From NCBI RefSeq assembly GCF_016722925.1, contig NZ_JAEQNC010000007.1, positions 124,001 through 188,000 on the forward strand: a stretch of 64,000 nucleotides of DNA. The letters run 5' to 3'. The notes beneath the pieces are model-generated. The model saw only the letters and a list, made by a program, of their open reading frames with translations. It was not told the DNA's origin and did not search any database. Below are positions 1 through 64,000 of the stretch, piece by piece. The stretch comes from Phytoamicus setariae. GTDB lineage: Bacteria; Pseudomonadota; Alphaproteobacteria; Rhizobiales; Rhizobiaceae. The first letter of the stretch is position 1. Each line of letters starts with the position of its first letter. The position numbers were made by a program, and so were the translations under genes.

Positions 1-2
1 AT

Positions 3-383
3 GCATTTGACAACAAGGGTTTTTCTGCGGTTCTCGACAAGTTCGTGCCCTGGATGCAAAAAGCCGAAAAACTGATCAAGCCGCGCTTCTGGCCAGCCAA
101 CAGCCGGTTCTACGAACGGATCATCGGCCTGTTTTCCCTCTTGCTGGCACTCGTCATCTTCCTGCCGATACCGCTCGGCAACATGGGGCCAGCCTACGCG
201 CTGGCGCTGATGGGCCTTGGCCTGACCGAACGCGACGGCCTGGTTCTGGCTGTCGGCGCTGTCATCGGCATCGTTTTCTCGGTGGTGATCGGTTACATCG
301 GCTACGAACTTGTCAAACTTGTCCCCCATTTCCTTCACCAGATCCCCCTTTACTGGACCACTTTCCTGCAGTTCTTTTCGTAA
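3..383 (+). CDS. ExoD-like membrane protein, C-terminal part (cut by window start)
   Basis: The reading frame is open from the first bases, so the gene begins upstream; 126 C-terminal residues are visible. They contain the run FLPIPLGNMGPAYALALMGL followed by a GLTERDGL segment and a second hydrophobic helix, which is the typical end of the ExoD family (exopolysaccharide synthesis, ExoD), an inner-membrane protein linked to exopolysaccharide production and alkaline tolerance in Sinorhizobium. At least two membrane segments are visible. It is followed 120 bp later by a gene of a different pathway, so it is probably not functionally tied to the C1 operon. The family assignment is from remembered motifs and is fairly secure; the role in this organism is inferred. 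Confidence 0.8.
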   Translation, partial: AFDNKGFSAVLDKFVPWMQKAEKLIKPRFWPANSRFYERIIGLFSLLLALVIFLPIPLGNMGPAYALALMGLGLTERDGLVLAVGAVIGIVFSVVIGYIGYELVKLVPHFLHQIPLYWTTFLQFFS

Positions 384-502
384 CGGCCGCCCGGAAGCGA
401 CCGGGATTTTTCACTTGTCGCAATAAGGCCAATGCGACGTCGTGCCTAGCCGGGCGGCGCAGCCTGCTCCTGTTCCATTCTAGGCGAAAGAGGAGTTTGG
501 GG

Positions 503-805
503 ATGGCTGACCGCATCATCGTTTACTGGCGTGATATTCCAGCGCAGGTAATCATCAAAAAGGGTAGAACGAACGCCAAGCGCGAGCTGTCGCTGCGCTT
601 CACCGAGGCGATCGACATGTGTGCCATGCGTACCGGCGCGGCAGAAAGCGGCGACTATCTGGCCGACTGGCGCAAGGCCGATCCTGTGCCTGTGTCCGAC
701 GATCTCGAAGCCGAGGCCGACAAGATGGCGGCAGAGCTTGAAGCGACCTACGACCGCGAAAGGCTCGTCGCGCTTGTAAAAAGCGGCGGCCGCGAAAATG
801 GTTGA
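503..805 (+). CDS. PF13769 'virulence factor' family small protein, C1 operon
   Basis: A 100-residue soluble protein starting MADRIIVYWRDIPAQV, which matches the small family called virulence factor (PF13769). That name is historical: in alphaproteobacteria the gene regularly sits next to MetV/MetF-type reductase and corrinoid methyltransferase genes, as here. I chose the ATG at 503 because AGGAG lies 7 nt upstream; an upstream TTG at 497 has no better site. The stop overlaps the next start by 8 nt, indicating translational coupling. The molecular role is unknown; the context says a helper of the methylene-THF reductase or corrinoid system. There is no signal peptide and no cysteine cluster (one Cys). 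Confidence 0.75.
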   Translation: MADRIIVYWRDIPAQVIIKKGRTNAKRELSLRFTEAIDMCAMRTGAAESGDYLADWRKADPVPVSDDLEAEADKMAAELEATYDRERLVALVKSGGRENG

Positions 806-1352
806 GTTGAAGATCCACAAGAAACCGGCGACGGCCTATGTGCCTTCCGGCGTATCCGCTGTCGGACGTCAGAAGCGGAGCTACACGATCCGCCTCTGGT
901 CGATCCGCCATTCCAAGCAGCTTGAATGGGTTTACGACAAGTTCGCCAAGCTCTTTTTGTTGTTGCACCCCGTGTGGAACAAGCTCGGCTACGCACGCGT
1001 CGAAAGACCGGTCAAATTCGTCGAGAAGCACGTCAAGGGCCTGATGTTCGACTGTCGCATGTGCGGCCAGTGCGTGCTCTCGTCGACTGGCATGAGCTGC
1101 CCGATGAACTGTCCCAAGCAGCTTCGCAACGGCCCCTGCGGCGGCGTTCGCGCCAATGGCAATTGCGAGGTCGAGCCAGATATGCCCTGCGTCTGGGTCA
1201 AGGCCTGGGAAGGCTCGCGCAACATGGTGCACGGCGACAAGATCATGAACGTGCAGAAGCCTGTCGATCAGTCGCTGCGCGAAACCTCGGCCTGGCTGCG
1301 CGTCACTGCTCAATCGGCTGCCGAAAAAGAACCAATGAAGAAGGACGCGTGA
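798..1352 (+). CDS. MetV-like cysteine-rich partner of methylenetetrahydrofolate reductase
   Basis: 184 residues. The middle carries a dense cysteine pattern, CRMCGQC, then CPMNC, then GPCGG and a later single Cys, as in the methylenetetrahydrofolate reductase C-terminal family (PF12225, MetV). In acetogens MetV binds zinc and/or an iron-sulfur cluster and partners MetF, letting the reductase use electron carriers other than NADH. Here it lies directly before the MetF-like gene, whose GTG start overlaps this stop, so the two are probably made in equal amounts as a complex. The N-terminal third is basic and the C-terminal tail lacks recognisable features. Family call is strong from the cysteine layout; the electron donor is unknown. 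Confidence 0.85.
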   Translation: MVELKIHKKPATAYVPSGVSAVGRQKRSYTIRLWSIRHSKQLEWVYDKFAKLFLLLHPVWNKLGYARVERPVKFVEKHVKGLMFDCRMCGQCVLSSTGMSCPMNCPKQLRNGPCGGVRANGNCEVEPDMPCVWVKAWEGSRNMVHGDKIMNVQKPVDQSLRETSAWLRVTAQSAAEKEPMKKDA

Positions 1353-2413
1353 GCCGCATGGTGCATATCGATGAAAATCCACTCGGCCCGCACCTGCCGC
1401 TGGATCCCCTGCCCGGCCACTCCTCGCTCGGCCGGTTGGAGCGCGTGCTGCGTCGCGGCGAATTCGCCGTCACAGCCGAACTGAACCCGCCCGACAGCGC
1501 CGACCCGCAGGAGGTCTACGACCGCGCAGCGATCTTCGAAGGCTGGGTCGACGGCATCAATGCCGTCGATGCCTCCGGTGCCAACTGCCACATGTCGTCC
1601 GTCGGCATCTGCGCGCTGCTGACCCGCATGGGCTATGCGCCGATCATGCAGATCGCCTGCCGTGACAAGAACCGCATCGCCATCCAGGGCGACGTGCTGG
1701 GCGCGGCGGCCATGGGTGTGGCCAACATCATGTGCCTGACGGGCGACGGCGTGCAGGCCGGCGACCAGCCGGGCGCCAAGCCGGTCTTCGACCTGGACTG
1801 CATGTCGCTGCTCGAAACCGTCCGCACGATGCGCGACCAGTCGAAGTTTCTTTCCGGCCGCAAGATCACCAAAGCGCCGCAGGTCTTCCTCGGCGCGGCG
1901 ATCAATCCCTTTGCGCCGCCCTACGATTTCCGCCCCTATCGCCTGGGCAAGAAGATCGAAGCCGGTGCACAGTTCGTCCAGAGCCAGTATTGCTTCGACG
2001 TGCCGATGTTCAAGGAATACATGAAGAAGGTTGTTGACCTCGGCTATGCCGAGCAGTGCTTCATTCTCGCCGGTGTCGGCCCAATGGCGTCTGCCAAGAC
2101 CGCCAAGTGGATTCGCTCCAATGTCCCGGGCATCCATATCCCGGACGCCGTCATCAAGCGGCTCGAAGGAGCACAGGATCAGAAGAAGGAAGGCAAGCAA
2201 CTCTGCATCGACATCATCAACGAGGTGAAGGAAATTCCGGGCGTCAGTGGCGTCCATGTCATGGCCTACCGCCAGGAAGAATATGTCTCCGAGATCGTCC
2301 ACGAATCCGGCGTCCTCAAGGGCCGCACCCCGTGGAAGCGCACGCCTCGATCCGAGATGCACGAATATCTGGAAGAAACAGCAAACGGCCTGGTCGACCA
2401 ATCGCTGAGATGA
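1349..2413 (+). CDS. Methylenetetrahydrofolate reductase, MetF-like, MetV-associated
   Basis: A 354-residue TIM-barrel protein of the MTHFR family (PF02219), interconverting 5,10-methylene-THF and 5-methyl-THF with FAD. Family features include FAVTAELNPPDSADP near residue 36, where the Glu of the TAELNPP segment corresponds to the catalytic region, then INAVDASGAN and MCLTGDGVQAGDQPGAKPVFDLD in the folate/flavin site. The GTG at 1349 overlaps the preceding stop (GTGA); an ATG at 1358 is the alternative. An open frame continues upstream to 926 but would lie inside the metV gene. Pairing with MetV and a corrinoid methyltransferase suggests that it works on methyl groups taken from methyl donors, oxidising methyl-THF towards methylene-THF. 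The direction of flux is inferred. Confidence 0.88.
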   Translation: MSRMVHIDENPLGPHLPLDPLPGHSSLGRLERVLRRGEFAVTAELNPPDSADPQEVYDRAAIFEGWVDGINAVDASGANCHMSSVGICALLTRMGYAPIMQIACRDKNRIAIQGDVLGAAAMGVANIMCLTGDGVQAGDQPGAKPVFDLDCMSLLETVRTMRDQSKFLSGRKITKAPQVFLGAAINPFAPPYDFRPYRLGKKIEAGAQFVQSQYCFDVPMFKEYMKKVVDLGYAEQCFILAGVGPMASAKTAKWIRSNVPGIHIPDAVIKRLEGAQDQKKEGKQLCIDIINEVKEIPGVSGVHVMAYRQEEYVSEIVHESGVLKGRTPWKRTPRSEMHEYLEETANGLVDQSLR

Positions 2414-2472
2414 ACACCCAGGCCAGCATCCGGCACGGTCGATAGCCTCGGCTTGCCACCCAACCAATACGC

Positions 2473-2492
2473 ATATAAAGAAATCTTTATAT
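2473..2492. promoter_or_regulatory. Palindrome ATATAAAGA-AA-TCTTTATAT, operator candidate
   Basis: Two perfect 9-bp arms around an AA spacer lie in the 104-bp gap between the MetF-like and methyltransferase genes, 26 bp before the methyltransferase ATG. The surrounding DNA is GC-rich, so this AT-rich palindrome stands out. Its form is that of an ArsR-family operator. I recall SahR-type motifs of methionine-cycle genes in Rhizobiales as similar, but cannot verify this here. Confidence 0.6.
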
Positions 2493-2517
2493 CATTCGAG
2501 CCCTCAAGGAAGAGTTC

Positions 2518-3483
2518 ATGACCCGCACCATCGTCGCATCCGCCACCCGCGAAATCATCATCGGCTTCGACCAGCCGTTCTGCGTCATCGGCGAGCGCAT
2601 CAATCCGACCGGCCGCAAGAAGCTGGCCGCCGAGATGATCGAAGGCAATTTCGATACCGTTATCAAGGATGCGCTCGAGCAGGTCGCCGCCGGCGCCACC
2701 ATGCTTGACGTAAATGCGGGCGTCACCTCGGTAAATCCGAACGAGACCGAGCCGGGCCTGCTCGTCAAGACCATGGAAATCGTCCAGGGCCTCGTGGATG
2801 TACCGCTGTCCATCGACAGTTCGGTAACCGCTGCCATCGAGGCAGCGCTGAAGGTCGCCAAGGGCCGTCCGCTGGTCAATTCGGTCACCGGCGAAGAAGA
2901 AAAGCTCGAAGCTATCCTGCCGCTCTGCAAGAAGTACGATGTTCCGGTAGTGGCGATCTCCAACGACGAAACAGGCATTTCCATGGATCCGGACGTGCGC
3001 TTTGCCGTCGCCAAGAAGATCGTGGAACGCGCCATGGACTACGGTATCAAGCCGCATGACATTGTCGTCGATCCGCTGGTCATGCCGATCGGCGCACTCG
3101 GCGATGCCGGCCGTCAGGTTTTCGCGCTGCTACACCGCCTGCGCAACGAGCTCAAGGTCAACACCACCTGCGGCCTTTCCAACATCTCCTTCGGCCTGCC
3201 GCACCGCCACGGTATCAATGCCGGCTTCATCCCGATGGTCATCGGCGCCGGCATGACCTCGGCGATCATGAACCCCTGCCGCCCGCAGGAAATGGAAGCC
3301 GTGCGCGCCGCCAACGTGCTCAACGGTACCGACCCCAACTGCACCAACTGGATCACGACCTACCGCGACCACAAGCCTGCCGAGGGCGCGATTGCTGCTC
3401 CGGCTGCAGCATCCGGCGCACCGGCCGGCGGCCGCCGCGGCGGACGTGCGGCTCGGACGGGCAACGGCGCAGCTTCGGCTTGA
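2518..3483 (+). CDS. Methyltetrahydrofolate:corrinoid protein methyltransferase (pterin-binding)
   Basis: 321 residues with a single pterin-binding TIM barrel (PF00809): VIGERINPTGRKKL near residue 23, LDVNAGV near 63, PLSIDSS near 97 and NSVTGEE near 120. These resemble the MeTr/AcsE/MtgA-type enzymes and the folate domain of MetH. The reaction moves a methyl group between THF and the cobalt of a partner corrinoid protein. No corrinoid-binding domain (DxHxxG) is fused to it, so a separate corrinoid protein is needed, and it is not in this window. The last 40 residues are an Ala/Gly/Arg-rich low-complexity tail. GGAAGAG precedes the ATG. A palindrome lies just upstream. The product class is secure; the physiological methyl donor is not. 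Confidence 0.88.
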   Translation: MTRTIVASATREIIIGFDQPFCVIGERINPTGRKKLAAEMIEGNFDTVIKDALEQVAAGATMLDVNAGVTSVNPNETEPGLLVKTMEIVQGLVDVPLSIDSSVTAAIEAALKVAKGRPLVNSVTGEEEKLEAILPLCKKYDVPVVAISNDETGISMDPDVRFAVAKKIVERAMDYGIKPHDIVVDPLVMPIGALGDAGRQVFALLHRLRNELKVNTTCGLSNISFGLPHRHGINAGFIPMVIGAGMTSAIMNPCRPQEMEAVRAANVLNGTDPNCTNWITTYRDHKPAEGAIAAPAAASGAPAGGRRGGRAARTGNGAASA

Positions 3484-3491
3484 AGCAATTT

Positions 3492-3548
3492 CGCTCATAT
3501 GTGAGCGCCTGAATTGAGATCACCCTGCTGAAATGCTGCAGGGTGATC
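3492..3548 (+). terminator. Two hairpins between methyltransferase and RACo genes
   Basis: CGCTCA-TATG-TGAGCG (3492-3507) is followed by an 11-bp stem GATCACCCTGC / GCAGGGTGATC with a 9-nt loop (3518-3548) and a short TTT. The second could act as a weak terminator or attenuator that separates the RACo gene from the upstream genes. No long T tract follows. Confidence 0.5.
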
Positions 3549-3629
3549 TTTGCATGTCGGGATCTGGATACTATTTCGGATGCATAAGGTGCAGTCTGAT
3601 AAGGGTCTGATCGTAGAGAGAGAATTGAA

Positions 3630-5708
3630 ATGCGTTACGACGACACGTCGGGAAATGAGTCCGCAATGGCCGAAGGCGTAAGCAAGGATCCGCTCGTACT
3701 CTTCATGCCCTCGGGCAAGCGCGGTCGCTTCCCTATCGGCACGCCGGTGCTCGAAGCGGCCCGCAAGCTGGGTGTCTATGTCGAAAGCGTCTGTGGCGGC
3801 CGGGCCACTTGCGGCCGCTGCCAGGTCGAAGTGCAGGAAGGCAACTTCGCCAAGCACAAGATCGTCTCCTCCAACGACCATATTTCTGCTCGTGGCCCCA
3901 AGGAAGAGCGCTATGACCGCGTTCGCGGCCTGCCGGAAGGACGCCGCCTCTCCTGTTCGGCCGAGATTCTCGGGGACCTCGTCATCGACGTCCCGCAGGA
4001 TACCGTCGTCAACGCCCAGGTCGTCCGCAAGGCCGCGACAGACCGGGTCATCGAGCGCAACGCCGCCGTCCAGCTTTGCTATGTCGAAGTAGAAGAACCC
4101 GATATGCACAAGCCGCTCGGCGATCTCGACCGGCTGAAGGCCGTGCTGGAAAAGGACTGGGGCTGGAAGGACCTGCTGATCGCCCCACATCTCATTCCGC
4201 AGGTGCAGTCGATCCTGCGCAAGGGCAACTGGGGCGTCACCGCCGCAATCCATCGCGACATGGATTCTTCGCGTCCGTTCATCGTCGGGCTGTGGCCGGA
4301 CCTGAAGAACGAGGCCTACGGGATTGCCTGCGACATCGGTTCGACCACCATTGCCATGCATCTGGTGTCGCTGCTGTCGGGCCGCATCGTCGGCTCGTCC
4401 GGCACCTCCAACCCGCAGATTCGCTTCGGCGAAGATCTGATGAGCCGTGTCTCCTACGTGATGATGAATCCGGACGGCCGCGAAGCCATGACCAAGGCCG
4501 TGCGCGAAGCGCTCAACGGCCTGATCGGCAAGGTCTGCGAAGAAGGCGGTGTGCATCGCGAGGACATCCTCGACATGGTGTTCGTTGCCAACCCCATCAT
4601 GCACCACCTGTTCCTCGGCATCGACCCGACAGAACTCGGTCAGGCGCCGTTTGCGCTCGCCGTCTCCGGCGCGTTGCAATATTGGGCCCACGAGATCGAT
4701 ATCGACGTCAACCGCGGCACACGCGTCTACATGCTGCCCTGCATCGCCGGACATGTCGGCGCCGATGCAGCGGGTGCAACGCTGTCCGAAGGGCCTTATC
4801 GCCAGGACAAGATGATGTTGCTGGTCGATGTCGGCACCAATGCCGAGATCATCCTCGGCAACCGCGAACGGGTGGTGGCAGCATCGTCCCCGACCGGACC
4901 TGCTTTCGAGGGTGCAGAGATTTCCTCCGGCCAGCGTGCCGCACCAGGCGCGATCGAACGCATCCGCATCGATCCCGTGACGCTGGAGCCCAAGTTCCGG
5001 GTGATTGGCGTCGACTTGTGGTCAGACGAGGAAGGCTTCGAGGAGGCGGCGGCATCTGTCGGCGTGACCGGCATCTGCGGTTCGGCGATCATCGAGGTCG
5101 TTGCCGAGATGTACCTCTCCGGCATCATTTCCGAAGACGGCGTCGTTGACGGCTCGCTGGCGGAACGCAGTCACCGCATCATTCCGAACGGCCGCACCTT
5201 CTCCTATCTGCTGCGCGGCGATGGCGAACAGCGCATCACCGTGACCCAGAACGACGTTCGTGCCATTCAGCTCGCCAAGGCCGCGCTCTATGCCGGCATC
5301 AAGCTCCTGATGGAGAAGCAGGGCGTCGAGAAGGTCGATGCGATCCGTTTTGCCGGCGCTTTCGGTTCGTTCATCGATCCGAAATATGCGATGGTGCTGG
5401 GCCTGATCCCGGATTGCGATCTCAGCGAAGTCAAGGCCGTTGGCAATGCCGCCGGTACCGGCGCGCTGATGGCCCTGCTCAATCGCGGCCACCGCCGCGA
5501 AATCGAGCAGATGGTCAAGAAGATCGAGAAGATCGAGACCGCGCTCGAAGGCAACTTCCAGCAGTTGTTCATCGACGCCATGGCTTTGCCCAACAAGGTC
5601 GACCCCTTCCCCGAGCTCGCCAAGATCGTTGCACTGCCGGAGCGCAAGGTGATCACCGCTGGCGGCGAGGATGGCGGTGGTCGTCGCAGACGCCGCGAGC
5701 GTGGCTGA
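3630..5708 (+). CDS. RACo-type [2Fe-2S] ATPase, reductive activator of corrinoid proteins
   Basis: 692 residues. The N-terminus (about residues 20-110) is a plant-type [2Fe-2S] ferredoxin domain with CGGRATCGRC and a downstream Cys (LSCSAEI). After a linker comes the DUF4445 ASKHA ATPase domain: ACDIGSTTIAMHL near 233, LLVDVGTNAEIILGN near 395 and GFAGAFGSFID-like motif (RFAGAFGSF) near 576. This is the RACo/RamA-like architecture that reduces inactive Co(II) corrinoid to Co(I) using ATP. The start at 3630 gives a short extension before an in-frame ATG at 3666, which is also possible. The basic tail RRRRRERG is unusual. It sits 146 bp after the methyltransferase gene, a working partner. Family call is strong. 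Confidence 0.9.
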   Translation: MRYDDTSGNESAMAEGVSKDPLVLFMPSGKRGRFPIGTPVLEAARKLGVYVESVCGGRATCGRCQVEVQEGNFAKHKIVSSNDHISARGPKEERYDRVRGLPEGRRLSCSAEILGDLVIDVPQDTVVNAQVVRKAATDRVIERNAAVQLCYVEVEEPDMHKPLGDLDRLKAVLEKDWGWKDLLIAPHLIPQVQSILRKGNWGVTAAIHRDMDSSRPFIVGLWPDLKNEAYGIACDIGSTTIAMHLVSLLSGRIVGSSGTSNPQIRFGEDLMSRVSYVMMNPDGREAMTKAVREALNGLIGKVCEEGGVHREDILDMVFVANPIMHHLFLGIDPTELGQAPFALAVSGALQYWAHEIDIDVNRGTRVYMLPCIAGHVGADAAGATLSEGPYRQDKMMLLVDVGTNAEIILGNRERVVAASSPTGPAFEGAEISSGQRAAPGAIERIRIDPVTLEPKFRVIGVDLWSDEEGFEEAAASVGVTGICGSAIIEVVAEMYLSGIISEDGVVDGSLAERSHRIIPNGRTFSYLLRGDGEQRITVTQNDVRAIQLAKAALYAGIKLLMEKQGVEKVDAIRFAGAFGSFIDPKYAMVLGLIPDCDLSEVKAVGNAAGTGALMALLNRGHRREIEQMVKKIEKIETALEGNFQQLFIDAMALPNKVDPFPELAKIVALPERKVITAGGEDGGGRRRRRERG

Positions 5709-5715
5709 TACAAAC

Positions 5716-5745
5716 CAGCTCCGCAAATCGATGACTGCGGAGCTG
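5716..5745. terminator. Hairpin between convergent RACo and LysR genes
   Basis: A perfect 10-bp stem CAGCTCCGCA / TGCGGAGCTG with a 10-nt loop sits between the stops of the two convergent genes. It lacks a strong T run on either side, but its position suits a shared bidirectional terminator. Confidence 0.5.
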
Positions 5746-5780
5746 AAAACAAACCGAAACGGTAAGGCGCGTGCCGAGCG

Positions 5781-6692
5781 TTACGCAGCCACTGCGGTCA
5801 GTTGCTTGAAGCTTCTGTCGCCAAGCGCCGCGCGGATGTAGTCGGCCACTGCCAGCGCAGGCTGAGACGCGCCCTGCCTTACTGCAAGACCGATATCGTA
5901 GCTTCCGAGATCGGGCAGCCCGTCCCTGTCGTCCAACTCGACCATATCGTCACGCACGAGGAACCGCGCCAGTGGCGCAATCGCGATGTCTGCGCGAATT
6001 GCCGCCGTCTGTCCCATGTGGCTTCCACAATAATAGGCGATGCGGAACTCGATCTGCGATTTCGTCAATTCCTCAAGGGCGCGCGTCCTCCAACTGCATC
6101 CACTGTCCCAGACCGATATCGGCAACGGCGTCTTGAGATGCGCCTGACCGTGCCTCTTTCCGACCCATACCAGTTGCTCGGTCATCACCTTCTCGGCGGG
6201 ATCGGCCCGGACGGCATTGAGGAAGTTGTAGAGCGTCAGATCGAGGCGTCCATCCTCGACGGCGCGGTGCAGATTGACGGAGGATTCTATCGTCACATCT
6301 ATGGCCAGATTCGGCCAGGTCTCCGACAGGTGCCTGAGAATCCCAGGCAACATCAGCTCTCCGATGTCGTCTGGCGCACCCAGCCGCACGATGCCGTTCA
6401 TTTCAGGCACGACAAACCGCGAGACCGCCTCATTGTTGAGCGCAACCATACGCTTGGCGTAACTCAGCAGGAGTTCCCCGTGGTGCGTCAGGCAAACGGA
6501 GCGGGCATCGCGTCGGAACAGACTGACGCGAAGCATGTCCTCGAGTTTCTTGATTTGCATGGACACCGCCGACGGTGTCCGGAAAACGACCTCCGCGGCC
6601 GTCGTGAAATTGCCGGTTTCGGCGATCGCGATAAACGTCTTCATGATGTCCAGTTCGAGAACCGGCAGTGCTGAGGGAACGGTGTTGGCCAT
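5781..6692 (-). CDS. LysR-family transcriptional regulator
   Basis: 303 residues. The N-terminal winged HTH has NFTTAAEVVFRTPSAVSMQI and LFRRDARSVCLTHHGE, the standard LysR helix-turn-helix and wing, followed by a periplasmic-binding-like effector domain starting near residue 90 (GIVRLGAPDDIGE). The ATG at 6692 is preferred; the upstream alternative is a TTG at 6707. The gene is transcribed away from two small DUF1127 genes, with 120 bp between the start codons. LysR regulators often control the divergent neighbour, so the DUF1127 genes are the likeliest targets. The effector is unknown. Confidence 0.9.
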   Translation of the reverse strand: MANTVPSALPVLELDIMKTFIAIAETGNFTTAAEVVFRTPSAVSMQIKKLEDMLRVSLFRRDARSVCLTHHGELLLSYAKRMVALNNEAVSRFVVPEMNGIVRLGAPDDIGELMLPGILRHLSETWPNLAIDVTIESSVNLHRAVEDGRLDLTLYNFLNAVRADPAEKVMTEQLVWVGKRHGQAHLKTPLPISVWDSGCSWRTRALEELTKSQIEFRIAYYCGSHMGQTAAIRADIAIAPLARFLVRDDMVELDDRDGLPDLGSYDIGLAVRQGASQPALAVADYIRAALGDRSFKQLTAVAA

Positions 6693-6812
6693 GACAAGTG
6701 CCTTCAATTTTATTGAAAGATAGCTTCATTCCAATTCGTTTGATTGAACATCAGGTCGCGCGCATAGTCAAGTCGTCAAGCAGATCGGACCCTATGATGA
6801 AGGGATAGGACA

Positions 6813-7001
6813 ATGACAAACTTTCTAACGAATACCTCCGTCGCGATCCTGCACCATGTCGAAGGCAGAATGAGATCAGCACGCGCTGCTCGGCGAAGAG
6901 CTTTGCTCGCCCGTGAATTGTCGCGCCTGCCATCCTATGTCGCAAAAGACATTGGCGCCGGCCCCAACTACGATCGTTTCGTCAATTATATTGATGATTG
7001 A
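6813..7001 (+). CDS. Small DUF1127-like protein (first of pair)
   Basis: 62 residues. The middle is very Arg-rich (RMRSARAARRRALLARELSR) and the end reads LPSYVAKDIGAG, which fits the DUF1127 pattern of arginines followed by L..hh.DIG. GGGATAGGA precedes the ATG. DUF1127 proteins are 40-80 residues, abundant in Rhizobiales, and have been linked in Agrobacterium to phosphate and carbon metabolism and RNA turnover. The divergent LysR gene and the second copy 93 bp downstream suggest a small regulated unit. The specific role is unknown. Confidence 0.7.
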   Translation: MTNFLTNTSVAILHHVEGRMRSARAARRRALLARELSRLPSYVAKDIGAGPNYDRFVNYIDD

Positions 7002-7094
7002 GATAAAACATATTCGTTTGTCTAATAAGTCAAGCGAATAGATACTACATGAATGCAACCGCCTCCCAAGCACGCATCCAAAAGGAACACGACC

Positions 7095-7280
7095 ATGTCA
7101 ATACTTGCTTACGACCCCCACTACGGCCACAGCGCCCGCGGCAACGAACATCCGGGCTTCATTGCTTCGCTGCGCAAGCGCTGGAGCGATTACCGCATGA
7201 TGCGCGAAATTGAATCCGTACCCTTCGACGTCATGAAGGATGTCGGCTTCCGCGCGCCGGATTCCACGAATGAAAAGTAA
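7095..7280 (+). CDS. Small DUF1127-like protein (second of pair)
   Basis: 61 residues starting MSILAYDPHYGHSARGN, with the core RKRWSDYRMMREIESVPFDV followed by MKDVGF, a DUF1127-like arrangement in which the final helix ends with D-V/I-G. AAAGGAAC lies 7-8 nt before the ATG. The frame is open further upstream, but no good start is there. It shares its layout with the preceding small gene but little sequence outside the core, so the two are an old rather than a recent duplication. Confidence 0.7.
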   Translation: MSILAYDPHYGHSARGNEHPGFIASLRKRWSDYRMMREIESVPFDVMKDVGFRAPDSTNEK

Positions 7281-7294
7281 CCATAGACGACGGA

Positions 7295-7337
7295 CGTTCC
7301 GGAATTTTTCGCTTTCCCTGCCCTAAATTCCGGAACG
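7295..7337. repeat. 13-bp inverted repeat CGTTCCGGAATTT / AAATTCCGGAACG
   Basis: Perfect 13-bp arms enclose a 17-nt loop, 15 bp after the second DUF1127 stop and about 225 bp before the GlxA-type gene. It may be the DUF1127 terminator. The loop side is T-rich but no T run follows the second arm. The inner TTCCGGAA is itself palindromic, so a protein-binding role is also possible. The rest of 7281-7562 holds no gene I can see. Confidence 0.5.
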
Positions 7338-7562
7338 ACGTCAGCCATATTTTCTCCGACACTCCAGCTAAGCTATTATTCCTGCTCCTATATTAGATTT
7401 CCCCTCAGAGCTCAATTTTCCGACATTGCTTCAGCTCTTGCATCACGTCGCAAAAAGGCCAGAATCCGTCGCCATGACGCAATTCTTTTGTGGCGCATTC
7501 AGACCAATTTGTACATGCGCGACATAGGCGATTTTGCTTGGAGCGACATGTAAGGTGTTAAT

Positions 7563-8606
7563 ATGCGGCCTGAGAATTACCCCGTGTCCAAAAAGCCCCA
7601 AGTGAAGCGTACGATCGTCTTCTTCCTTGTCCCGAACTTCACCATGCTGCCGTTTTCGGCCGCAATCGAGACCTTGCGCATTGCCAACCGCATGCTGGGA
7701 TACGAAGCCTATCAGTGGCGGATAGCCTCGGCGGACGGCCAGAAAGTCTATTCGTCTTCCGGTATTGGTCTTGAGGCCAAGACGTCGCTCATGGACGAAC
7801 GCAAGAACCTGACTGGCGAATTGCGACCCAACATGGTGCTGATCTGTTCCGGCATCTATGTGGAGGAATTCCGCAACAAGTCGGTCAACGCTTACCTCCG
7901 CGAAGTCTATAATCGCGGCATCGCCGTCGGCAGCCTCTGTACCGGAGCCCATGTTCTCGCACAGGCGGGACTGTTGAATGGCAAGCGCTGCGCCATCCAT
8001 TGGGAGAACCTGCCGGGCTTCTCCGAAGCATTCCCGCAAGCCGATGTGCATGCCGACCTCTTCGAGATCGACGGCAACATTTACACCTGTGCAGGCGGCA
8101 CGGCGTCGCTCGACATGGTGCTCTACTTTATCCGCCAGGATTTCGGCGAAAACCTCGTCAATCGCGTCTGCGAGCAGCACCTCACCGATCGCGTCCGCTC
8201 GGCCAACGATCGCCAGCGGCTACCGCTGCGCGCGCGGCTGGGCGTCCAGAATTCCAAGGTGCTGTCGATCATCGAGATCATGGAGAACAACCTGGCTGAA
8301 CCCTTGTCGCTGGTCGACATCGCCGACAAGGCGGGGCTTTCGCGTCGCCAGATCGAGCGCCTGTTCCGCCAGGAAATGGGTCGTTCCCCTGCCCGCTATT
8401 ATCTGGAAATCCGGCTCGATCGGGCACGGCACCTGCTGGTCCAGTCCTCCATGCCTGTCGTGGAAGTGGCTGTCGCCTGCGGTTTCGTCTCGGCGTCGCA
8501 CTTTTCGAAGTGCTACCGCGAACTCTATGGTCGTTCCCCTCAGCAGGAGCGCGCGGACCGCAAGCAACTGGCGACCATGCCCAGCGTCAACGGCGCGGTG
8601 ATGTAA
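7563..8606 (+). CDS. GlxA/GbdR-like AraC-family transcriptional activator
   Basis: 347 residues. Residues 15-200 are a DJ-1/PfpI glutamine-amidotransferase-like domain (VFFLVPNFTMLPFSAAIETL, then VGSLCTGAHVLAQAGLL with the nucleophile-elbow Cys) and residues 240-335 an AraC DNA-binding domain (LSLVDIADKAGLSRRQIERL and VEVAVACGFVSASHFSKCYR). This is the architecture of GlxA-family regulators, including GbdR, which senses glycine betaine and dimethylglycine. Two genes on, a dimethylglycine-dehydrogenase-like gene is found, so control of methylamine or betaine breakdown is a reasonable inference. The ATG at 7563 follows AAGGTG. Confidence 0.88.
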   Translation: MRPENYPVSKKPQVKRTIVFFLVPNFTMLPFSAAIETLRIANRMLGYEAYQWRIASADGQKVYSSSGIGLEAKTSLMDERKNLTGELRPNMVLICSGIYVEEFRNKSVNAYLREVYNRGIAVGSLCTGAHVLAQAGLLNGKRCAIHWENLPGFSEAFPQADVHADLFEIDGNIYTCAGGTASLDMVLYFIRQDFGENLVNRVCEQHLTDRVRSANDRQRLPLRARLGVQNSKVLSIIEIMENNLAEPLSLVDIADKAGLSRRQIERLFRQEMGRSPARYYLEIRLDRARHLLVQSSMPVVEVAVACGFVSASHFSKCYRELYGRSPQQERADRKQLATMPSVNGAVM

Positions 8607-8623
8607 GCACCGATGGCGTCCGC

Positions 8624-9916
8624 TCAGGACGCCATTATCCGCGACACCTGGTAATCGGAAAAAACCCGGTTTCGGCCGGAGTGCTTGGCCATGTAGAGAT
8701 ATTGGTCAGCCGCGTTGAGGTAATTGTCGAACGTTTCGGACGCGCTGATATTCGCAAGCCCCATGGATATCGTCACGGAGAGGTCTTCCTCGTCGACGAC
8801 GACACGCACACGCGAGATCTCCTTGCGAACCAGTTCGCAATAATCGTAGGCACCCTCTATGTCGAGGCCCGTAAACAGGATGCCGAACTCCTCGCCGCCG
8901 AGGCGCGCGACCAGGTGCTGGCTTTCTCCGACTAGCGAGATCAGTTTCTTCGACACCGCCTTCAGCACGAGATCGCCGATCTCGTGACCATAGGTGTCGT
9001 TGAGCCGCTTGAAGTGATCGATATCCAGAAGCGCCATTGATACCGGCTGGGATTGGCGCAAGCTCATCTCCACCAGCTTCGGCCCAAGATCGAAAAAGTA
9101 GCGACGATTGAACAGGTCTGTCAAAAAATCGCGCGATGCCATCCGCTGCAGAACCCTGATCCGCCGATGGATGCCAAGCACGTGGCTGAGGCGCCCTGCC
9201 AGATCTTCGGCACTGACCGGAAGATGAATGAACTCATCCCCTCCACCGCCGAGGAACCGGGCGACATCGTCGTGCCCCGTCACTTCGGAATAACCGACGA
9301 TGCGGATCGCGTCCTCGCCATAGCGCGAGCGTAGCGTCTGCACGAGTGCAAAATTGCGCTTTGCGGCGAGATCGGCGCGCACCAGAACGAGTTCGATGTT
9401 CCGGGCCTTGTCGAGCACTGCCAGCGCTTCCGCATCGTTCGATGCAACGACAGGGGAAAATCCGCAGCGGCGCAAGCTGTCGGGCATTGTCGTCTTGCCG
9501 ACGCTGTCAATGACCAGGATTTCAGCCATGCTGGCCGTCAGGCAGCGGTCCACCGCCGCTGCGAGCCGGTCGATGGAATGTTCCGAACTCTTTGCGACAT
9601 AGTCGACCGCCTTCTTGGCGATGATCTGCTCGCGCATCTGATCGCTGCTGATCCCTGAAAATACGATCAGCGGCAGGTTTTGAGACAGGATGAAATCTAC
9701 TGCCTCGCCGTTGGGTGCATCCGTTTGGAAAAGATCGACAATCGCAAGCCCATAGGCATCTGGCGACTGGTTGAGTTCATGCCGAAGACCGGAAAACGTG
9801 GCGCAATGCGTTACCTTCAGTCCGAAGAGAGCCTCGAGCCGCTCGCGAATGGCGATCGAATAGAAGCGTGTGTCCTCAACCAGCAGAATCTGCCGCCCTT
9901 CGTGCTTCCGAGGCAT
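8624..9916 (-). CDS. PleD-like response regulator with GGDEF diguanylate cyclase domain
   Basis: 430 residues: REC1 (about 8-120), REC2 (about 125-240) and GGDEF (about 260-425). REC1 keeps the acidic pair (VED), the phosphoacceptor Asp (IVDLFQ) and Lys (YVAKSS). REC2 is degenerate, with RAD at the acceptor strand and His where Lys is expected (FIHLPV). The GGDEF domain has the active form RLGGEEF and the DIDHFKRLND metal site; no RxxD inhibitory site lies five residues before GGEEF, so product inhibition is unlikely. I chose the ATG at 9916 because GGAAG lies upstream; a start at 10006 would add 30 residues. It makes cyclic di-GMP, probably in response to a phosphorelay. The next gene on the same strand has the same double-REC layout. 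Confidence 0.88.
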   Translation of the reverse strand: MPRKHEGRQILLVEDTRFYSIAIRERLEALFGLKVTHCATFSGLRHELNQSPDAYGLAIVDLFQTDAPNGEAVDFILSQNLPLIVFSGISSDQMREQIIAKKAVDYVAKSSEHSIDRLAAAVDRCLTASMAEILVIDSVGKTTMPDSLRRCGFSPVVASNDAEALAVLDKARNIELVLVRADLAAKRNFALVQTLRSRYGEDAIRIVGYSEVTGHDDVARFLGGGGDEFIHLPVSAEDLAGRLSHVLGIHRRIRVLQRMASRDFLTDLFNRRYFFDLGPKLVEMSLRQSQPVSMALLDIDHFKRLNDTYGHEIGDLVLKAVSKKLISLVGESQHLVARLGGEEFGILFTGLDIEGAYDYCELVRKEISRVRVVVDEEDLSVTISMGLANISASETFDNYLNAADQYLYMAKHSGRNRVFSDYQVSRIMAS

Positions 9917-10227
9917 GGACGGTCTTCCGAACGCGTTGCGAAAAGCCACGTTGTACGCTTCCTTTTGAACAAGAAACCCCGAACTCAGACGTCGTTCAGA
10001 CAGCATGCGCCCAAGCGCACTCGGAACCGGAGTATCCCCGTTTTCGAGTGGCGCACAGCAGCTTTTCGTCGTGTTCAGAGGTTATTCCGGCCAAGCTTTC
10101 AAATTCGTTAAGGCAGCAGCAAATGTGATTTACTTCGAGACAACAAACAAAACTTCGCTGGAAAACCCAAATAACTTTCAGCGAATCTATCTATTGAAGC
10201 GTATAACCGAAATATAAACTTCGGCGT

Positions 10228-11061
10228 TCACCCGGCTTTTTTCTGTCGCCCCAGCAAGACTCTCATTTGGGACAGAGTGTCCAGATTCTGATTGACGCGA
10301 CAGTAGAACTCTTCATCGATAAATGGCCGCATCATGAAATCGTTACCGCCGGCCTTCAGGAATCGTGCCGAGAGCAGACGGTCCGTCGACGATGACACCC
10401 CGATGATCCGCAACTGGTGCGAACCGATATGCGCTCGAATTCGGCGCGTCAGTTCGAAGCCATCGATGTCAGGCATGTTGTAGTCGGTGATCATCAACGA
10501 AATGTCGCGGTTCGCCTTGAGGATCTCGAAAGCCTTGTGGCCGTTCTCCGCCGCGCTGACCTTGAAGTTGTAACGCTTCAGTCGAGTCGTCAGCAGGGCG
10601 CGCGCGGTCTGACTGTCGTCGACGATCAACACATGGTGATTGTGGTTGGTCAGGAACCGACAAACTGCTTCCACCAGCATATCGACGGCAAAAACGCTGT
10701 CCTTGATGATGTAATCGACAATCTGGTTCGACAGCAGCTTGTCGCGGGTCGTATCCTGCAATGTACCTGTGAACACGATGGTCGGAATTCCGACATCGAC
10801 AAGGTAGTCCAGGGCTTCGCCCTGCTCCGCACCCGGCAGATTGATGTTGGAAATCGCAAGCCGGATCGGCTCGTCGGACTTTTCGTTGGCCTTCTGCAAT
10901 TCCTCGAAATCACGGCAGATCTCGACGTCGATTTCGAGAAGCTCCTTGATCCGCTGACTGATCATCGATGTGAAGACGTTGGAATCCTCAGCAACGATAA
11001 TGCGGTTGCCCTTCAACGACACCCCGGAATAGTGCATTCCGGAAACTCCCAAGAAATCCAT
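10228..11061 (-). CDS. Double-REC response regulator without output domain
   Basis: 277 residues made of two receiver domains. REC1 (about 18-130) has lost the phosphoacceptor Asp, reading AISNIN at that strand, though it keeps the acidic pair (VAEDSN). REC2 (about 140-260) has the acceptor in MITDYNMPDIDG and acidic pair VDDSQ, but Arg replaces the usual Lys (MMRPF). No DNA-binding or enzymatic domain follows, so it probably acts by protein contact, for example on the neighbouring GGDEF protein, whose two REC domains are arranged alike. The ATG at 11061 is used; an ATG at 11037 has a better ribosome site (GGGAG) and is a real alternative. Gap 10007-10227 shows no gene. Confidence 0.85.
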   Translation of the reverse strand: MDFLGVSGMHYSGVSLKGNRIIVAEDSNVFTSMISQRIKELLEIDVEICRDFEELQKANEKSDEPIRLAISNINLPGAEQGEALDYLVDVGIPTIVFTGTLQDTTRDKLLSNQIVDYIIKDSVFAVDMLVEAVCRFLTNHNHHVLIVDDSQTARALLTTRLKRYNFKVSAAENGHKAFEILKANRDISLMITDYNMPDIDGFELTRRIRAHIGSHQLRIIGVSSSTDRLLSARFLKAGGNDFMMRPFIDEEFYCRVNQNLDTLSQMRVLLGRQKKAG

Positions 11062-11163
11062 GATTTGCTTTCATAAAACGGATTTTGCTAAAGCCGGACG
11101 CTATGCGACAGGCTTTGAGAATTGGTTAAGGGCAGACAGCGAAAAAAAGCAGATAAGGCAATG

Positions 11164-11187
11164 AAAAACGGCCCCTTTTGGGGGCCG
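11164..11187 (-). terminator. Rho-independent terminator of the flavoprotein gene
   Basis: Read on the minus strand, a CGGCCCC-type stem with an AAAA loop and its partner GGGGCCG is followed by TTTTT, about 80 nt after the flavoprotein stop. A second hairpin, TTCGCCATTC-AAC-GAATGGCGAA (11237-11259), lies between the stop and this terminator. Confidence 0.8.
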
Positions 11188-11268
11188 CGGGTTTTTCTTC
11201 TGGTCGTGCGCCGCTCGCTGCTCGGATGCGGCGTGCTTCGCCATTCAACGAATGGCGAAAAAGCCGAC

Positions 11269-13830
11269 TTATGACTTGGGCTTGAGGTTCTCCGGGTCGT
11301 AGATCGGCTTGTAGCCAACGCCGACCACCTCGACCGGATAGGTCTCGGCAAAGTACTCGACGTTGAGCTTGCGGCCGACCTGGCAATGCGACCAGGGCAG
11401 ATATGCAAGAGCGATGTTCTTTCCGACCGTCGGGCCGAAGGCGATCGAAGTCGTGTACGAACGGCGACCAAGTTCGTCGATCAGCACCTCGCCGGATTCA
11501 GGGTCCATGACCGGCAGCGAGCCGACCGGATAGCGCTTGACACCGTTCTTGTCGGTGTTCTCGGTCATGATCAGCGTGCAAAGCATTGCTGGCTGGTGTT
11601 CGCGAGCCTTGTATTCCAGATGCTTGGCCTTGCCGCGGAAATCGGACTCCTTGACCTTCGGACGGGCGAGATCCGCTTCGATCAGGTTGTACTGGGTGAG
11701 AAGGTCTGCGTTCTGCAAGCGCAGGCTCTTTTCCATGCGGCGCGAGTTTGCATAAGTCTCGACGCCGAAGGCCATGACACCGGTGGCACGCAGCGCATCC
11801 CAGACGGCAAGGCCGTCTTCGTACTTCATATGCAGCTCCCAGCCCTGCTCGCCGACATAGGAAATACGGAAAGCGGTCACTGGCTTGCCTGATATCTCGA
11901 TCTGCTTGATCGCGGCAAAGGCGAAATTCTCCGGATCGAGGCCAGTCGGATCGGCAACGACTGTCTTCAGCGTTGCACGGGCATTCGGGCCCCAGATACC
12001 GATGGTGATGAACTTTTCGGTCACATCGGTAATGGTGACATCAAGGCCACGATCTTCCGCCACGCGCTTCATGTAATGGAAGTCGCGCGGGCCGGCATCG
12101 GCACCGTTGATCAGGCGGCAGCGGTCGGCCATGCGAATGACGGTGAAGTCGGCGCGCACCATCCCCTCGTCGTCGAGGAAGTGGGTGTAGATGCCCTTGC
12201 CGATATTGCCGTCACCGCCGATCTTGGCGGCGCAGAGCCATTCGAGCAGTTCGACATGGTCAGGTCCTTCGATATCCACCATATGGAAATGCGAAAGATT
12301 GACGATGCCGCAATCCTCGCTCATGGCGAGATGCTCGGCATTCGAAACGCGCCAGAAATGGCGGTTGTCCCACTCGTTTTCACGTACCGGAACGCGGTCG
12401 CCATACTTTTCCAGCAGGTGCTCGTTGGCCTTGTAGCCATGGGCGCGCTCCCAGCCGCCGAGCTCCATGAAATATCCGCCGAGTTCCTTTTCGCGCTCAT
12501 GGAAGGGCGAGCGTTTGACGCCGCGACCCGAAGCGTAGGGCTCGCGGGTGTGCACGGCCGGGAAGTAAATCTTCTGGGCAGCCTCGTAGCAGCGGCCTTC
12601 GATGAACTTCTCTTCCAGCTGATGCGGGTAGAAACGGGCGTAATCGATCGAATTGTGGTCGATCTCGGTGCGGCCGTCGGTCATCCAGTCGGCGATCAGC
12701 TTGCCATAGCCCGGACCGTCCTTGACCCAGATGGCGACGCAATACCAGAGGCCGCGTACCTTCTGGCTTTCGCCGCAGGATGGGCCGCCGGCGGCGGAAA
12801 CCTGCAGGAGACCGTTGAAGGAGTGACCTTCATTGTAGCCGATTTCGCCGAGGATCGGCGTCAGTTCGATGGCCTTCTCGAGCGGCTCGAGGATCTGTTC
12901 CATGTCGAGGTCGCGCTGCGAGGGTGAAAGTCGCGCTTCCTGCTTTTCGAGGATATCGCGCGGATGGCAGAGGCGCGGATTGGTGGTTTCATAATACCCC
13001 CATTCGAGCTGGCCGCCTTCGGTGGTCTTGGGATCGCCCGTATCGCGCATATAAGCGGAGTTGCCCTGGTCGCGCAGCAGCGGGAAGCCGATCTCCTTGC
13101 CCGTGCCTTCGAACTCGTTGTAGGGGCCGAAAAAGGTCAGCGGATGATCGACCGGCATGATGGGCAGGTCTTCGCCAACCATTTCGGCGATCAGGCGACC
13201 CCAGATACCGGCGCAGACGATGACGTGGTCCGCCATGATCGTGCCGCGATGGGTGACGACACCCTTGATGCGGCCATTCTCGACGATCAGCGACTTGGCC
13301 GGCGTATTGCCGAACATTGTCAGCTTACCGGACTTCTCGGCGGCATCGACAAGCTTGCCTGCAACAGTCTGCGAGCGCGGGATGACGAGGCCGGCATCCG
13401 GGTCAAACATTCCGCCCATGACCTGATCTTCCTCGATCAGCGGGAACTTCGCCTTGATTTCGGCCGGGCTGACATAGTGGGCGCGGGTGCCGAAGGCCTT
13501 GGCCGAGCTCAGTTTGCGTTTGATCTCTTCCATCCAGGCATCGTCGCCGGTGCGGGCCACTTCAAGGCCGCCGATGCGGGCGTAGTGTCCCATCTTCTCA
13601 TAGAAATCGATGGAATATTGTGTCGTCCAGACCGAGAGGTAGTCGTGACTGGTCGTGTAGCAGAAGTCTGACGCATGCGCCGTCGAGCCGATATCGGTCG
13701 GGATGCCCGATTTGTCGATGCCGACGATATCGTCCCATCCCCTCTCGATCAGGTGATGGGCGATTGACGCGCCCACAATTCCACCCAACCCGATGATGAC
13801 AACCTTCGCCTTTTGTGGAAACTCTGCCAT
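11269..13830 (-). CDS. Dimethylglycine/sarcosine dehydrogenase-like flavoprotein with GcvT domain
   Basis: 853 residues. Residues 5-400 are a DAO-type FAD domain with VVIIGLGGIVGASIAHHLIE and the HASDFCYTTSHDYLSV segment near the site where such enzymes often bind FAD. Residues 440-850 are the aminomethyltransferase (GCV_T) part with a GCV_T C-terminal barrel, which passes formaldehyde to THF. Such enzymes oxidatively demethylate dimethylglycine, sarcosine or similar secondary/tertiary amines to give methylene-THF, matching the MetF/MetV and corrinoid genes at 1-6 kb. The ATG at 13830 begins MAEFPQKAKVVII, directly before the FAD fold; the open frame runs further upstream without a convincing start. 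Substrate within the family cannot be decided. Confidence 0.87.
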   Translation of the reverse strand: MAEFPQKAKVVIIGLGGIVGASIAHHLIERGWDDIVGIDKSGIPTDIGSTAHASDFCYTTSHDYLSVWTTQYSIDFYEKMGHYARIGGLEVARTGDDAWMEEIKRKLSSAKAFGTRAHYVSPAEIKAKFPLIEEDQVMGGMFDPDAGLVIPRSQTVAGKLVDAAEKSGKLTMFGNTPAKSLIVENGRIKGVVTHRGTIMADHVIVCAGIWGRLIAEMVGEDLPIMPVDHPLTFFGPYNEFEGTGKEIGFPLLRDQGNSAYMRDTGDPKTTEGGQLEWGYYETTNPRLCHPRDILEKQEARLSPSQRDLDMEQILEPLEKAIELTPILGEIGYNEGHSFNGLLQVSAAGGPSCGESQKVRGLWYCVAIWVKDGPGYGKLIADWMTDGRTEIDHNSIDYARFYPHQLEEKFIEGRCYEAAQKIYFPAVHTREPYASGRGVKRSPFHEREKELGGYFMELGGWERAHGYKANEHLLEKYGDRVPVRENEWDNRHFWRVSNAEHLAMSEDCGIVNLSHFHMVDIEGPDHVELLEWLCAAKIGGDGNIGKGIYTHFLDDEGMVRADFTVIRMADRCRLINGADAGPRDFHYMKRVAEDRGLDVTITDVTEKFITIGIWGPNARATLKTVVADPTGLDPENFAFAAIKQIEISGKPVTAFRISYVGEQGWELHMKYEDGLAVWDALRATGVMAFGVETYANSRRMEKSLRLQNADLLTQYNLIEADLARPKVKESDFRGKAKHLEYKAREHQPAMLCTLIMTENTDKNGVKRYPVGSLPVMDPESGEVLIDELGRRSYTTSIAFGPTVGKNIALAYLPWSHCQVGRKLNVEYFAETYPVEVVGVGYKPIYDPENLKPKS

Positions 13831-14033
13831 TGCATGCAACCCTGATTGATGTTGAACGGATTTTTCGGCCGGCGGTGACGTTGACGTTGGCCGCATTCCC
13901 TAAAATCGAATGTACCGGACTATGATGAAGTCGCAAGCAGGCTTGCCGCTCGTTTGCGACATGGGCATTGACTGCGACGACTTGCCTGAAAAAAACGGAA
14001 TCCTGCCGCAATTTCGATATCGGTCCACAGGCC

Positions 14034-14804
14034 CTAGGCGGGCACCAGCATGACGAGCTTGTGATCCGGCCTGTCCGAAGGCCGGAAGGTGTGCTGCTCG
14101 AACGACAGAACGCCCCACTCCGGATGCGAGAATGTGCGCAAGCCGCCCTCCCGCTCCAGCACACCATGTTCCTTCCAGGTTTTGGCGAAAAACGGGCTTC
14201 CGCGATGCAATGCTTCGAGCAAGACGTTCATCTCCGGGTCGTGCAGGCTATGGCTGAAGTCGGCACGAAACTCGGCCAGCACGCGCCGGGCCCTATCCTC
14301 CCAACCCGGGATCAGGTTCTTGCCGCGCGGGTCGAGAAAGATGAAGCGGAGCAGATTGCGCTGGCAGCCTTCACTCAGCCAACCATAGAACAGTTGCTCT
14401 GCCGCGTCATTCCAGCAGCAGGCATTCCAGAAGCGGTCTAGCCCGTAGGCGGGATGAGGCAGCGCATCGACGATTGCGGTCAAAGACCGGGGTGCCTCTG
14501 CGACCGATGCCGGAAGCTCGACATCGGGGTCGCGGCGGCCGGCAAGCTCGAACAGATAGGCGCGTTCTGCCCGTGTCAGATGCAAAGCAACCGACAGGCG
14601 GGCGAGCGCATGGGGTGACGCCTGCACTTCCCGCCCCTGCTCGATCCAGGCGCACCACGTCGCGCTGATGCCGGCGCTTGCGGCAAGCTCCTCGCGCCGC
14701 AGGCCCGGCGTTCGCCTGCGTCCGGCAGGCTGCTCAGGCGCAAGGCGTTCGCGATGCGCCCTCACGAACTCCCCCAGCAGTCTTCTTTGATCGTCATCCA
14801 GCAT
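14034..14804 (-). CDS. MmyB-type HTH transcriptional regulator
   Basis: 256 residues. An XRE-type HTH occupies residues 10-80 (RRTPGLRREELAASAGISAT, WIEQGREVQASPHALARL) and a PAS-like MmyB ligand-binding domain follows (PHPAYGLDRFWNACCWNDAA near residue 117, FSHPEWGVLSFEQ near the end). The PGLRREELA motif is diagnostic of the MmyB-like group. MLDDDQRR at 14804 is used as start; an upstream start would overlap the divergent methyltransferase gene. With 82 bp between the two start codons and paired direct repeats there, it most likely controls itself and the methyltransferase, as is usual for this family. Confidence 0.87.
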   Translation of the reverse strand: MLDDDQRRLLGEFVRAHRERLAPEQPAGRRRTPGLRREELAASAGISATWCAWIEQGREVQASPHALARLSVALHLTRAERAYLFELAGRRDPDVELPASVAEAPRSLTAIVDALPHPAYGLDRFWNACCWNDAAEQLFYGWLSEGCQRNLLRFIFLDPRGKNLIPGWEDRARRVLAEFRADFSHSLHDPEMNVLLEALHRGSPFFAKTWKEHGVLEREGGLRTFSHPEWGVLSFEQHTFRPSDRPDHKLVMLVPA

Positions 14805-14815
14805 GGAAGACGATA

Positions 14816-14849
14816 TAACAGGATAAACTCTCATCTTGTAACAGAATAA
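14816..14849. promoter_or_regulatory. Direct repeats TAACAGGATAA / TAACAGAATAA, MmyB operator candidate
   Basis: Two 11-bp repeats differing at one base start 23 bp apart in the 82-bp divergent promoter region between the MmyB regulator and the methyltransferase. Spacing of about two helical turns suits side-by-side binding of dimers. Inferred; no known consensus was matched. Confidence 0.5.
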
Positions 14850-14886
14850 TTTTGGTTCATTCTGCCATCCATCAAAGGAGAGCATC

Positions 14887-15651
14887 ATGCAGCCAGCCCA
14901 CGACAAGAACGTCCAGAAACAATTCGGCCCCCGTGCCACCGCCTATGTGGAAAGCGCGGTCCATTCCCAGGGCGAGGATCTCGACGCGCTCGAAATCATT
15001 GTCGCGAAGGCGGCGCCCCACCACGCTATCGACTTGGGTTGCGGCGGCGGACATGTCGCCTACACGATGGCCCGCCATGCGCGACAGGTGACGGCGACTG
15101 ACCTTTCCGGCGACATGCTGGCGGCGGTGACGACAACAGCCAGATCCAGAGGTTTGGAGAACATCGAGACGGTCGAGGCATCTGCCCTGAACCTGCCTTT
15201 CAACGACTCCACCTTCGACTTCCTCGGCTGTCGCTATTCAGCGCATCATTGGTTCGATGTCGAACAAGGGCTGCGCGAGGCACGTCGCGTCCTGAAAAAG
15301 GGCGCCCCTGCCATCTTCATCGACGTCTATTCGCCGGGCCGGCCGTTGCTGGACACCCACCTTCAGGCAATCGAGCTGCTGCGCGACACCTCGCATGTCC
15401 GCAACTATTCAGCGGCGGAATGGACCGACATGCTCGCCCATGCCGGCTTTACGATCGAAGCGACAAGAACCCGCCAGGTGCGAATGCATTTCGACACCTG
15501 GATCACCAGGATGGCGACCAAGCCCGTTTATGTCGCGGCTATCCGCGCACTACAGGATGCCGCCCCGGGGGAAGTGCGCGAGCATTTCGGCATCGAGGCC
15601 GACGGCTCTTTCATGCTCGACATGCTGATGGTCGAGGCGATCGCGGCATAA
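14887..15651 (+). CDS. Class I SAM-dependent methyltransferase
   Basis: 254 residues of the UbiE/Methyltransf_11 type. Motif I is AIDLGCGGGHVAYTM (near residue 46), followed by the acidic end of strand 2 (VTATDLSGDML) and FDFLGCRYSAHHW in the motif II/post-II area. AAAGGAGAGC lies before the ATG. The gene is divergent from the MmyB-type regulator, a common pairing in proteobacteria in which the regulator controls a small-molecule methyltransferase or dehydrogenase. The acceptor substrate is not evident; small molecules are more likely than nucleic acids or proteins. Confidence 0.87.
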   Translation: MQPAHDKNVQKQFGPRATAYVESAVHSQGEDLDALEIIVAKAAPHHAIDLGCGGGHVAYTMARHARQVTATDLSGDMLAAVTTTARSRGLENIETVEASALNLPFNDSTFDFLGCRYSAHHWFDVEQGLREARRVLKKGAPAIFIDVYSPGRPLLDTHLQAIELLRDTSHVRNYSAAEWTDMLAHAGFTIEATRTRQVRMHFDTWITRMATKPVYVAAIRALQDAAPGEVREHFGIEADGSFMLDMLMVEAIAA

Positions 15652-15663
15652 TGCAGCGCGTTC

Positions 15664-15687
15664 GAGGACGCCCTAGCGGGCGTCCTC
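15664..15687. terminator. Hairpin at the convergent ends of methyltransferase and channel genes
   Basis: A perfect 10-bp stem GAGGACGCCC-TAGC-GGGCGTCCTC; its centre contains the stop codon of the channel gene on the minus strand. No T run. It may act on both transcripts. Confidence 0.4.
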
Positions 15688-18270
15688 CCCGTCCGCATCG
15701 TCTCTGGAACCGTTGTCCGGCGTGTTGTCGCCATCGTCGTCGTAGTTGTCGTCAGTCCGGTCCAGCTCATCAGCCCGCGCTTCTGCGGCCTTGCGGCGGC
15801 GATCGATCTGCTGCCGGGCCAGCTTGTCGACCTCGGGCTGCGCTCCGTCGATCGTTGCCATTAAGCCTGTGGGCTGTTGATTGACGTGAATGTCGATATC
15901 CCGCTTCGGGAACGGCATTTCGATTCCTTCCTCGCGGAAGCGTTCGAGGATCGATATCCGGACATCGTTGCGCACGGGGCCGCCGCTCAGGATATCGGCG
16001 AGATAGAACCGCAATTCGAAATCGAGCGAGAATTCGCCGAAACGCAGAAAACTGACATTCGGCTCCGGCACGGTCAGGATCGTCGGCTGCGCCCTGGCAA
16101 TTTCCAGAAGTATGTCCATCACCTTGCGCGGGTCGCTGTCATAGCCGACGGAAACGGCAACCTCGCTACGAGCCAGTGAATTGCGCAATGTCCAGTTTCC
16201 GACCGCGGCATTGATGAGCTGCGAATTCGGCACGATGATCGACTGGTTCTGGAACGTCTCGATTTCGGTCGCACGCACCGAAATACGCCGGACGAAGCCC
16301 TCTGTCGGTCCAGCCACCACCCAGTCGCCCACCTTGAACGGCCGCTCGGCAAGCAGGATCAGACCGGAGACGAAATTCTGCACTATGGTCTGCAGACCGA
16401 AACCGATACCCAGAGACAGAGCACCGGCCACCAGCGCCAGGCTCGAAAGATTGATACCCGCCGCAGAGATGCCGATGAGGCCGGCAATCGCGACACCGGC
16501 GTAACCGAGTGCGGTGTTGACGGAATTCCTGACACCAACATCGACTTGCGAACGAACCATGACGTTTCGGTCGAGCCAACGCTGGAACCATTTCGTGACA
16601 AAAAGGCCGGCCCCAAACAGCAACGCACCAACCAGAATCCCCAGCAGGGAGATCGTGATGTTGCCTATCTTGATCTCGGTAAACAGCCGGATGGAAATCG
16701 CCCAGACGTCCGCCCCCCTGAAGCCCCACTGCAGCATGATGGAAGGAATGCCGATCATCGCCACGAGTACGTAGACAGCCAGTCCGAGCACCAAACCCAA
16801 TTGGTCGAGTTGGATTTCACTCAGCTTGAAACGTTCGCCCAGATACATCCCGATGGACGTCTTGCCGAAGACATGGGTCCTTGAAATCGCGTGCCCCGTG
16901 AGAAAGCCGATATACATCGTGATCAGAATCGCGCCGGAAATGACGATCTGCGTGGCGGCAAACTGTGCCAGGCCGATATAGCCGATCACCGACATGAGGA
17001 TCAGTCCAATGCCCATCAGCATCAGGGTCATGCGGATGAACCGTGGCCAGGGCCGATCGGGTCCACCGTCCGGAGCCTTCATCGGATGGATGAAGGCCAG
17101 CACGAATACCAGCATGCCGATGACGACCGATGAAAAGAAGCCTCGCGCCACAGACAACACTATTGGCGAATCCAGCACCGCCGTCGCTTGGCCGACGAGG
17201 TACCCGATGCCATTGACGACAGCCATCAGCACCGTAAATGTGATCAACCTGCGAGCACCACGATCGGAAACATTGATCAGCCGCCATGCCGGCTTGCCAG
17301 GCGTGACGATCGATAGCGAAAGCCTGAAGACGAAGTACACACCCGCCAGGACCCAAAGGAAGGCATAGAATATCTGGGCGATATCCTCGCGCAGCACCTT
17401 GAAATAGTGCAGCAGAAACATGCACGTCACAGCAAAGGCGGCGACCGCAAGTGTCGGGACCAGGGTAGACCAGAAAGCCCGGGACAGCCTTGTTATGTAG
17501 GCGGGATTCTCGTCCCCGTTTTCCCTGCGAATAATGGGAGCAAATGCCCAGCGCACCAGGAACATGAAGAACGCTGCGGCAACAAACGAAAAAAACAGCG
17601 CCGCAAAGAACCCCGTTCGCTTGAAATTCCACATGAATTCGAGCGAAGAGCGGGTCTTGGACAGGAATTCCCCGCCTTCGTTGTGCGCCGCCTTGGCGGT
17701 CTCCTCCAGAATTTCCGGCGTAATCTCGGTGCGTCGAAGCAATGTCTCGGCGAACAGTTTCCGACGCTGCTCGGAAATTTGCGACGCCAGTTTCGCCGCC
17801 TCCTCGGTTAGGACCTCCGCATCAGACCTGATCGTGTTCATCTCGGTCTTTTCGCCCTGCAGGCGCTGGCGATCGCTCGTCAGATCAGGGTCTTCAGGGG
17901 CCTTGCCGTCAGCCGGCGGCGCACCGATTTCCTCCAGCCGTTTGGTGACGAGACTATAGCGGCTTTCAAGAGGCTCCATCGCCGATGTAATCTGCTTGGA
18001 GAGCTCATCCGAATTGATCTTGAGGTGCGCAAGCTGGGCGTCGTCTGTCGCCACATTCTCGGCCTTTTTCTTCAGTTGCTCGAGAGCAGCCGCAGCCTTC
18101 TGAAGTTCGCTCTTCACCTGCTCCTGAAGGGCTTCTACCGTCGCGGCGACTGCGCTCTTGGTGGCGTCCGCCTGCGCATGCGCCGTCGTGGCGACGAACG
18201 GAAGCGCCAGAAGAATTGCAAGGGCGCCGCAAACGGCAGCTGCCCTACACCGGACGATCAATCTGCGCAC
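15673..18270 (-). CDS. Large mechanosensitive channel (DUF3772 / MscS family)
   Basis: 865 residues. A signal peptide (RAAAVCGALAILLALPFVAT, cleavage after AHA) is followed by a periplasmic coiled-coil-rich domain to about residue 200 (DUF3772-like, many Gln/Glu/Lys), about ten hydrophobic segments from 220 to 600, and a C-terminal MscS core: FGLQTIVQNFVSGLILLAER pore helix/beta region, then ETFQNQSIIVPNSQLI. The tail after residue 800 is very acidic (DELDRTDDNYDDDGD). I chose GTG 18270 because GAGGA lies 8 nt upstream and the signal peptide begins there; the frame is open to 18399. It opens under membrane tension to release solutes during hypo-osmotic shock. The end meets the convergent methyltransferase gene. 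Confidence 0.88.
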   Translation of the reverse strand: MRRLIVRCRAAAVCGALAILLALPFVATTAHAQADATKSAVAATVEALQEQVKSELQKAAAALEQLKKKAENVATDDAQLAHLKINSDELSKQITSAMEPLESRYSLVTKRLEEIGAPPADGKAPEDPDLTSDRQRLQGEKTEMNTIRSDAEVLTEEAAKLASQISEQRRKLFAETLLRRTEITPEILEETAKAAHNEGGEFLSKTRSSLEFMWNFKRTGFFAALFFSFVAAAFFMFLVRWAFAPIIRRENGDENPAYITRLSRAFWSTLVPTLAVAAFAVTCMFLLHYFKVLREDIAQIFYAFLWVLAGVYFVFRLSLSIVTPGKPAWRLINVSDRGARRLITFTVLMAVVNGIGYLVGQATAVLDSPIVLSVARGFFSSVVIGMLVFVLAFIHPMKAPDGGPDRPWPRFIRMTLMLMGIGLILMSVIGYIGLAQFAATQIVISGAILITMYIGFLTGHAISRTHVFGKTSIGMYLGERFKLSEIQLDQLGLVLGLAVYVLVAMIGIPSIMLQWGFRGADVWAISIRLFTEIKIGNITISLLGILVGALLFGAGLFVTKWFQRWLDRNVMVRSQVDVGVRNSVNTALGYAGVAIAGLIGISAAGINLSSLALVAGALSLGIGFGLQTIVQNFVSGLILLAERPFKVGDWVVAGPTEGFVRRISVRATEIETFQNQSIIVPNSQLINAAVGNWTLRNSLARSEVAVSVGYDSDPRKVMDILLEIARAQPTILTVPEPNVSFLRFGEFSLDFELRFYLADILSGGPVRNDVRISILERFREEGIEMPFPKRDIDIHVNQQPTGLMATIDGAQPEVDKLARQQIDRRRKAAEARADELDRTDDNYDDDGDNTPDNGSRDDADGEDAR

Positions 18271-18486
18271 GTATCTTATCCTCAACGATATATTGCCGGC
18301 AAAACGAACCGTACATGAAAGAAAAGCCGATTTCCGGCAAGCGAAAAGTCCTTTAGTGACAAGTTGGGCGTATGTGGTCGATGAGATGGGCAAAACCATG
18401 ATGACGGCAACTATTTGTGCCAGAAAGCGGCAATTCCTGTTTACCCTTGGGTTCTAGAATGCCTTTCAAACGATGAAAGGCCGCCC

Positions 18487-19818
18487 ATGCTGAAGTGGAA
18501 TCTGTCCACAAACCACAAGTCCTACACTCAGGAACGCTTCGATCTGCTGGTACTGCTCGAGGGGTCGACAAGTGCACCCTATGTCGATTCTGTCGGTGTG
18601 CCGACGATCGGCATTGGCTTTAACCTGCGGGCCAATTTGGAGCCGGTGCTGAAGGCAATGGTCGGCGCCAATCACTGGAACGGGACGCTGCAAAATCGGC
18701 TCGCCGCCGAAATCGACAAGAGCTACTCAAGCAGCCAGGACAGCTTGCTTGTGGCCAATCTCAACCGGATCATGGCCAACTGGCACAACAGTCGCGACAG
18801 CGCCGTTCCCGCGACATTCAGCTTCAAGAGCGATGCGCAGATCATCCGCGCGCTCGAGACAATGGACGACTATTACGACGGCCGGATAAACAGCTGGATC
18901 GCATCCATACCGGAATCGAATGAGCGCGCGGCACTGTTTTCTCTCTGCTGGAATGGTCCCGCGATGCTCGGACCGAAACTCAAAGCCGCCATTGATGGCG
19001 GCAATCGCGCTGAAGCCTGGTACGAAATCCGCTACAATTCGTTCTGGAGCAGCCTTCCCGAGGATGCCAAGCCGGGCATCGCCAACCGGCGTTATGTCGA
19101 GGCGGATATGTTCGGGCTTTACGACACGGCCGGAAAGGCCAGCTATGCCCAGGCGGTGCAGACCGGCCAAATGCTCGCCGCGCATCATGACAAGGTGCTC
19201 GGCTATGAAGCCAGCTACGACCCAGATTACGCGGCTGATATCAAGGGGGTGGAGACAATCGGCACGATACACGCCGAGCTGCAGCCCGCAATCAGGGCAG
19301 TGCTCGTGAAGTTCGGACTGCCGGCTGGCAGGCCTGTCGAGGAACTGCTGGCAGCAGGCAGCGGCATGACGACGGTCAAGGGCGATGGGACCGCGAATGA
19401 CAACAGCCGGAACGATGATGACCTCATTCTCGGTTCCTCCGGCGCCGACGCGCTTATGGGCGGCGCTGGTCGCGATGTTGTCATCGGTCAGGGTGGCCGG
19501 GACGTCCTGACGGGCGACTCAGGCGCGGACTGGTTCGTATTCTCCAAAGCCAGCGACAGCCGCATGGGCGCGCAAGACCGGATTGCCGACTTCAGACCGG
19601 GCACCGACAAGATTGTACTTTCCAAACTGATGGACGGGCTGGCTCCGGATCTGCTGGACAAGGGCGAAGCATTCCACAGCATCGCCGGAGAAATCCGCTG
19701 GACCCAGACGCGCACAGAAACAAAAATCGAAATCGACATGAATGGTGACGGCGTGGCCGATTTGGGCATTACCCTCGATGGCCGGCTCACCTTGAGCGAT
19801 CGCGATTTTCTCCTATAG
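18487..19818 (+). CDS. T4-type lysozyme domain fused to RTX calcium-binding tail
   Basis: 443 residues. Near the N-terminus the sequence LLEGSTSAPYVDSVGVPTIG places Glu25, Asp34 and Thr40 at exactly the T4 lysozyme spacing (E11, D20, T26), so a muramidase fold is likely. Residues 30-290 have no other motif I recognise. The C-terminal 120 residues carry RTX-like repeats (GSSGADALMGGAGRD, VIGQGGRDVLTGDSGAD) and a serralysin-like end (DRIADFRPGTDKIVLS; IDMNGDGVADL). There is no N-terminal signal peptide, as expected for type I secretion. No ABC/HlyD exporter genes are adjacent. The ATG at 18487 follows GAAAGG. Likely a secreted peptidoglycan hydrolase, from motifs only. Confidence 0.8.
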   Translation: MLKWNLSTNHKSYTQERFDLLVLLEGSTSAPYVDSVGVPTIGIGFNLRANLEPVLKAMVGANHWNGTLQNRLAAEIDKSYSSSQDSLLVANLNRIMANWHNSRDSAVPATFSFKSDAQIIRALETMDDYYDGRINSWIASIPESNERAALFSLCWNGPAMLGPKLKAAIDGGNRAEAWYEIRYNSFWSSLPEDAKPGIANRRYVEADMFGLYDTAGKASYAQAVQTGQMLAAHHDKVLGYEASYDPDYAADIKGVETIGTIHAELQPAIRAVLVKFGLPAGRPVEELLAAGSGMTTVKGDGTANDNSRNDDDLILGSSGADALMGGAGRDVVIGQGGRDVLTGDSGADWFVFSKASDSRMGAQDRIADFRPGTDKIVLSKLMDGLAPDLLDKGEAFHSIAGEIRWTQTRTETKIEIDMNGDGVADLGITLDGRLTLSDRDFLL

Positions 19819-19845
19819 TTCAGCGTCGCCAATCCGGGAGAAATC

Positions 19846-20271
19846 ATGACCACCGCAGCAGACCTGATCGCCGCCCTCAAACTCGATCGCCATCCCGAAG
19901 GTGGCTGGTATGTCCAGACATTCAAGGATGAGGCTACGTTCAATGGCCGGGCACGCTCGACAGCGATTTTCTACCTGCTCGAAGCCGGAGAACGCTCTCA
20001 CTGGCACAAGGTCGATGCGGTGGAGATCTGGCACCACTATGCTGGGGCGGCGCTCGAACTCAGCCTGTCAGCCGATGGCACCGAGGCCCGCAGCGTCACA
20101 CTCGGTCCGGACATCCTGGCCGGCCAAACGCCACAGGCAATCGTGCGTGAGGGCGAATGGCAATGCGCAAGGAGCCTGGGAGACTGGACGCTGGTCGGCT
20201 GCACGGTCGCACCGGGCTTCGACTTTTCAGGCTTTGTCATGGCGCCCCCGGCCTGGAAGCCGGGGGCCTAA
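19846..20271 (+). CDS. DUF985 cupin-fold protein
   Basis: 141 residues of the PF06172 cupin family: LDRHPEGGWYVQTF near residue 11, TAIFYLLEAGERSHWHKVDAVEIWHHY in the cupin metal-site region, and WTLVGCTVAPGFDF near the end. These proteins form a beta-barrel similar to sugar-binding cupins; their reaction is not settled. It follows the lysozyme gene by 27 bp on the same strand with GGGAGAA before the ATG, and its end meets the convergent transporter gene. Confidence 0.9.
   Translation: MTTAADLIAALKLDRHPEGGWYVQTFKDEATFNGRARSTAIFYLLEAGERSHWHKVDAVEIWHHYAGAALELSLSADGTEARSVTLGPDILAGQTPQAIVREGEWQCARSLGDWTLVGCTVAPGFDFSGFVMAPPAWKPGA
20245..20266. terminator. GC-rich hairpin at convergent gene ends
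   Basis: CCCCCGGC-CTGGAA-GCCGGGGG, a perfect 8-bp stem, lies inside the last codons of the DUF985 gene, next to the stop of the convergent transporter gene at 20276. No T run on either strand. Confidence 0.35.
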
Positions 20272-20275
20272 TCCC

Positions 20276-21481
20276 TCAGGCATGCGCCTGTTTGGGGATG
20301 CGCGGCAGGAAGACGGTCAGCAGGCCCAGCAATGGGAGGTAGGAGCACAGCTGGTAGACGAAGTTGATGCCGTGCGTATCGGCAAAGGCTCCGAGGACCG
20401 CAGCCCCCAGCCCGCCTGCCCCAAAGGCAAAGCCGAAGAAGATGCCGGCAATCATGCCGACCCGCCCGGGCACCAGTTCCTGGGCAAAGACCACGATTGC
20501 CGAAAACGCCGAGGCGAAGATCAGACCGATCACGACGCTGAGAACACAGGTCCAGAACAGGTTGGCATAGGGCAGCATCAACGCGAACGGAATGACCCCG
20601 AGGATCGAGAACCAGATCACGAAACGCGCGCCGAAGCGGTCGCCAATCGGCCCGCCAAGGAAGGTGCCGACGGCCACCGACCCCAGGAACAGGAACAGCA
20701 TCAACTGCGCATCGCGGACACCGAGCTGGAAGTTGTCGATGACGTAGAAGGTGAAATAGCTGGAGATGCTGGCCATGTAGACATTTTTCGTCGCTGTCAG
20801 CAGCACCAGGATCAGGAAGGCCATGGCGACCCGGTTCTGCGCCAGCGGCAGCTTGCGGCTGGGGGCAGCCTTGCCGGCGTTCTGAATCCGGTGATGCAGA
20901 TACCAGCGGCCAACCCAGGTCAGGATTACCATCCCGACCATGGCAATCACAGCGAACCATGCGACGCTGCCCTGGCCGAATGGCAGCACGATGAAAGCTG
21001 CAAGCAAAGGCCCTAACGCCGAGCCGAAATTGCCGCCGACCTGAAACAGCGACTGTGCAAAGCCGTGACGGCCACCGGAAGCGAGCCGCGCCACGCGCGA
21101 GGATTCCGGATGGAAGACGGCCGAGCCGAAACCGACCAGGCTGGAGGCGACCAGCAACATGGGATAGCTGTGCGCATTGCCCAGCAGGATAAGTCCGAAG
21201 AAGGTGCTCGCCATGCCGACAGGCAGCGAATAGGGCAAAGGCCAACGATCCGTGACCATGCCTATGACAGGCTGGAGAAGCGACGCGGTGATCTGGAAAG
21301 TCGCGGTCAACAGGCCAATCTGCACGAAATCCAGATTGTAGTTGGTCTTGAACAGCGGATAGAGCGACGCAAGCAGTGACTGCATGATGTCGTTCAACAT
21401 GTGACAGAAGCTCACCGCGAACAGAATGGATAACGTCGTCTTCTCGAACCGGGCCGATGCACCGGGTATTGCCATCGTCAT
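20276..21481 (-). CDS. MFS transporter, fosmidomycin-resistance (Fsr) type
   Basis: 401 residues and about twelve membrane segments. The opening LFAVSFCHMLNDIMQSLLAS, followed by LYPLFKTNYNLDFVQIGL, is characteristic of Fsr-like efflux proteins, as is SAVFHPESSRVARLASGG. The ATG at 21481 has a strong GGAGGAA site. It pumps an unidentified small molecule outwards; the Fsr name reflects resistance seen in E. coli. Divergent from an AraC-family gene with 112 bp between starts, which probably regulates it. Confidence 0.9.
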   Translation of the reverse strand: MTMAIPGASARFEKTTLSILFAVSFCHMLNDIMQSLLASLYPLFKTNYNLDFVQIGLLTATFQITASLLQPVIGMVTDRWPLPYSLPVGMASTFFGLILLGNAHSYPMLLVASSLVGFGSAVFHPESSRVARLASGGRHGFAQSLFQVGGNFGSALGPLLAAFIVLPFGQGSVAWFAVIAMVGMVILTWVGRWYLHHRIQNAGKAAPSRKLPLAQNRVAMAFLILVLLTATKNVYMASISSYFTFYVIDNFQLGVRDAQLMLFLFLGSVAVGTFLGGPIGDRFGARFVIWFSILGVIPFALMLPYANLFWTCVLSVVIGLIFASAFSAIVVFAQELVPGRVGMIAGIFFGFAFGAGGLGAAVLGAFADTHGINFVYQLCSYLPLLGLLTVFLPRIPKQAHA

Positions 21482-21560
21482 AGGAAATTCCTCCGGGCGC
21501 GGTCTTCTTCGCCACGCACTCGCAAGCTTTATAGAGCGATTGTGCGTGACCTTCTTTTGT

Positions 21561-21575
21561 GATTTGGTCCAAATC
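21561..21575. promoter_or_regulatory. Palindrome GATTTGG-T-CCAAATC
   Basis: A perfect 7-bp inverted repeat around one base lies in the divergent promoter region of the transporter and AraC genes, 18 bp before the AraC ATG. It may be a binding site for a local regulator; inference only. Confidence 0.4.
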
Positions 21576-21593
21576 TTTCGCGACTGGGCCAAA

Positions 21594-22424
21594 ATGAAGA
21601 AACTGCCGTCACAACTGCTTGAAGCTCTGCACGACACGCACATTCGCAACCTCGACTGGATCGAGCGTTCGAATGCCGATGTGCTCGTTCACAGTTCCGA
21701 AGATCCTGGCGGCTATACCGTGCCGTTTCACCATCACCGGCGCGTCCAGCTGCTGTGCGTGTTTGCCGGGGTCGTGCTGGTAACGACCGAGAAAGGTCGA
21801 TGGATGATACCGGCGGGTCACGCCCTGCTGATCCCCGCCTATCTCGCCCATTCGGTCGAAATGCTCAGCGAAGTCAGCATGAAATCGGTCTATATGTTTC
21901 CCAGGGCTGGAGACGCAGCCCTTCCAGCACCCGAAGTTCTCGAGGTGACGGAGCTCGCGCGCAGTCTCGTTCTCGAAGCCGTGCGGCTAAGCCAGGCGGA
22001 AGCCAACGGCCGTAAGGCCGATCTGGTTTTACAGCTGCTCCTCGAGGAGATCGCCACGCTCGAGGTAAGGCCACTCAGCCTGCCCTTCCCGGCCGACCGC
22101 AGGCTTGCTGAACTGTGCCTTGGCTATATGAACAATCCCTCGCCCAATGCCAGGCTGGACGATTGGGCGACCCGGCTCGCGATGAGCCGCCGCACCTTCA
22201 CACGGTTCTTCCGAAAGGAAACCGGCATCAGCTTCGTTACCTGGCGCCAGCAGGCGAGCGTGTTCGCCTGTCTTCCGCGTCTTGCCGAAGGCGTTCCCGT
22301 CACACATGTCGCACTGGAAGCGGGCTATGAGAGCGTAGCGGCCTTCACCACCATGTTTCGTCGCATGCTCGGCAGATCGCCCCGCGGCTACATGGCCCAA
22401 CGCAACGCCTTCGATCAGGATTGA
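21594..22424 (+). CDS. AraC-family regulator with cupin N-terminus
   Basis: 276 residues. The N-terminal half is a cupin-like sensor (VPFHHHRRVQLLCVFAGVVL, ALLIPAYLAHSVEM) and the C-terminal 100 residues an AraC HTH pair (LDDWATRLAMSRRTFTRFFR and VTHVALEAGYESVAAFTTMF, ending RMLGRSPRGY). This arrangement is typical of local activators or repressors of efflux genes. The ATG at 21594 places the cupin at the usual distance; the frame is open upstream through the promoter region. Divergent partner: the Fsr-type transporter. Confidence 0.88.
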   Translation: MKKLPSQLLEALHDTHIRNLDWIERSNADVLVHSSEDPGGYTVPFHHHRRVQLLCVFAGVVLVTTEKGRWMIPAGHALLIPAYLAHSVEMLSEVSMKSVYMFPRAGDAALPAPEVLEVTELARSLVLEAVRLSQAEANGRKADLVLQLLLEEIATLEVRPLSLPFPADRRLAELCLGYMNNPSPNARLDDWATRLAMSRRTFTRFFRKETGISFVTWRQQASVFACLPRLAEGVPVTHVALEAGYESVAAFTTMFRRMLGRSPRGYMAQRNAFDQD

Positions 22425-22507
22425 TCTGCCGCTCGGCAGATTTTTCGCGGCACAAATCGTTCTCCTTGGCGTTTCACCGTGGTAAAACGACCAAGAGGAG
22501 ATATCCC

Positions 22508-22768
22508 ATGATAGATGCTTCGCATATCCGAGAGCACGCGGAAGTCATCACCGCCGATGGCCAGCATATTGGAATGGTCGACCGTGTGGAAGGCAACCGC
22601 ATCAAACTGACCAAGCACGACAGTTTACCGGGTCATGCAGACCACCACCATTTTATCGACCTCAGCCTGGTCGAGTCCGCGCACGGAAATCGCGTACGCC
22701 TGTCGATCAGCATCCACGACGCCCTCCGGCTCGTTCAGGAGCAGGATGGCGGCGCAGCGCAGGAGTAA
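22508..22768 (+). CDS. DUF2171 domain protein
   Basis: 86 residues: MIDASHIREHAEVITADGQH, then GMVDRVEGNRIKLTKHD and HHFIDLSLVE, the DUF2171 signature with a PRC-barrel-like beta structure. AAGAGGAGAT precedes the ATG. Function is unknown; members are common in Rhizobiales and sphingomonads and often stress-linked. It is convergent with the cyclopropane fatty acid synthase gene, 25 bp apart. Confidence 0.87.
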   Translation: MIDASHIREHAEVITADGQHIGMVDRVEGNRIKLTKHDSLPGHADHHHFIDLSLVESAHGNRVRLSISIHDALRLVQEQDGGAAQE

Positions 22769-22793
22769 GCTGACCTTGAACGGACAGGAAGTG

Positions 22794-24035
22794 TCAGAAC
22801 GGCAGCTGCAGTGACTTTTCCTTCTCCATGTATCGTCGCTGGGTATCGGTAATGTAGTCCCTGACGATCGGCGCGGCATCGCGTGTTCGAGACAGTTGCA
22901 TGTGAAAGACCAGCTGGCTGCCGGTCCGGAACATCATTTCGGCGCTGATCAGGTAAAATTCCCACATCCGCGCGAACCGCTCGTCATACATCCCTACGAC
23001 CTTGTCGCGGTTGGCATCGAAGCGCTCACCCCAGTGCTTGAGCGTCGTTGCGTAATGCACGCGAAGGAACTCGAGATCGGTCACCCAAAGCTTGTTCTGC
23101 TCGACCACGTCAAACACTTCGGAAAGCGCCGGCGAATAGGCGCCGGGAAAAATATATTTCCTCAACCAGGCGCTCGCCATTCCGGGCGGGCTCATATGAC
23201 CGATGGAATGGAGCACCATCACCCCATCGTCCGGCATCAGGGAATTCACCTTCTTGAAGAACTCGTCGTAGTGGTGGACGCCCACATGCTCGAACATGCC
23301 GACCGAAACGATCCGATCGAACGGACCGGTCACGTCGCGATAGTCCTTGAGCTCGAACTTGACCCGATCGGCCATACCCATCTTCTGCGCACGCTCAGAG
23401 GCGAGAGCCTGCTGCTCCTTCGAAAGAGTCACGCCCAGAACCTCGACATTTTCCAGCGCAGCGAGATAGAGCGCCAGATCTCCCCAGCCGCAGCCGATGT
23501 CCAGCACCTTCATGCCGGGCTTCAGGCCAAGCTTGCTGGCAAGAAGCCGGAGCTTGTTGCGTTGCGCATCCTCGAGCGTTTCTTCGGGCTCACGGAAATA
23601 GGCGCAGGAATAGAGCATGTTGCGATCGAGGAAGAGCTTGTAGAAATCGTTGCCCAGATCGTAGTGGTGGGCGACATTCTGTTGGGCCTGGCCCTTGCGG
23701 TTCGACTGCTGGCGCTTGCGAAACCGCATCCTGACGGCCCGAAGCATTTTCTGGATCGGATACGAGCCGAGCGACAGCCTGTTGATGGAGAACAGTTGCA
23801 GGAAATCACGCAGCGTCGAGCCTTCCTCAAACCGCATCGTGCCGTCCATGTAGGCCTCGCCCGCCGCCAATTCCGAGTTGAAAACCAGCGTTCTGTAAAG
23901 CTTCGGATCTGTCAGCCGCATCGTTACGGAAAGACCGGGTTCCCCCTGGAAAACATGACGCTTGCCGGAAGCGTCGATGACCGTCAGGCAGCCTTTGCGG
24001 ATGAAGGCCTTCATCATGTGGGCGAGTGGAAACAT
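22794..24035 (-). CDS. cfa: Cyclopropane-fatty-acyl-phospholipid synthase
   Basis: 413 residues. It transfers a methylene from SAM to double bonds of membrane phospholipid acyl chains. The SAM motif is VLDIGCGWGDLALYLA near residue 180, followed by GVTLSKEQQALASERA; the bicarbonate/active-site part includes SVGMFEHVGVHHYDEF and the C-terminal RMWEFYLISAEMMFR. HHYDLGNDFY is the CFA signature. The ATG at 24035 has GAGGTG 3-8 nt upstream; ten residues could be added from 24065. Membrane hardening in stationary phase or acid is the known role. Rhizobia often have two copies; which paralogue this is cannot be told. Confidence 0.93.
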   Translation of the reverse strand: MFPLAHMMKAFIRKGCLTVIDASGKRHVFQGEPGLSVTMRLTDPKLYRTLVFNSELAAGEAYMDGTMRFEEGSTLRDFLQLFSINRLSLGSYPIQKMLRAVRMRFRKRQQSNRKGQAQQNVAHHYDLGNDFYKLFLDRNMLYSCAYFREPEETLEDAQRNKLRLLASKLGLKPGMKVLDIGCGWGDLALYLAALENVEVLGVTLSKEQQALASERAQKMGMADRVKFELKDYRDVTGPFDRIVSVGMFEHVGVHHYDEFFKKVNSLMPDDGVMVLHSIGHMSPPGMASAWLRKYIFPGAYSPALSEVFDVVEQNKLWVTDLEFLRVHYATTLKHWGERFDANRDKVVGMYDERFARMWEFYLISAEMMFRTGSQLVFHMQLSRTRDAAPIVRDYITDTQRRYMEKEKSLQLPF

Positions 24036-24208
24036 GGGCACCTCAGAGGTTGAGCACGCAAGCATTGATATATCGATATGAGGGAAGTGGGAACCACCTC
24101 GTCAACTCCAAATTCATCAAGCTCGGAAACCGCGCGCGCCCGCAAAACCGCTCGCCTTTGTGTTCGTCGAGTGCGAGGATGAAATATGGTCAGCCGGGAG
24201 GAGATCCG

Positions 24209-24457
24209 ATGACGCCAGAAATGATGGAAGCGAAGATCAACGCCTATCGTGGCGTGCTTATCGGCCTGCTCTCGGTGCTCGTGAAAGACGAAAGATACAC
24301 TGCCCTGTTTGATGAACTGGAGGCTGATGGCATGTTCATGGACGGCGAAGAAGATCCCGGTATCGTGCCCAGCGAAGGATTTGCTGTCGATGCGGCAGCC
24401 GCCGCCGAAATCCGATCGCTGGTCGACACCGCCCGCGAGCGCGCGCGATTTCGTTAG
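24209..24457 (+). CDS. Hypothetical small protein
   Basis: 82 residues starting MTPEMMEAKINAYRGVLIGL, acidic in the middle (ADGMFMDGEEDPG) and Ala/Arg-rich at the end (AAAAAEIRSLVDTARERARF). GGGAGGAG lies 6-7 nt before the ATG, which decides the start over the longer open frame that would overlap the cfa promoter. No family is recognised; it looks like a mostly helical cytoplasmic protein. The following 169 bp (24458-24626) show no gene. Confidence 0.6.
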   Translation: MTPEMMEAKINAYRGVLIGLLSVLVKDERYTALFDELEADGMFMDGEEDPGIVPSEGFAVDAAAAAEIRSLVDTARERARFR

Positions 24458-24626
24458 TGCACGACGGCGCGAAAACAACCCCAACGGGCGACGTTCCGAC
24501 CAAATGCCCGGCTGCGCTTACCGCTTGCAAAACAACACGATAGAGGCCATGATCGCCGGCAAATGGGTGCGATCAATTCGCAACGGCATGACCCATCTCC
24601 TGACGTTTGCATGAAGGAGAATGCGC

Positions 24627-25124
24627 ATGAGCCCAGTCCAGAAGCAGCCGCCCGAAACTCCGCGCGAGGAGGACTACCGCGACTTCGAGGCTCGCGACAT
24701 CGATGAAGGCTGGCCCTATTCCGATGACGATTCAAGCGCCAAAAAGCGCAACGCCGGCTATGGTCAAATGCCGTCCAACTTCGAAAGCGACGGCAATAGC
24801 GGCGTCGAGATCTTTTCCGGAACCTCCCCCGGCAGCAGGGGCGGCCCAACCGCCCGGCCGGAAAACACCCACCATTCGATTGAGGACGACGGCCTGGAGG
24901 AGCGCATCGCAGATCAGCTCGCGCTACAGAACCATGTCGACGTTAGCCAGGTTACCGTGATGGTGCATGGCGACATCGCCCACATTTCAGGTTTCGTGGA
25001 AACCGAGCACGAACGGCAGTATGTCGCCCGGCTGGTGATGGAAATGGATGGAATCCGCAGGACCGTCAACAACATCATGCTGATCGGCCTCGACGGAAAT
25101 ATCCCTTCCGACGCAACGAATTAG
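24627..25124 (+). CDS. BON domain protein
   Basis: 165 residues. The first 90 are hydrophilic and look disordered (many Asp, Glu, Pro, Ser). Residues 95-160 are a BON domain: LEERIADQLALQNHVDVSQV, then VHGDIAHISGFVETEHE and MDGIRRTVNNIML. BON domains bind membranes or ligands, as in OsmY, but no signal peptide is present, so it is probably cytoplasmic or peripheral. AAGGAGAATGCGC precedes ATG 24627; ATG 24621 is too close to the site. Stop to stop with the convergent fnrN gene is 35 bp. Confidence 0.8.
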   Translation: MSPVQKQPPETPREEDYRDFEARDIDEGWPYSDDDSSAKKRNAGYGQMPSNFESDGNSGVEIFSGTSPGSRGGPTARPENTHHSIEDDGLEERIADQLALQNHVDVSQVTVMVHGDIAHISGFVETEHERQYVARLVMEMDGIRRTVNNIMLIGLDGNIPSDATN

Positions 25125-25159
25125 CAAGCGCCCGCAAAGCTGCGCCTGAAGTGCGGATT

Positions 25160-25885
25160 TCAATCGATCCCGGCGATCCTTGCCAGTCGCTCCATGTCGG
25201 AAACGATCACGTGCCGATTGTTTTCGACAATGATGACTTCCTCCTGCCTGAGCTTTGTCATCTGGCGGCTGACCGTTTCGATGGTCAGCCCGAGAAAATC
25301 GCCGATATCCTGACGGGACAGGGGCAGGTCGAATGCAACCGTTTCGTTGCATTCAGGATCGTAATGAGCGGCAATCAGATGCAGGAAGCTTGCGACCTTC
25401 TCGCGCGCCGTCTTGCGCCCCAGCGTCAGCATCCAGTCGCGCGCCTCGTCAAGCTCGAGAAGAGCCTGATGATAGAGCTTGTGCTCCAGATCGGGCGCAG
25501 TGGCCACCATCCGATCCAGTGCGCCCTTGGAGACAGCGCAGATTTCCGCGTCGGTCGCCGCCTCTGCGGTAAGCGTGCTCTCGCTGGCAAAAGGCCGCCC
25601 GATGAAATCCGGGGCAAATTGCAGGCCGACGATCTGCTGGCGTCCATCCTGCATCACCTTCGTCAGCTTGACGACACCCCTGAGCACATTGGCATAGGAG
25701 ATGACGCGCTCGCCCTGCCCGTGCAATTCCGTGCCGGCGCCGATCTTCTTGCGCGTCGTGAAGCGGCTGAACTCCGCAAGCTGTTCTGCAGTCATTGCCC
25801 CGCAGATACCGCGATGGCGAGCATCGCAGGCGCGACAGATCGCTGGAACGCGGAGATCCTGACCATCGTTCAACCGCTTATCCAT
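25160..25885 (-). CDS. fnrN: FnrN oxygen-sensing CRP/FNR-family regulator
   Basis: 241 residues. The N-terminus has CRACDARHRGIC, i.e. Cys-X2-Cys-X7-Cys, and a further Cys in DAEICAVSK, giving the four ligands of an oxygen-labile [4Fe-4S] cluster. A cyclic-nucleotide-type beta barrel follows, then an HTH with LSRQDIGDFLGLTIETVSRQ, the FNR recognition helix (E..SR). These features separate FnrN from FixK, which lacks the cysteines. Under low oxygen it activates genes with TTGAT-N4-ATCAA sites; such sites occur before hemN, ccoN and ccoG in this window. ATG 25885 is used; a GTG at 25903 is possible. Divergent from hemN, sharing one box. Confidence 0.93.
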   Translation of the reverse strand: MDKRLNDGQDLRVPAICRACDARHRGICGAMTAEQLAEFSRFTTRKKIGAGTELHGQGERVISYANVLRGVVKLTKVMQDGRQQIVGLQFAPDFIGRPFASESTLTAEAATDAEICAVSKGALDRMVATAPDLEHKLYHQALLELDEARDWMLTLGRKTAREKVASFLHLIAAHYDPECNETVAFDLPLSRQDIGDFLGLTIETVSRQMTKLRQEEVIIVENNRHVIVSDMERLARIAGID

Positions 25886-26014
25886 CACTGCCCTTCCACA
25901 CACAAATTCAATATATGAATAGCCCTAATTTCATGACAATAAAACTACCGGGTTCAAATAAGGCGTGCATCGCGACAATTTATCCATCTTGGGCGTGCGA
26001 CAACGTGTAGCGAT

Positions 26015-26028
26015 TTGATCTCGATCAA
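26015..26028. promoter_or_regulatory. FNR box TTGAT-CTCG-ATCAA (fnrN/hemN)
   Basis: A perfect FNR/FnrN palindrome centred 56 bp before the hemN ATG and about 136 bp before the fnrN ATG. The distance to hemN suits activation from -41.5 with a short leader; for fnrN it could give autoregulation. Confidence 0.88.
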
Positions 26029-26077
26029 GACCAAAGCGAACAACCAACGGAAATAGGTCGTCACGGAGAAACACGCG

Positions 26078-27418
26078 ATGACCCAATTGATCGAGAAATA
26101 CGCCGGCAATGTTCCGCGCTATACGTCCTATCCCACAGCCCCCCACTATCATGCCGGCATCGGCAACAACGAATACATAAGATGGCTGGGCGACCTGAAC
26201 GAGACCGACCGGCTCTCGCTTTATCTGCACATCCCCTACTGCGATCGTCTCTGTTGGTTCTGTGCCTGCCACACCAAGCAGACCCGGCAATACGCCCCGG
26301 TTCGCGCCTACTTGGCCGCACTTGAGGCGGAAATCCGGACAGTTGGCCGTCATGTCAGCCGGTCTGCGAAGGTGACGGCGATTCATCTCGGGGGCGGCTC
26401 ACCGACCTTGCTCGAAGCCGATGATGTGATTCAACTTCACAGAACTCTGGCCCAGAACTTTGATTTTGCCGACGAAGTCGAGATCAGCGTCGAAATGGAC
26501 CCGAACGATATGGATGCCAGCCGCTATGACGCGCTGGCCGCAATCGGGATGAGCCGCGCCAGTCTCGGCGTGCAGGACTTCGATCCCAGGGTACAGCAGA
26601 CGATCAACCGCATCCAGACATTCGAACAGACGAAGTCTGTGGTGGATGAGGTCCGGCTCCGAGGCGTGCGATCGGTCAACTGCGACATTGTCTACGGGCT
26701 GCCGCACCAAACCATGGACAGCCTGGTTCGGACTGTCGAGCACATCGTGTCGCTCGCGCCCGATCGCATCGCACTATTCGGTTATGCGCATGTGCCATGG
26801 ATGAAAAAGCACCAGACGATGATCGATGACAGCACCCTGCCCGATGCAGCAATGCGTTTCGAGCTAATGACGGTTGCCTCGCGCATGCTTGTCGATACCG
26901 GCTATCTGGCAATCGGCATCGACCACTTTGCCCTGCCTGGCGACAGTCTCGCCATTGCCGCCAACAACGGTCATCTCAAGCGCAACTTTCAGGGCTATAC
27001 CGACGATGAAGCGACAACGATCATCGGGCTCGGAGCATCCTCTATCGGCAGCTTCCGACAGGGTTACATCCAGAATATTCCCGCCACGGGCCAATACGAG
27101 AAGAAGGTCCTGTCTGGAGAACTGGCAGCTGTTCGGGGCATCGAGGTCGACGACACAGACCGGATGCGTCGATGGGTCATCGAGCGCATCATGTGCGACT
27201 TTTCCTTTTCATTCCGGGAACTTGGCCACGAATTCGGAATCGGCGCATCAACGATCCTGGCTGAGTGCCAGGCCCTGTGCACTGATGACCAGTTGATCAG
27301 CATCAAGGGCGACCGCTTCGAGATTGCGCCCGAAGCCCGCCCGTTCGCTCGCTCCATCGCCGCGAAGTTTGACGCCTACCTGGCGTCGGGCGCCGGCCGC
27401 CACTCAATGGCGGTCTGA
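26078..27418 (+). CDS. hemN: Oxygen-independent coproporphyrinogen III oxidase
   Basis: 446 residues of the HemN radical-SAM family. The cluster motif is YLHIPYCDRLCWFCACHTK near residue 46 (CX3CX2C with the extra Cys seen in true HemN). GGGSPT and SVEMDPND follow in the SAM-binding barrel, and the C-terminal HemN domain runs to the end. It decarboxylates coproporphyrinogen III to protoporphyrinogen IX without oxygen, supplying heme for the cbb3 oxidase encoded next door. An FNR box lies upstream. The last 15 bp overlap the convergent hemerythrin-like gene. Confidence 0.94.
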   Translation: MTQLIEKYAGNVPRYTSYPTAPHYHAGIGNNEYIRWLGDLNETDRLSLYLHIPYCDRLCWFCACHTKQTRQYAPVRAYLAALEAEIRTVGRHVSRSAKVTAIHLGGGSPTLLEADDVIQLHRTLAQNFDFADEVEISVEMDPNDMDASRYDALAAIGMSRASLGVQDFDPRVQQTINRIQTFEQTKSVVDEVRLRGVRSVNCDIVYGLPHQTMDSLVRTVEHIVSLAPDRIALFGYAHVPWMKKHQTMIDDSTLPDAAMRFELMTVASRMLVDTGYLAIGIDHFALPGDSLAIAANNGHLKRNFQGYTDDEATTIIGLGASSIGSFRQGYIQNIPATGQYEKKVLSGELAAVRGIEVDDTDRMRRWVIERIMCDFSFSFRELGHEFGIGASTILAECQALCTDDQLISIKGDRFEIAPEARPFARSIAAKFDAYLASGAGRHSMAV

Positions 27419-27922
27419 CGCCGCGGAATTGCTGGCAGCAGCCTCCTCGGTTGCTGCCAGCAACCTGACCAGATGTTCCTGCTCGAAGGCGATGTGCCGC
27501 CTCAGCGCCTCGAAGAACCCGCGCAGCATGTAGCCGGTCGCTTCCATATTGACGTCGGTCCCGCCCGCACCGAGATAAAGCAGCCTTTCGGCAATCTCCT
27601 CCGCATAGCATTCATCGGCGAAATGCTCGAATTTCAGCCGCTCCACCGTTGCTGAAAATTCAACCGGTCGATCAGGCAGCGCCTCCAGCTGGGAAAACAG
27701 AACCGTCTCTTCCATCTTGTGGGCCTCTCGCATCAGCGATGCCATGCATTTGGCTGTGACGATGCACATCTGGCGATCGATGTTGGCAGGCAGCGAATCG
27801 GCGATTTCCTCCAGGGCGTCGCACATCTTGAGTTGCAGCCCATGGGCATCGCGCCACCAGGTCGACGATGAATTTTCCGGCTTCGACAGCCGGTCGATCT
27901 TATTCAGGGCATGCGCATCCAT
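27404..27922 (-). CDS. Hemerythrin-like (HHE domain) protein
   Basis: 172 residues, all helical in pattern. Candidate iron ligands occur as MREAHKMEETVLF (near residue 67), FEHFADECYAEEI and RRHIAFEQEHLVRLL, the H-x3-E and HxxxE/H spacing of HHE cation-binding domains (PF01814). Hemerythrin-like proteins bind oxygen, NO or iron. The gene is divergent from ccoN, and the FNR box at 27981-27994 lies 59-72 bp before its ATG, a normal activation distance. An oxygen-handling or iron role under microaerobiosis is inferred. ATG 27922 chosen; the frame is open into the ccoN promoter region. Confidence 0.78.
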   Translation of the reverse strand: MDAHALNKIDRLSKPENSSSTWWRDAHGLQLKMCDALEEIADSLPANIDRQMCIVTAKCMASLMREAHKMEETVLFSQLEALPDRPVEFSATVERLKFEHFADECYAEEIAERLLYLGAGGTDVNMEATGYMLRGFFEALRRHIAFEQEHLVRLLAATEEAAASNSAASDRH

Positions 27923-27980
27923 GGGCCGTTCCTCGGTCGGATCATTTCTCCCTATGTTTTGCAATAAAGGAGGACGCGCG

Positions 27981-27994
27981 TTGATCTGGATCAA
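27981..27994. promoter_or_regulatory. FNR box TTGAT-CTGG-ATCAA (ccoN and hemerythrin gene)
   Basis: Perfect FNR/FnrN palindrome in the divergent region. It is centred about 65 bp from the hemerythrin-like start and 123 bp from the ccoN start, so both directions could be driven by it. Confidence 0.88.
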
Positions 27995-28110
27995 GGCCGA
28001 CTGCACCCCGTCTTGGGATTGCTGCATCACCGGAAGACGATGCCCGCGAACCGGCGGTTGCGCGAGGTATTGTCCCGGCAGACAAACATTGACGTTGGGG
28101 GATGCCAACA

Positions 28111-29730
28111 ATGGATAACACGCTCAAGACCGGTGGGCTGGCTGTGGGGACATTCCTCGCGCTGCTGGCAGCCGGCTTCGCCCAGGACAGCCTTTTCAGG
28201 GCCCACATGGGTATCGCTTTCCTCTGCCTCGCGATCGGCACGATCCTGATGCTGCGCCGGGTGGATTTCTCCGCAAGCGCGACAAAAAAGGAAGAGTCCA
28301 AATCCGGCTACATGGATGAGGTCGTTCGTTACGGCGTGATCGCCACGACATTCTGGGGAATTGTCGGCTTTCTCGTCGGCGTGGTCGCCGCGCTGCAGCT
28401 TGCATTTCCCGATCTCAATATCGAACCGTGGCTGAACTTCGGGCGTCTGCGCCCGCTGCACACGTCTGCGGTCATTTTTGCCTTCGGCGGCAACGCCCTG
28501 ATCGCCACATCCTTCTATGTGGTACAGCGCACCAACCGGGTGCGGCTGTTCGGCGGCGACCTTGCCTGGTTCGTCTTCTGGGGCTACCAGCTGTTCATCA
28601 TCATGGCGGCGACCGGCTATCTGCTGGGCATTACCCAGAGCCGTGAATATGCCGAGCCGGAATGGTATGTCGACCTGTTCCTGACCATCGTCTGGGTCGC
28701 CTACCTCATCGTCTTTTTGGGCACGCTGATCACCCGCAAGGAACCACATATCTATGTGGCGAACTGGTTCTACCTCTCGTTCATCGTCACGATTGCGATG
28801 CTGCATGTGGTGAACAATCTTGCGGTGCCGGTATCGTTCCTGGGCGTGAAATCCTATTCGCTGTTTTCGGGCGTACAGGATGCTCTGACGCAATGGTGGT
28901 ATGGGCATAATGCGGTGGGCTTCTTCCTGACCGCCGGCTTCCTGGGAATGATGTACTATTTCGTCCCCAAGCAGGCCAATCGCCCTGTCTATTCCTACCG
29001 CCTGTCGATCATCCACTTCTGGTCGCTGATCTTCATGTACATCTGGGCCGGTCCGCACCATCTGCACTACACGGCGCTGCCCGATTGGGCCCAGACGCTC
29101 GGCATGGTGTTCTCGGTGATGCTCTGGATGCCGTCCTGGGGTGGCATGATCAACGGTCTGATGACGCTTTCCGGCGCCTGGGACAAGGTCCGCACCGATC
29201 CGATCATCCGCATGATGGTCATGGCGATCGCCTTCTATGGCATGTCGACGTTCGAAGGCCCGATGATGTCGATCAAGACGGTCAATTCGCTCAGCCACTA
29301 TACGGAATGGACCATCGGTCACGTACATTCCGGTGCACTCGGCTGGAACGGCCTGATCACATTCGGCGCACTCTACTATCTCGTGCCAAAGCTGTGGAAC
29401 CGCGAACGCCTCTACAGCATCCGCATGATCAACTGGCACTTCTGGCTGGCAACGATCGCCATCGTCATCTACGCGGCTGCTTTCTGGGTTGCCGGGATCA
29501 CGCAGGGCCTGATGTGGCGCGAATACAATAGTCAGGGCTTCCTGGTCTATTCCTTCGCCGAATCCGTCGCCGCGATGTTCCCCTACTACGTGCTTCGCAT
29601 TCTGGCTGGGGTCCTCTTCCTCGGTGGGGCACTGCTGATGGCCTACAACATTCTGATGACGATCTACGGTTACCAGCGCGATGAGGCGCCCCTCACGGGC
29701 GCTGCTCCCGCTGCCGTGCCGGCCGAATAA
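28111..29730 (+). CDS. ccoN: cbb3-type cytochrome c oxidase subunit I
   Basis: 539 residues and about 14 membrane helices. Conserved His ligands for heme b, heme b3 and CuB are in [47 protein letters not shown] and [11 protein letters not shown]. This is the catalytic subunit of the high-affinity oxidase used at low oxygen (also called FixN). ATG 28111 is preferred over 28102 because GGGGG sits directly before 28102 but 9 nt before 28111. First gene of ccoNOQP; an FNR box lies upstream. Confidence 0.95.
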
Positions 29731-29741
29731 GGAGGCGGACC

Positions 29742-30479
29742 ATGTCCATACTCGATAAACACGTAGTTTTCGAACGCAATGCGACGCTTCTGCTGGTCGG
29801 CTCCCTTCTGGTGGTCACCATCGGCGGCATCGTGGAAATCGCACCCCTCTTCTACCTTCAGAACACCATCGAGAAGGTGGAAGGGATGCGCCCATACTCG
29901 CCTCTGGAGCTGGAGGGTCGCAACATCTACATCCGCGAAGGCTGTTATGTCTGCCATAGCCAGATGATCCGTCCGTTCCGAGACGAGGTCGAACGCTACG
30001 GCCACTACTCGCTTGCGGCGGAATCGATGTACGACCATCCGTTCCAGTGGGGTTCCAAGCGCACGGGGCCAGATCTGGCACGCGTCGGCGGCCGTTACTC
30101 GAATGAGTGGCATGTGCAGCATCTGGTCGAGCCACGCGATGTCGTGCCTGAATCCATCATGCCAAGCTACTCGTTCCTGAAGAACACGGAGCTTGATCTG
30201 TCGACCTTCAACGTCGCCGGCAACCTCAAAGCCAACAAGGCAGTGGGCGTACCCTACACCGACGACATGCTGGCCAACGCAGAAGCCGACTTCAAGGCGC
30301 AGGCCGATCCGAATGCCGACACGGCAGGCCTGCTCGCGCGCTATCCCAAGGCCAAGGTGGGCGACTTCGACGGCAACCCGAAGAAGTTGACGGAGATGGA
30401 TGCGCTGGTCGCCTATCTGCAGATGCTCGGCAGTTTGGTCGACTTCTCGACCTACAATGACGCATCCGGTTACCGGTAA
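29742..30479 (+). CDS. ccoO: cbb3-type cytochrome c oxidase subunit II
   Basis: 245 residues. One N-terminal membrane helix ([20 protein letters not shown]) anchors a periplasmic mono-heme cytochrome c domain with [11 protein letters not shown]; the axial Met is probably in ESIMPSY. It passes electrons to CcoN. AAGGAGG precedes the ATG, 11 bp after ccoN. Confidence 0.95.
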
Positions 30480-30489
30480 GGAGGGCGCG

Positions 30490-30642
30490 ATGAGCACATA
30501 CGAAACCATGCGCCATTTCGCCGACAGTTGGGGAATGCTGGCCATGCTGATCTTCTTTGCAGGCTGCGTCGCCTTCATGTTCGTGCCGGGTGCGAAGAAA
30601 CGGGCCGATGAGGCTGCACAGATCCCGTTCAGGGAGGACTGA
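30490..30642 (+). CDS. ccoQ: cbb3-type oxidase small subunit
   Basis: 50 residues: MSTYETMRHFADSWGMLAML then IFFAGCVAFMFVPGAKKRA. One membrane helix and a short basic/acidic tail ending PFRED are typical of CcoQ (FixQ), which stabilises the complex. TAAGGAGGG overlaps the ccoO stop and precedes the ATG. Two bp separate it from ccoP. Confidence 0.93.
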   Translation: MSTYETMRHFADSWGMLAMLIFFAGCVAFMFVPGAKKRADEAAQIPFRED

Positions 30643-30644
30643 AA

Positions 30645-31505
30645 ATGTCAGAAAAACAAATCGATGAACTCTCTGGGGTGGAAACCACCGGTCATGAATG
30701 GGACGGCATCAAGGAACTCAACAATCCGATGCCGCGCTGGTGGCTGTGGACGCTTTATGCGACGATCGTCTGGTCGATAGGCTACACGATCGCCTACCCG
30801 GCGTGGCCGCTGGTCAGCGAAGCAACCAAAGGCATGCTCGGCTTCACCAGCCGCCAAGAACTGAAAACCGACATGCAGGCGGCAATCGACGCACAGAAGG
30901 TTTATGTCGACAAGATCGCCGCCATGCCGGTCAGCGACGTCGCCAAGGACCCGCAACTTGCCGAATTCGCCGTGAACGGTGGTGAGGCGGCTTTCAAAGT
31001 CAATTGCAGCACCTGTCACGGCACAGGCGCTGCTGGCATGGCGGGGTATCCCAACCTCAACGACAACGAATGGCTTTGGGGCGGTAGCATCGACGATATC
31101 TACAAGACGATCGTCCATGGGATTCGCAGCGACGATCCGGATACCCGGTTCTCGGAAATGCCTGCTTTCGCCGACATTCTCGACCCGGCCCAGACCAGGC
31201 AGGTTGCGGCCTATGTCGTGAGCCTTACCGGAACGCCCGCGGATGCGAGCATGATCGAGCCCGGCAAGAAGATCTACGCGGACAATTGCGCCTCGTGCCA
31301 CGGCGACAAGGCCGAAGGCAAACGCGAGTTCGGCGCGCCCAGCCTGGCCGACGCCATCTGGCTCAAGGGCGAAGGCGAGGACGCCATCATCCGTCAGGTC
31401 AGCACACCGCGTCACGGCGTCATGCCAGCCTGGGGACATCGCCTTAACGATGCCACCATCAAGCAGCTAGCCGTCTACATTCACTCACTCGGCGGCGGCG
31501 AGTGA
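30645..31505 (+). CDS. ccoP: cbb3-type oxidase diheme subunit III
   Basis: 286 residues. An N-terminal helix (WWLWTLYATIVWSIGYTIAY) is followed by two cytochrome c domains with CSTCH near residue 123 and CASCH near 219; axial Met candidates are FSEMPAF and GVMPAWG. It accepts electrons from cytochrome c. GGGAGGACTG precedes the ATG. It ends the ccoNOQP unit; a strong hairpin follows. Confidence 0.95.
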   Translation: MSEKQIDELSGVETTGHEWDGIKELNNPMPRWWLWTLYATIVWSIGYTIAYPAWPLVSEATKGMLGFTSRQELKTDMQAAIDAQKVYVDKIAAMPVSDVAKDPQLAEFAVNGGEAAFKVNCSTCHGTGAAGMAGYPNLNDNEWLWGGSIDDIYKTIVHGIRSDDPDTRFSEMPAFADILDPAQTRQVAAYVVSLTGTPADASMIEPGKKIYADNCASCHGDKAEGKREFGAPSLADAIWLKGEGEDAIIRQVSTPRHGVMPAWGHRLNDATIKQLAVYIHSLGGGE

Positions 31506-31527
31506 GTGCTCGACGAATTGATGAATT

Positions 31528-31558
31528 GAAGTGCCGGGCAGATAATGCCCGGCACTTC
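31528..31558 (+). terminator. ccoP terminator hairpin (copy 1)
   Basis: GAAGTGCCGGGCA-GATAA-TGCCCGGCACTTC, a perfect 13-bp stem 23 bp after the ccoP stop. No T run follows, so it may work as an mRNA-protecting hairpin. 27 of 31 bases match copy 2 at 31779-31809. Confidence 0.7.
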
Positions 31559-31561
31559 AGG

Positions 31562-31775
31562 CTGCTGACAAACCCCTGGCTTGGTCAACAGCCCCCCTAA
31601 GTGCGCGTACGACGCCGCCAGACTATCGAGAAGATCGCCATCGTCATGGCAGCAAGGCCATCACCAAGGGCCCCCTAGGCGGCTTCCCCTGAGCACCAGC
31701 ATAAAAACTCACACAAAACACCCATCATCCAAAAACGTAAAACCCCGCCTAAAAAATGACGGAGTTTGCCAGCAG
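31562..31775. repeat. About 214-bp segment with inverted ends, MITE-like candidate
   Basis: CTGCTGACAAAC at the left end and GTTTGCCAGCAG at the right end are inverted repeats with 11 of 12 matches. The segment has no ORF and lies between the two hairpin copies. It may be a small non-autonomous element or a remnant; no target duplication is proven. Confidence 0.4.
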
Positions 31776-31779
31776 TCAG

Positions 31780-31812
31780 AAGTGCCGGACAGATAGTGCC
31801 CGGCATTTTTTT
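31780..31812 (+). terminator. Rho-independent terminator (copy 2 of ccoP hairpin)
   Basis: AAGTGCCGGACA-GATAG-TGCCCGGCATTT pairs at 11 of 12 positions counting one G-U, and is followed by seven T residues in total. It is a diverged direct copy of the hairpin at 31528-31558 and looks like the true terminator. Confidence 0.7.
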
Positions 31813-32000
31813 GCTTGTTGGAAAGCTGTGACGCAAAACTCAGCAGTCAAATGTCGGCCTACCCGACGCTGGGCCTATGGGTCAAACGCCTGCGCTGCAG
31901 GGCTTTCCGACTTGATTGTGCTGACGCCTCCCATTAAAGGGAGGATCGAAATATACAGATGGTATTCTGGTCACAGACCATGACGAGCGAGGTGAATGGC

Positions 32001-32840
32001 ATGGCATTGCCTAACTTTATTTGCATTGGCGCCCAGAAAGCGGGGACGAGCTGGCTCTACCAGATGCTCATTCAACACCCCGATCTCTGGCTACCCCCCC
32101 TGAAAGAACTACATTTTTTTGATCGAAACGCGGCAAGCGAAAGTTCGAAAGAGGTGGTCCGCAAGTTGGTAGCCAAGGCCAAGCGCAAGTACCTTTCCAG
32201 AGCTGACCAAAGTTTTGATCAAGCAAAGCCATATTGGACCTATCTTGATTCTATCGCCGCCGAAGACATGCTAACGGAGACCTGGTACAAAAGAATTTTT
32301 GATTACCCCGGAGCATCGTCGAAAATTACAGGTGAGATTACGCCTGCTTATCTAGACATGAGGAAAAAGAAGTTAGCCTACGCAATGGACTTTCTTCCAA
32401 AGGAGACGAAGTTTATTGCGATTGTTAGAGAACCGCTCGCCAGAGCGCTGTCTCAAATTCGGATGTGGGCCGAAACAAAGAAGGTCACTCCAGCAACTGA
32501 ACAGGATTGGCAGGTCTTCATCGATCATCTGACGAAGGTGACGCGCGGGAACTATATGAAAAGCATTCCCATGTGGAACACCAAGGCCGGAAAGCACAGA
32601 ATACTTTATCTGCCGTTCTCCGACGTTCGGGATCGCCCCCAGGAACTCCTGGGAGCCGTCGAGGATTTTATCGGCGCGTCGCACTACGACGGCTATAAAG
32701 AAATCGACGAACAGGTGCATACTACGAAAAAGATCGCAATTCCTGAGTGGGTGACCAAAAAGGTGGAAGCCGACATTCAGCCCCAGCGGCGGTTCCTGAT
32801 TAATACGTTCGGCAATGAATTCTACGAAAAAACGAAATAG
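32001..32840 (+). CDS. Sulfotransferase family protein (1)
   Basis: 279 residues. The 5'-phosphosulfate loop of PAPS-dependent sulfotransferases is clear: FICIGAQKAGTSWLYQML at residues 5-22. FDRNAASESS follows, and the 3'-phosphate site is probably FIAIVREPLARALSQIRM near 137-154. It would transfer sulfate from PAPS to a carbohydrate or lipid-linked sugar. No membrane helix is seen, so action is cytoplasmic. ATG 32001 is preferred for GAGGTG 8 nt upstream; 31980 and 31959 are alternatives. The gene is visibly more AT-rich than cco genes. It opens the island and is the only member of its strand until 35.5 kb. Confidence 0.85.
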   Translation: MALPNFICIGAQKAGTSWLYQMLIQHPDLWLPPLKELHFFDRNAASESSKEVVRKLVAKAKRKYLSRADQSFDQAKPYWTYLDSIAAEDMLTETWYKRIFDYPGASSKITGEITPAYLDMRKKKLAYAMDFLPKETKFIAIVREPLARALSQIRMWAETKKVTPATEQDWQVFIDHLTKVTRGNYMKSIPMWNTKAGKHRILYLPFSDVRDRPQELLGAVEDFIGASHYDGYKEIDEQVHTTKKIAIPEWVTKKVEADIQPQRRFLINTFGNEFYEKTK

Positions 32841-32869
32841 TACCGACGGCGCATGATCCAGGTAGCAAG

Positions 32870-32907
32870 CCCGCCAAGTCCAAGAACTGGAAATTTGACT
32901 TGGCGGG
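32870..32907. terminator. Convergent-gene hairpin CCCGCCAAGTC / GACTTGGCGGG
   Basis: A perfect 11-bp stem with a 16-nt loop lies between the stops of the sulfotransferase and GSCFA genes. No T run; a bidirectional terminator is the likeliest role. Confidence 0.5.
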
Positions 32908-32924
32908 AGAGCCTGACGCCCTGA

Positions 32925-34127
32925 TCAGATCGCTGCCAGCACCTTGTTGGCAATACCGTTAGGCGCCTCTTCAGCCATTTCGGCCATCACGCCCTTAATT
33001 AGTTCGAGGTCTGCGTCGTCACTCTTCTTCTTGTGTCGTTCGATAATCCTGACAGCTTTATCGAAGTCGTTTTGCTTGAGGGCCTGGAGAAGGTTGTTCG
33101 GCAACGCACCTGTTGCCGAAAGGGCCAGGAACCAAGCACGGTTCAACGACATTTGCAGAGTTGAATTCTTGCACCAAACGCTTTCAAACAACGTCATGAC
33201 GAAGTCCAGTACCTCCTTCTTGACATGACGCCGGTCCTCCAGCCACACATTTTCAAACAGGTCCAAGACTATCTCATAAGAAGGCCAATAATAAGCAAAC
33301 TCCTCTTCGCTGCGTTCGCGGAGAACTTCATCGAGTGCTGCGCGCAATATAGACTTCGAGACCGAATTCGCAGTCATGCACGAGTTCGGTCGAAACGTTG
33401 CCACGAGCGGAATTGGTGAAAGTGTGAATATTACCTTTGCATTTGGCTTGTATTTCTTTATTATATCTATAATTGCGCGAATATTATTCTTATTTTCTTC
33501 TACCGAGCTGACCCGAAATTTATGGCGTGACGCATCATATTTGCTTAACGGGACCGCGCGCCAGAAAACGCCTCCGGTAACTTCGTCATACCAAATTTCG
33601 GACAAACCAAGCGTAATTATAAAAAGGTCGGCAGAGTTGAAGAGATTGGCGGTTTCCTGCCTCACGTCTTCGCTGTATCCAAACTCCTGCGCATCATATC
33701 CGTGCCACAGCGCCTCCTCGAACCTCTTGCCTTCGAAGGCCCATTCGAACTGCTGACGAATTACGAAGGTGTTCACCATTCCTTCGCCAAAGCGCACCAC
33801 GTAGGAGGAGGATTTGCTCTCCTCCCTATCGGTCAGCACGCTGTAATTTCGTTTGGCGAGCCAACGCGTTATATTGGAGGCGAAACAACTGCCAAAGGCG
33901 ACCACTTTGGTCTCTTTCTTGATGAAAGCATCCTGCGGCTCCCAACCCTTGACGACAAATTTCAAAGCAGAATCAGCGCCGCGCAAATTGGCAAGCTTGG
34001 GATTGAAGTTGCTATTCTCGCCTCTGAACCACGTATGGCTTCCCGCCTGCTTATGGCCGTCAATTTCGAATTTGATCTGCTTCTCGCCCTGACCATCCAT
34101 ATCAAGTCGTACTAGCTTTTTTTGCAT
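32925..34127 (-). CDS. GSCFA domain protein
   Basis: 400 residues. VVAFGSCFASNITRWL near residue 75 gives the family name motif (PF08885, GSCFA), followed by NTFVIRQQFEWAF, LFIITLGLSEIWYD and VIFTLSPIPLVATF. The GSCFA family resembles SGNH hydrolases in having a G-S-C-F block, NxF.h and a downstream TLG/P-V segment; members occur in polysaccharide loci and may act as acyl esterases or acyltransferases. The C-terminal 70 residues are a helical extension. No signal peptide. The coding sequence is notably AT-rich. ATG 34127 follows GGGGAATGGG; 34142 is possible. The function is not known. Confidence 0.82.
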   Translation of the reverse strand: MQKKLVRLDMDGQGEKQIKFEIDGHKQAGSHTWFRGENSNFNPKLANLRGADSALKFVVKGWEPQDAFIKKETKVVAFGSCFASNITRWLAKRNYSVLTDREESKSSSYVVRFGEGMVNTFVIRQQFEWAFEGKRFEEALWHGYDAQEFGYSEDVRQETANLFNSADLFIITLGLSEIWYDEVTGGVFWRAVPLSKYDASRHKFRVSSVEENKNNIRAIIDIIKKYKPNAKVIFTLSPIPLVATFRPNSCMTANSVSKSILRAALDEVLRERSEEEFAYYWPSYEIVLDLFENVWLEDRRHVKKEVLDFVMTLFESVWCKNSTLQMSLNRAWFLALSATGALPNNLLQALKQNDFDKAVRIIERHKKKSDDADLELIKGVMAEMAEEAPNGIANKVLAAI

Positions 34128-34237
34128 GATCCCATTCCCCATAGACCCTTGTAAGACGTCTATACCAGAGTGGTATTGGCTCAACAATTGCTAATACTTT
34201 TCATCCAAACAAGAAGTACTGCGTGTGTTCTGCCGAG

Positions 34238-35296
34238 CTAACCGCCTTCCGAAGCCTTCGCTTCATCTTGCATCAGACGCCAAAGCATCTCGAAGTCGCC
34301 CTGCTCGGCCTGTGGTCGGATTGAAAGAACTGAATTTGCAATTGCCTTTCGAAAGGCGCCTGTCACCTCCGCGGGAATATTGTAGTCGGGCTCGGCTTCG
34401 ATCAAATCAGACCGAGGGTTGAAAAAGGCCGGATCAAACCCAAACTGCTCGGCAAGCTTGAAGTTCGAGTCCTGGAAATGCTCAAGAATAATCCTCCGCT
34501 CTGCCCGGGTCATCGGCATGGCGGGCTGCCCTCGCATATCGGCAGGAAGGGCTTCCCATGCTTTCAACAAGATCGCGTGAAGCGGATCCGTACGAAGCTT
34601 GGATGGTTCCGCCAGCGCATTCAATCGTGTCTGAAACTTGTACATCTCGGCAGATACACTGCTGTTCACGAAGTGACCGGGAAGGTCTTCGGCAAGGTGC
34701 GAATCGAGATCCGTTGCCAGAAGAAACTGCTTCAACACACCTTTGGATCGCTCGTAGAGGTGCGGCACGAATGTTGCCCTCGGGAACTTCTCATTCAGCA
34801 GCAAAGCCATCTGATGATAGTTCGCGTCCGGAGGGTATCGTCGAACCATTTCTTTTTTGGGAACGGCTTTGGCGCCATGCTTAACATTCTGAACCCTGAT
34901 CGATGCCATATATTGGTCCTGGCGGCGTATCCAGGACAGAAACCTTACCTCATCGAACAGATCCAGCACCGGGCACATTTCATCGAGCATCTCGGGGCTG
35001 CGAGAAAAATTTAGACTAAAGAGCTCCGAGGAGATGAGGAACTTTTCGTGATGAGAGTTTTTCACGAACTGAGCAACGTCCTGCCAAAGCTGTCCCCAGC
35101 GCTCGGAATGTTTATAATTTGCAAGGGGATGATGCGCTAGCGGCGCATCGCCTGAAACGAGCTTCTGGCGCTCAAGGCCAACCGGCAGAAAAACAATGTT
35201 GCCGAATATGCCTTGACGCATGGTTTGCGTAACGAGCGACTGAATTGCGCTGCTGCCCGTCTTGCGCCATCCGATATGCATGTAAAGGGTCTTCAC
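34238..35296 (-). CDS. Sulfotransferase-like protein (2)
   Basis: 352 residues. The N-terminus reads LYMHIGWRKTGSSAIQSLV, a phosphate-binding loop like HxGxxKTGTT of bacterial sulfotransferase-like proteins. VRFLSWIRRQDQYMAS near residue 120 fits the 3'-phosphate (IRRQ-x-S) region. The rest is weakly conserved to my eye. A GTG at 35296 with GAGGGAAG upstream is preferred to a TTG at 35320. Same strand as the GSCFA gene, 110 bp before it, so the two are likely cotranscribed. Acceptor unknown. Confidence 0.7.
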   Translation of the reverse strand: MKTLYMHIGWRKTGSSAIQSLVTQTMRQGIFGNIVFLPVGLERQKLVSGDAPLAHHPLANYKHSERWGQLWQDVAQFVKNSHHEKFLISSELFSLNFSRSPEMLDEMCPVLDLFDEVRFLSWIRRQDQYMASIRVQNVKHGAKAVPKKEMVRRYPPDANYHQMALLLNEKFPRATFVPHLYERSKGVLKQFLLATDLDSHLAEDLPGHFVNSSVSAEMYKFQTRLNALAEPSKLRTDPLHAILLKAWEALPADMRGQPAMPMTRAERRIILEHFQDSNFKLAEQFGFDPAFFNPRSDLIEAEPDYNIPAEVTGAFRKAIANSVLSIRPQAEQGDFEMLWRLMQDEAKASEGG

Positions 35297-35561
35297 CGAC
35301 GCTTCCCTCGATTGCTTCAACAGTTGAGTTCCGGCCCCTGCATTTTCGCCAGCTGGACGCCCTCATCTTGGGGATTAGCGCATAGGCGAACCCACCACAA
35401 GTGTAGCCACAAAGCCGCCAATCCACAGTCTTCGGCCCGAATGAAACTGCTACACCAGCGAATCCGTATACAAAGGCGTTCCAGCTTGAATTCAGCGTTT
35501 CTCTCCTGTAAAGCCGCTCCTCACGACCCTGCCAGGGGCATAGATTAAGAGCGAGCAGGAC

Positions 35562-36602
35562 ATGAGTGAAAACACAGCTCCAGTTGATGTAAGCGTGATC
35601 GTCAGGACCAAGGATAGACCGGTTCTGCTGGGGCGTGCGCTAAAATCTCTAGCGGCGCAAACGTCGCGAAAATTCGAGGTTATCATCATCAACGACGGCG
35701 GCGACGCCTCCGTTGTAGAGAACATCCTCGCAGGTGTTCGCCTGCCGGAATATCTGTTGACCAGCAATGACGAGAGCATCGGCCGAGCAAAAGCGTTCAA
35801 CCAGGCGCTGCGCATGGCAAGGGGTGAGTTCGTCGCATGCCTGGATGACGATGACACATACGAACCCAAGTTCATTGAAAATATGGCCTACTGGCTTCAG
35901 CATGAGATTAGGCATGACCGATCGACTGCTGGCCTTATCTGCCGCTGTTTGGAGGTCTACGAGGAGCTTCAGGACTCGGGCGGGCGCAACTATCTCCATG
36001 AAAACACCGGCATAAAGCAGGTGAAAACCGAGGTCCTGCACGAGTACAACAGTGCCAACACCTACATTTCCCCCTACTTCTACTATGTTGGGAGAGAAAA
36101 TTTCCTGCCGGTCCAGACTTTGTTTCGGCGGTCTGTCTTGATGGAATTTGGCGGTTTCTCCGAAAAGAACGATGTTCTCGAGGATCGCCCGGTTTATAAC
36201 AAGATCCTTTCGACCCATAGGGTCGCCGTACATGATGAGGTTCTTGCTAACCATCACACCCGGGTGTCCAAGAATGGTGACGCGCATTCCAATTCGATGC
36301 ACGACAACATGAGCTACAATTGGGGGCGCAAGTTCGCTGAGTTCTATACGAGCGGATATTACGACAAGCAGCAAGCCGAAACTTTTCAATTTGCCTTTGT
36401 AAGGGATGCGCTTCTCGACCTGAAATGGGATCTCACGAGCACCAAAATGCGGCGACAGGAATTCGATTCCCTGTGGCAAAACCTGTGGAGACTCATCCGT
36501 CGTAACAAGCTAACCAGTTTCGTCGTCTGGCTTGTTTTCGTATTGTCCATGATCACCTATTCTGCAATCGGTACCGCTCTCGTTCTGTATTTCAACTCCT
36601 GA
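35562..36602 (+). CDS. Family 2 glycosyltransferase with C-terminal membrane anchor
   Basis: 346 residues. The GT-A fold starts VDVSVIVRTKDRPVLLGRAL, with EVIIINDGGDAS for nucleotide binding and ECLDDDD-like metal motif VACLDDDDTYEPKFIENM near residue 90. VLEDRPVYNKI near 205 may be the catalytic ED region. The last 30 residues form one membrane helix (SFVVWLVFVLSMITYSAIGT), so it is tail-anchored at the inner membrane. It probably adds a sugar to a lipid-linked or membrane glycan that the neighbouring sulfotransferases modify. Intergenic 35297-35561 has only promoter space for two divergent units. Confidence 0.87.
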   Translation: MSENTAPVDVSVIVRTKDRPVLLGRALKSLAAQTSRKFEVIIINDGGDASVVENILAGVRLPEYLLTSNDESIGRAKAFNQALRMARGEFVACLDDDDTYEPKFIENMAYWLQHEIRHDRSTAGLICRCLEVYEELQDSGGRNYLHENTGIKQVKTEVLHEYNSANTYISPYFYYVGRENFLPVQTLFRRSVLMEFGGFSEKNDVLEDRPVYNKILSTHRVAVHDEVLANHHTRVSKNGDAHSNSMHDNMSYNWGRKFAEFYTSGYYDKQQAETFQFAFVRDALLDLKWDLTSTKMRRQEFDSLWQNLWRLIRRNKLTSFVVWLVFVLSMITYSAIGTALVLYFNS

Positions 36603-36643
36603 ACCCGCGGTAATCACTAAAATAGAACAACTGGAGCATGGAA

Positions 36644-37408
36644 ATGGCGCGAGAGAATGTAGCCGATATCTTGTGTGTCGGCACACAGAAAGCCGGAACG
36701 AGCTGGTTGCATACGATGTGCAACATTCACCCCAAGACTTACTCGTTTCCAAATCGTCGTCCCATAACGAGCACGAACAAGGAAGCCCACTTCTTCGACT
36801 GGAATCCATACAAGGGTGTCGACTGGTATCGTGAACTGCTGACGCCAGGCGGCCCGGACAAGTTGAGCATGGACTTTACGCCGGAATATTCCCTGCTGAC
36901 ACGCGGACATATCAAGCTTTGCCGGAGCCTGAGCCCGTCTGCAAAAGTCTTCTATATCCTTCGCGATCCTGTTGCCCGGGCTGTAAGTGCACTGCGCATG
37001 CACTATCTCTGGCAGGAGTCGGCAGAAGACAGCGTCGTCGAGATTCTATTCGATGACAAGTTCCTGAAAATATTTCAGGAAGCAAGGATCATGAACTTTT
37101 CCGGCTACGTCGCAGCCGCTTCGCTATGGCGCGAGTTCTACCCGAATATGCATATTCTGAACTACGAGGACACACTGTCTGATCCCAAGAAGTTCATCCT
37201 CGACGTTTGGGGTAAGATCGGCCTTGAGTGGGCAGAACTTGATGACGAAAAGGAAGACCTCTTCGGAAAGAAACTCGTGACGAAAGTCTGGGAAACGAAG
37301 AAATATTTCGTCGCCCCTCAGGTTTATGACTATTTGAATACCGTTCTTCGTCCCCACAAGGAATATTCGGAACGGGAATTCGGCCTCAAGTTCGCAGAGC
37401 TTGGCTGA
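36644..37408 (+). CDS. Sulfotransferase family protein (3)
   Basis: 254 residues. LCVGTQKAGTSWLHTM near residue 10 is the PAPS 5'-phosphosulfate loop, and VFYILRDPVARAVSALRMHY near 102 the 3'-phosphate motif (RDPxxRxxS). KEAHFFDWN matches the corresponding segment of sulfotransferase 1, so they are related but diverged. It follows the glycosyltransferase by 41 bp; CTGGAG sits before ATG 36638, and 36644 gives better spacing. Role: sulfation of a sugar made in this locus, inferred from context. Confidence 0.86.
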   Translation: MARENVADILCVGTQKAGTSWLHTMCNIHPKTYSFPNRRPITSTNKEAHFFDWNPYKGVDWYRELLTPGGPDKLSMDFTPEYSLLTRGHIKLCRSLSPSAKVFYILRDPVARAVSALRMHYLWQESAEDSVVEILFDDKFLKIFQEARIMNFSGYVAAASLWREFYPNMHILNYEDTLSDPKKFILDVWGKIGLEWAELDDEKEDLFGKKLVTKVWETKKYFVAPQVYDYLNTVLRPHKEYSEREFGLKFAELG

Positions 37409-37801
37409 CTGAAGCTCAGACGCCACTCCCATGGAAATGGAGGGTGGCGTCCGTATGATCTTGCTCGCTCGGTTTTCTCGAGCTGACGCAATTGCACGGG
37501 TGTAATAGCACCTCATAGACAATATCAGCGCTTGATATGGCCTTCACGCGCAGACAAGCGCCCGGGGTTTCGAATGCGCTCAGGTGACCAAAACAGGTCG
37601 GGCCTGCACTGAGGGACGGAGTACACGAACCGGGCCAGAAGAGATACAATCGATCATTCGTCCGGTTCCGAAGGGCATTTGTTTCAGCGATTTCGTTTCA
37701 CAAAATGACAGCATGCTTTAAGGTGTGCCGCACGTTGACTTAGATCAAGGCACATTGCCCTGCCACCGTTAAGACAGGCCCAATGCAGAAGGGTCGATGT
37801 A
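37409..37801. other. Gene-free stretch before ccoG
   Basis: 393 bp. An imperfect hairpin (GACGCCAC / GTGGCGTC, 37419-37451) after the sulfotransferase stop is a terminator candidate. The FNR box lies at 37735-37748. I see no ORF with support between them and no transposon end. Confidence 0.6.
37735..37748 (+). promoter_or_regulatory. FNR box TTGAC-TTAG-ATCAA (ccoG)
   Basis: Nine of ten consensus positions match. It is centred 60 bp before the ccoG ATG, so with activation at -41.5 the leader would be near 20 nt. It shows that ccoGHIS has its own low-oxygen promoter, independent of ccoN. Confidence 0.82.
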
Positions 37802-39385
37802 ATGGGTCTCCACGAAAACCTCGCCAAAACAGATGGTTCTGACATAGAGCGGCTGGATGCCTCTCCCGTCAACTCGGCCAAAGTGCGCCAGCCGCTTTAT
37901 GCGCCGCGCAAGAAAATCCATCCGAAACGGGCAGAAGGCAAATTCCGCCAGTTCAAATGGATCGTGATGGCGATCACACTCGGTATCTACTATCTCGCCC
38001 CGTGGATTCGCTGGGACCGCGGCGATCATGTCCCGAACCAGGCCATCCTGCTCGATGTTGCCGATCGGCGCTTCTATTTCTTCTTCATCGAAATCTGGCC
38101 GCAGGAATTCTATTTCGTCGCCGGCTTACTGATCATGGCTGGGCTCGGGCTCTTTCTCGTCACGTCCGCGGTCGGCCGAGCATGGTGCGGCTACACCTGT
38201 CCCCAGACAGTCTGGGTGGACCTGTTCCTCGTCGTCGAACGAGCAATCGAGGGTGACCGGAATGCCCGCATCAAACTCGATTCCACGCCATGGACACCGG
38301 ACAAGATCGTCAAGCGGGTATCCAAACACGCGATATGGCTATTGATCGGCGTCCTCACCGGCGGCGCCTGGATCTTCTACTTTGCCGACGCGCCGACGCT
38401 TCTGCATGATCTGGTAACCTTCCACGCACCGGCGATCGCTTACCTGACTGTCGCCATCCTGACCGCCACCACCTATGTGTTCGGTGGGCTGATGCGTGAA
38501 CAGGTCTGTACCTACATGTGCCCCTGGCCGCGCATTCAGGGAGCGATGCTCGACGAAAATTCGCTTGTCGTTACCTATAACGACTGGCGGGGCGAACCAC
38601 GCTCGCGCCACGCCAAGAAGGTGGCTGCGGCAGGAGAAACCGTGGGCGATTGCGTCGATTGCAACGCCTGCGTCGCCGTTTGTCCCATGGGCATCGACAT
38701 TCGCGACGGCTTGCAGATGGAATGCATCACCTGCGCGCTCTGTATCGATGCCTGCGACGGGGTGATGGATAAAGTGGGGCACGAAAAGGGGTTGATCGGC
38801 TACTCGACCCTGTCCGACTATACCCACAACATGCTGCTTGCGACGGCGGACTATACCGTTCCGATCAATCCGGCACTTGTGCGCGGCACCGATGGCGGAT
38901 TCGACAAGAACGTCAGACACTTCCGTTGGCAGGTCATTTTCCGGCCGCGCATCATCCTCTATACGGTTCTGTGGTCGCTGGTCGGCATCGGCCTGCTGGT
39001 CGCACTCGGAATCCGTGATCGCCTGCAGCTTGACGTCCTGCACGATCGAAATCCCCAGTTTGTGATGGAGTCGGACGGCTCTATCCGCAATGGTTACACG
39101 ATCAAGATCCTCAACATGCGGCCGGAGCCGCGCCGGTTCGTGCTGTCTGTACGTGACCTGCCGGGCGCCACCATGACGATTGCCGGCGAGACCTGGTCCC
39201 AGGGCCGCTTTTTCGGCGTCGATGTCGAGGCCGATGCTGTGAAAACAATGAAGATCTATGTTACCGTTCCGAAGGCTGAATTGCCCGCCGCAAACCGCGA
39301 ATTCACCTTCCATGTCGAATATCCGCAAACAGGGGAGTCTCACAAATACAAGTCGAGCTTCATTGTACCGGAGAAAAAGAGATGA
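37802..39385 (+). CDS. ccoG: CcoG/FixG cytochrome oxidase accessory ferredoxin-type protein
   Basis: 527 residues and about five membrane helices. WCGYTCPQTVW and YMCPWPRIQG are hallmark segments; two [4Fe-4S] sites follow as CVDCNACVAVCP and CITCALCIDAC. The C-terminal 120 residues are a periplasmic Ig-like domain (FixG_C). CcoG reduces Cu(II) to Cu(I) for the cbb3 oxidase copper site. First gene of ccoGHIS, with its own FNR box; its stop overlaps ccoH by ATGA. Confidence 0.95.
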   Translation: MGLHENLAKTDGSDIERLDASPVNSAKVRQPLYAPRKKIHPKRAEGKFRQFKWIVMAITLGIYYLAPWIRWDRGDHVPNQAILLDVADRRFYFFFIEIWPQEFYFVAGLLIMAGLGLFLVTSAVGRAWCGYTCPQTVWVDLFLVVERAIEGDRNARIKLDSTPWTPDKIVKRVSKHAIWLLIGVLTGGAWIFYFADAPTLLHDLVTFHAPAIAYLTVAILTATTYVFGGLMREQVCTYMCPWPRIQGAMLDENSLVVTYNDWRGEPRSRHAKKVAAAGETVGDCVDCNACVAVCPMGIDIRDGLQMECITCALCIDACDGVMDKVGHEKGLIGYSTLSDYTHNMLLATADYTVPINPALVRGTDGGFDKNVRHFRWQVIFRPRIILYTVLWSLVGIGLLVALGIRDRLQLDVLHDRNPQFVMESDGSIRNGYTIKILNMRPEPRRFVLSVRDLPGATMTIAGETWSQGRFFGVDVEADAVKTMKIYVTVPKAELPAANREFTFHVEYPQTGESHKYKSSFIVPEKKR

Positions 39386-39876
39386 ACCAGAAAGCCGCCG
39401 CCAAGGGCACCTTCACCGGCTGGCACATGTTCGCCATCATGATTGCGTTTTTCGGCACGATCATCGCGGTCAACAGCCTCATGGCCTATTATGCCAGCGC
39501 CAGCTGGAGCGGCCTTCTGGCCAAGAACACATACGTCGCCAGCCAGGACTTCAACCTGAAGGCGGAGGAAGCCCGCGAGTGGGCAAGCCGTGGCTTCAAG
39601 GGCAGGCTCGAAGTCGATGCCGAATCGGTGCGCTACCAGCTTGAAGGCCCGGCTGCGGAAATCGACGCCCTCAAGTCGGTGACCGCGCTGTTTCACCGCC
39701 CGGTCGGCTACCGGCAGGATTTCGAACTTGAGCTGAAGAAAGATGCAAACGGCATCTTTACAGCCGAGCACGCGTTGGCGTCCGGCCAGTGGATCGTCGA
39801 CCTGGCCTCTGTCGAGCATGGCAAGACGATTTACCACCAGGCAACCCGGATCACCATTTCGGACACATCGCCATGA
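39382..39876 (+). CDS. ccoH: CcoH/FixH cbb3 assembly protein
   Basis: 164 residues with one N-terminal helix (WHMFAIMIAFFGTIIAVNSL) and a small periplasmic domain ending GQWIVDLASVEHGKTIY, the FixH layout. It associates with the maturing cbb3 complex. Overlaps ccoG and ccoI by 4 bp each. Confidence 0.94.
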   Translation: MNQKAAAKGTFTGWHMFAIMIAFFGTIIAVNSLMAYYASASWSGLLAKNTYVASQDFNLKAEEAREWASRGFKGRLEVDAESVRYQLEGPAAEIDALKSVTALFHRPVGYRQDFELELKKDANGIFTAEHALASGQWIVDLASVEHGKTIYHQATRITISDTSP

Positions 39877-42164
39877 GCTGCTGCGCGCCCGGCACCGAAG
39901 GTGCGTTGCAACGAGACGGATCGGCAAATCTCCCGAGCGGCGAAGAACTGTGGCTTTCTTCGCGCGACCTCGGCAACGGCCTTCGCCAACTGGATCTCGG
40001 CGTCCCCGAGGTCCATTGCGGCACCTGCATCACCACGATTGAAAGTGCGTTGCGCAAGCTCCCCGAAGTCGACCGCGCCCGCGTGAACCTGTCGACCAAG
40101 CGTGTTTCAATCGTCTGGCGGGAGGTCACGGGAGATCAGCCATCGGACCCGAGCGTCATCGCGACCGCCATCGCATCGACGGGCTATAGCGCCCACCTTT
40201 TCCAGGATCTTGCCGAACAGGGCGATGCATTGCGCAACCAGTTGCTGCGCGCCGTGGCGGTAGCGGGATTTGCCGCAACCAACATTATGCTGCTTTCCGT
40301 CTCGGTCTGGTCTGGCGCGGATGCCGCGACACGCGATCTCTTTCACTGGATTTCGGCGATGATCGCCGCCCCTGCCCTTGTCTATTCCGGCCGGTTCTTT
40401 TTCCGCTCCGCCTGGACCGCACTCAGGCACGGCCACACCAACATGGACGTGCCGATTTCGCTGGCGGTTATCCTCTCCTATGGTGTCTCGCTCTACGAGA
40501 CGATGAACCACGGCGAACACGCCTGGTTCGATGCCACCGTCTCGCTGCTGTTCTTCCTGCTGATCGGCCGCACCCTCGACCACCTGATGCGTGATCGCGC
40601 CCGTTCGGCGGTGGTTGGCTTGGCGCGGCTGTCGCCGCGCGGGGCGATGGTCGTCTCGACCGACGGCGCACGCGAGTATCGCCCCGTCAATGAAATCCGT
40701 CCCGGAGTCCGCCTGCTTATCTCAGCCGGAGAGCGCATCGCCGTCGATGGCACTGTAATATCAGGTACGAGCGACATCGACTGGTCGATCGTCAACGGCG
40801 AAAGCACGCCCGTCGCGGCGAAAACTGGTGACAAGCTGCTGGCCGGCACACTCAACCTCACAGGCTCGCTCACCATCGAAGCTGCCGCCGAGGCCAGAAA
40901 CTCATTCCTCGCAGAGATTATTTCACTGATGGAGGCCGCAGAAGGCGGCAAGGCACGTTACCGCCGGATCGCCGATCGAGCCGCACAACTCTACTCGCCG
41001 GTCGTGCACTTGTTAGCGGCTCTGTCCTTCATTGGCTGGGGCTTGGCCAACGGCGACTGGAAGCACGCAATGCTGGTTGCTGTGGCCGTGCTCATCATCA
41101 CCTGCCCCTGCGCGCTGGGGCTTGCAGTACCGGTTGTCCAGGTCATTGCCGCCGGCCGGCTGTTCAAGAGCGGCATCATGGTCAAGGATGGCTCTGCTAT
41201 GGAGCGGCTTGCCGAGACAAACACGATTTTCTTCGACAAGACTGGCACGCTGACGCTTGGCCGGCCCCGGCTGCGCAATGCCGCGGAAATCGATACGGCA
41301 AGCTTTGCGATCGCAGCCGGGCTGGCTGCCCATTCGCGTCATCCGCTGTCGCGCGCGCTGGCCTCTGCCTGCCCGGTTGATGCCCAGGCGTTCGACAATG
41401 TTCAGGAAATCGCTGGCGGCGGGCTGCAGGCAACTGCCGTCGATGGCATCTGGAGGCTTGGAAACCGCCGCTTTGCATTGGGCGATACTCAGGCCGATGA
41501 GCACGGCGGGGCTTTTTCGGAAGTCATCCTGTCCCGCGACTTTCAGCCAGTAGCCGCCTTTAACCTCGAAGATGCGACAAGACCTGAAGGCGCAGATACC
41601 ATCACGCAGCTCAAGGCCGACCGGTTCGAAACGGCCGTGCTGTCCGGCGACCGCGAAGCTGTCGTTGCCCGGCTTGCCCGCAGCCTCGGCATCAACAACT
41701 GGACCGCTGGCCTCGACCCGCAAGGCAAGGTCGATGCGATCCGCAAGGCCAGCGAAGGTGGCGCAAAGGTGCTGATGGTCGGCGACGGCATCAACGATGC
41801 GCCGGCGCTCCGGACGGCCCACGTCTCGATGGCGCCCTCCACTGCCGCCGATGTCGGCCGGCAGGCCGCCGATTTCGTCTTCATGCGCGAAGGCCTGAGT
41901 GCCGTGACGTTGTCGATCGACATCTCCAAACGCGCCGGAAAATTGATCCGGGAAAACTTCGCTCTTGCCATCGGCTACAATGTCATCGCCGTACCGATCG
42001 CGATCCTCGGCTACGCAACGCCGCTGATTGCAGCCATCGCCATGTCGACCTCATCGATCATCGTCGTCGTCAATTCTCTCAGGCTCAATCGCCTTTCGCA
42101 CGGGGATGCGCCGCGCACGGATCGTCAGGCGCAGGCCGAAACAGGTGGAGTGCTCGCAACATGA
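39873..42164 (+). CDS. ccoI: CcoI/FixI copper-transporting P-type ATPase
   Basis: 763 residues. MSCCAPG near the start and VHCGTCITTIE (CxxC in the heavy-metal domain) bind copper; later features are membrane CPCALG, phosphorylation DKTGTLT and hinge GDGINDAPAL. It exports Cu(I) towards the cbb3 oxidase rather than for resistance. The ATG at 39873 overlaps the ccoH stop (ATGA), which decides the start over an upstream frame. Confidence 0.95.
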   Translation: MSCCAPGTEGALQRDGSANLPSGEELWLSSRDLGNGLRQLDLGVPEVHCGTCITTIESALRKLPEVDRARVNLSTKRVSIVWREVTGDQPSDPSVIATAIASTGYSAHLFQDLAEQGDALRNQLLRAVAVAGFAATNIMLLSVSVWSGADAATRDLFHWISAMIAAPALVYSGRFFFRSAWTALRHGHTNMDVPISLAVILSYGVSLYETMNHGEHAWFDATVSLLFFLLIGRTLDHLMRDRARSAVVGLARLSPRGAMVVSTDGAREYRPVNEIRPGVRLLISAGERIAVDGTVISGTSDIDWSIVNGESTPVAAKTGDKLLAGTLNLTGSLTIEAAAEARNSFLAEIISLMEAAEGGKARYRRIADRAAQLYSPVVHLLAALSFIGWGLANGDWKHAMLVAVAVLIITCPCALGLAVPVVQVIAAGRLFKSGIMVKDGSAMERLAETNTIFFDKTGTLTLGRPRLRNAAEIDTASFAIAAGLAAHSRHPLSRALASACPVDAQAFDNVQEIAGGGLQATAVDGIWRLGNRRFALGDTQADEHGGAFSEVILSRDFQPVAAFNLEDATRPEGADTITQLKADRFETAVLSGDREAVVARLARSLGINNWTAGLDPQGKVDAIRKASEGGAKVLMVGDGINDAPALRTAHVSMAPSTAADVGRQAADFVFMREGLSAVTLSIDISKRAGKLIRENFALAIGYNVIAVPIAILGYATPLIAAIAMSTSSIIVVVNSLRLNRLSHGDAPRTDRQAQAETGGVLAT

Positions 42165-42316
42165 ACGCCCTGGTTTTTCTGATACCAATCGCGCTGGGAC
42201 TAGGCGGGCTGGGTCTCGTCGCCTTTCTCTGGTCGCTCAAGTCAGGCCAGTACGAAGACCTCGAGGGAGCCTCATGGCGCATTCTCGAAGACGACCAGAC
42301 GCCGCCTGGTACCTGA
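42161..42316 (+). CDS. ccoS: CcoS/FixS small cbb3 maturation protein
   Basis: 51 residues: MNALVFLIPIALGLGGLGLV helix, then AFLWSLKSGQYEDLEGASWR and a short polar end. FLWS.KSGQYEDL.G is the CcoS signature. It is needed for cofactor insertion into CcoN. ATGA overlap with the ccoI stop. Too short to be easily called, but unmistakable. Confidence 0.94.
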   Translation: MNALVFLIPIALGLGGLGLVAFLWSLKSGQYEDLEGASWRILEDDQTPPGT

Positions 42317-42533
42317 ATCTGATTCCGAGCCGCAGCTGATCCAATCCGGCAACATCCGGCGGCAAGCGATTCAAGAGATTCAACAATCTCTCACTATATA
42401 GAGCGCGGAGTTTCAGGAAACATCCCGATCCCTCCCCGCTTTTGTTCGCTCTCAGTCAAGTCTGATTTCACTCCGGGACGCGACAGATCAGACGTTCGGG
42501 TTCATTCTGGTGCCCTGACTGGAGGACATCAGC

Positions 42534-43322
42534 ATGCGATTTAGTGGAAAGACAGCCGTTATCACCGGCGGCGGAACGGGTATCGGCGCTGCGGTGGCGC
42601 GCCGTATCAAAAGCGAGGGAGGCAATGTCGCGCTCGTTGGCCGCCGAAAGGAACCCTTGCAGGCGGTGGCGGAAGAGATTGGCGCGGCGATCTTTCAGGC
42701 GGATGCCGCCGATACGCCTTCGATGAAGGCAGCGGTTGCTGGCATTGCCGAACGTTTCGGCGGCGTCGACATCCTAATCGCCAATGCTGGCGGCCATGGC
42801 GTGGGACCGACCATTTCCATGTCGGACGAGACGTGGGATCTTTCTGTTCGCCTCAACCTCAATACAGCCTTCGTCAGCGCGCGCGAATGCCTGCCGCAGC
42901 TCATCGAGCGCAAGGGCAACATCGTTGTACTCGCCTCAATCGCCGGCCTGTTTGCAGGTCCGGATGCGGCTGGCTATGTGACCATGAAGCATGCCTGCAT
43001 CGGCCTGGCGAAATCGCTGGCCCGCGACTATGGCCGCAAGGGCGTTCGCACCAACACGGTCTGCCCCGGCTGGGTGACGACGGCGATGGCCGACGAGCAG
43101 ATGGAAATGCTGGTCGAAAAACATGGTCTGAAGTCGATCGAAGAGGCCTATGCGCTGGTAACGAAGGATGTACCGCTCGGTCGCCCTGCCACAGCCGAGG
43201 ATGTTTCCAATGCTGTCTGCTTCCTGGCGTCCAACGAAGCCTCGATGATCAACGGCGCCGTCCTGACCGTCGATGGCGGCGCAGGCACGGTCGACCTGCC
43301 GACGCTGGCCTTTGTCGAATAA
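42534..43322 (+). CDS. Short-chain dehydrogenase/reductase (MoaE-like)
   Basis: 262 residues. The Rossmann motif is TGGGTGIGAAVARRI, NAGG follows, and the catalytic site is VVLASIAGLFAGPDAAGYVTMK (Ser...Tyr-x3-Lys). An NAD(P)-dependent oxidation of a secondary alcohol or ketone reduction is expected. GGAGG precedes the ATG. The next gene, 17 bp on, is MoaF-like; the pair has the order of moaEF of the Klebsiella aerogenes monoamine regulon, which suggests aromatic amine metabolism. The 217-bp gap after ccoS carries no gene. Confidence 0.87.
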   Translation: MRFSGKTAVITGGGTGIGAAVARRIKSEGGNVALVGRRKEPLQAVAEEIGAAIFQADAADTPSMKAAVAGIAERFGGVDILIANAGGHGVGPTISMSDETWDLSVRLNLNTAFVSARECLPQLIERKGNIVVLASIAGLFAGPDAAGYVTMKHACIGLAKSLARDYGRKGVRTNTVCPGWVTTAMADEQMEMLVEKHGLKSIEEAYALVTKDVPLGRPATAEDVSNAVCFLASNEASMINGAVLTVDGGAGTVDLPTLAFVE

Positions 43323-43339
43323 GCAATAAGGAGGAATTC

Positions 43340-44116
43340 ATGAACCAGCAGAACCCCAAGGACTGGAAGACCTACGACCAGTTTGCCTACGGCATCGACA
43401 CCAATCGCCTGCCGCCCACCGAGGCGCTCACCGGCACGTCACACGCGGTAACCTTCGAAGATGGCCGCAAGCTGGACCTCGCTCTTTCCTCCGGCCAGGT
43501 CAAGTGGTCGGATGGCGCAGGCGGCGGCGTCGACAAGTCGGAAGTGATCGAGGTCGCACCCGATACCTATTTCATCGAGATCGTCTTCACCTCACGCCCC
43601 AAGGAATCCGAAACGCTGATCCTCAACGTCAAGACCGGTCGGGCGCTGTCGATCTATTCCATCGTGCGTGAAAGGGAACAGTCGATCGGCGAGCCGCAGG
43701 TGGCGCAGATCTTCCGGGCCGGCACAACAGGCCAGGCAGAAGGCTTCAAGCCGGTCGAAACCCGCGACCTGATCGGGCTCAGGGCGCATTTCACCTACAG
43801 CCCCAACCACACCTACGAGCACACCTACCTGTCCACGCAGCGCTATGCCTGGCAATGCCTGGTGGGCGTGCAGCGCGGTCATGGCGACGTCGACCTTGCC
43901 ACCACCTACAAGTTCGATGAGGATCAGTACATCTTCACGTTCCGGGAGTTCAAGATCCCGGTCGCCTCGACCTTCTTCTATAATTTCAGGGATATGCGTT
44001 CGACCGGAAAATTCCTTGGCATTGCCGGCGACGGCTCGATCCAGAACAATCCCGCCGGCGCACATATCCGCAAGGTGTCGATGACCTATTACCTGCCGGG
44101 TCAGGAACCGGTCTGA
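43340..44116 (+). CDS. MoaF-like protein (monoamine-regulon type)
   Basis: 258 residues. Two related beta-rich halves: FAYGIDTNRLPPTEAL with VTFEDGRKLDL in the first, and VETRDLIGLRAHFTYSPNHT with YEHTYLSTQRYAWQCLVG in the second, the latter matching MoaF C-terminal domain proteins (PF10703 and its partner). They look like lipocalin-type barrels. The name does not imply molybdopterin synthesis: the founding gene is in the tyramine-induced moaEF operon. AAGGAGGAATTC gives a strong ribosome site. Its function is unknown. Confidence 0.83.
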   Translation: MNQQNPKDWKTYDQFAYGIDTNRLPPTEALTGTSHAVTFEDGRKLDLALSSGQVKWSDGAGGGVDKSEVIEVAPDTYFIEIVFTSRPKESETLILNVKTGRALSIYSIVREREQSIGEPQVAQIFRAGTTGQAEGFKPVETRDLIGLRAHFTYSPNHTYEHTYLSTQRYAWQCLVGVQRGHGDVDLATTYKFDEDQYIFTFREFKIPVASTFFYNFRDMRSTGKFLGIAGDGSIQNNPAGAHIRKVSMTYYLPGQEPV

Positions 44117-44133
44117 GTCAACGCTATTGAAAA

Positions 44134-44274
44134 CCCCTCCCAAACCCTCCCCACGAGTGGGAGGGCTTAACTTGTCGGACGCGACCTGCCCCGGTGAAGG
44201 TCAGGGATAACGGTGCATGGCATTGAGGGGCTGCGGATTAAGCCCTCCCCCTTGTGGGGAGGGTTTGGGAAGGG
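44134..44274. repeat. Palindromic intergenic element, about 140 bp
   Basis: The left arm (44134-44170) and right arm (44238-44274) are nearly perfect inverted copies of a 37-bp sequence rich in CCCTCCCAAACCCTCCCCAC, separated by 67 bp. Each arm contains its own small hairpin. This type of palindromic element is common between genes in Rhizobiales. It separates the MoaF-like and NTF2-like genes. Confidence 0.75.
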
Positions 44275-44313
44275 TCGTCCCTTCAAAGCCAAGTTACAAG
44301 AAAGGATCTATTT

Positions 44314-44703
44314 GTGCGTACAACCTATGAACTCGTCCGCGATCACTACGCAGCCAATGACCGCAAGGATCTCGAGGGCATGCTGGCCGATATCGCGCCG
44401 GATTGCCGCTGGACGGAGATGGACGGTTTTCCTTGCGCCGGAACCTATGTCGGTCCGGAAGCGATCGTGGAGCATGTCTTCATGCCGCTCGGGGCCGCCT
44501 TCGACAACTACACCTTCACGCTGGAGCGCCTGCTGGATGCTGGCGATGCTGCCGTTGCTGTCGGCAATTACACCGCAACCCATAAGGCGACGGGCAAGGC
44601 GATGAATGTCCGCGTCGTGCACGTCTGGGGCGCATCCGACGGCAAGATCCGTCGCTTCGAGCATTTTACCGATACGCTGCGTGTCGCTGAAGCCATGAAG
44701 TAA
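44314..44703 (+). CDS. NTF2-like/SnoaL-like protein
   Basis: 129 residues with the cone-shaped NTF2 pattern: TYELVRDHYAANDRKDLEGM, then RWTEMDGFPCAGTYVGPEAI, GNYTATHKATGKAMNVRVVH and a final WGASDGKIRRFEHF strand. Such proteins are isomerases, lyases or dehydratases, or small-ligand carriers. GAAAGGA lies 8 nt before the GTG at 44314, which decides the start. It probably belongs with the SDR and MoaF-like genes in a pathway. Confidence 0.78.
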   Translation: MRTTYELVRDHYAANDRKDLEGMLADIAPDCRWTEMDGFPCAGTYVGPEAIVEHVFMPLGAAFDNYTFTLERLLDAGDAAVAVGNYTATHKATGKAMNVRVVHVWGASDGKIRRFEHFTDTLRVAEAMK

Positions 44704-44720
44704 CGCTGTCTACAGCGGTC

Positions 44721-44845
44721 GCCCCTCATCCGGCTGCCGCCACCTTCTCCCCGCCTGCGGGGAGAAGGGACTTGTGGCGCTGCTGGTGCTCCCAGCGTCC
44801 CCTCTCCCCGTCCTTACGGGGAGAGGGGCAGGGTGAGGGCAAGAG
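44721..44845. repeat. Rhizobial palindromic intergenic repeat
   Basis: GCCCCTCATCCGGCTGCCGC opens a 33-bp block repeated in inverse orientation at 58193-58225. It is followed by two hairpins, CTTCTCCCCGCCTGCGGGGAGAAG and CCTCTCCCCG-TCCTTA-CGGGGAGAGG. It lies between the convergent NTF2-like and AraC genes and may also end transcription. Confidence 0.8.
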
Positions 44846-44861
44846 GACAGGATTGATAATC

Positions 44862-45794
44862 TTAGCCAACCCCTGCGCTACGGCGAAAATCGCGCGGCGA
44901 TATCTCGAAGCGCTGCCGGAAGGCACGGGAAAAATGTGCGCTGGAGGAAAAGCCGAGTGAAAAGGCGATGGCAGAAATCGAGCGTGCCGCGCATCCCGCC
45001 GAGCCCAGATCGGCCCTCGCCCGCTTCAACCGGGCTTCCCAGATGAACTGCGATGGCGTGACACCTTGCGTCTCGAAGGCGCGGAAGATGTAACGCGGCG
45101 TGCAGCCCATGCGCGCCGCAATCTTTTCCACCGAAAGATCCGGCTGTTCCAGATGCGTTTCTATGAACACCTTTGTCCTTGTAAGCAGCACGTCCAGCGA
45201 CTTCGCCCGCACCTGTCCCGGTGTTTCAGCCTCGACGATCGGGCGAACCATTTCCACCAATGTCCGGCCGAGATTGACGCGGCTCGCCTCATCCAGCCGG
45301 CCCGCTTCGCGCAGGCTCGATTGCATGGTCGACAGGAGGACATGCCAGAGACCACCCAGCGCCCCGTGCGGCAACCTCGGCGTCAGCAGCGACGCCAACG
45401 CGACGCGAGAAAATGCATGGCGTGGCACCTGCAGCATCATCAGCCGCACATGCGTGCGATTGATCAGCGTATAGGCTTGCGTCGGGTCGTAGAGCACGGG
45501 CATGCCGTCACCGAAGTCGACGGTGCGGCCGCCCTGGGTGATCAACGACGATCCCTCCGCCTGGATCAGCAGTTTCAGCGAATCTGGGTCGTGACTGGCG
45601 CGCACCACCCGCTCCCCGAACACAGCGTGCGACCCGGCTTCGAGTTCCGAGACCCGGGCTTCGCCCAGCACAGCCGAGGTCAGACGCCGGGCATGAGCAG
45701 GCGCCTGCGGAAAATGCAGCCGCACATTGCCGAACAGCTTCTGGGCCAGAACCGGAAAATCCGGTCCATCGGCGATTTCCACTGCCACACCCAA
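44862..45794 (-). CDS. AraC-family regulator, last gene of the liv operon
   Basis: 310 residues. An N-terminal AraC_binding_2-type domain (FGERVVRASHDPDSLKLLIQ; GGRTVDFGDGMPVLYDPTQ) precedes the HTH pair (LSVEKIAARMGCTPRYIFRA and ISAIAFSLGFSSSAHFSRAF). FeaR, which controls phenylethylamine breakdown, has this layout. A TTG at 45794 with AGGAG 7 nt upstream is the best start; GTG at 45788 is an alternative. It follows livF by 9 bp on the same strand, so it is cotranscribed with the transporter. Confidence 0.85.
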   Translation of the reverse strand: MGVAVEIADGPDFPVLAQKLFGNVRLHFPQAPAHARRLTSAVLGEARVSELEAGSHAVFGERVVRASHDPDSLKLLIQAEGSSLITQGGRTVDFGDGMPVLYDPTQAYTLINRTHVRLMMLQVPRHAFSRVALASLLTPRLPHGALGGLWHVLLSTMQSSLREAGRLDEASRVNLGRTLVEMVRPIVEAETPGQVRAKSLDVLLTRTKVFIETHLEQPDLSVEKIAARMGCTPRYIFRAFETQGVTPSQFIWEARLKRARADLGSAGCAARSISAIAFSLGFSSSAHFSRAFRQRFEISPRDFRRSAGVG

Positions 45795-45803
45795 GACCGT
45801 CTC

Positions 45804-46514
45804 CTACTGTGCCAGATAGGCCCGATGCAGAATGTCGGGCTCGTCGATCAGCTTGCCGGGAGCGCCAGAAAACGTCAGGCGTCCGCGCGACATCACGTTG
45901 GCCTCATCAGCGAGCTTCAGCGCAATATGGGTAAATTGCTCGATCAGCAGGATGCCCGTGCCCTGCTCCGCAAGTTTGACCACCACACCCATCAGTCGCT
46001 TGACGATCAGCGGCGAAAGGCCCAGCGACATCTCGTCGGCAAGGATGAATTTCGGCCGCGCCACCAGCGCCTGGCCGAGCGCCAGCATCTGTTGCTGGCC
46101 GCCGGACATCGAACCGGCCTTCTGCGCCTTGCGTTCTGCAAGCTCCGGAAAGATGCCGTAGACATCTGCGACCGCCTCTTCCGCAACAGAAGCCTTGTGA
46201 CCAAAACCGGCGGCAAGCAGGTTGTCGTGAACGGAAAGCCCGGCCAGCACCCTATGCCCCTCCGGCACGGCGGCGAGGCCGGCGGCGCGGATCACCTCGG
46301 GCGCCTTGGCGCTGACCAACTGGCCGTCGATCTCGACGGTGCCGCCCTCGACCGGCAAAACCCCGGCCAGCGCCAGAACCAGCGAACTCTTGCCGGCGCC
46401 GTTCGGTCCGAGCAGTGCCGTGATCTTGCCGGCCTCCAGCGTCAGCGACAGATTGTCGACCGCCAGCTTGTTGCCGCGACGGACGGAGAGATTGTTGATG
46501 ACAACACGGCTCAT
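45804..46514 (-). CDS. LIV-type ABC transporter ATPase LivF
   Basis: 236 residues. Walker A is GPNGAGKSS, signature MSGGQQQML, Walker B FILADEMSLGLSP. LivF-type length. It energises import with LivG, LivM, LivH and the binding protein upstream in the operon. Its start overlaps the livG stop by 4 bp. Substrates of LIV-type systems range from amino acids to aromatic acids and amides; its neighbours suggest an aromatic or amine compound. Confidence 0.93.
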   Translation of the reverse strand: MSRVVINNLSVRRGNKLAVDNLSLTLEAGKITALLGPNGAGKSSLVLALAGVLPVEGGTVEIDGQLVSAKAPEVIRAAGLAAVPEGHRVLAGLSVHDNLLAAGFGHKASVAEEAVADVYGIFPELAERKAQKAGSMSGGQQQMLALGQALVARPKFILADEMSLGLSPLIVKRLMGVVVKLAEQGTGILLIEQFTHIALKLADEANVMSRGRLTFSGAPGKLIDEPDILHRAYLAQ

Positions 46515-47227
46515 GCCAGTTCCTCCACGCCGAGATAGACGGCCCGGACGCGCGGATCGCTGAGCACCTCGCGCGTCGGCCCCGATGTGACGAGCGAACC
46601 GAAATCGAGCACCATGGTCGACGAACAGACCGCCTGAATAAGGTCGACGTCGTGGTCGATCAACAGCGTCATCGCACCATTGAAGGCATGAATATCGGAG
46701 ATGGTCCGACGCAGGATTTCAACTTCATTCTGTGACAGGCCGGCGCCCGGCTCGTCGAGCATCAGCACCTTGGGTTTCCCTGCAGAACATCGGGCGATCT
46801 CGGTCATGCGGCGCTGGAAAGCGTTCAGACCCGCTGCCTTGGCACGCCTGACTGCCGACAGACCGGTGAATTCCAGCGCGGCGGACAGATGCCGCTCCCG
46901 CTCCTGCGAGCCCAGCGACAGGTTGTCGAGCACGGCGCCGACATTGTCCTCGACCGTCAACTCATCCACCACCTGTTCCTTCTGGAAGGAGCGTCGCAGG
47001 CCCCAGCGACTGCGCCTGTGGGGCGAAAGGGCCAGAACCTCGGTACCGAAAGCGTTGATCGAACCGGATTTCGGCACCACGAAGCCCGAGAGAACATTGA
47101 GGAAGGTGGTCTTGCCGGCGCCGTTCGGCCCGATGATGCCAACCACCAGATCGGAGAGATCGACAGTCACATGGTTGAGCGCGGTAACGCCACCGAAGGC
47201 GACGGATATATCGCGGATCGCAATCAT
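46511..47227 (-). CDS. LIV-type ABC transporter ATPase LivG
   Basis: 238 residues. Walker A GPNGAGKTT, Walker B VLMLDEPGAGLS. The usual LSGGQ signature is unusual here, reading LNAFQRRM, so the ATPase signature has diverged. Start and stop overlap livM and livF by 4 bp each. Cytoplasmic subunit of the first transporter. Confidence 0.9.
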   Translation of the reverse strand: MIAIRDISVAFGGVTALNHVTVDLSDLVVGIIGPNGAGKTTFLNVLSGFVVPKSGSINAFGTEVLALSPHRRSRWGLRRSFQKEQVVDELTVEDNVGAVLDNLSLGSQERERHLSAALEFTGLSAVRRAKAAGLNAFQRRMTEIARCSAGKPKVLMLDEPGAGLSQNEVEILRRTISDIHAFNGAMTLLIDHDVDLIQAVCSSTMVLDFGSLVTSGPTREVLSDPRVRAVYLGVEELA

Positions 47228-48246
47228 TGGCTGGCCTCCTTCTTTCCGAACAGTCTGGAGACAAGGTCAGTCAGTTGCCCGGCAATGCCGCGTGGCGCGG
47301 TCATCAGCGCATGGATCAGTGCGGCACCGAAGATGATATAGGCCGCGTCACCGCTGACACCGATGTCGTTGAGAAGCGCGGGCACGAAGCGATAGAGCAA
47401 TGCGGCGATGACCGCGCCATACCAGTGCCACGCGCCGCCGACGATCGTCAGGGCAAAGATCATCACCGACTCCGCCGGCGGAAACGAGCGGGCGTCGAGC
47501 ATTTGTAGATTTCCAGCAAGCAGGCCGCCAGCAACACCGGCAAGGAACCCGGAAAGCGCAAAGCCCCAGATCTTGTAGAAAGTGACGTTGATACCGACGG
47601 CCATCGCCGCCGCTTCGCTTCTGCGGATCAGCGCCCATGCCCGCCCCGGCTTGCCACGCTCATGCAGTTGGATCAGCAAGAAACCGAGAAATGCCACACC
47701 CACGCAGTAGCGGAAATAGGCCTCATCCGACTGCGCCAGCCAGGGGCGTGGCATGTAGGATAGCGATTTCACCGCAAAGCCGAGAAAGCCGTCGCCGCCG
47801 TTCGGAAACTGGATGACATTGATGAGGATGCCGAAGCCGCCAGCCGCCATCAACGTCACCAGCGCCAGATAAAGCCCGCGCATCCTGAGCGCCGGATAGG
47901 CAAAGATCATGCCGACGACCGCGGCAATGATGCCGCCGGCAAGGATGTTGAGCTCGAACGGCAGGCCCGCACCATAGGCGAGCCGCAGCGCCACCCAGCC
48001 GCCACAGCCCATGAAGGCTACCTGCGCCAGCGACACCTGACCGAGTTTGCGATAGAGCAGCGCGATGCTGGCAGCCGTGAGCGCATAGATGACGACCGAG
48101 GTCATCACCTTCAGCCACAAGGCTGCGGCAACCATCGGCAGCACGATGGCGACCGCGAGCACGGCAAGCAGCGGCCATGCGGTTGTGGGTGTAAATTTGC
48201 GGCTTTCGCCAGTGTTGCTACGGGACATGCGGGTTGCGATTTCCAT
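47224..48246 (-). CDS. LIV-type ABC transporter permease LivM
   Basis: 340 residues with about nine to ten membrane segments; RKLGQVSLAQVAFMGCGGW and AYPALRMRGLYLALVTLMAA are LivM hallmarks. ATG 48246 shares one base with the livH stop (TGATG), supporting this start over an upstream frame. Pairs with LivH to form the channel. Confidence 0.92.
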   Translation of the reverse strand: MEIATRMSRSNTGESRKFTPTTAWPLLAVLAVAIVLPMVAAALWLKVMTSVVIYALTAASIALLYRKLGQVSLAQVAFMGCGGWVALRLAYGAGLPFELNILAGGIIAAVVGMIFAYPALRMRGLYLALVTLMAAGGFGILINVIQFPNGGDGFLGFAVKSLSYMPRPWLAQSDEAYFRYCVGVAFLGFLLIQLHERGKPGRAWALIRRSEAAAMAVGINVTFYKIWGFALSGFLAGVAGGLLAGNLQMLDARSFPPAESVMIFALTIVGGAWHWYGAVIAALLYRFVPALLNDIGVSGDAAYIIFGAALIHALMTAPRGIAGQLTDLVSRLFGKKEASQ

Positions 48247-49118
48247 CAGTCCGCTCCTGCGAAAGTCAGCTTCCGGCCGCGCTGCAGCCACATCAGCACG
48301 AGGATCGCGACGATGAAGGGAGACGCGACGCGAAACGGCGCGAGCGGCTTATAGAGTGTCAGGAAGCTCTCGATGATGCCGATTGCCAGCCCTGCAAAAA
48401 ATGTCACCTTGATCGAGGTCAGTCGTCCCACCACGGTCGTGGCGATGATCGGGATGACGATGAAGGTCAGCACGGCGGGATCGAGCCGCACGAGATCGCC
48501 GAACAGCATGCCGGTGACGCCGGCGAGGAAGCCGGAAAAGCCCCAGGCGACCGTCTCGACCTTGCGGATCGGCGTGCCGAGCACGGCCGCGAGCTGCCGG
48601 TCGTCGGCAAGCGTCCGCATCATCAGCCCAAGCCGTGTTCTGGTCAAAAAGACCCCCATGCCTGCGGTGACAACGATGCCGGCGACAAGGGCCAACACGC
48701 GTGTGCCAGTCATCCGAAGACCGAAAAAGGAAACGGAAACGCCGTCAAACGCCAGTGTCAGCTTTCTCGGATTGACGACCCAGATCAGGTTCATCGCGCC
48801 GAGGATGGCGATGCCGAAGCCCAATGTGGCGACGGCCTTGACCACCGGTTCGCGATGCGAAAGGCCGGGCGCGATCAGCACGCCATAGCCCATCGACAAG
48901 GCCACGCCGATGACAAGGCACGCAAACCACGCCACCGGTTCGGGATATCCCCATTGCAGCACCTGCCAGGCACTCATGGCCCCCAGCGCGCCGATCGCCC
49001 CATAGGCGAAGTTGAGAACGCCGGTCGCGCGGTTGAGAAGAACCAGACCGACCCCGCCGAGGGCGTAAAGCGCGCCCACGGCCAGACCGGATACCAGGAA
49101 CATTCCATAAGCACCCAT
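48246..49118 (-). CDS. LIV-type ABC transporter permease LivH
   Basis: 290 residues, about eight membrane segments. FLVSGLAVGALYALGGVGLV near the start and RTRLGLMMRTLADDRQLAAVLG (the EAA-like loop) near residue 165 are LivH features. It lies 12 bp after the binding protein gene. Confidence 0.92.
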   Translation of the reverse strand: MGAYGMFLVSGLAVGALYALGGVGLVLLNRATGVLNFAYGAIGALGAMSAWQVLQWGYPEPVAWFACLVIGVALSMGYGVLIAPGLSHREPVVKAVATLGFGIAILGAMNLIWVVNPRKLTLAFDGVSVSFFGLRMTGTRVLALVAGIVVTAGMGVFLTRTRLGLMMRTLADDRQLAAVLGTPIRKVETVAWGFSGFLAGVTGMLFGDLVRLDPAVLTFIVIPIIATTVVGRLTSIKVTFFAGLAIGIIESFLTLYKPLAPFRVASPFIVAILVLMWLQRGRKLTFAGAD

Positions 49119-49130
49119 TGCAGGTTCCGA

Positions 49131-50387
49131 TCAGTCTTGAGCGATCCCGAGCTCTTTTTCCTGAGCCCGGATCGGATCGAGATAAGCGCTGTCAACGTCG
49201 GTGCACTGGCTTACCTGCTTGAAGCCGCCCTCGACCAACTGCATCATGATGTTGGCGTGGTTGGGCATATGGCGGTCGCCGTGACCGACATAATACGGGC
49301 CGCAGAGCAGATCCGACGTCTGGTTGTTGATGTTGCGGATCGCCTCGGTAGCGCTAGCGCGGTCGATCTTGGCGGGATCGAGCTTCAGCATCGCGTCGAC
49401 GAAGAAGCGCGCCGAAAGGTAGCCGGCCTGACTGAACGTATCGCGCGGATCACTTTCCGCCGCATGCTTGTCCATGACCGCGCGCCAGTTGGTGGCGTCA
49501 GGGCCGGTGCCGTCGATCGGGTTGAGTTCGGCGTTGACATACATCGTACCTGCCCATGCCGGTCCCAGCAGGCCGGGCACATCGGCATCATAAAGCGGCG
49601 TGGACGAGATCCACTTGTACTGGTCCTTGGTTCCGGATTCGGTCACCACCTGCAGGAAGGCGGCAGCCATGCCGGCCGGCAGGTTCATCAGCACCGTATC
49701 GGCGCCCGAAGCAACGGCTTCCAGATAGGCGGAATTCATGTCCGCAGTGCCCGGATCGAGCAGCACGCTCGAACCTGTCAAACCCTTTGCCTGCATGTAC
49801 TTTTCCATCCAGCCGCAGGAATACGGACCGACACTGGGAATGGTCACGCCGATGCAGACGACATTCTTGGAGCCGAGATTGGCGACGGCCCATTGCGCCG
49901 CACCGACGACCGAAGGCAGCGGGCCTTCGTTGGTCGAAACGATATTCCGGGACTCGAAGCATTCAGCCACGGCGCATGCTGCCGCCATCGACATCACGTT
50001 CTCGTCCGCATAGAGCTTGGCATTGACGCCCATCTCGACGAACGACCCGCTGGCGACCAGCGCCACGACCTTCTTGTCCTTGACCAGCTTGGTCGCGACC
50101 TGACCGGCGACTTCCGGATTCCACTGGTCGTCCTCGACGAGATATTCGATCGGCCGACCGTTGATGCCACCATTCTCGTTGACGCAGTTGAAGTAAGCTT
50201 TGGCGGCATCGGCCGAAGACGAGAAATCATCAGGGCCGGTCTGACCGACAACGGCGCCGACGAGGATCGGATCGCCCTCGGCCTTCTTGCCGTTGTTGAG
50301 CCCGCAGGTGGGGGCCGCCCAGGCGCTGGCGCCAGTCGCAATGATAAGGCCCGCCGTTGCGGCAAGCAGATAGGCTGTGCGTTTCAT
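49131..50387 (-). CDS. LIV-type ABC transporter substrate-binding protein
   Basis: 418 residues. A signal peptide (AYLLAATAGLIIATGASAWA) is followed by the Peripla_BP_6 fold: PILVGAVVGQTGPDDFSSSA, NENGGINGRPIEYLVEDDQW and a hinge region. It delivers the substrate to LivHM in the periplasm. GGAGGAAAGA precedes ATG 50387. Ligand not predictable; the operon partners suggest an alcohol or aldehyde precursor. Confidence 0.92.
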   Translation of the reverse strand: MKRTAYLLAATAGLIIATGASAWAAPTCGLNNGKKAEGDPILVGAVVGQTGPDDFSSSADAAKAYFNCVNENGGINGRPIEYLVEDDQWNPEVAGQVATKLVKDKKVVALVASGSFVEMGVNAKLYADENVMSMAAACAVAECFESRNIVSTNEGPLPSVVGAAQWAVANLGSKNVVCIGVTIPSVGPYSCGWMEKYMQAKGLTGSSVLLDPGTADMNSAYLEAVASGADTVLMNLPAGMAAAFLQVVTESGTKDQYKWISSTPLYDADVPGLLGPAWAGTMYVNAELNPIDGTGPDATNWRAVMDKHAAESDPRDTFSQAGYLSARFFVDAMLKLDPAKIDRASATEAIRNINNQTSDLLCGPYYVGHGDRHMPNHANIMMQLVEGGFKQVSQCTDVDSAYLDPIRAQEKELGIAQD

Positions 50388-50455
50388 TCTTTCCTCCTCC
50401 AGTGTATATGCTTGCCGGTCCACCTCCCGTGGGCCGGGTGTGATTGCCTGATCGC

Positions 50456-52051
50456 TCAGGCCGAGATCGTCTTGCCGGTCATGAAGGACGCGGCGCGCGC
50501 TGCGATCATCATGGTTGGCGCATTGGTATTGCCGGAAACCAGCGTCGGCATGATCGAGGCGTCGGCAACGCGCAGCCCCTCGATGCCATGCACCCTAAGA
50601 TCGGGACCGACCACGGCCGTCCGGTCGTCGGCACGGCCCATCCTGGCCGTCCCCGATGGATGGAACACGGTCTTGGCCGTTTGCCGGATGTAGTCGCGCA
50701 GAGCTGCCGGGTCCTTCTCGACACCGGGTTTGGGTAGGACGCGGCGCTTGACGAGTTTCGCCAGAGCCGGCGCCTCGAGAATGCGGATTGCGGTTTCCAC
50801 CCCCCGCACCAGCGTCTCGATATCGGCTGGGTCCGAGAGCGCATTGGCGTTGAACAACGCACCTTCGCGCGGGTCCGCCGACTTCAGCCTGACGGTGCCG
50901 CGCGACCGCGGACGCAGGAAACAGGGTCCGATCGACAGGCCATGGCCGGGCTCGGGGTCGCGATCGGCAAAGCCGACCAGCACCGGCAGGACATGGAACT
51001 GGATATCCGGCTGACCGGTGCCCACTGTGTCGACGAAGCCCCCGCTCTCGACCACATTCGAGCTTAACAGGCCGCGATGGCTGACAAGATATTTCAGCAT
51101 GTGCATGGCCGCACGGAGGCCCTGATCCTCGCCGAAAATCGAGATCGGATCGCGGGTCTCGCCCTGAACAGGCACTTCCAGATGGTCCTGGAAATTCGAT
51201 CCGACGCCGGGCAGATCGGCGATGACGGGAATGCCGAGGCTGGCGAGATGGTCTGCATCGCCGATACCGGAAACCTGCAGGATCTTCGGTGTAGCGATTG
51301 CGCCAGCCGTCAGGACAATTTCCCTGGAGGCGCCGATCTGCGTGCCGTCAAGCAGTTCGACGCCAGTGGCGCGCTTGCCGGTAAACAGGATACGGCCGAC
51401 CTTTGTCTCGGTCATCACCTTGAAATTGGGGCGCTTCTCCGCGTCGCGCAGGAATGCCATTGCCGAACTCCAGCGACGGCCGTTGCGCGTGGTGCTCTGG
51501 TAGAAGCCGACGCCTTCCTGCTGCTCGCCATTGAAATCGGGGTTGAGCGGCAGGCCGATTTCGGTGGCGGCCTTGACGAAGGCTACGTTGAGCGGATGGC
51601 GGTGGCGCGGATCGGAAACCGAAAGCGTACCTTTGGTGCCGTGATACTGACCATTCAGCCGGTCGTTGCTTTCAAGCGACCGGAAGGCCGGCAACACGTC
51701 CTCGTAAGACCAGCCCTGGCACCCCATCTGCGACCAGGTGTCATAGTCGTTGCGATGGCCTCGCACATAGATCATCGCATTGATCGAACTGCCGCCCCCC
51801 AGCACGTTGCCCTGCGGTACGATCTGCGGCCGGCCGTTGAGCCCCTTCTCGGGCTCGGACATATAGGGATGGATGTCGATACCTTTGCCGATCACCTTGA
51901 AGAAGGTCGCCGGGATATGAATCCAGGGATCCTTGTCGCGGCGGCCGGATTCGATCAGCAGCACCTTGTGCGCAGGGTTTTCGGATAGCCGGTTGGCGAG
52001 CACGCATCCGGCGGATCCGCCGCCAACAATGATGTAATCGTAAGTTTCCAT
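50456..52051 (-). CDS. GMC-family FAD alcohol dehydrogenase
   Basis: 531 residues of the choline-dehydrogenase-like GMC family. The FAD motif is IIVGGGSAGCVLANRLSE, GMC signature 1 is NVLGGGSSINAMIYVRGHR, and the active-site pair is His in FHPSGTARMG and Asn in SGNTNAPTMM near the end. It oxidises an alcohol to an aldehyde, which the aldehyde dehydrogenase encoded 4 bp upstream would take to the acid. Not BetA: no BetB/BetI/BetC context. Likely substrate is imported by the following ABC transporter. Confidence 0.91.
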   Translation of the reverse strand: METYDYIIVGGGSAGCVLANRLSENPAHKVLLIESGRRDKDPWIHIPATFFKVIGKGIDIHPYMSEPEKGLNGRPQIVPQGNVLGGGSSINAMIYVRGHRNDYDTWSQMGCQGWSYEDVLPAFRSLESNDRLNGQYHGTKGTLSVSDPRHRHPLNVAFVKAATEIGLPLNPDFNGEQQEGVGFYQSTTRNGRRWSSAMAFLRDAEKRPNFKVMTETKVGRILFTGKRATGVELLDGTQIGASREIVLTAGAIATPKILQVSGIGDADHLASLGIPVIADLPGVGSNFQDHLEVPVQGETRDPISIFGEDQGLRAAMHMLKYLVSHRGLLSSNVVESGGFVDTVGTGQPDIQFHVLPVLVGFADRDPEPGHGLSIGPCFLRPRSRGTVRLKSADPREGALFNANALSDPADIETLVRGVETAIRILEAPALAKLVKRRVLPKPGVEKDPAALRDYIRQTAKTVFHPSGTARMGRADDRTAVVGPDLRVHGIEGLRVADASIMPTLVSGNTNAPTMMIAARAASFMTGKTISA

Positions 52052-52055
52052 CGGC

Positions 52056-53459
52056 TTAGCTCAATACGGTCTGGATAGTGGTGAATTCCTTGAGGCCCTC
52101 TGCGCCGAATTCGACGCCGATGCCCGAGCTCTTGACGCCGCCGAAGGGGGCGTTTGGCTGGATCGCACCATGCTTGTTGATCCAGACAGAGCCGCATTCC
52201 AACCTGAGCGCGTACCGCTTGGCTTTCTCGGGATCGGAAGACCAGACCGAGCCACCAAGGCCCGCCGGATTACGGTTGGCCCGTTCGATCACTTCCTCGA
52301 CATCGGAATAGCGGATGATCGGCAACGCCGGACCGAACTGCTCTTCGTCGACGATGCGCATGCCGTCGGTTACGTCTGCCACCAGGGTAATCGGGTAGAA
52401 GTAGCCGGCGCGTTCCATCGGCGCGCCGCCGGTGAGGATACGACCACCATTGGCGCGGGCATCCTCGACCAGTTCGCGTACCTTGTTGAACTGCATTTCG
52501 TTCTGCACCGGGCCGAGCACGCTTTTCTCGTCCATGCCGTCGCCGACGGTGATCTTGCCGGCATAATCGGCAAGCGCTTCGCAGACAGCATCATAGATGC
52601 TGTCATGCACGTAGAGCCGCTTGAGTGCCGCGCAGGTCTGGCCGTTGTTGATGAAGGCGCCCCAGAAAAGACCCTCGGCGATCCCGCGGGGATCGACATC
52701 GGGGAGCACGATGCCGGCATCGTTGCCGCCGAGTTCCAGTGTCAGTCGCTTCAACGTCTCGACGGCGGACGCCATGATTTTCTTGCCGGTCTCGGTCGAT
52801 CCGGTGAACGTCATCTTGGCGATGCCGGGATGCGCCGAAAGCAGGCCGCCGATTGCGTTCTCGCCGGTCACGACATTGACGACGCCCGCCGGCAGAACCT
52901 CATTGATGATTTCGACAAGCCGGATGGTCGAGAGCGGCGTCATCGGCGACGGCTTGATGACGACAGTGTTGCCGGCGCGGATGGCGGGGATGATATGCCA
53001 GCAGGCGATCATCACAGGCCAGTTCCATGGCGTGATCGAACCCACCACGCCGATCGGCTTGCGGTGCAGCTCGACGCGGCCTTCATTATCGTCCTGCAGA
53101 ATTTCGACCGGCAGCTGGAGTTCTGCCGTATAACGCGTCCAGGCAAGCGCGCCGCCGATCTCGAAGCGCGAGCCAAGGCCGTTCATCGGCTTGCCCTGCT
53201 CCTGCGTCAGCAGCGTTGCCAGTTCCTCGGCATGGTTGGAAATCGCCTCGGCTACCGCGCGGCAGGCATCGATGCGCGCTTCGTCCGATGTCTGGCTCCA
53301 CGACTTGAACGCGATCTGCGCCGCATCGACGGCCTGATCGAGCTGCGCAGGTGTCGCAAGCGGCATCAGGCCGACGACATCGCCGGTCGATGGATTCTTG
53401 ACGTGGGCATGATTGGCGGCAGCAATGCGCTGCCCGCCGATAAGCAGGCTGTATTCCAT
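52056..53459 (-). CDS. NAD(P)-dependent aldehyde dehydrogenase
   Basis: 467 residues. The catalytic Glu is in LELGGNDAGIVLPDVD, the catalytic Cys in NNGQTCAALKRLYV, and FTGSTETGKKIM is the coenzyme-binding turn. The product of the GMC enzyme is the likely substrate. GGAGGAGCATTTC precedes the ATG. First gene of the operon that runs through the transporter; an operator-like repeat lies upstream (53539-53569). Confidence 0.93.
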   Translation of the reverse strand: MEYSLLIGGQRIAAANHAHVKNPSTGDVVGLMPLATPAQLDQAVDAAQIAFKSWSQTSDEARIDACRAVAEAISNHAEELATLLTQEQGKPMNGLGSRFEIGGALAWTRYTAELQLPVEILQDDNEGRVELHRKPIGVVGSITPWNWPVMIACWHIIPAIRAGNTVVIKPSPMTPLSTIRLVEIINEVLPAGVVNVVTGENAIGGLLSAHPGIAKMTFTGSTETGKKIMASAVETLKRLTLELGGNDAGIVLPDVDPRGIAEGLFWGAFINNGQTCAALKRLYVHDSIYDAVCEALADYAGKITVGDGMDEKSVLGPVQNEMQFNKVRELVEDARANGGRILTGGAPMERAGYFYPITLVADVTDGMRIVDEEQFGPALPIIRYSDVEEVIERANRNPAGLGGSVWSSDPEKAKRYALRLECGSVWINKHGAIQPNAPFGGVKSSGIGVEFGAEGLKEFTTIQTVLS

Positions 53460-53538
53460 GAAATGCTCCTCCTCCCAAACGCGGCTTGGGAGACCGCGCT
53501 GAACTTATGGCTGGAGTATGCGGGGGACACTTCGGCCT

Positions 53539-53569
53539 GTCTTGGAGGATTGCGCGCCCCGTCTTGGAG
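53539..53569. promoter_or_regulatory. Direct repeats GTCTTGGAG, AraC-type operator candidate
   Basis: GTCTTGGAG occurs at 53539-53547 and 53561-53569, 22 bp apart and on the same face of the helix, about 80-110 bp before the aldehyde dehydrogenase ATG. Flanks are similar (CCTGTCTTGGAGGA, CCCGTCTTGGAGAA). AraC-type activators bind such tandem half-sites. The remainder of 53460-53702 has no gene. Confidence 0.55.
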
Positions 53570-53702
53570 AAAAACGCAGGTGCAGCGCAACACTCCGATA
53601 GGTCCCGACACAGCTGCGCCATCGGCCGCTCCTGTGCTTGTCACAAAAGGCCAGCTCCGGCGCGTCGACGCCGAAGACCCTGCAAAGCAGAAGACTTGTT
53701 GC

Positions 53703-54746
53703 TTATTCGGCTTTCCCGCCTGCCTGCCTCAAAAGATCCGTCGGCGCACAGTCGAACAGTTCCTTGAAGCTGCGATTGAAATAGGAAATGTCGTTGAACC
53801 CTGCGGAGTACGCCACTTCGGCGATCGTCTTGCCGCCACCGTGATCCTTGATCTGCTCGATCTTTTCCTTGGCGAACTTCAGCCGCTTGTCACGAATGAT
53901 CATCGTGCAGGTAACGCCGACGCCCTGGAAATCCTGCTGCAAGGTGCGGATCGAGACGCCGATGCGGGTTGCCAGCCACTTGGCCGACAGGTTGGCGTCC
54001 GTCAGATGCCGGTCGATCAGGATGTCGACCATCTGCAATCGCCTGGTGGCGCTCTCGTGCATCGCCTGCATTCCCTGCATAGCGGCGTCGGAAACGAAGG
54101 CCTGACGGGTGGCGTTGAACATCAACTGCTTGAGGCTGGCGGCATTGGCATCGCCTTCCGGCGTTGTCATGATCTTGGCGATCAGCGCCCGGAGCATGAT
54201 CGCCATTGGGTCGAAGCCTTCGAGCTTGCGGGCGATGTCGAATTCGGCACGCTTTTCCGAATACATCGTCTGTCGCGGCAGGTGCATGGAGAGATGGTTG
54301 CTGAACGTTCCTCCGAAGTGGAAAGTCGTCGGCTTGGTGGAATCCACCAGAATGCAGTCACCGACATCGAGCGTATTCTGCTGGCCGATATGATCGACAC
54401 CGCAGGAACCTTCGAGTTGTACGATCAAGAAAAGATGCTCGGCACTGTCGCGGCGAATATCTTCCCAGTCGCGGTGCACCCGGTCGAGATCGTTGGAAAC
54501 ATGGGCAAACTGCATGCCGCAGACATCGATGCCACGCGCCGCGCCGAGAACGGATTTTCCCCGCTCGGTGGTACGTGGATTGAAGCTTCCGCAGATGGAA
54601 TGCAGATCGTCCGCCCACTTGTCGTAAGGTACGGTCGCCCAGTTCGCCGGGACGAGATTGTGGCTGCCCAAAAGTTCCAACTCTGCCTCCCAACAGTGCC
54701 GGTTGCGCACAAATGCGCCCCTGATCGGAGCGCATTTACTTAACAC
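53703..54746 (-). CDS. AraC-family regulator upstream of the aldehyde dehydrogenase operon
   Basis: 347 residues. N-terminal AraC_binding_2-like sensor (VCGMQFAHVSNDLDRVHRDW, HLFLIVQLEGSC, DVGDCILVDSTKPTTFHFG) and C-terminal HTH (LSAKWLATRIGVSIRTLQQD; IAEVAYSAGFNDISYFNRSF). The start is a GTG at 54746. The gene reads towards the operon it probably activates. It is a paralogue in layout of the regulator at 44.9-45.8 kb, so the operon is bracketed by two AraC genes. Confidence 0.87.
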   Translation of the reverse strand: MLSKCAPIRGAFVRNRHCWEAELELLGSHNLVPANWATVPYDKWADDLHSICGSFNPRTTERGKSVLGAARGIDVCGMQFAHVSNDLDRVHRDWEDIRRDSAEHLFLIVQLEGSCGVDHIGQQNTLDVGDCILVDSTKPTTFHFGGTFSNHLSMHLPRQTMYSEKRAEFDIARKLEGFDPMAIMLRALIAKIMTTPEGDANAASLKQLMFNATRQAFVSDAAMQGMQAMHESATRRLQMVDILIDRHLTDANLSAKWLATRIGVSIRTLQQDFQGVGVTCTMIIRDKRLKFAKEKIEQIKDHGGGKTIAEVAYSAGFNDISYFNRSFKELFDCAPTDLLRQAGGKAE

Positions 54747-54789
54747 ATGAAATATGCACCGGTTTCGTGCAGTTCGTCAAGCAAGCGCC

Positions 54790-55497
54790 TCAGGTCGCTT
54801 CAGAAGCCTCGCCCAGATAGAGGCGATGAAGCCGGGCAGGATCCCTCGCCAGCTCTTCGCAACCGCCGTCATAGACGGTCTGGCCGCGCCTGAGCACGTA
54901 GGCGCGATTGCCGATCGCCAGCGCCAACGTGGCGAACTGCTCGACCAGGATCACCGCCATGCCATCGTCAGCGAGCTTGCGCACCGCGGTCATCAGGCGG
55001 CTGACGACGACGGGCGCGAGGCCCGAGGACATCTCGTCGATCATGATAACTTTCGGTCGTCCCACCAGCGCCCTCGCAATCACCACCATCTGCTGCTCGC
55101 CACCCGAAAGCATGCCTGCGGCAATGTCGCGCCGCTGCCTTAGTTCGGGAAACAGTGCGTATGCCTCATCGAGCGTGGCATCGGGGTGCAGCGCCACCTT
55201 GAGGTTCTCCTCCGTTGTCATCTGCGAGAACACCGTACGGCCCTGCTCGACATGGCTGAGCCCGGCGCGTGCCCGCACCCCCGCCCTTGCCCGCATCAGG
55301 TCATGCCCGTCGAGCATAACTTCGCCCGCCGCACTCGCGATGATGCCCGAAATGCCTTCGAGCAGCGTCGTCTTGCCCGCGCCGTTGGAGCCGAGCAGCA
55401 CGCTGATTTCGCCGCTCTTCGCCTCGATTTCCACGCCACGCACGACCGGAATGCCGCTGCGGTTGACGATCAGGCCATTGATGGAAAGCGTCGTCAT
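54790..55497 (-). CDS. LIV-type ABC transporter ATPase LivF (second system)
   Basis: 235 residues. Walker A GSNGAGKTT, signature LSGGEQQMVV, Walker B VIMIDEMSSGLAP. Last gene of the second transporter, overlapping the fused permease-ATPase gene by 4 bp. Related to but distinct from the LivF at 45.8 kb. Confidence 0.92.
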   Translation of the reverse strand: MTTLSINGLIVNRSGIPVVRGVEIEAKSGEISVLLGSNGAGKTTLLEGISGIIASAAGEVMLDGHDLMRARAGVRARAGLSHVEQGRTVFSQMTTEENLKVALHPDATLDEAYALFPELRQRRDIAAGMLSGGEQQMVVIARALVGRPKVIMIDEMSSGLAPVVVSRLMTAVRKLADDGMAVILVEQFATLALAIGNRAYVLRRGQTVYDGGCEELARDPARLHRLYLGEASEAT

Positions 55498-57209
55498 GCC
55501 GCGTTCTCCTCGAGTTCGATACCCATATAGGCCTTCTGCACGATGGGCATCGCCAGCACCGCTTGCGGCGCGCCGTCGGCAATGACGCGGCCAAAATCGA
55601 AGACGGTGATTGCCGAGCAGGCACGGCGCACCAGATCCATGTCGTGTTCGATCAGCAGCACGGCGCTGCCGAATTTTTCCGGGATGGCGGCGATGCGTTC
55701 GCCGAGCTTCAACGCTTCCGCATAGGACTGGCCGGCGGCCGGTTCATCGAGCAGAATCACCGGCGGCCGCGCTGCGACAACGCCGGCGACGTCGAGCAGC
55801 CGGCGCGTTCCCGCATCGACCGTGGAGATCAGCGTTTCCGGCGGCGGGCAGTCGAACCATTGCAGCACGGCTTCGAGTTCGCTGTCACTGATCGGGCCGG
55901 CGGCCAAGCGGATGTATTCACCGACGCGCAGTTCCGGCGCGATGCGGGTCGTCTGCCATGTGCGGCGGATGCCGAGATGGGCGCGCACTGTTGCCGACTG
56001 GCCGTCGAGGGGCTGGCCATTCAGTTTGATCGAGCCTTCGTAGCTGGCAAGGAAGCCGGCAATCGCGTCGACCATGGTCGACTTGCCCGCACCGTTCGGC
56101 CCTACGAGCCCGACGACGGTTTTGGCCGGAACCTTGAGGTGGACCTTGTCAAGCGCCACCACGGCGCCATAACGGACGGTGAGGTCGGAGACTTCCAGCG
56201 CAATTCCGGCTGCGTGTTGTACCGGCGCCGGCAGATGGGCCGAGAGATCGCCAGTTTCCTTTGCTGCCCGCTTGGGCATCCACTTGCGGCCTAGCCGCGC
56301 CCAGGTCTCTGCAATTGTCTCGCCGGTCGACAACGCCTGAACCGCACCAAGGGCGAAGAACAGGTTGCCTACATCCTGCGGCAGGTTGAGACGGCGCAGC
56401 AGTTCCGGAAACAACGTGATCAGGATGCCGCCGATGATCGCGCCAAGGGTGAAATGTGCGCCGACCATGGTCGACACCGCAAACAGCGCCAGCGACTGCA
56501 TCATGTTGAAGTTTTCCGCCACCAGCGTGCCGAGGTATCCGGCGAGCAGGCCACCGGAGATACCTGATATGAAGGCGCTGATCGCAAAGGCGCTGAGCTT
56601 GGCCTTGGGGACCGAAATACCGTGCGCGGCGGCGGCACGTTCCGAGTGACGCACGGCCAGCCACGACGCCCCCAGCCGCGAGCGGCTGACGAATTCCAGC
56701 ACCACGGCGATGATACCGTAGAAGCCGAGGATGAAGATGAAATAGCCGCGGTCACTGTCGAACAATTCGGGACGCACCACCTGGGTGAACGTCGTCTGGC
56801 CGGGGAACGTGATCGTAGCAAGCACCGTGTCGAAGGCGGCGGCAAAGCCGAGGGTGACGATTGCCAGATTGATGCCGCGCAGGCGCAGCGCCGGAAGCCC
56901 GATGGCGATGCCCACCGGCACGGCCGCCAGTCCGCCGATCAGCACCCAGACGATCAGTCCACCCGGTGCTTCCGCGACGTTGAGATAGCCAGTCACCCAG
57001 GCACCAACGCCGGCAAACGACATCTGACAAAGCGAGATCATGCCGGTACGGCCCGTCACCAGCCCGAGGCTCTGCAGCGCAATGCCGATGATGAACACGG
57101 CAGTGATCAAAAACACCCAGTATTTGGGGAGGAGAAGTAGGACCAGCGCGCCGAGAACGGCAAGCGATATGGCCGTGGTCGCAGCGGCGCGAAAACTAGC
57201 GTGCTTCAT
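55494..57209 (-). CDS. Fused LivM permease-LivG ATPase
   Basis: 571 residues. Residues 1-300 are a LivM-type permease with about nine helices (RTGMISLCQMSFAGVGAWVT, ALRLRGINLAIVTLGFAAAF), followed by a short linker and, from about residue 335, an ATPase: Walker A GPNGAGKST near 375, Walker B VILLDEPAAGQSYAEAL. One ORF encodes both without interruption. The signature motif is degenerate (STVDAGTRRLLDVAG in its place). ATG 57209 overlaps the livH stop by 14 bp. Such M-G fusions are known in rhizobial LIV systems. Confidence 0.9.
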   Translation of the reverse strand: MKHASFRAAATTAISLAVLGALVLLLLPKYWVFLITAVFIIGIALQSLGLVTGRTGMISLCQMSFAGVGAWVTGYLNVAEAPGGLIVWVLIGGLAAVPVGIAIGLPALRLRGINLAIVTLGFAAAFDTVLATITFPGQTTFTQVVRPELFDSDRGYFIFILGFYGIIAVVLEFVSRSRLGASWLAVRHSERAAAAHGISVPKAKLSAFAISAFISGISGGLLAGYLGTLVAENFNMMQSLALFAVSTMVGAHFTLGAIIGGILITLFPELLRRLNLPQDVGNLFFALGAVQALSTGETIAETWARLGRKWMPKRAAKETGDLSAHLPAPVQHAAGIALEVSDLTVRYGAVVALDKVHLKVPAKTVVGLVGPNGAGKSTMVDAIAGFLASYEGSIKLNGQPLDGQSATVRAHLGIRRTWQTTRIAPELRVGEYIRLAAGPISDSELEAVLQWFDCPPPETLISTVDAGTRRLLDVAGVVAARPPVILLDEPAAGQSYAEALKLGERIAAIPEKFGSAVLLIEHDMDLVRRACSAITVFDFGRVIADGAPQAVLAMPIVQKAYMGIELEENAA

Positions 57210-58065
57210 CCCAGCGGGCTCCTCTTTGCGACCACAGAAGGACGGCAAGAATGACAAGGAAAGGTACGGTCGAGCGATATTGGCTGAATGCGTCAAGGCC
57301 GCTCACCAGTCCCTCGATCACGCCGATCATGACGCCACCGAACAGCGCGGCGCGGAAGCTGACGAAGGCACCGATCAGGGCGGCGGCCAGCGCCGGCACC
57401 ACCAGCAGGCTGAGCGACATGAAATCGGGCGACCGCAGCGGCGCGATGATCATCAGTGCAAAGGAGGTCACGGCCCCCATCAGAGCCCAGACGCCGAGCG
57501 CCAGCAGACGCACGCGAATGCCGATCAGCTCTGCCGCCATCGGACGCTGGGACAACGCGCGCAGCTGCAGACCGGTGCGGGTGCGAGCCAGAAACTGTTC
57601 GGTCAGAATGGTGAACACCACCGAAATCAGCAATGTCACCACCGCTGACCATGTGACTTCGACACCGGCCAGCCGGAAGGCAGAACCGGGGATCAATTCG
57701 GGGAAGAAGTGTGGATGCTGGCCGCCGGTCAGCCTGAGACCAATAGCGATGAAGCCGACCAGCAGTGCCGCCGTCACCGCCGCCTTGGTCGAGGCATTGG
57801 AGTTGGCAAACCAGGTTGTCATCACCAGACCGATCAGCGTGGCTGCGACCGCCCCGGCTATAATACCCAGCAAAGTCGCCGGCAGGAGCGGCAGGCCCAA
57901 CTCATAGAGAGCAACCATGGCAAAGGTGCCCGTCGCACCGATCGCCGCCCCGGTGAAATTGACCACCGCGACAAGACGATAGGTAAAGATCGCGCAGACC
58001 CCGAGGATGGCATAGGCGCCACCCGCGGATAGCCCGGCGACTGCGGACGTTAATAGAGAATACAT
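57196..58065 (-). CDS. LIV-type ABC transporter permease LivH (second system)
   Basis: 289 residues, about eight membrane segments. LLTSAVAGLSAGGAYAILGV at the start and RTGLQLRALSQRPMAAELIG near residue 150 are the LivH features. A palindromic repeat separates it from its binding-protein gene, which might weaken co-transcription. Confidence 0.91.
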   Translation of the reverse strand: MYSLLTSAVAGLSAGGAYAILGVCAIFTYRLVAVVNFTGAAIGATGTFAMVALYELGLPLLPATLLGIIAGAVAATLIGLVMTTWFANSNASTKAAVTAALLVGFIAIGLRLTGGQHPHFFPELIPGSAFRLAGVEVTWSAVVTLLISVVFTILTEQFLARTRTGLQLRALSQRPMAAELIGIRVRLLALGVWALMGAVTSFALMIIAPLRSPDFMSLSLLVVPALAAALIGAFVSFRAALFGGVMIGVIEGLVSGLDAFSQYRSTVPFLVILAVLLWSQRGARWDEAR

Positions 58066-58169
58066 TCCGGGTCTCCGGGTTCAGGCATTACGGCGGTGCA
58101 AAGTGCTATTCCTATCCCAAGGAACAGATGCCCTCTTGTCGGAGGGACGATCGGGGCAATAAGGGCGCT

Positions 58170-58297
58170 TCATACCCTTCTCCCCGTCCTTACGGGGAGA
58201 AGGTGGCGGCAGCCGGATGAGGGGCGGTCCCACGGCTCAAGGCATCGCATAATGCCCCTCACCCTAGCCCTCTCCCCGTAAGAGCGGGGAAAGGGGG
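58170..58297. repeat. Rhizobial palindromic intergenic repeat (inverse copy)
   Basis: Holds CCTTCTCCCCG-TCCTTA-CGGGGAGAAGG, then the 33-bp block at 58193-58225 that is the reverse complement of 44721-44753, then a further hairpin CCTCTCCCCG / CGGGGAAAGG-like. It sits inside the second transporter operon, between the binding protein and livH genes. Confidence 0.8.
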
Positions 58298-58314
58298 TAC
58301 GTGCCGCTTCGCCC

Positions 58315-59496
58315 TCACTCGCCCTTCGGCAGCGAGAACCAATCCGGCGTCTTGACGGTCCATTTGCCATCCACCAGCTGCATGATCTTGGTGGCCTGCA
58401 TCGGCGCGTGGGCCTTTGCATCGCCGAAGACATACGGGCTACCAGCGATCGGGTACTTCAGTTCCTTGCCAGCCTTCAGGGCCGCAGTGACGCTTTCGCG
58501 GGTCACTTCGCCGTCAATGGCCGAGATCGTGTCGATCATCACCTTAGCAGCCATGTAGCCGCCCTGCGAGAAGGCCGTCTTGGCCAGACCGGCCTTGTCC
58601 ATGGTCGCGATCCAGTCCTTGTTGGCGTCGCTGGCTTCCGTATATGGCTCCCATTCGGTGCCGACATAGATCGGCTGCTTGGTATCGGCCAGCGCCTTGG
58701 CAACGCCTTCGGTATAACCCGGCGCGAGGAACAGCATGTTCATGCCGGTGATCTTCTGTGCGTCGGCGGTCTTGATCCACTGGACGACACCCGGCTCGAC
58801 CTGGTTGGTCAGCACCGCATCGCAACCGGCATCACGTGCCTTGATGACGTAAGGCGTCAGGTCGCCTTGCGCCGGCAGCGTCAAGTCGACGAGGCCAATC
58901 TTCTTGCCGCTCACCTTTTCCCAGTTTGCGATCGCTGCCGAATAGGCTTCCTGCGTGCCGCCGAGGATGAGGAAGAAAGCGCAGAGCTTCTGCGAGCCGA
59001 GGTTCTTGTCGGCATAGTCGAGTACGGCGGTGGTCAGCGTATACGGGCCGACATTGACAGGTGATACGCTCGGCGCGTTGAAGCAGAGCGGATCGACGCC
59101 GACGCCCTGCACCGAAAGCACGTCGTTCTTGTTGTAGGTGCCGGCATTGACGGCGCAGTCGAGCAGGCTCGCGCCACCCGAAAGAGCAACCACGCCCTTG
59201 TTGTCGATCAGGTCGCGGGCAGCCTGGGCAGCGACCTGCGGGTCACCTTTGTCGTCGGCAAGCGTGTACTCGATCTTGCAGCCGTTGATGCCGCCAGCCG
59301 CGTTTATCTGCTCGAAGGTTGCCGCCGTTGCCTTTGGCGCATCGGAAAAATCTACGACGCCGGTGACGGTCGAGACGGCGCCGATCTGGATCGGACCGTT
59401 TTCGCAGGTCGGCGCGGCGAATGCTGCCGTGCCGGTCAGCGCCAGGCCCAGGCACACGGCACCGAAAGCAAGGAGTTCATATCTGATTTTCGACAT
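58315..59496 (-). CDS. LIV-type ABC transporter substrate-binding protein (second system)
   Basis: 393 residues. A signal peptide (LLAFGAVCLGLALTGTAAFA) precedes the Peripla_BP_6 domain: IQIGAVSTVTGVVDFSDAPK, INAAGGINGCKIEYTLADDK. It resembles the first binding protein in opening and length but differs through most of its sequence, so the ligands probably differ. AAAGGGAACAG precedes the ATG. It follows the amidohydrolase by 53 bp. Confidence 0.91.
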   Translation of the reverse strand: MSKIRYELLAFGAVCLGLALTGTAAFAAPTCENGPIQIGAVSTVTGVVDFSDAPKATAATFEQINAAGGINGCKIEYTLADDKGDPQVAAQAARDLIDNKGVVALSGGASLLDCAVNAGTYNKNDVLSVQGVGVDPLCFNAPSVSPVNVGPYTLTTAVLDYADKNLGSQKLCAFFLILGGTQEAYSAAIANWEKVSGKKIGLVDLTLPAQGDLTPYVIKARDAGCDAVLTNQVEPGVVQWIKTADAQKITGMNMLFLAPGYTEGVAKALADTKQPIYVGTEWEPYTEASDANKDWIATMDKAGLAKTAFSQGGYMAAKVMIDTISAIDGEVTRESVTAALKAGKELKYPIAGSPYVFGDAKAHAPMQATKIMQLVDGKWTVKTPDWFSLPKGE

Positions 59497-59549
59497 TCTG
59501 TTCCCTTTCCTGTTTTATGGTTCGGCGGTTTCCTCCCCGCCGGCAATGA

Positions 59550-61211
59550 TTATCGCTGGAAGACTGCCTTCCCTTCGAAATAGGTGGTCAGCACTTTGGT
59601 ATCGGCGATCTGGTCAGCCGGAACCTCGAAGACGTTCTGGTCGAGCACGATGATGTCGGCTGACTTGCCGGCCTCTAGCGAGCCGGTTTGCTTGTCGATG
59701 CCCATCGCAACAGCCGAATTGAGTGTGTAGATCTGGATAGCGGCGGCGAGATCGATTGCCTGTTCGGCCCAGAGCGAAACTCCTGGAAACGCGCCCGAAG
59801 GGTTCTGTCGCGTCACCATGCCTTCGATACCGTGCCACGGATCTGGAACCGGAATGACCGGCCAGTCCGAACCACCCGCCAGCAGCGCGCCCGAATTCTT
59901 GAGATCGGCGATTGGCCAGAAGCGCGTCGCACGCTCCTCTCCCATCACTTCCTTGTGGCCTTCGAGGAAGGTGGTCGGATGCCAGATCATCGGGCTGAGG
60001 TCGGCAACCACGCCGAGCTTGGCGAAGCGCTTGACGTCATCGGCCCTGATATAGCTCGCATGCGCTATCTGGTGGCGAACGTCCGTAGGCCCGTTGAAAT
60101 GGCGGACAGCCTCCACGGCGTCGAGCATCTCGGTGACGGAATAGTCGCCGGTGCAATGGATCTTCAGTCCCAAACCGAGCTTTTCAGATTTGTCGATATG
60201 CTTGACGAGATCGGGATAGGTAACCAGCGTCTCGCCGCGATGGCCATGAGGATGCGCGTCATCACCGACATAGGCCTCATGGAAGGCGGCTGTCTGCGCA
60301 CCGGGCACGCCATCGAGGAAGATCTTGGTGAAGTTCGACTTGACGTGATCGGTGCGATAATCCTCACGCAAGGCAAGCAGCTCATCGCCGGACAGGCCGA
60401 ACATGAAGGAAGGCTCGATCAGCGGCAGCGAGGTCACCGCCCATGCCGTCAGTTTGCCCTTGTTATCGAGATTGACCAGCGCTTGTAGGATCGGCAGCAC
60501 GGAGGCCGCGTCCTGGAAGGCGGTAACGCCATGAGAATTGACGATTTCGACGGCGCGGGCAACGGCAGCTTCCCCCATCGCTTCAGTGAAATGATCGGCG
60601 ACGACCCGCTCGACGATGCCGGCGGCGGATTCGATCAGCAGTCCCGTGAGGCGGCCCGTCTTCGGGTCGCGGCCGAAAGCGCCGGCTGGCGGATCGGGCT
60701 GGTTGTTGGAAATGCCGGACAGGCGCATCGCCTCGCTGTTGACCCAGCGATTGTGCACGGTCTCGTCACGCAACAGAACGGGATGGCCAAGACTTGCCGC
60801 ATCGAGCTTGGCGAGCGAAGCCTCGCTGTTGAGCGCGGTCATCATGTCCGCGCCCCATTGGTTGGCAACGATCCACTGGCCGGGCGCAGCCATTTCGGCC
60901 TGGACGCGAACATGGGCGCAGATGCCATCGACCGAGGCACCAACCGGCAGTTGGGTCTCGAACAGATCGGCCTGACCGCCCATCATGATGTGATTGTGGA
61001 CATCGACGAAGCCTGGCATCGCCATCTTGCCCTGCAGGTCGATCGTTTCGGTAGCCGGACCGGCAAATGCGGCAATGTCCTTGCTGGAGCCGATAGCAAG
61101 AATCCGACCATCGGCAATCGCAACAGCCTCCGCCCACGGCATCTTTTCATCGACCGTGTAGATACGGCCGTTTGAAAGAATGAAATCGGCCGACCGGCTG
61201 CTTGTGGACAT
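59550..61211 (-). CDS. YtcJ-like amidohydrolase (Amidohydro_3)
   Basis: 553 residues. The metal-binding HxH is FVDVHNHIMMGGQAD near residue 67; further ligands are likely in KIHCTGDYS and RHQIAHASYIRADD, with the last Asp in LAGGSDWPVIP near 460. A metal-dependent hydrolysis of an amide, formyl or carbamoyl bond is the family reaction. ATG 61211 has GGAGGAAGC upstream. It starts an operon with the binding protein and LIV transporter, so it may hydrolyse the imported compound. No signal peptide, so cytoplasmic. Confidence 0.88.
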   Translation of the reverse strand: MSTSSRSADFILSNGRIYTVDEKMPWAEAVAIADGRILAIGSSKDIAAFAGPATETIDLQGKMAMPGFVDVHNHIMMGGQADLFETQLPVGASVDGICAHVRVQAEMAAPGQWIVANQWGADMMTALNSEASLAKLDAASLGHPVLLRDETVHNRWVNSEAMRLSGISNNQPDPPAGAFGRDPKTGRLTGLLIESAAGIVERVVADHFTEAMGEAAVARAVEIVNSHGVTAFQDAASVLPILQALVNLDNKGKLTAWAVTSLPLIEPSFMFGLSGDELLALREDYRTDHVKSNFTKIFLDGVPGAQTAAFHEAYVGDDAHPHGHRGETLVTYPDLVKHIDKSEKLGLGLKIHCTGDYSVTEMLDAVEAVRHFNGPTDVRHQIAHASYIRADDVKRFAKLGVVADLSPMIWHPTTFLEGHKEVMGEERATRFWPIADLKNSGALLAGGSDWPVIPVPDPWHGIEGMVTRQNPSGAFPGVSLWAEQAIDLAAAIQIYTLNSAVAMGIDKQTGSLEAGKSADIIVLDQNVFEVPADQIADTKVLTTYFEGKAVFQR

Positions 61212-61231
61212 GCTTGCTTCCTCCAAAACAT

Positions 61232-61248
61232 GGTTCAATATTTGAACC
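61232..61248. promoter_or_regulatory. Palindrome GGTTCAA-TAT-TTGAACC
   Basis: Perfect 7-bp arms around TAT lie 21 bp before the amidohydrolase ATG. TTCAA recurs at about 61255. The position near the start of the transcript suits a repressor operator. The regulator is unknown. Confidence 0.5.
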
Positions 61249-61340
61249 GCATATTCAACTATTAGAATGGCCCGACTTCACGGTCGTGTCAATATAGTTC
61301 ACACGTTAAATATATTGATTGTCTGTAAGTAGTCGGGCGC

Positions 61341-62216
61341 TCAACCCGCAGGAACCGAAAGGTGCCGTGCTCGCCACTCGCTTGGCGAGATCCCTTCCCG
61401 CGCCTTGAAGAAGCGGGAGAAATAGGCGGCGTCCTTGAGCCCCACCTCGTAGGCGATATCCTCGAGCGGTCGCACCGTGAACAGCAGCAGCCGCTTGGAT
61501 TCCAGCAAGCGCCGCTCGCTGAGAAAATCCTTCACCGATAGACCGAAAGCCGCCTGGCACGCCTTGGCAAGCAGGTGTGGCGTCGTGCCGAGCCCGCTTA
61601 CATACTGATCGACCGGCCAGTTCTCCCTGAAATGCCGGTCAACAAGTCTGCGGAACTCTGAGGCGAGGATCGTGTGCCCGGTTTTCGTTTCAGGGGTTAG
61701 CACCGAATCGAATCGGCCGATCTCCGTCAATGCAACGGCCACAAGCGCCGAAAGCACCGTCTCCATGCCAGGGCGACCGCTCCGATACTCGTCCGCAATC
61801 AAGTGAATGGTGTTTGCCAGCCGGCGCCATGCGGACGCGTCGCCCTCAGCCGTTATCATGACCGGGGCATCGAGCGGCAGGATCGTCTGCTCGCGGATCG
61901 GCACCAGCGCGCTGTCGGCGATGGACACCACAATCGCATCCGTCTCTTCGGGTTCGACGGAAAAACCATGCACAACGCCACTCGGCACGAAACTGACCGC
62001 TGGCGCGAAAAAATCCAACCGTTCGTCTTCGATATAGTAGGTTCCGCGCCCGCTCGTCCAGAAGGTGATCTGCGCCATGCGGGCGTGGCTGTGCGCTTCC
62101 ACCTGGCCGAGATGCAGGTTTTTCCGGGCCATCACCGTTTCCACATGCATGAATCCGACCTCGAGCGGCCGGTCTGGCTCGCCATAGACGAAAAATCTTG
62201 GAACGGAACGGGCCAC
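61341..62216 (-). CDS. HpaA-like AraC-family activator
   Basis: 291 residues. The N-terminus (VPRFFVYGEPDRPLEVGFMH, HSHARMAQITFWTSGRGTYY, SFVPSGVVHGF) is the cupin sensor of HpaA-type regulators of 4-hydroxyphenylacetate breakdown; the C-terminus is an AraC HTH (LGTTPHLLAKACQAAFGLSV, LEDIAYEVGLKDAAYFSRFF). GTG 62216 with GGTGG upstream leaves 99 bp for a divergent promoter; an ATG at 62288 would leave 27 bp. Divergent from hpaB, its probable target. Confidence 0.82.
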   Translation of the reverse strand: MARSVPRFFVYGEPDRPLEVGFMHVETVMARKNLHLGQVEAHSHARMAQITFWTSGRGTYYIEDERLDFFAPAVSFVPSGVVHGFSVEPEETDAIVVSIADSALVPIREQTILPLDAPVMITAEGDASAWRRLANTIHLIADEYRSGRPGMETVLSALVAVALTEIGRFDSVLTPETKTGHTILASEFRRLVDRHFRENWPVDQYVSGLGTTPHLLAKACQAAFGLSVKDFLSERRLLESKRLLLFTVRPLEDIAYEVGLKDAAYFSRFFKAREGISPSEWRARHLSVPAG

Positions 62217-62315
62217 GGAACCACCGGAAAAAGTACAAGCGATTTTGCAATTCTGTGCATGGAGCGAACGGAATGCAAGGCTTATCATTCGCCGAAATTT
62301 GAATGGAGGAGTACT

Positions 62316-63878
62316 ATGAATATTCACGATCATCGCCCTTTGATGAAGGCTGAGGACTATCGCGCCGACAAGAAGCGCCCTTTCACCGGCGCCGAATATC
62401 TCGAAAGCCTGCGTGACGGCCGCGAAGTCTACATCAACGGGGAACGCGTGGCTGACGTGACGGCGCACCCCTCCATGCGCAATTCCGTCCGCTCGCTTGC
62501 CCGCATGTACGACGCGCTGCATGACGAGAAGACCAAGGAGCGGCTGACCTCGCCGACCGACACCGGCAGCGGCGGCTATACCCATAAATATTTCCGCGTC
62601 GCCAAATCGTCGGCAGAACTTGTCGCCCAGCAGGGCGCGATCGCCGACTGGGCGCGAATGTCCTATGGCTGGATGGGCCGCACCGCCGACTACAAGGCAG
62701 CCCTGATGAACACACTGGGCGCCAATGCCGACTGGTACGGCCAGTTCAAGGACAACGCACTGGCCTGGCACAAGCGGGCGCAGGAATCCGTGCTGTTCAT
62801 GAACCACGCGATTGTCAACCCGCCGATCGACCGCCACAAGCCGGCCGATCAGGTGAAGGACGTCTTCGTGCATATCACCAAGGAAACCGATGCCGGCATC
62901 TATGTCTCCGGCGCCAAGGTGGTAGCGACCTCATCGGCCTTGACCCATTACAATTTCCTCGCCCAGAGTTCGGCGACCGTGACCGAAGACCCGTCGCTGT
63001 CGGTGATGTTTATCGTGCCGATGAACGCGCCGGGCATCAAGATGTTCTGCCGCGTCTCTTACGAGCAGACGGCCAACACCGTCGGCACGCCGTTCGACTA
63101 CCCGCTGTCGTCGCGGTTCGACGAAAACGACGCGATTCTGGTGCTCGACAACGTTTTCATTCCCTGGGAAGACGTGCTGGTGCTGCGCGATGCACAGAAG
63201 ATCCTGTCCTTCCACCCGGCGTCGGGCTTCATGCACGGCTACTGCTTCCAGGGTTGCACCCGGCTTGCAGTCAAGCTCGATTTCCTCGCCGGCCTTCTCG
63301 CCAAGGCGTTGCGCGCCACCGGTGGTGACGCCTTCCGTGGCAACCAGGCCATGCTCGGCGAGGTCATCGCCATCCGCCACATGTTCTGGAGCTTCTCCAA
63401 TGCCATGGCGCACAACCCGATTCCCTGGGCGAACGGCGCGGTGCTACCCAATCTCGAAGCGGCGCTCTGCTACCGCACCTTCATGTCGGAGCAGTATCCC
63501 AAGGTCATCGACCTGATCCGCCGCACGGTGGCATCCGGACTTATCTACCTGCCGTCTTCGGCCAAGGATTTCAACAACCCTGAAATCGACCGCTATCTCA
63601 CCCAGTATGTCCGCGGCTCCAATGACATGGGTCACATCGAGCGCATCAAGGTCATGAAGCTGCTGTGGGATGCGACGGGCACCGAGTTCGGCGGCCGCCA
63701 TGCGCTCTATGAGCTCAACTATGCCGGCGCGCCCGAAGAGGTTCGCCTGCAGGTGCTGAAGGGCGCCGAACGCGGTGGAAGGCTCAGGGAAATGGAAGCG
63801 CTGGTCGATACCTGCATGAGCGACTACGACGAGAATGGCTGGACCGGCGACACCTGGTTGCCGCCACTCAACGGCTGA
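62316..63878 (+). CDS. hpaB: 4-hydroxyphenylacetate 3-monooxygenase-like, oxygenase component
   Basis: 520 residues of the HpaB family (FADH2-dependent). FTGAEYLESLRDGREVYING and ERVADVTAHPSMRNSVRSLA open the protein as in HpaB; GSNDMGHIERIKVMKLLWDA and GTEFGGRHALYELNYAG are typical of its C-terminal domain. It adds a hydroxyl ortho to a phenolic OH using reduced FAD from HpaC. GGAGGAGTACT precedes the ATG. Exact phenol (4-hydroxyphenylacetate, hydroxylated amine product or another) is uncertain; the HpaA-like neighbour supports a phenolic acid. Confidence 0.9.
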   Translation: MNIHDHRPLMKAEDYRADKKRPFTGAEYLESLRDGREVYINGERVADVTAHPSMRNSVRSLARMYDALHDEKTKERLTSPTDTGSGGYTHKYFRVAKSSAELVAQQGAIADWARMSYGWMGRTADYKAALMNTLGANADWYGQFKDNALAWHKRAQESVLFMNHAIVNPPIDRHKPADQVKDVFVHITKETDAGIYVSGAKVVATSSALTHYNFLAQSSATVTEDPSLSVMFIVPMNAPGIKMFCRVSYEQTANTVGTPFDYPLSSRFDENDAILVLDNVFIPWEDVLVLRDAQKILSFHPASGFMHGYCFQGCTRLAVKLDFLAGLLAKALRATGGDAFRGNQAMLGEVIAIRHMFWSFSNAMAHNPIPWANGAVLPNLEAALCYRTFMSEQYPKVIDLIRRTVASGLIYLPSSAKDFNNPEIDRYLTQYVRGSNDMGHIERIKVMKLLWDATGTEFGGRHALYELNYAGAPEEVRLQVLKGAERGGRLREMEALVDTCMSDYDENGWTGDTWLPPLNG

Positions 63879-63890
63879 GGAACAACTGAC

Positions 63891-64000
63891 ATGGAGGAGG
63901 CAGTTTCCAAGACCGAGTTTCGCGATGCCATGGCGCGTGTCTGCGCGCCAGTCAACGTGATCACCACGAATGGCCCGGCGGGACGCGGCGGGTTTACCGC
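63891..64000 (+). CDS. hpaC: Flavin reductase component, HpaC-like (cut by window end)
   Basis: The first 36 codons are visible: [20 protein letters not shown] followed by GPAGRGGFT, the start of the FMN-binding split-barrel flavin reductases (HpaC/DIM6-NTAB). It would supply reduced FAD to HpaB, whose stop is 12 bp upstream. The ATG at 63891 lacks an obvious strong site; an in-frame ATG at 63930 would cut into the conserved fold. Confidence 0.82.

Follow-up and report, generated by a model that had tools for sequence, protein, structure and literature searches.

Sulfotransferase and glycosyltransferase genes between ccoP and ccoG of Phytoamicus setariae, a candidate accessory module for a capsule-like polysaccharide

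Introduction

This locus raises the question of why genes for sulfotransferases and a glycosyltransferase lie inside a cbb3 oxidase locus, and what they may do there. We have analyzed a 64-kb window (the whole stretch of P. setariae DNA under study, from the genome designated G000). A preliminary description had proposed that a candidate undescribed system for a sulfated surface glycan was acquired there by transfer, between two operons that are normally contiguous.

Results

Gene content and base composition of the gap

In the ORF calls of the window, the ccoP-ccoG gap covers 31506-37801 (6296 bp) and contains five genes. The hairpins and the remnant listed below are unstranded.

28102..31505, + strand: ccoNOQP (ccoN 28102-29730, ccoO 29742-30479, ccoP 30645-31505, presumed ccoQ between ccoO and ccoP); ccoP is assigned by Pfam Cytochrome_CBB3 and FixP_N, ccoN and ccoO are identified from their location and translation, and the ccoN/ccoP order is also seen in relatives
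31528..31557: hairpin copy 1 after ccoP, without a T run behind it
31557..31780: IS1182-type remnant, two terminal inverted repeats and no transposase frame
31779..31808: hairpin copy 2 after ccoP, with seven T behind it
31959..32840, + strand: ST1, PAPS-type sulfotransferase, by sequence in the capsule-locus subfamily of the genus
32925..34187, - strand: GSCFA protein (SGNH clan), putatively hydrolysing or transferring O-acyl groups
34238..35320, - strand: ST3-like, diverged sulfotransferase-like protein
35562..36602, + strand: GT2, glycosyltransferase with a DDDD motif and a C-terminal membrane segment
36638..37408, + strand: ST2, PAPS-type sulfotransferase
37735..37748, + strand: FNR/FixK-type box TTGAC-N4-ATCAA upstream of ccoG
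37802..42164, + strand: ccoG, ccoH and ccoI (Pfam FixG_C, FixH, and E1-E2_ATPase with HMA)

All five island reading frames are intact. They form three transcription units over two strands, an appearance unlike that of a single operon, and no polymerase, exporter or PAPS gene is among them. The GC content of the gap is 0.512 versus 0.591 for the window, and GC3 is 0.587-0.637 in the five genes versus 0.725-0.794 in ccoN, O, P, G, H and I. These checks agree with the earlier statement that the island genes are AT-rich relative to their neighbours. A respiratory role was rejected, as no island gene fits one and no FNR/FixK-type box is found inside 31506-37734.

Sulfotransferases, GSCFA protein and glycosyltransferase

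ST1 and ST2 both scored over the Pfam cut-offs for Sulfotransfer_1 and Sulfotransfer_3 (ST1: PF13469 3e-14 and PF00685 6e-14, 54.2 and 52.5 bits; ST2: PF00685 4.6e-15, bit scores of 56.1 and 43.2; the cut-offs are 27 and 22). Across 11 aligned rows, ST1 and ST2 among them, G24, K27, T30, R157 and S165 are invariant, and we take these residues to represent the P-loop-like G-x-x-K-x-G-T and R...S motifs of PAPS binding. The scores and the motif residues support the previous designation of two predicted PAPS-type sulfotransferases. ST1 is 44-48% identical to the capsule-locus sulfotransferases of G000, G003, G005, G006 and G008 (five of six), whereas beyond the genus the best genome of the family reaches 30%. 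In sequence, ST1 is a member of the genus subfamily of capsule-locus sulfotransferases; its placement in the phylogeny is not firm.

The best structural matches of the ST1 profile and of ST2 are mostly heparan sulfate sulfotransferases, and phmmer matched ST2 with heparan sulfate 3-O-sulfotransferase 1 at 2.2e-12, with an E-x-HFFDW stretch aligned. On the one hand, the window enzymes resemble the heparan sulfate 3-O-sulfotransferases (PDB 1zrh, 1t8t) in the PAPS-binding parts and in this stretch. On the other hand, the match is distant and local, and action of the window enzymes on a sugar acceptor is putative.

ST3-like has no match in Pfam or NCBIfam, and a single-sequence phmmer search against solved sulfotransferases also gave none. 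Its profile, built with 11 remote homologues (17-23% identity), matched 3rnl, a bacterial sulfotransferase of solved structure, at 1.6e-8 and 7d1x at 3.7e-4, and profile-profile comparison with the ST1 family gave 92.8%. Across 12 rows, K20, R132 and S140 show full or nearly full conservation; the 12 aligned members gave only weak sulfotransferase matches, the best at 0.0012, and the single-sequence structure model is poor (mean pLDDT 36.4). The match to 3rnl supports the proposal that this third gene is sulfotransferase-like.

The GSCFA protein exceeds the cut-off for PF08885 and matches it at 1.1e-42 over positions 1-237 of 237; S100 and D318 are invariant in 11/11 rows, and H321 occurs in every row that reaches that position. 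Its single-sequence structure model is also poor (mean pLDDT 40.5). In six Rhizobiaceae loci inspected by eye, relatives with 45-50% identity stand mostly alone among unrelated genes; two plasmid-borne relatives sit in polysaccharide clusters. The window protein resembles the GSCFA family of PF08885 as presented in a review (PMC9487903) in its full-length domain and its conserved S and D-x-x-H. Because this review lists neither a known activity nor a solved structure for the family, a role as putative O-acyl hydrolase or transferase is a guess. GT2 scored over the cut-off for Glycos_transf_2 (PF00535, 5.4e-19), and its C-terminus is hydrophobic (Kyte-Doolittle 2.13 across 19 residues from residue 324). 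The GSCFA protein and the tail-anchored glycosyltransferase were accordingly both named correctly in the preliminary description.

The ccoP-ccoG gap in relatives and the capsule locus of the genus

Among named relatives, the best 80 of at least 590 loci were kept; 76 were measurable and 4 had no ccoP match ahead of ccoG. The gap was <=400 bp in 58 of the 76 (maximum 4892 bp), and likewise in 10 of 14 further loci, 13 from the same family and 1 from the same order (maximum 3291). The contiguity of ccoNOQP and ccoGHIS that had been assumed is therefore true as a tendency. Within the genus, ccoG is present in seven of nine genomes, G000 included. The gap is short in G005 (187 bp), G008 (164 bp) and G007 (524 bp) and long in four genomes, namely G000, G004 (6.2 kb), G002 (7.4 kb) and G001 (6.5 kb), giving a range of 6.2-7.4 kb. 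The G001 gap reads 7064 when measured to a second piece of ccoG.

The five-gene set of the window is found at this site in none of the six congeners possessing ccoG, which is the opposite of the case that would have spoken against insertion, namely relatives that all carry the five genes with normal composition. When 100 cco loci were searched for homologues of the island and block genes, 97 had none, and the remaining three were those of G001, G002 and G004. These sister species carry a different insert between ccoP and ccoG, a glycosyltransferase/sulfotransferase block. In six of the nine genus genomes, G000 included, this block is part of the KpsMTE-like capsule-export locus, where GTA475 and STp2 flank it; G001, G002 and G004 lack it at that position and have it at cco instead. 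The inserts of G004, G002 and G001 differ from one another in their right half, and the window insert has no nucleotide similarity to any of the three at 1e-5. Insertion of genes without a respiratory link between normally close operons is thus borne out.

KpsE-like and Branch genes occur in all nine genus genomes. In the candidate KpsMTE-like locus of the relatives and of G000 (contig C12), Wzz (27.2 bits) and ABC2_membrane (38.9 bits) are over their cut-offs, and ABC_tran, at 23.5, is under its cut-off of 25. G000 also encodes an APS kinase within a 649-aa open frame. In the cco tree, G007, which has a short gap and keeps its block at kps, falls together with G001, G002 and G004 with a support of 0.999; the branch joining G000 to this group has a support of only 0.555.

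Searches for ST3-like and GT2 in family, phylum and class genomes identified no donor of the island genes. ST3-like was found in 2 of 199 family genomes (its own and one at 1.2e-4) and in 10 of 299 phylum genomes, its own included (best other 7.2e-9), and GT2 in 1 of 385 class genomes, its own, at the strict limit of 1e-40. Regarding the proposed acquisition by transfer, the insertion and the low GC speak for it, but a distant donor is not supported: the closest ST1 matches found lie within the genus.

Left edge of the insert and the box before ccoG

The hairpin after ccoP has a 14-bp stem (MFE z-score of -5.9 for 31506-31600), and a second copy, 90% identical, lies 251 bp further on; these are the only two matches in the window, with 0 in 100 shuffles. 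Copy 2, presumably the original terminator, is absent from the terminator-scan list; the promoter and terminator scans performed no better than shuffles. Four FNR/FixK-type boxes occur in the window versus 0.19 expected, and the box before ccoG is present in five of seven congeneric gaps, those of G005 and G008 being the two where it was not found.

The ends of the remnant differ from the end of an element in G001 (contig C4) at 1/20 positions (31557-31576) and 3/20 positions (31761-31780). Transposase pieces of the C4 element match DUF772 and DDE_Tnp_1_6, and from these domains we assume that the element and the remnant belong to the IS1182 family. No element end sequence occurs at the right edge of the island (<=5 mismatches), and no second copy in the inserts of G001, G002 and G004. 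Because the remnant lies wholly to the left of the five genes, with no right-edge copy, it does not demonstrate how the genes arrived. IS1272 of the IS1182 family is described as targeting terminator hairpins (PMC4923244). The window remnant resembles IS1272/TnSha1 of that account in that its ends lie at a terminator-like hairpin; however, IS1272 is described there as deleting part of the hairpin without duplication, whereas the window has the hairpin twice.

Other kinds of mobile or cargo island were rejected. A composite transposon or IS-borne island does not fit, both element ends being left of ST1 and none right of it. A tRNA-borne integrative island lacks its marks, with no tRNA in the window and no integrase-like gene among the five. 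The five genes have no PADLOC matches to suggest anti-phage defence; the only PHROGs matches were those of GT2, to glycosyltransferases in general, and phage cargo was likewise rejected.

Discussion

We consider, with slightly better than even confidence, that the island serves as an accessory module, which would add sulfate, further sugar and perhaps acyl groups to a capsule-like polysaccharide that is exported. In this reading, both the acceptor and the mobilizing element are inferred. The island looks like an accessory module because its genes are of known families and include none for polymer synthesis or export of their own; for the same reason, the claim of an undescribed system was not sustained. 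The locus is notable for its biology and contains no new enzyme class. In the proposed working, PAPS from the APS kinase of the genome would serve ST1 and ST2, and probably ST3-like, which would sulfate sugars of a growing or finished polysaccharide in the cytoplasm. The membrane-tethered GT2 would add a sugar, the GSCFA protein would add or remove an O-acyl group, and the product would exit through the putative KpsMTE-like exporter, whose genes lie at another place in the genome. The sequences directly show the gene families, the occupancy of the site, where the block is present or absent at cco and at the capsule locus, and the doubled hairpin with element ends; the biochemical activities, the acceptor, the order of events and the part of the element are what we infer. 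Against this reading weigh the lack of polymerase, exporter and PAPS genes in the island, its three transcription units on two strands, the mostly solitary GSCFA relatives, the gaps of G005 and G008 in which no box was found, and the weak branch joining G000 to the G007 group.

As for its origin, the module would have entered the space between two cco operons that are transcribed independently; the hairpin at the end of ccoNOQP and the separate box of ccoG would make an insertion there tolerable. The ancestor of G001, G002 and G004 would have received the capsule-locus block at this site and the window lineage another set. The left edge has hosted an element of the IS1182 type, a family with a reported preference for such hairpins. 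Because G007 groups with G001, G002 and G004, the two inserts are best read as two events. The gap has gained glycan-sulfation genes at least twice in the genus, most likely independently. A more speculative and rather doubtful idea is that the gap serves specifically for the exchange of capsule sulfation modules, carried from the capsule locus by terminator-seeking IS1182-type elements to a safe position between two independent microoxic operons, so that surface charge could change while the exporter locus is left alone.

The role in a sulfated surface glycan has indirect support: the other insert is a capsule-locus block, and ST1 falls in the sulfotransferase subfamily of that block. These two points, together with the higher identity of ST1 to capsule-locus enzymes in five genomes than to the best match in family genomes beyond the genus, also weigh against the alternative that the module modifies another glycan (LPS O-antigen or core, exopolysaccharide or glycoprotein) and that its capsule link is shared enzyme ancestry only. 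We regard this alternative as somewhat unlikely, although the window insert shares nothing with the block genes of the capsule locus beyond the ST1 subfamily and sulfation of rhizobial LPS by LpsS is described (PMC12445080). An alternative in which lipids or small molecules are the substrates of the sulfotransferases, or in which the genes are transferred cargo of little use and no lasting function, appears improbable. The fast turnover of inserts between sister species would suit it, and the substrates of Sulfotransfer_1/3 families are broad; against it are the heparan sulfate-type matches, the accompanying glycosyltransferase and GSCFA protein, and the intact frames.

A different history, in which a single ancient insertion in a common ancestor later gave way to another insert in one line and disappeared from G007, would be in keeping with the weakly supported branch that joins G000 to G007 and its three relatives, and with the differing right halves of their inserts, indicating that replacement does occur there. 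We consider it unlikely, as the 524-bp gap of G007 has no visible remnant, its block is kept at kps, and the gaps of G005 and G008 are short. The assembly is a draft of 37 contigs, but an artefact, or ordinary vertical neighbours, can be practically dismissed: the island is well inside a 314,853-bp contig, and three congeners have inserts at the site with intact ccoP and ccoG flanks on one contig each.

Our preferred reading, of a module serving a capsule-like polysaccharide, can be compared with described systems. In the sulfated ABC-transporter-dependent capsule loci of the type described for Vibrio sp. KMM 8419 (PMC11641403), the likeness is in sulfotransferases and glycosyltransferases, here with the predicted kps exporter of the genus, and in PAPS from an APS kinase. 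Unlike in that type, the sulfation genes of the window are apart from the exporter, between respiratory operons and without PAPS genes of their own. LpsS of Sinorhizobium meliloti is similar in that a rhizobial surface glycan is sulfated by a single encoded sulfotransferase; it is, however, of the Stf0 family in a table of the same source (PMC12445080), whereas ST1 and ST2 are Sulfotransfer_1/3. No published account of sulfotransferase genes at a cco insertion site was found in the open-licence literature.

Conclusions

If our reading is right, a capsule tailoring block has left its home locus with its gene order intact and is now in a respiratory locus, and the nine genomes of one genus would offer a natural series of empty site, block and other set. 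Additionally, five genes are named as candidates for sulfating a surface polysaccharide of the rhizobial type; one of them encodes a GSCFA protein and another represents a sulfotransferase-like family missed by Pfam. Searches for capsule functions confined to the kps locus would overlook such genes.

Insertion between the cbb3 oxidase operons

Five complete reading frames, referred to here as the island, lie between ccoP, which ends at 31505, and ccoG, which starts at 37802, in the order ST1 (+), GSCFA (-), ST3-like (-), GT2 (+) and ST2 (+). ST1 and GSCFA are convergent with a spacing of 84 bp. GSCFA is paired with ST3-like at a distance of 50 bp, and GT2 with ST2 at 35 bp; a 241-bp gap separates these two pairs, which are transcribed away from each other. 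This spacing and orientation suggest three transcription units.

The ccoP-ccoG gap was surveyed in the best 80 of at least 590 relatives' loci, 76 of which were measurable. It was 400 bp or less in 58 of the 76 and larger in 18, with a maximum of 4892 bp; no island homologue was found in the seven larger gaps inspected via reading frames. Ten of 14 further loci outside the genus also showed a gap of 400 bp or less, where one of the 14 and one of the 80 (L043 and L137) may be the same organism. Among the nine genus genomes, consisting of the window's own (G000) and eight congeners (G001-G008), ccoG is present in seven, the exceptions being G003 and G006 (the latter 81% complete). The gap is short in G008 (164 bp), G005 (187 bp) and G007 (524 bp), and long in G004 (6181 bp), G002 (7409 bp), G001 (about 6530 bp) and the window (6296 bp). 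In tblastn searches of 100 cco loci with the proteins of the island and of a glycosyltransferase/sulfotransferase block of the capsule locus, matches were obtained only in G001, G002 and G004. The insertion proposed in the preliminary description is confirmed; it lies at a genus-specific landing site, one that received the capsule block in three relatives as well.

The AT-richness on which that proposal had drawn is reflected in the GC content of the gap (0.512 versus 0.591 for the whole window) and in the GC3 of the five genes (0.587-0.637 versus 0.725-0.794 in the measured flanking cco genes). The same-site inserts of the congeners are likewise below their loci in GC (G004, 0.549/0.580; G002, 0.540/0.567; G001, 0.549/0.583), and low GC is therefore a sign of this gene class as much as of recent arrival.

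Origin of the inserts

The gap of G001, G002 and G004 holds genes for a Core-2/I-branching glycosyltransferase, a Glyco_tranf_2_4 protein and a Sulfotransfer_3 protein, with domain names assigned on the G004 copies (Pfam, 1.3e-19, 1.6e-28 and 1.4e-15, respectively). The first gene of the G004 and G002 inserts is sulfotransferase-like with no Pfam match. The right part is unlike among the three; each shows weak sulfotransferase matches below the cut-off, and that of G001 shows a polysaccharide pyruvyl transferase above it (28.9 bits). The G004 and G002 inserts match at 79% over the first 4.95 kb and again over the last 90 bp, with no match between; for the window insert there is no match to the inserts of G001, G002 or G004. 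Given these differences, the site turns over.

The KpsE-like gene of the putative capsule export locus (kps) and the branching glycosyltransferase gene are present in all nine genomes. In six (G000, G003, G005, G006, G007 and G008) the block lies within the export locus, flanked by GTA475, which encodes a glycosyltransferase, and STp2, a second sulfotransferase-like gene. G001, G002 and G004 have about 0.6 kb between these neighbors and carry the block at cco instead. Two more sulfotransferase-like genes (LHIGAHKTATTY type, no Pfam match) flank the capsule block at L191 8877-9803 and 14190-15161, and in congeners. Some genes are broken in the G001 and G005 drafts: ccoG, Branch, Glyco_tranf_2_4 and KpsE are split in G001 (L051, L236) and Branch in G005 (L235), as true breaks or sequencing errors.

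From the tree, we infer that the block moved from kps to cco, because the sister of G001/G002/G004 (support 0.999) is G007, whose block is at kps and whose cco gap is short. In G000, the block is likewise at kps, and cco has a separate gene set. The tree position of G000 has a support of just 0.555, so two separate insertions at ccoP-ccoG are the simplest reading, but not the only one.

ST1 is 44-48% identical to capsule-locus sulfotransferases of G000 (47%), G006 (46%), G003 (45%), G008 (48%) and G005 (44%). Identity to the G007 counterpart is 35%, and a lone sulfotransferase of G002 is 47% identical to ST1. The latter gene (L192, G002 C18 43000-62000, at 9172-10011; low GC, 0.47) has unrelated genes on either side. 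Matches to ST1 occur in 17 of 199 family genomes, the best outside the genus being 30% identical. This closer kinship to the capsule-locus enzymes of the genus than to matches elsewhere in the family indicates that ST1 probably came from the genus's own gene pool. On plasmid pTH2b of Rhizobium sp. TH2, which is conjugative, a sulfotransferase 35% identical to ST1 (L241, 7716-8870) lies about 7 kb from ccoN, with small hypothetical genes in between.

ST3-like, GT2 and GSCFA are absent from the capsule locus. GSCFA has matches in 26 of 199 family genomes, the window's own counted; strong matches in other family genomes comprise seven at 46-51% identity and one at 37%. Six Rhizobiaceae copies inspected by eye mostly stand alone, as if single-gene cargo; GSCFA genes at L190 (G000 C32, 9102-10238), L194, L195, L197, L198 and L199 are below their surroundings in GC and in unrelated places. 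Plasmid relatives amid polysaccharide genes occur in Pontibrevibacter (48.5%), where sulfate adenylyltransferase/APS kinase is also close by, and in Polaromonas (52.2%).

At the left edge, a 30-bp hairpin 3' of ccoP is present in two copies 251 bp apart, the second of which has a T run. The interval between the copies contains two inverted ends, with 1 and 3 mismatches per 20 relative to the end of a G001 element, pieces of which match DUF772 and DDE_Tnp_1_6. By eye, the element end adjoins a hairpin-like palindrome in G001 and at two G002 contig starts. IS1272 (IS1182 family) is reported to insert into hairpins, mostly terminators, with part of the hairpin lost and no duplication (PMC4923244), whereas the hairpin in the window is duplicated. 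Since this element remnant is wholly to the left of the five genes, it identifies the site as a target, but is no proof that the element delivered the island.

Predicted enzymes and regulation

ST1 and ST2 are Sulfotransfer_1/3 proteins in Pfam, and the PAPS-binding positions are kept in an alignment of 11 (ST1, ST2 and nine related sulfotransferases). The profile of this alignment matched 31 distinct PDB sequences at 1e-3 or better, with heparan sulfate 3-O-sulfotransferase 3A1 as the best (8.7e-21). ST2 as a single sequence retrieved heparan sulfate 3-O-sulfotransferase 1 (2.2e-12) with the E-x-HFFDW stretch aligned, the glutamate of which is the catalytic base in that enzyme. ST3-like showed no Pfam family match, and as a lone sequence had none in family or structure searches; its profile matched 3rnl (1.6e-8) and, in profile-profile comparison, the ST1 family (92.8% probability), and its K20, R132 and S140 are conserved or nearly so in its alignment. 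The APS kinase search gave one match in the genome, inside a 649-aa frame, and PAPS can thus be made.

GSCFA and GT2 match their own Pfam families above the cut-off. The GT2 protein contains a DDDD motif, and its C-terminus is hydrophobic. In GSCFA, S100 and D318 are invariant (11 of 11 rows) and H321 is found in every row reaching that far, which fits the pattern expected of an SGNH enzyme; a review of SGNH enzymes includes this family without a known activity (PMC9487903).

Four FNR/FixK-type boxes were observed in the window, with 0.19 expected. One is located at 37735, 5' of ccoG; the others, at 26015, 27293 and 27981, lie before hemN and around the ccoN start and the hemerythrin-ccoN gap. 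The box before ccoG occurs in five of seven congeneric gaps, and the pattern is unmatched in those of G005 and G008. Considering that ccoG has its own box in most of these gaps, the ccoNOQP and ccoG operons are probably separate, so that the oxidase would tolerate an insert. The pattern scan of the window found no box within the island, which speaks against an oxygen control shared with the cco operons.

In summary, the gene families of the island are already known, and their arrangement is new to us. On the best reading of these sequence comparisons, the island is a putative accessory module for surface-glycan sulfation.
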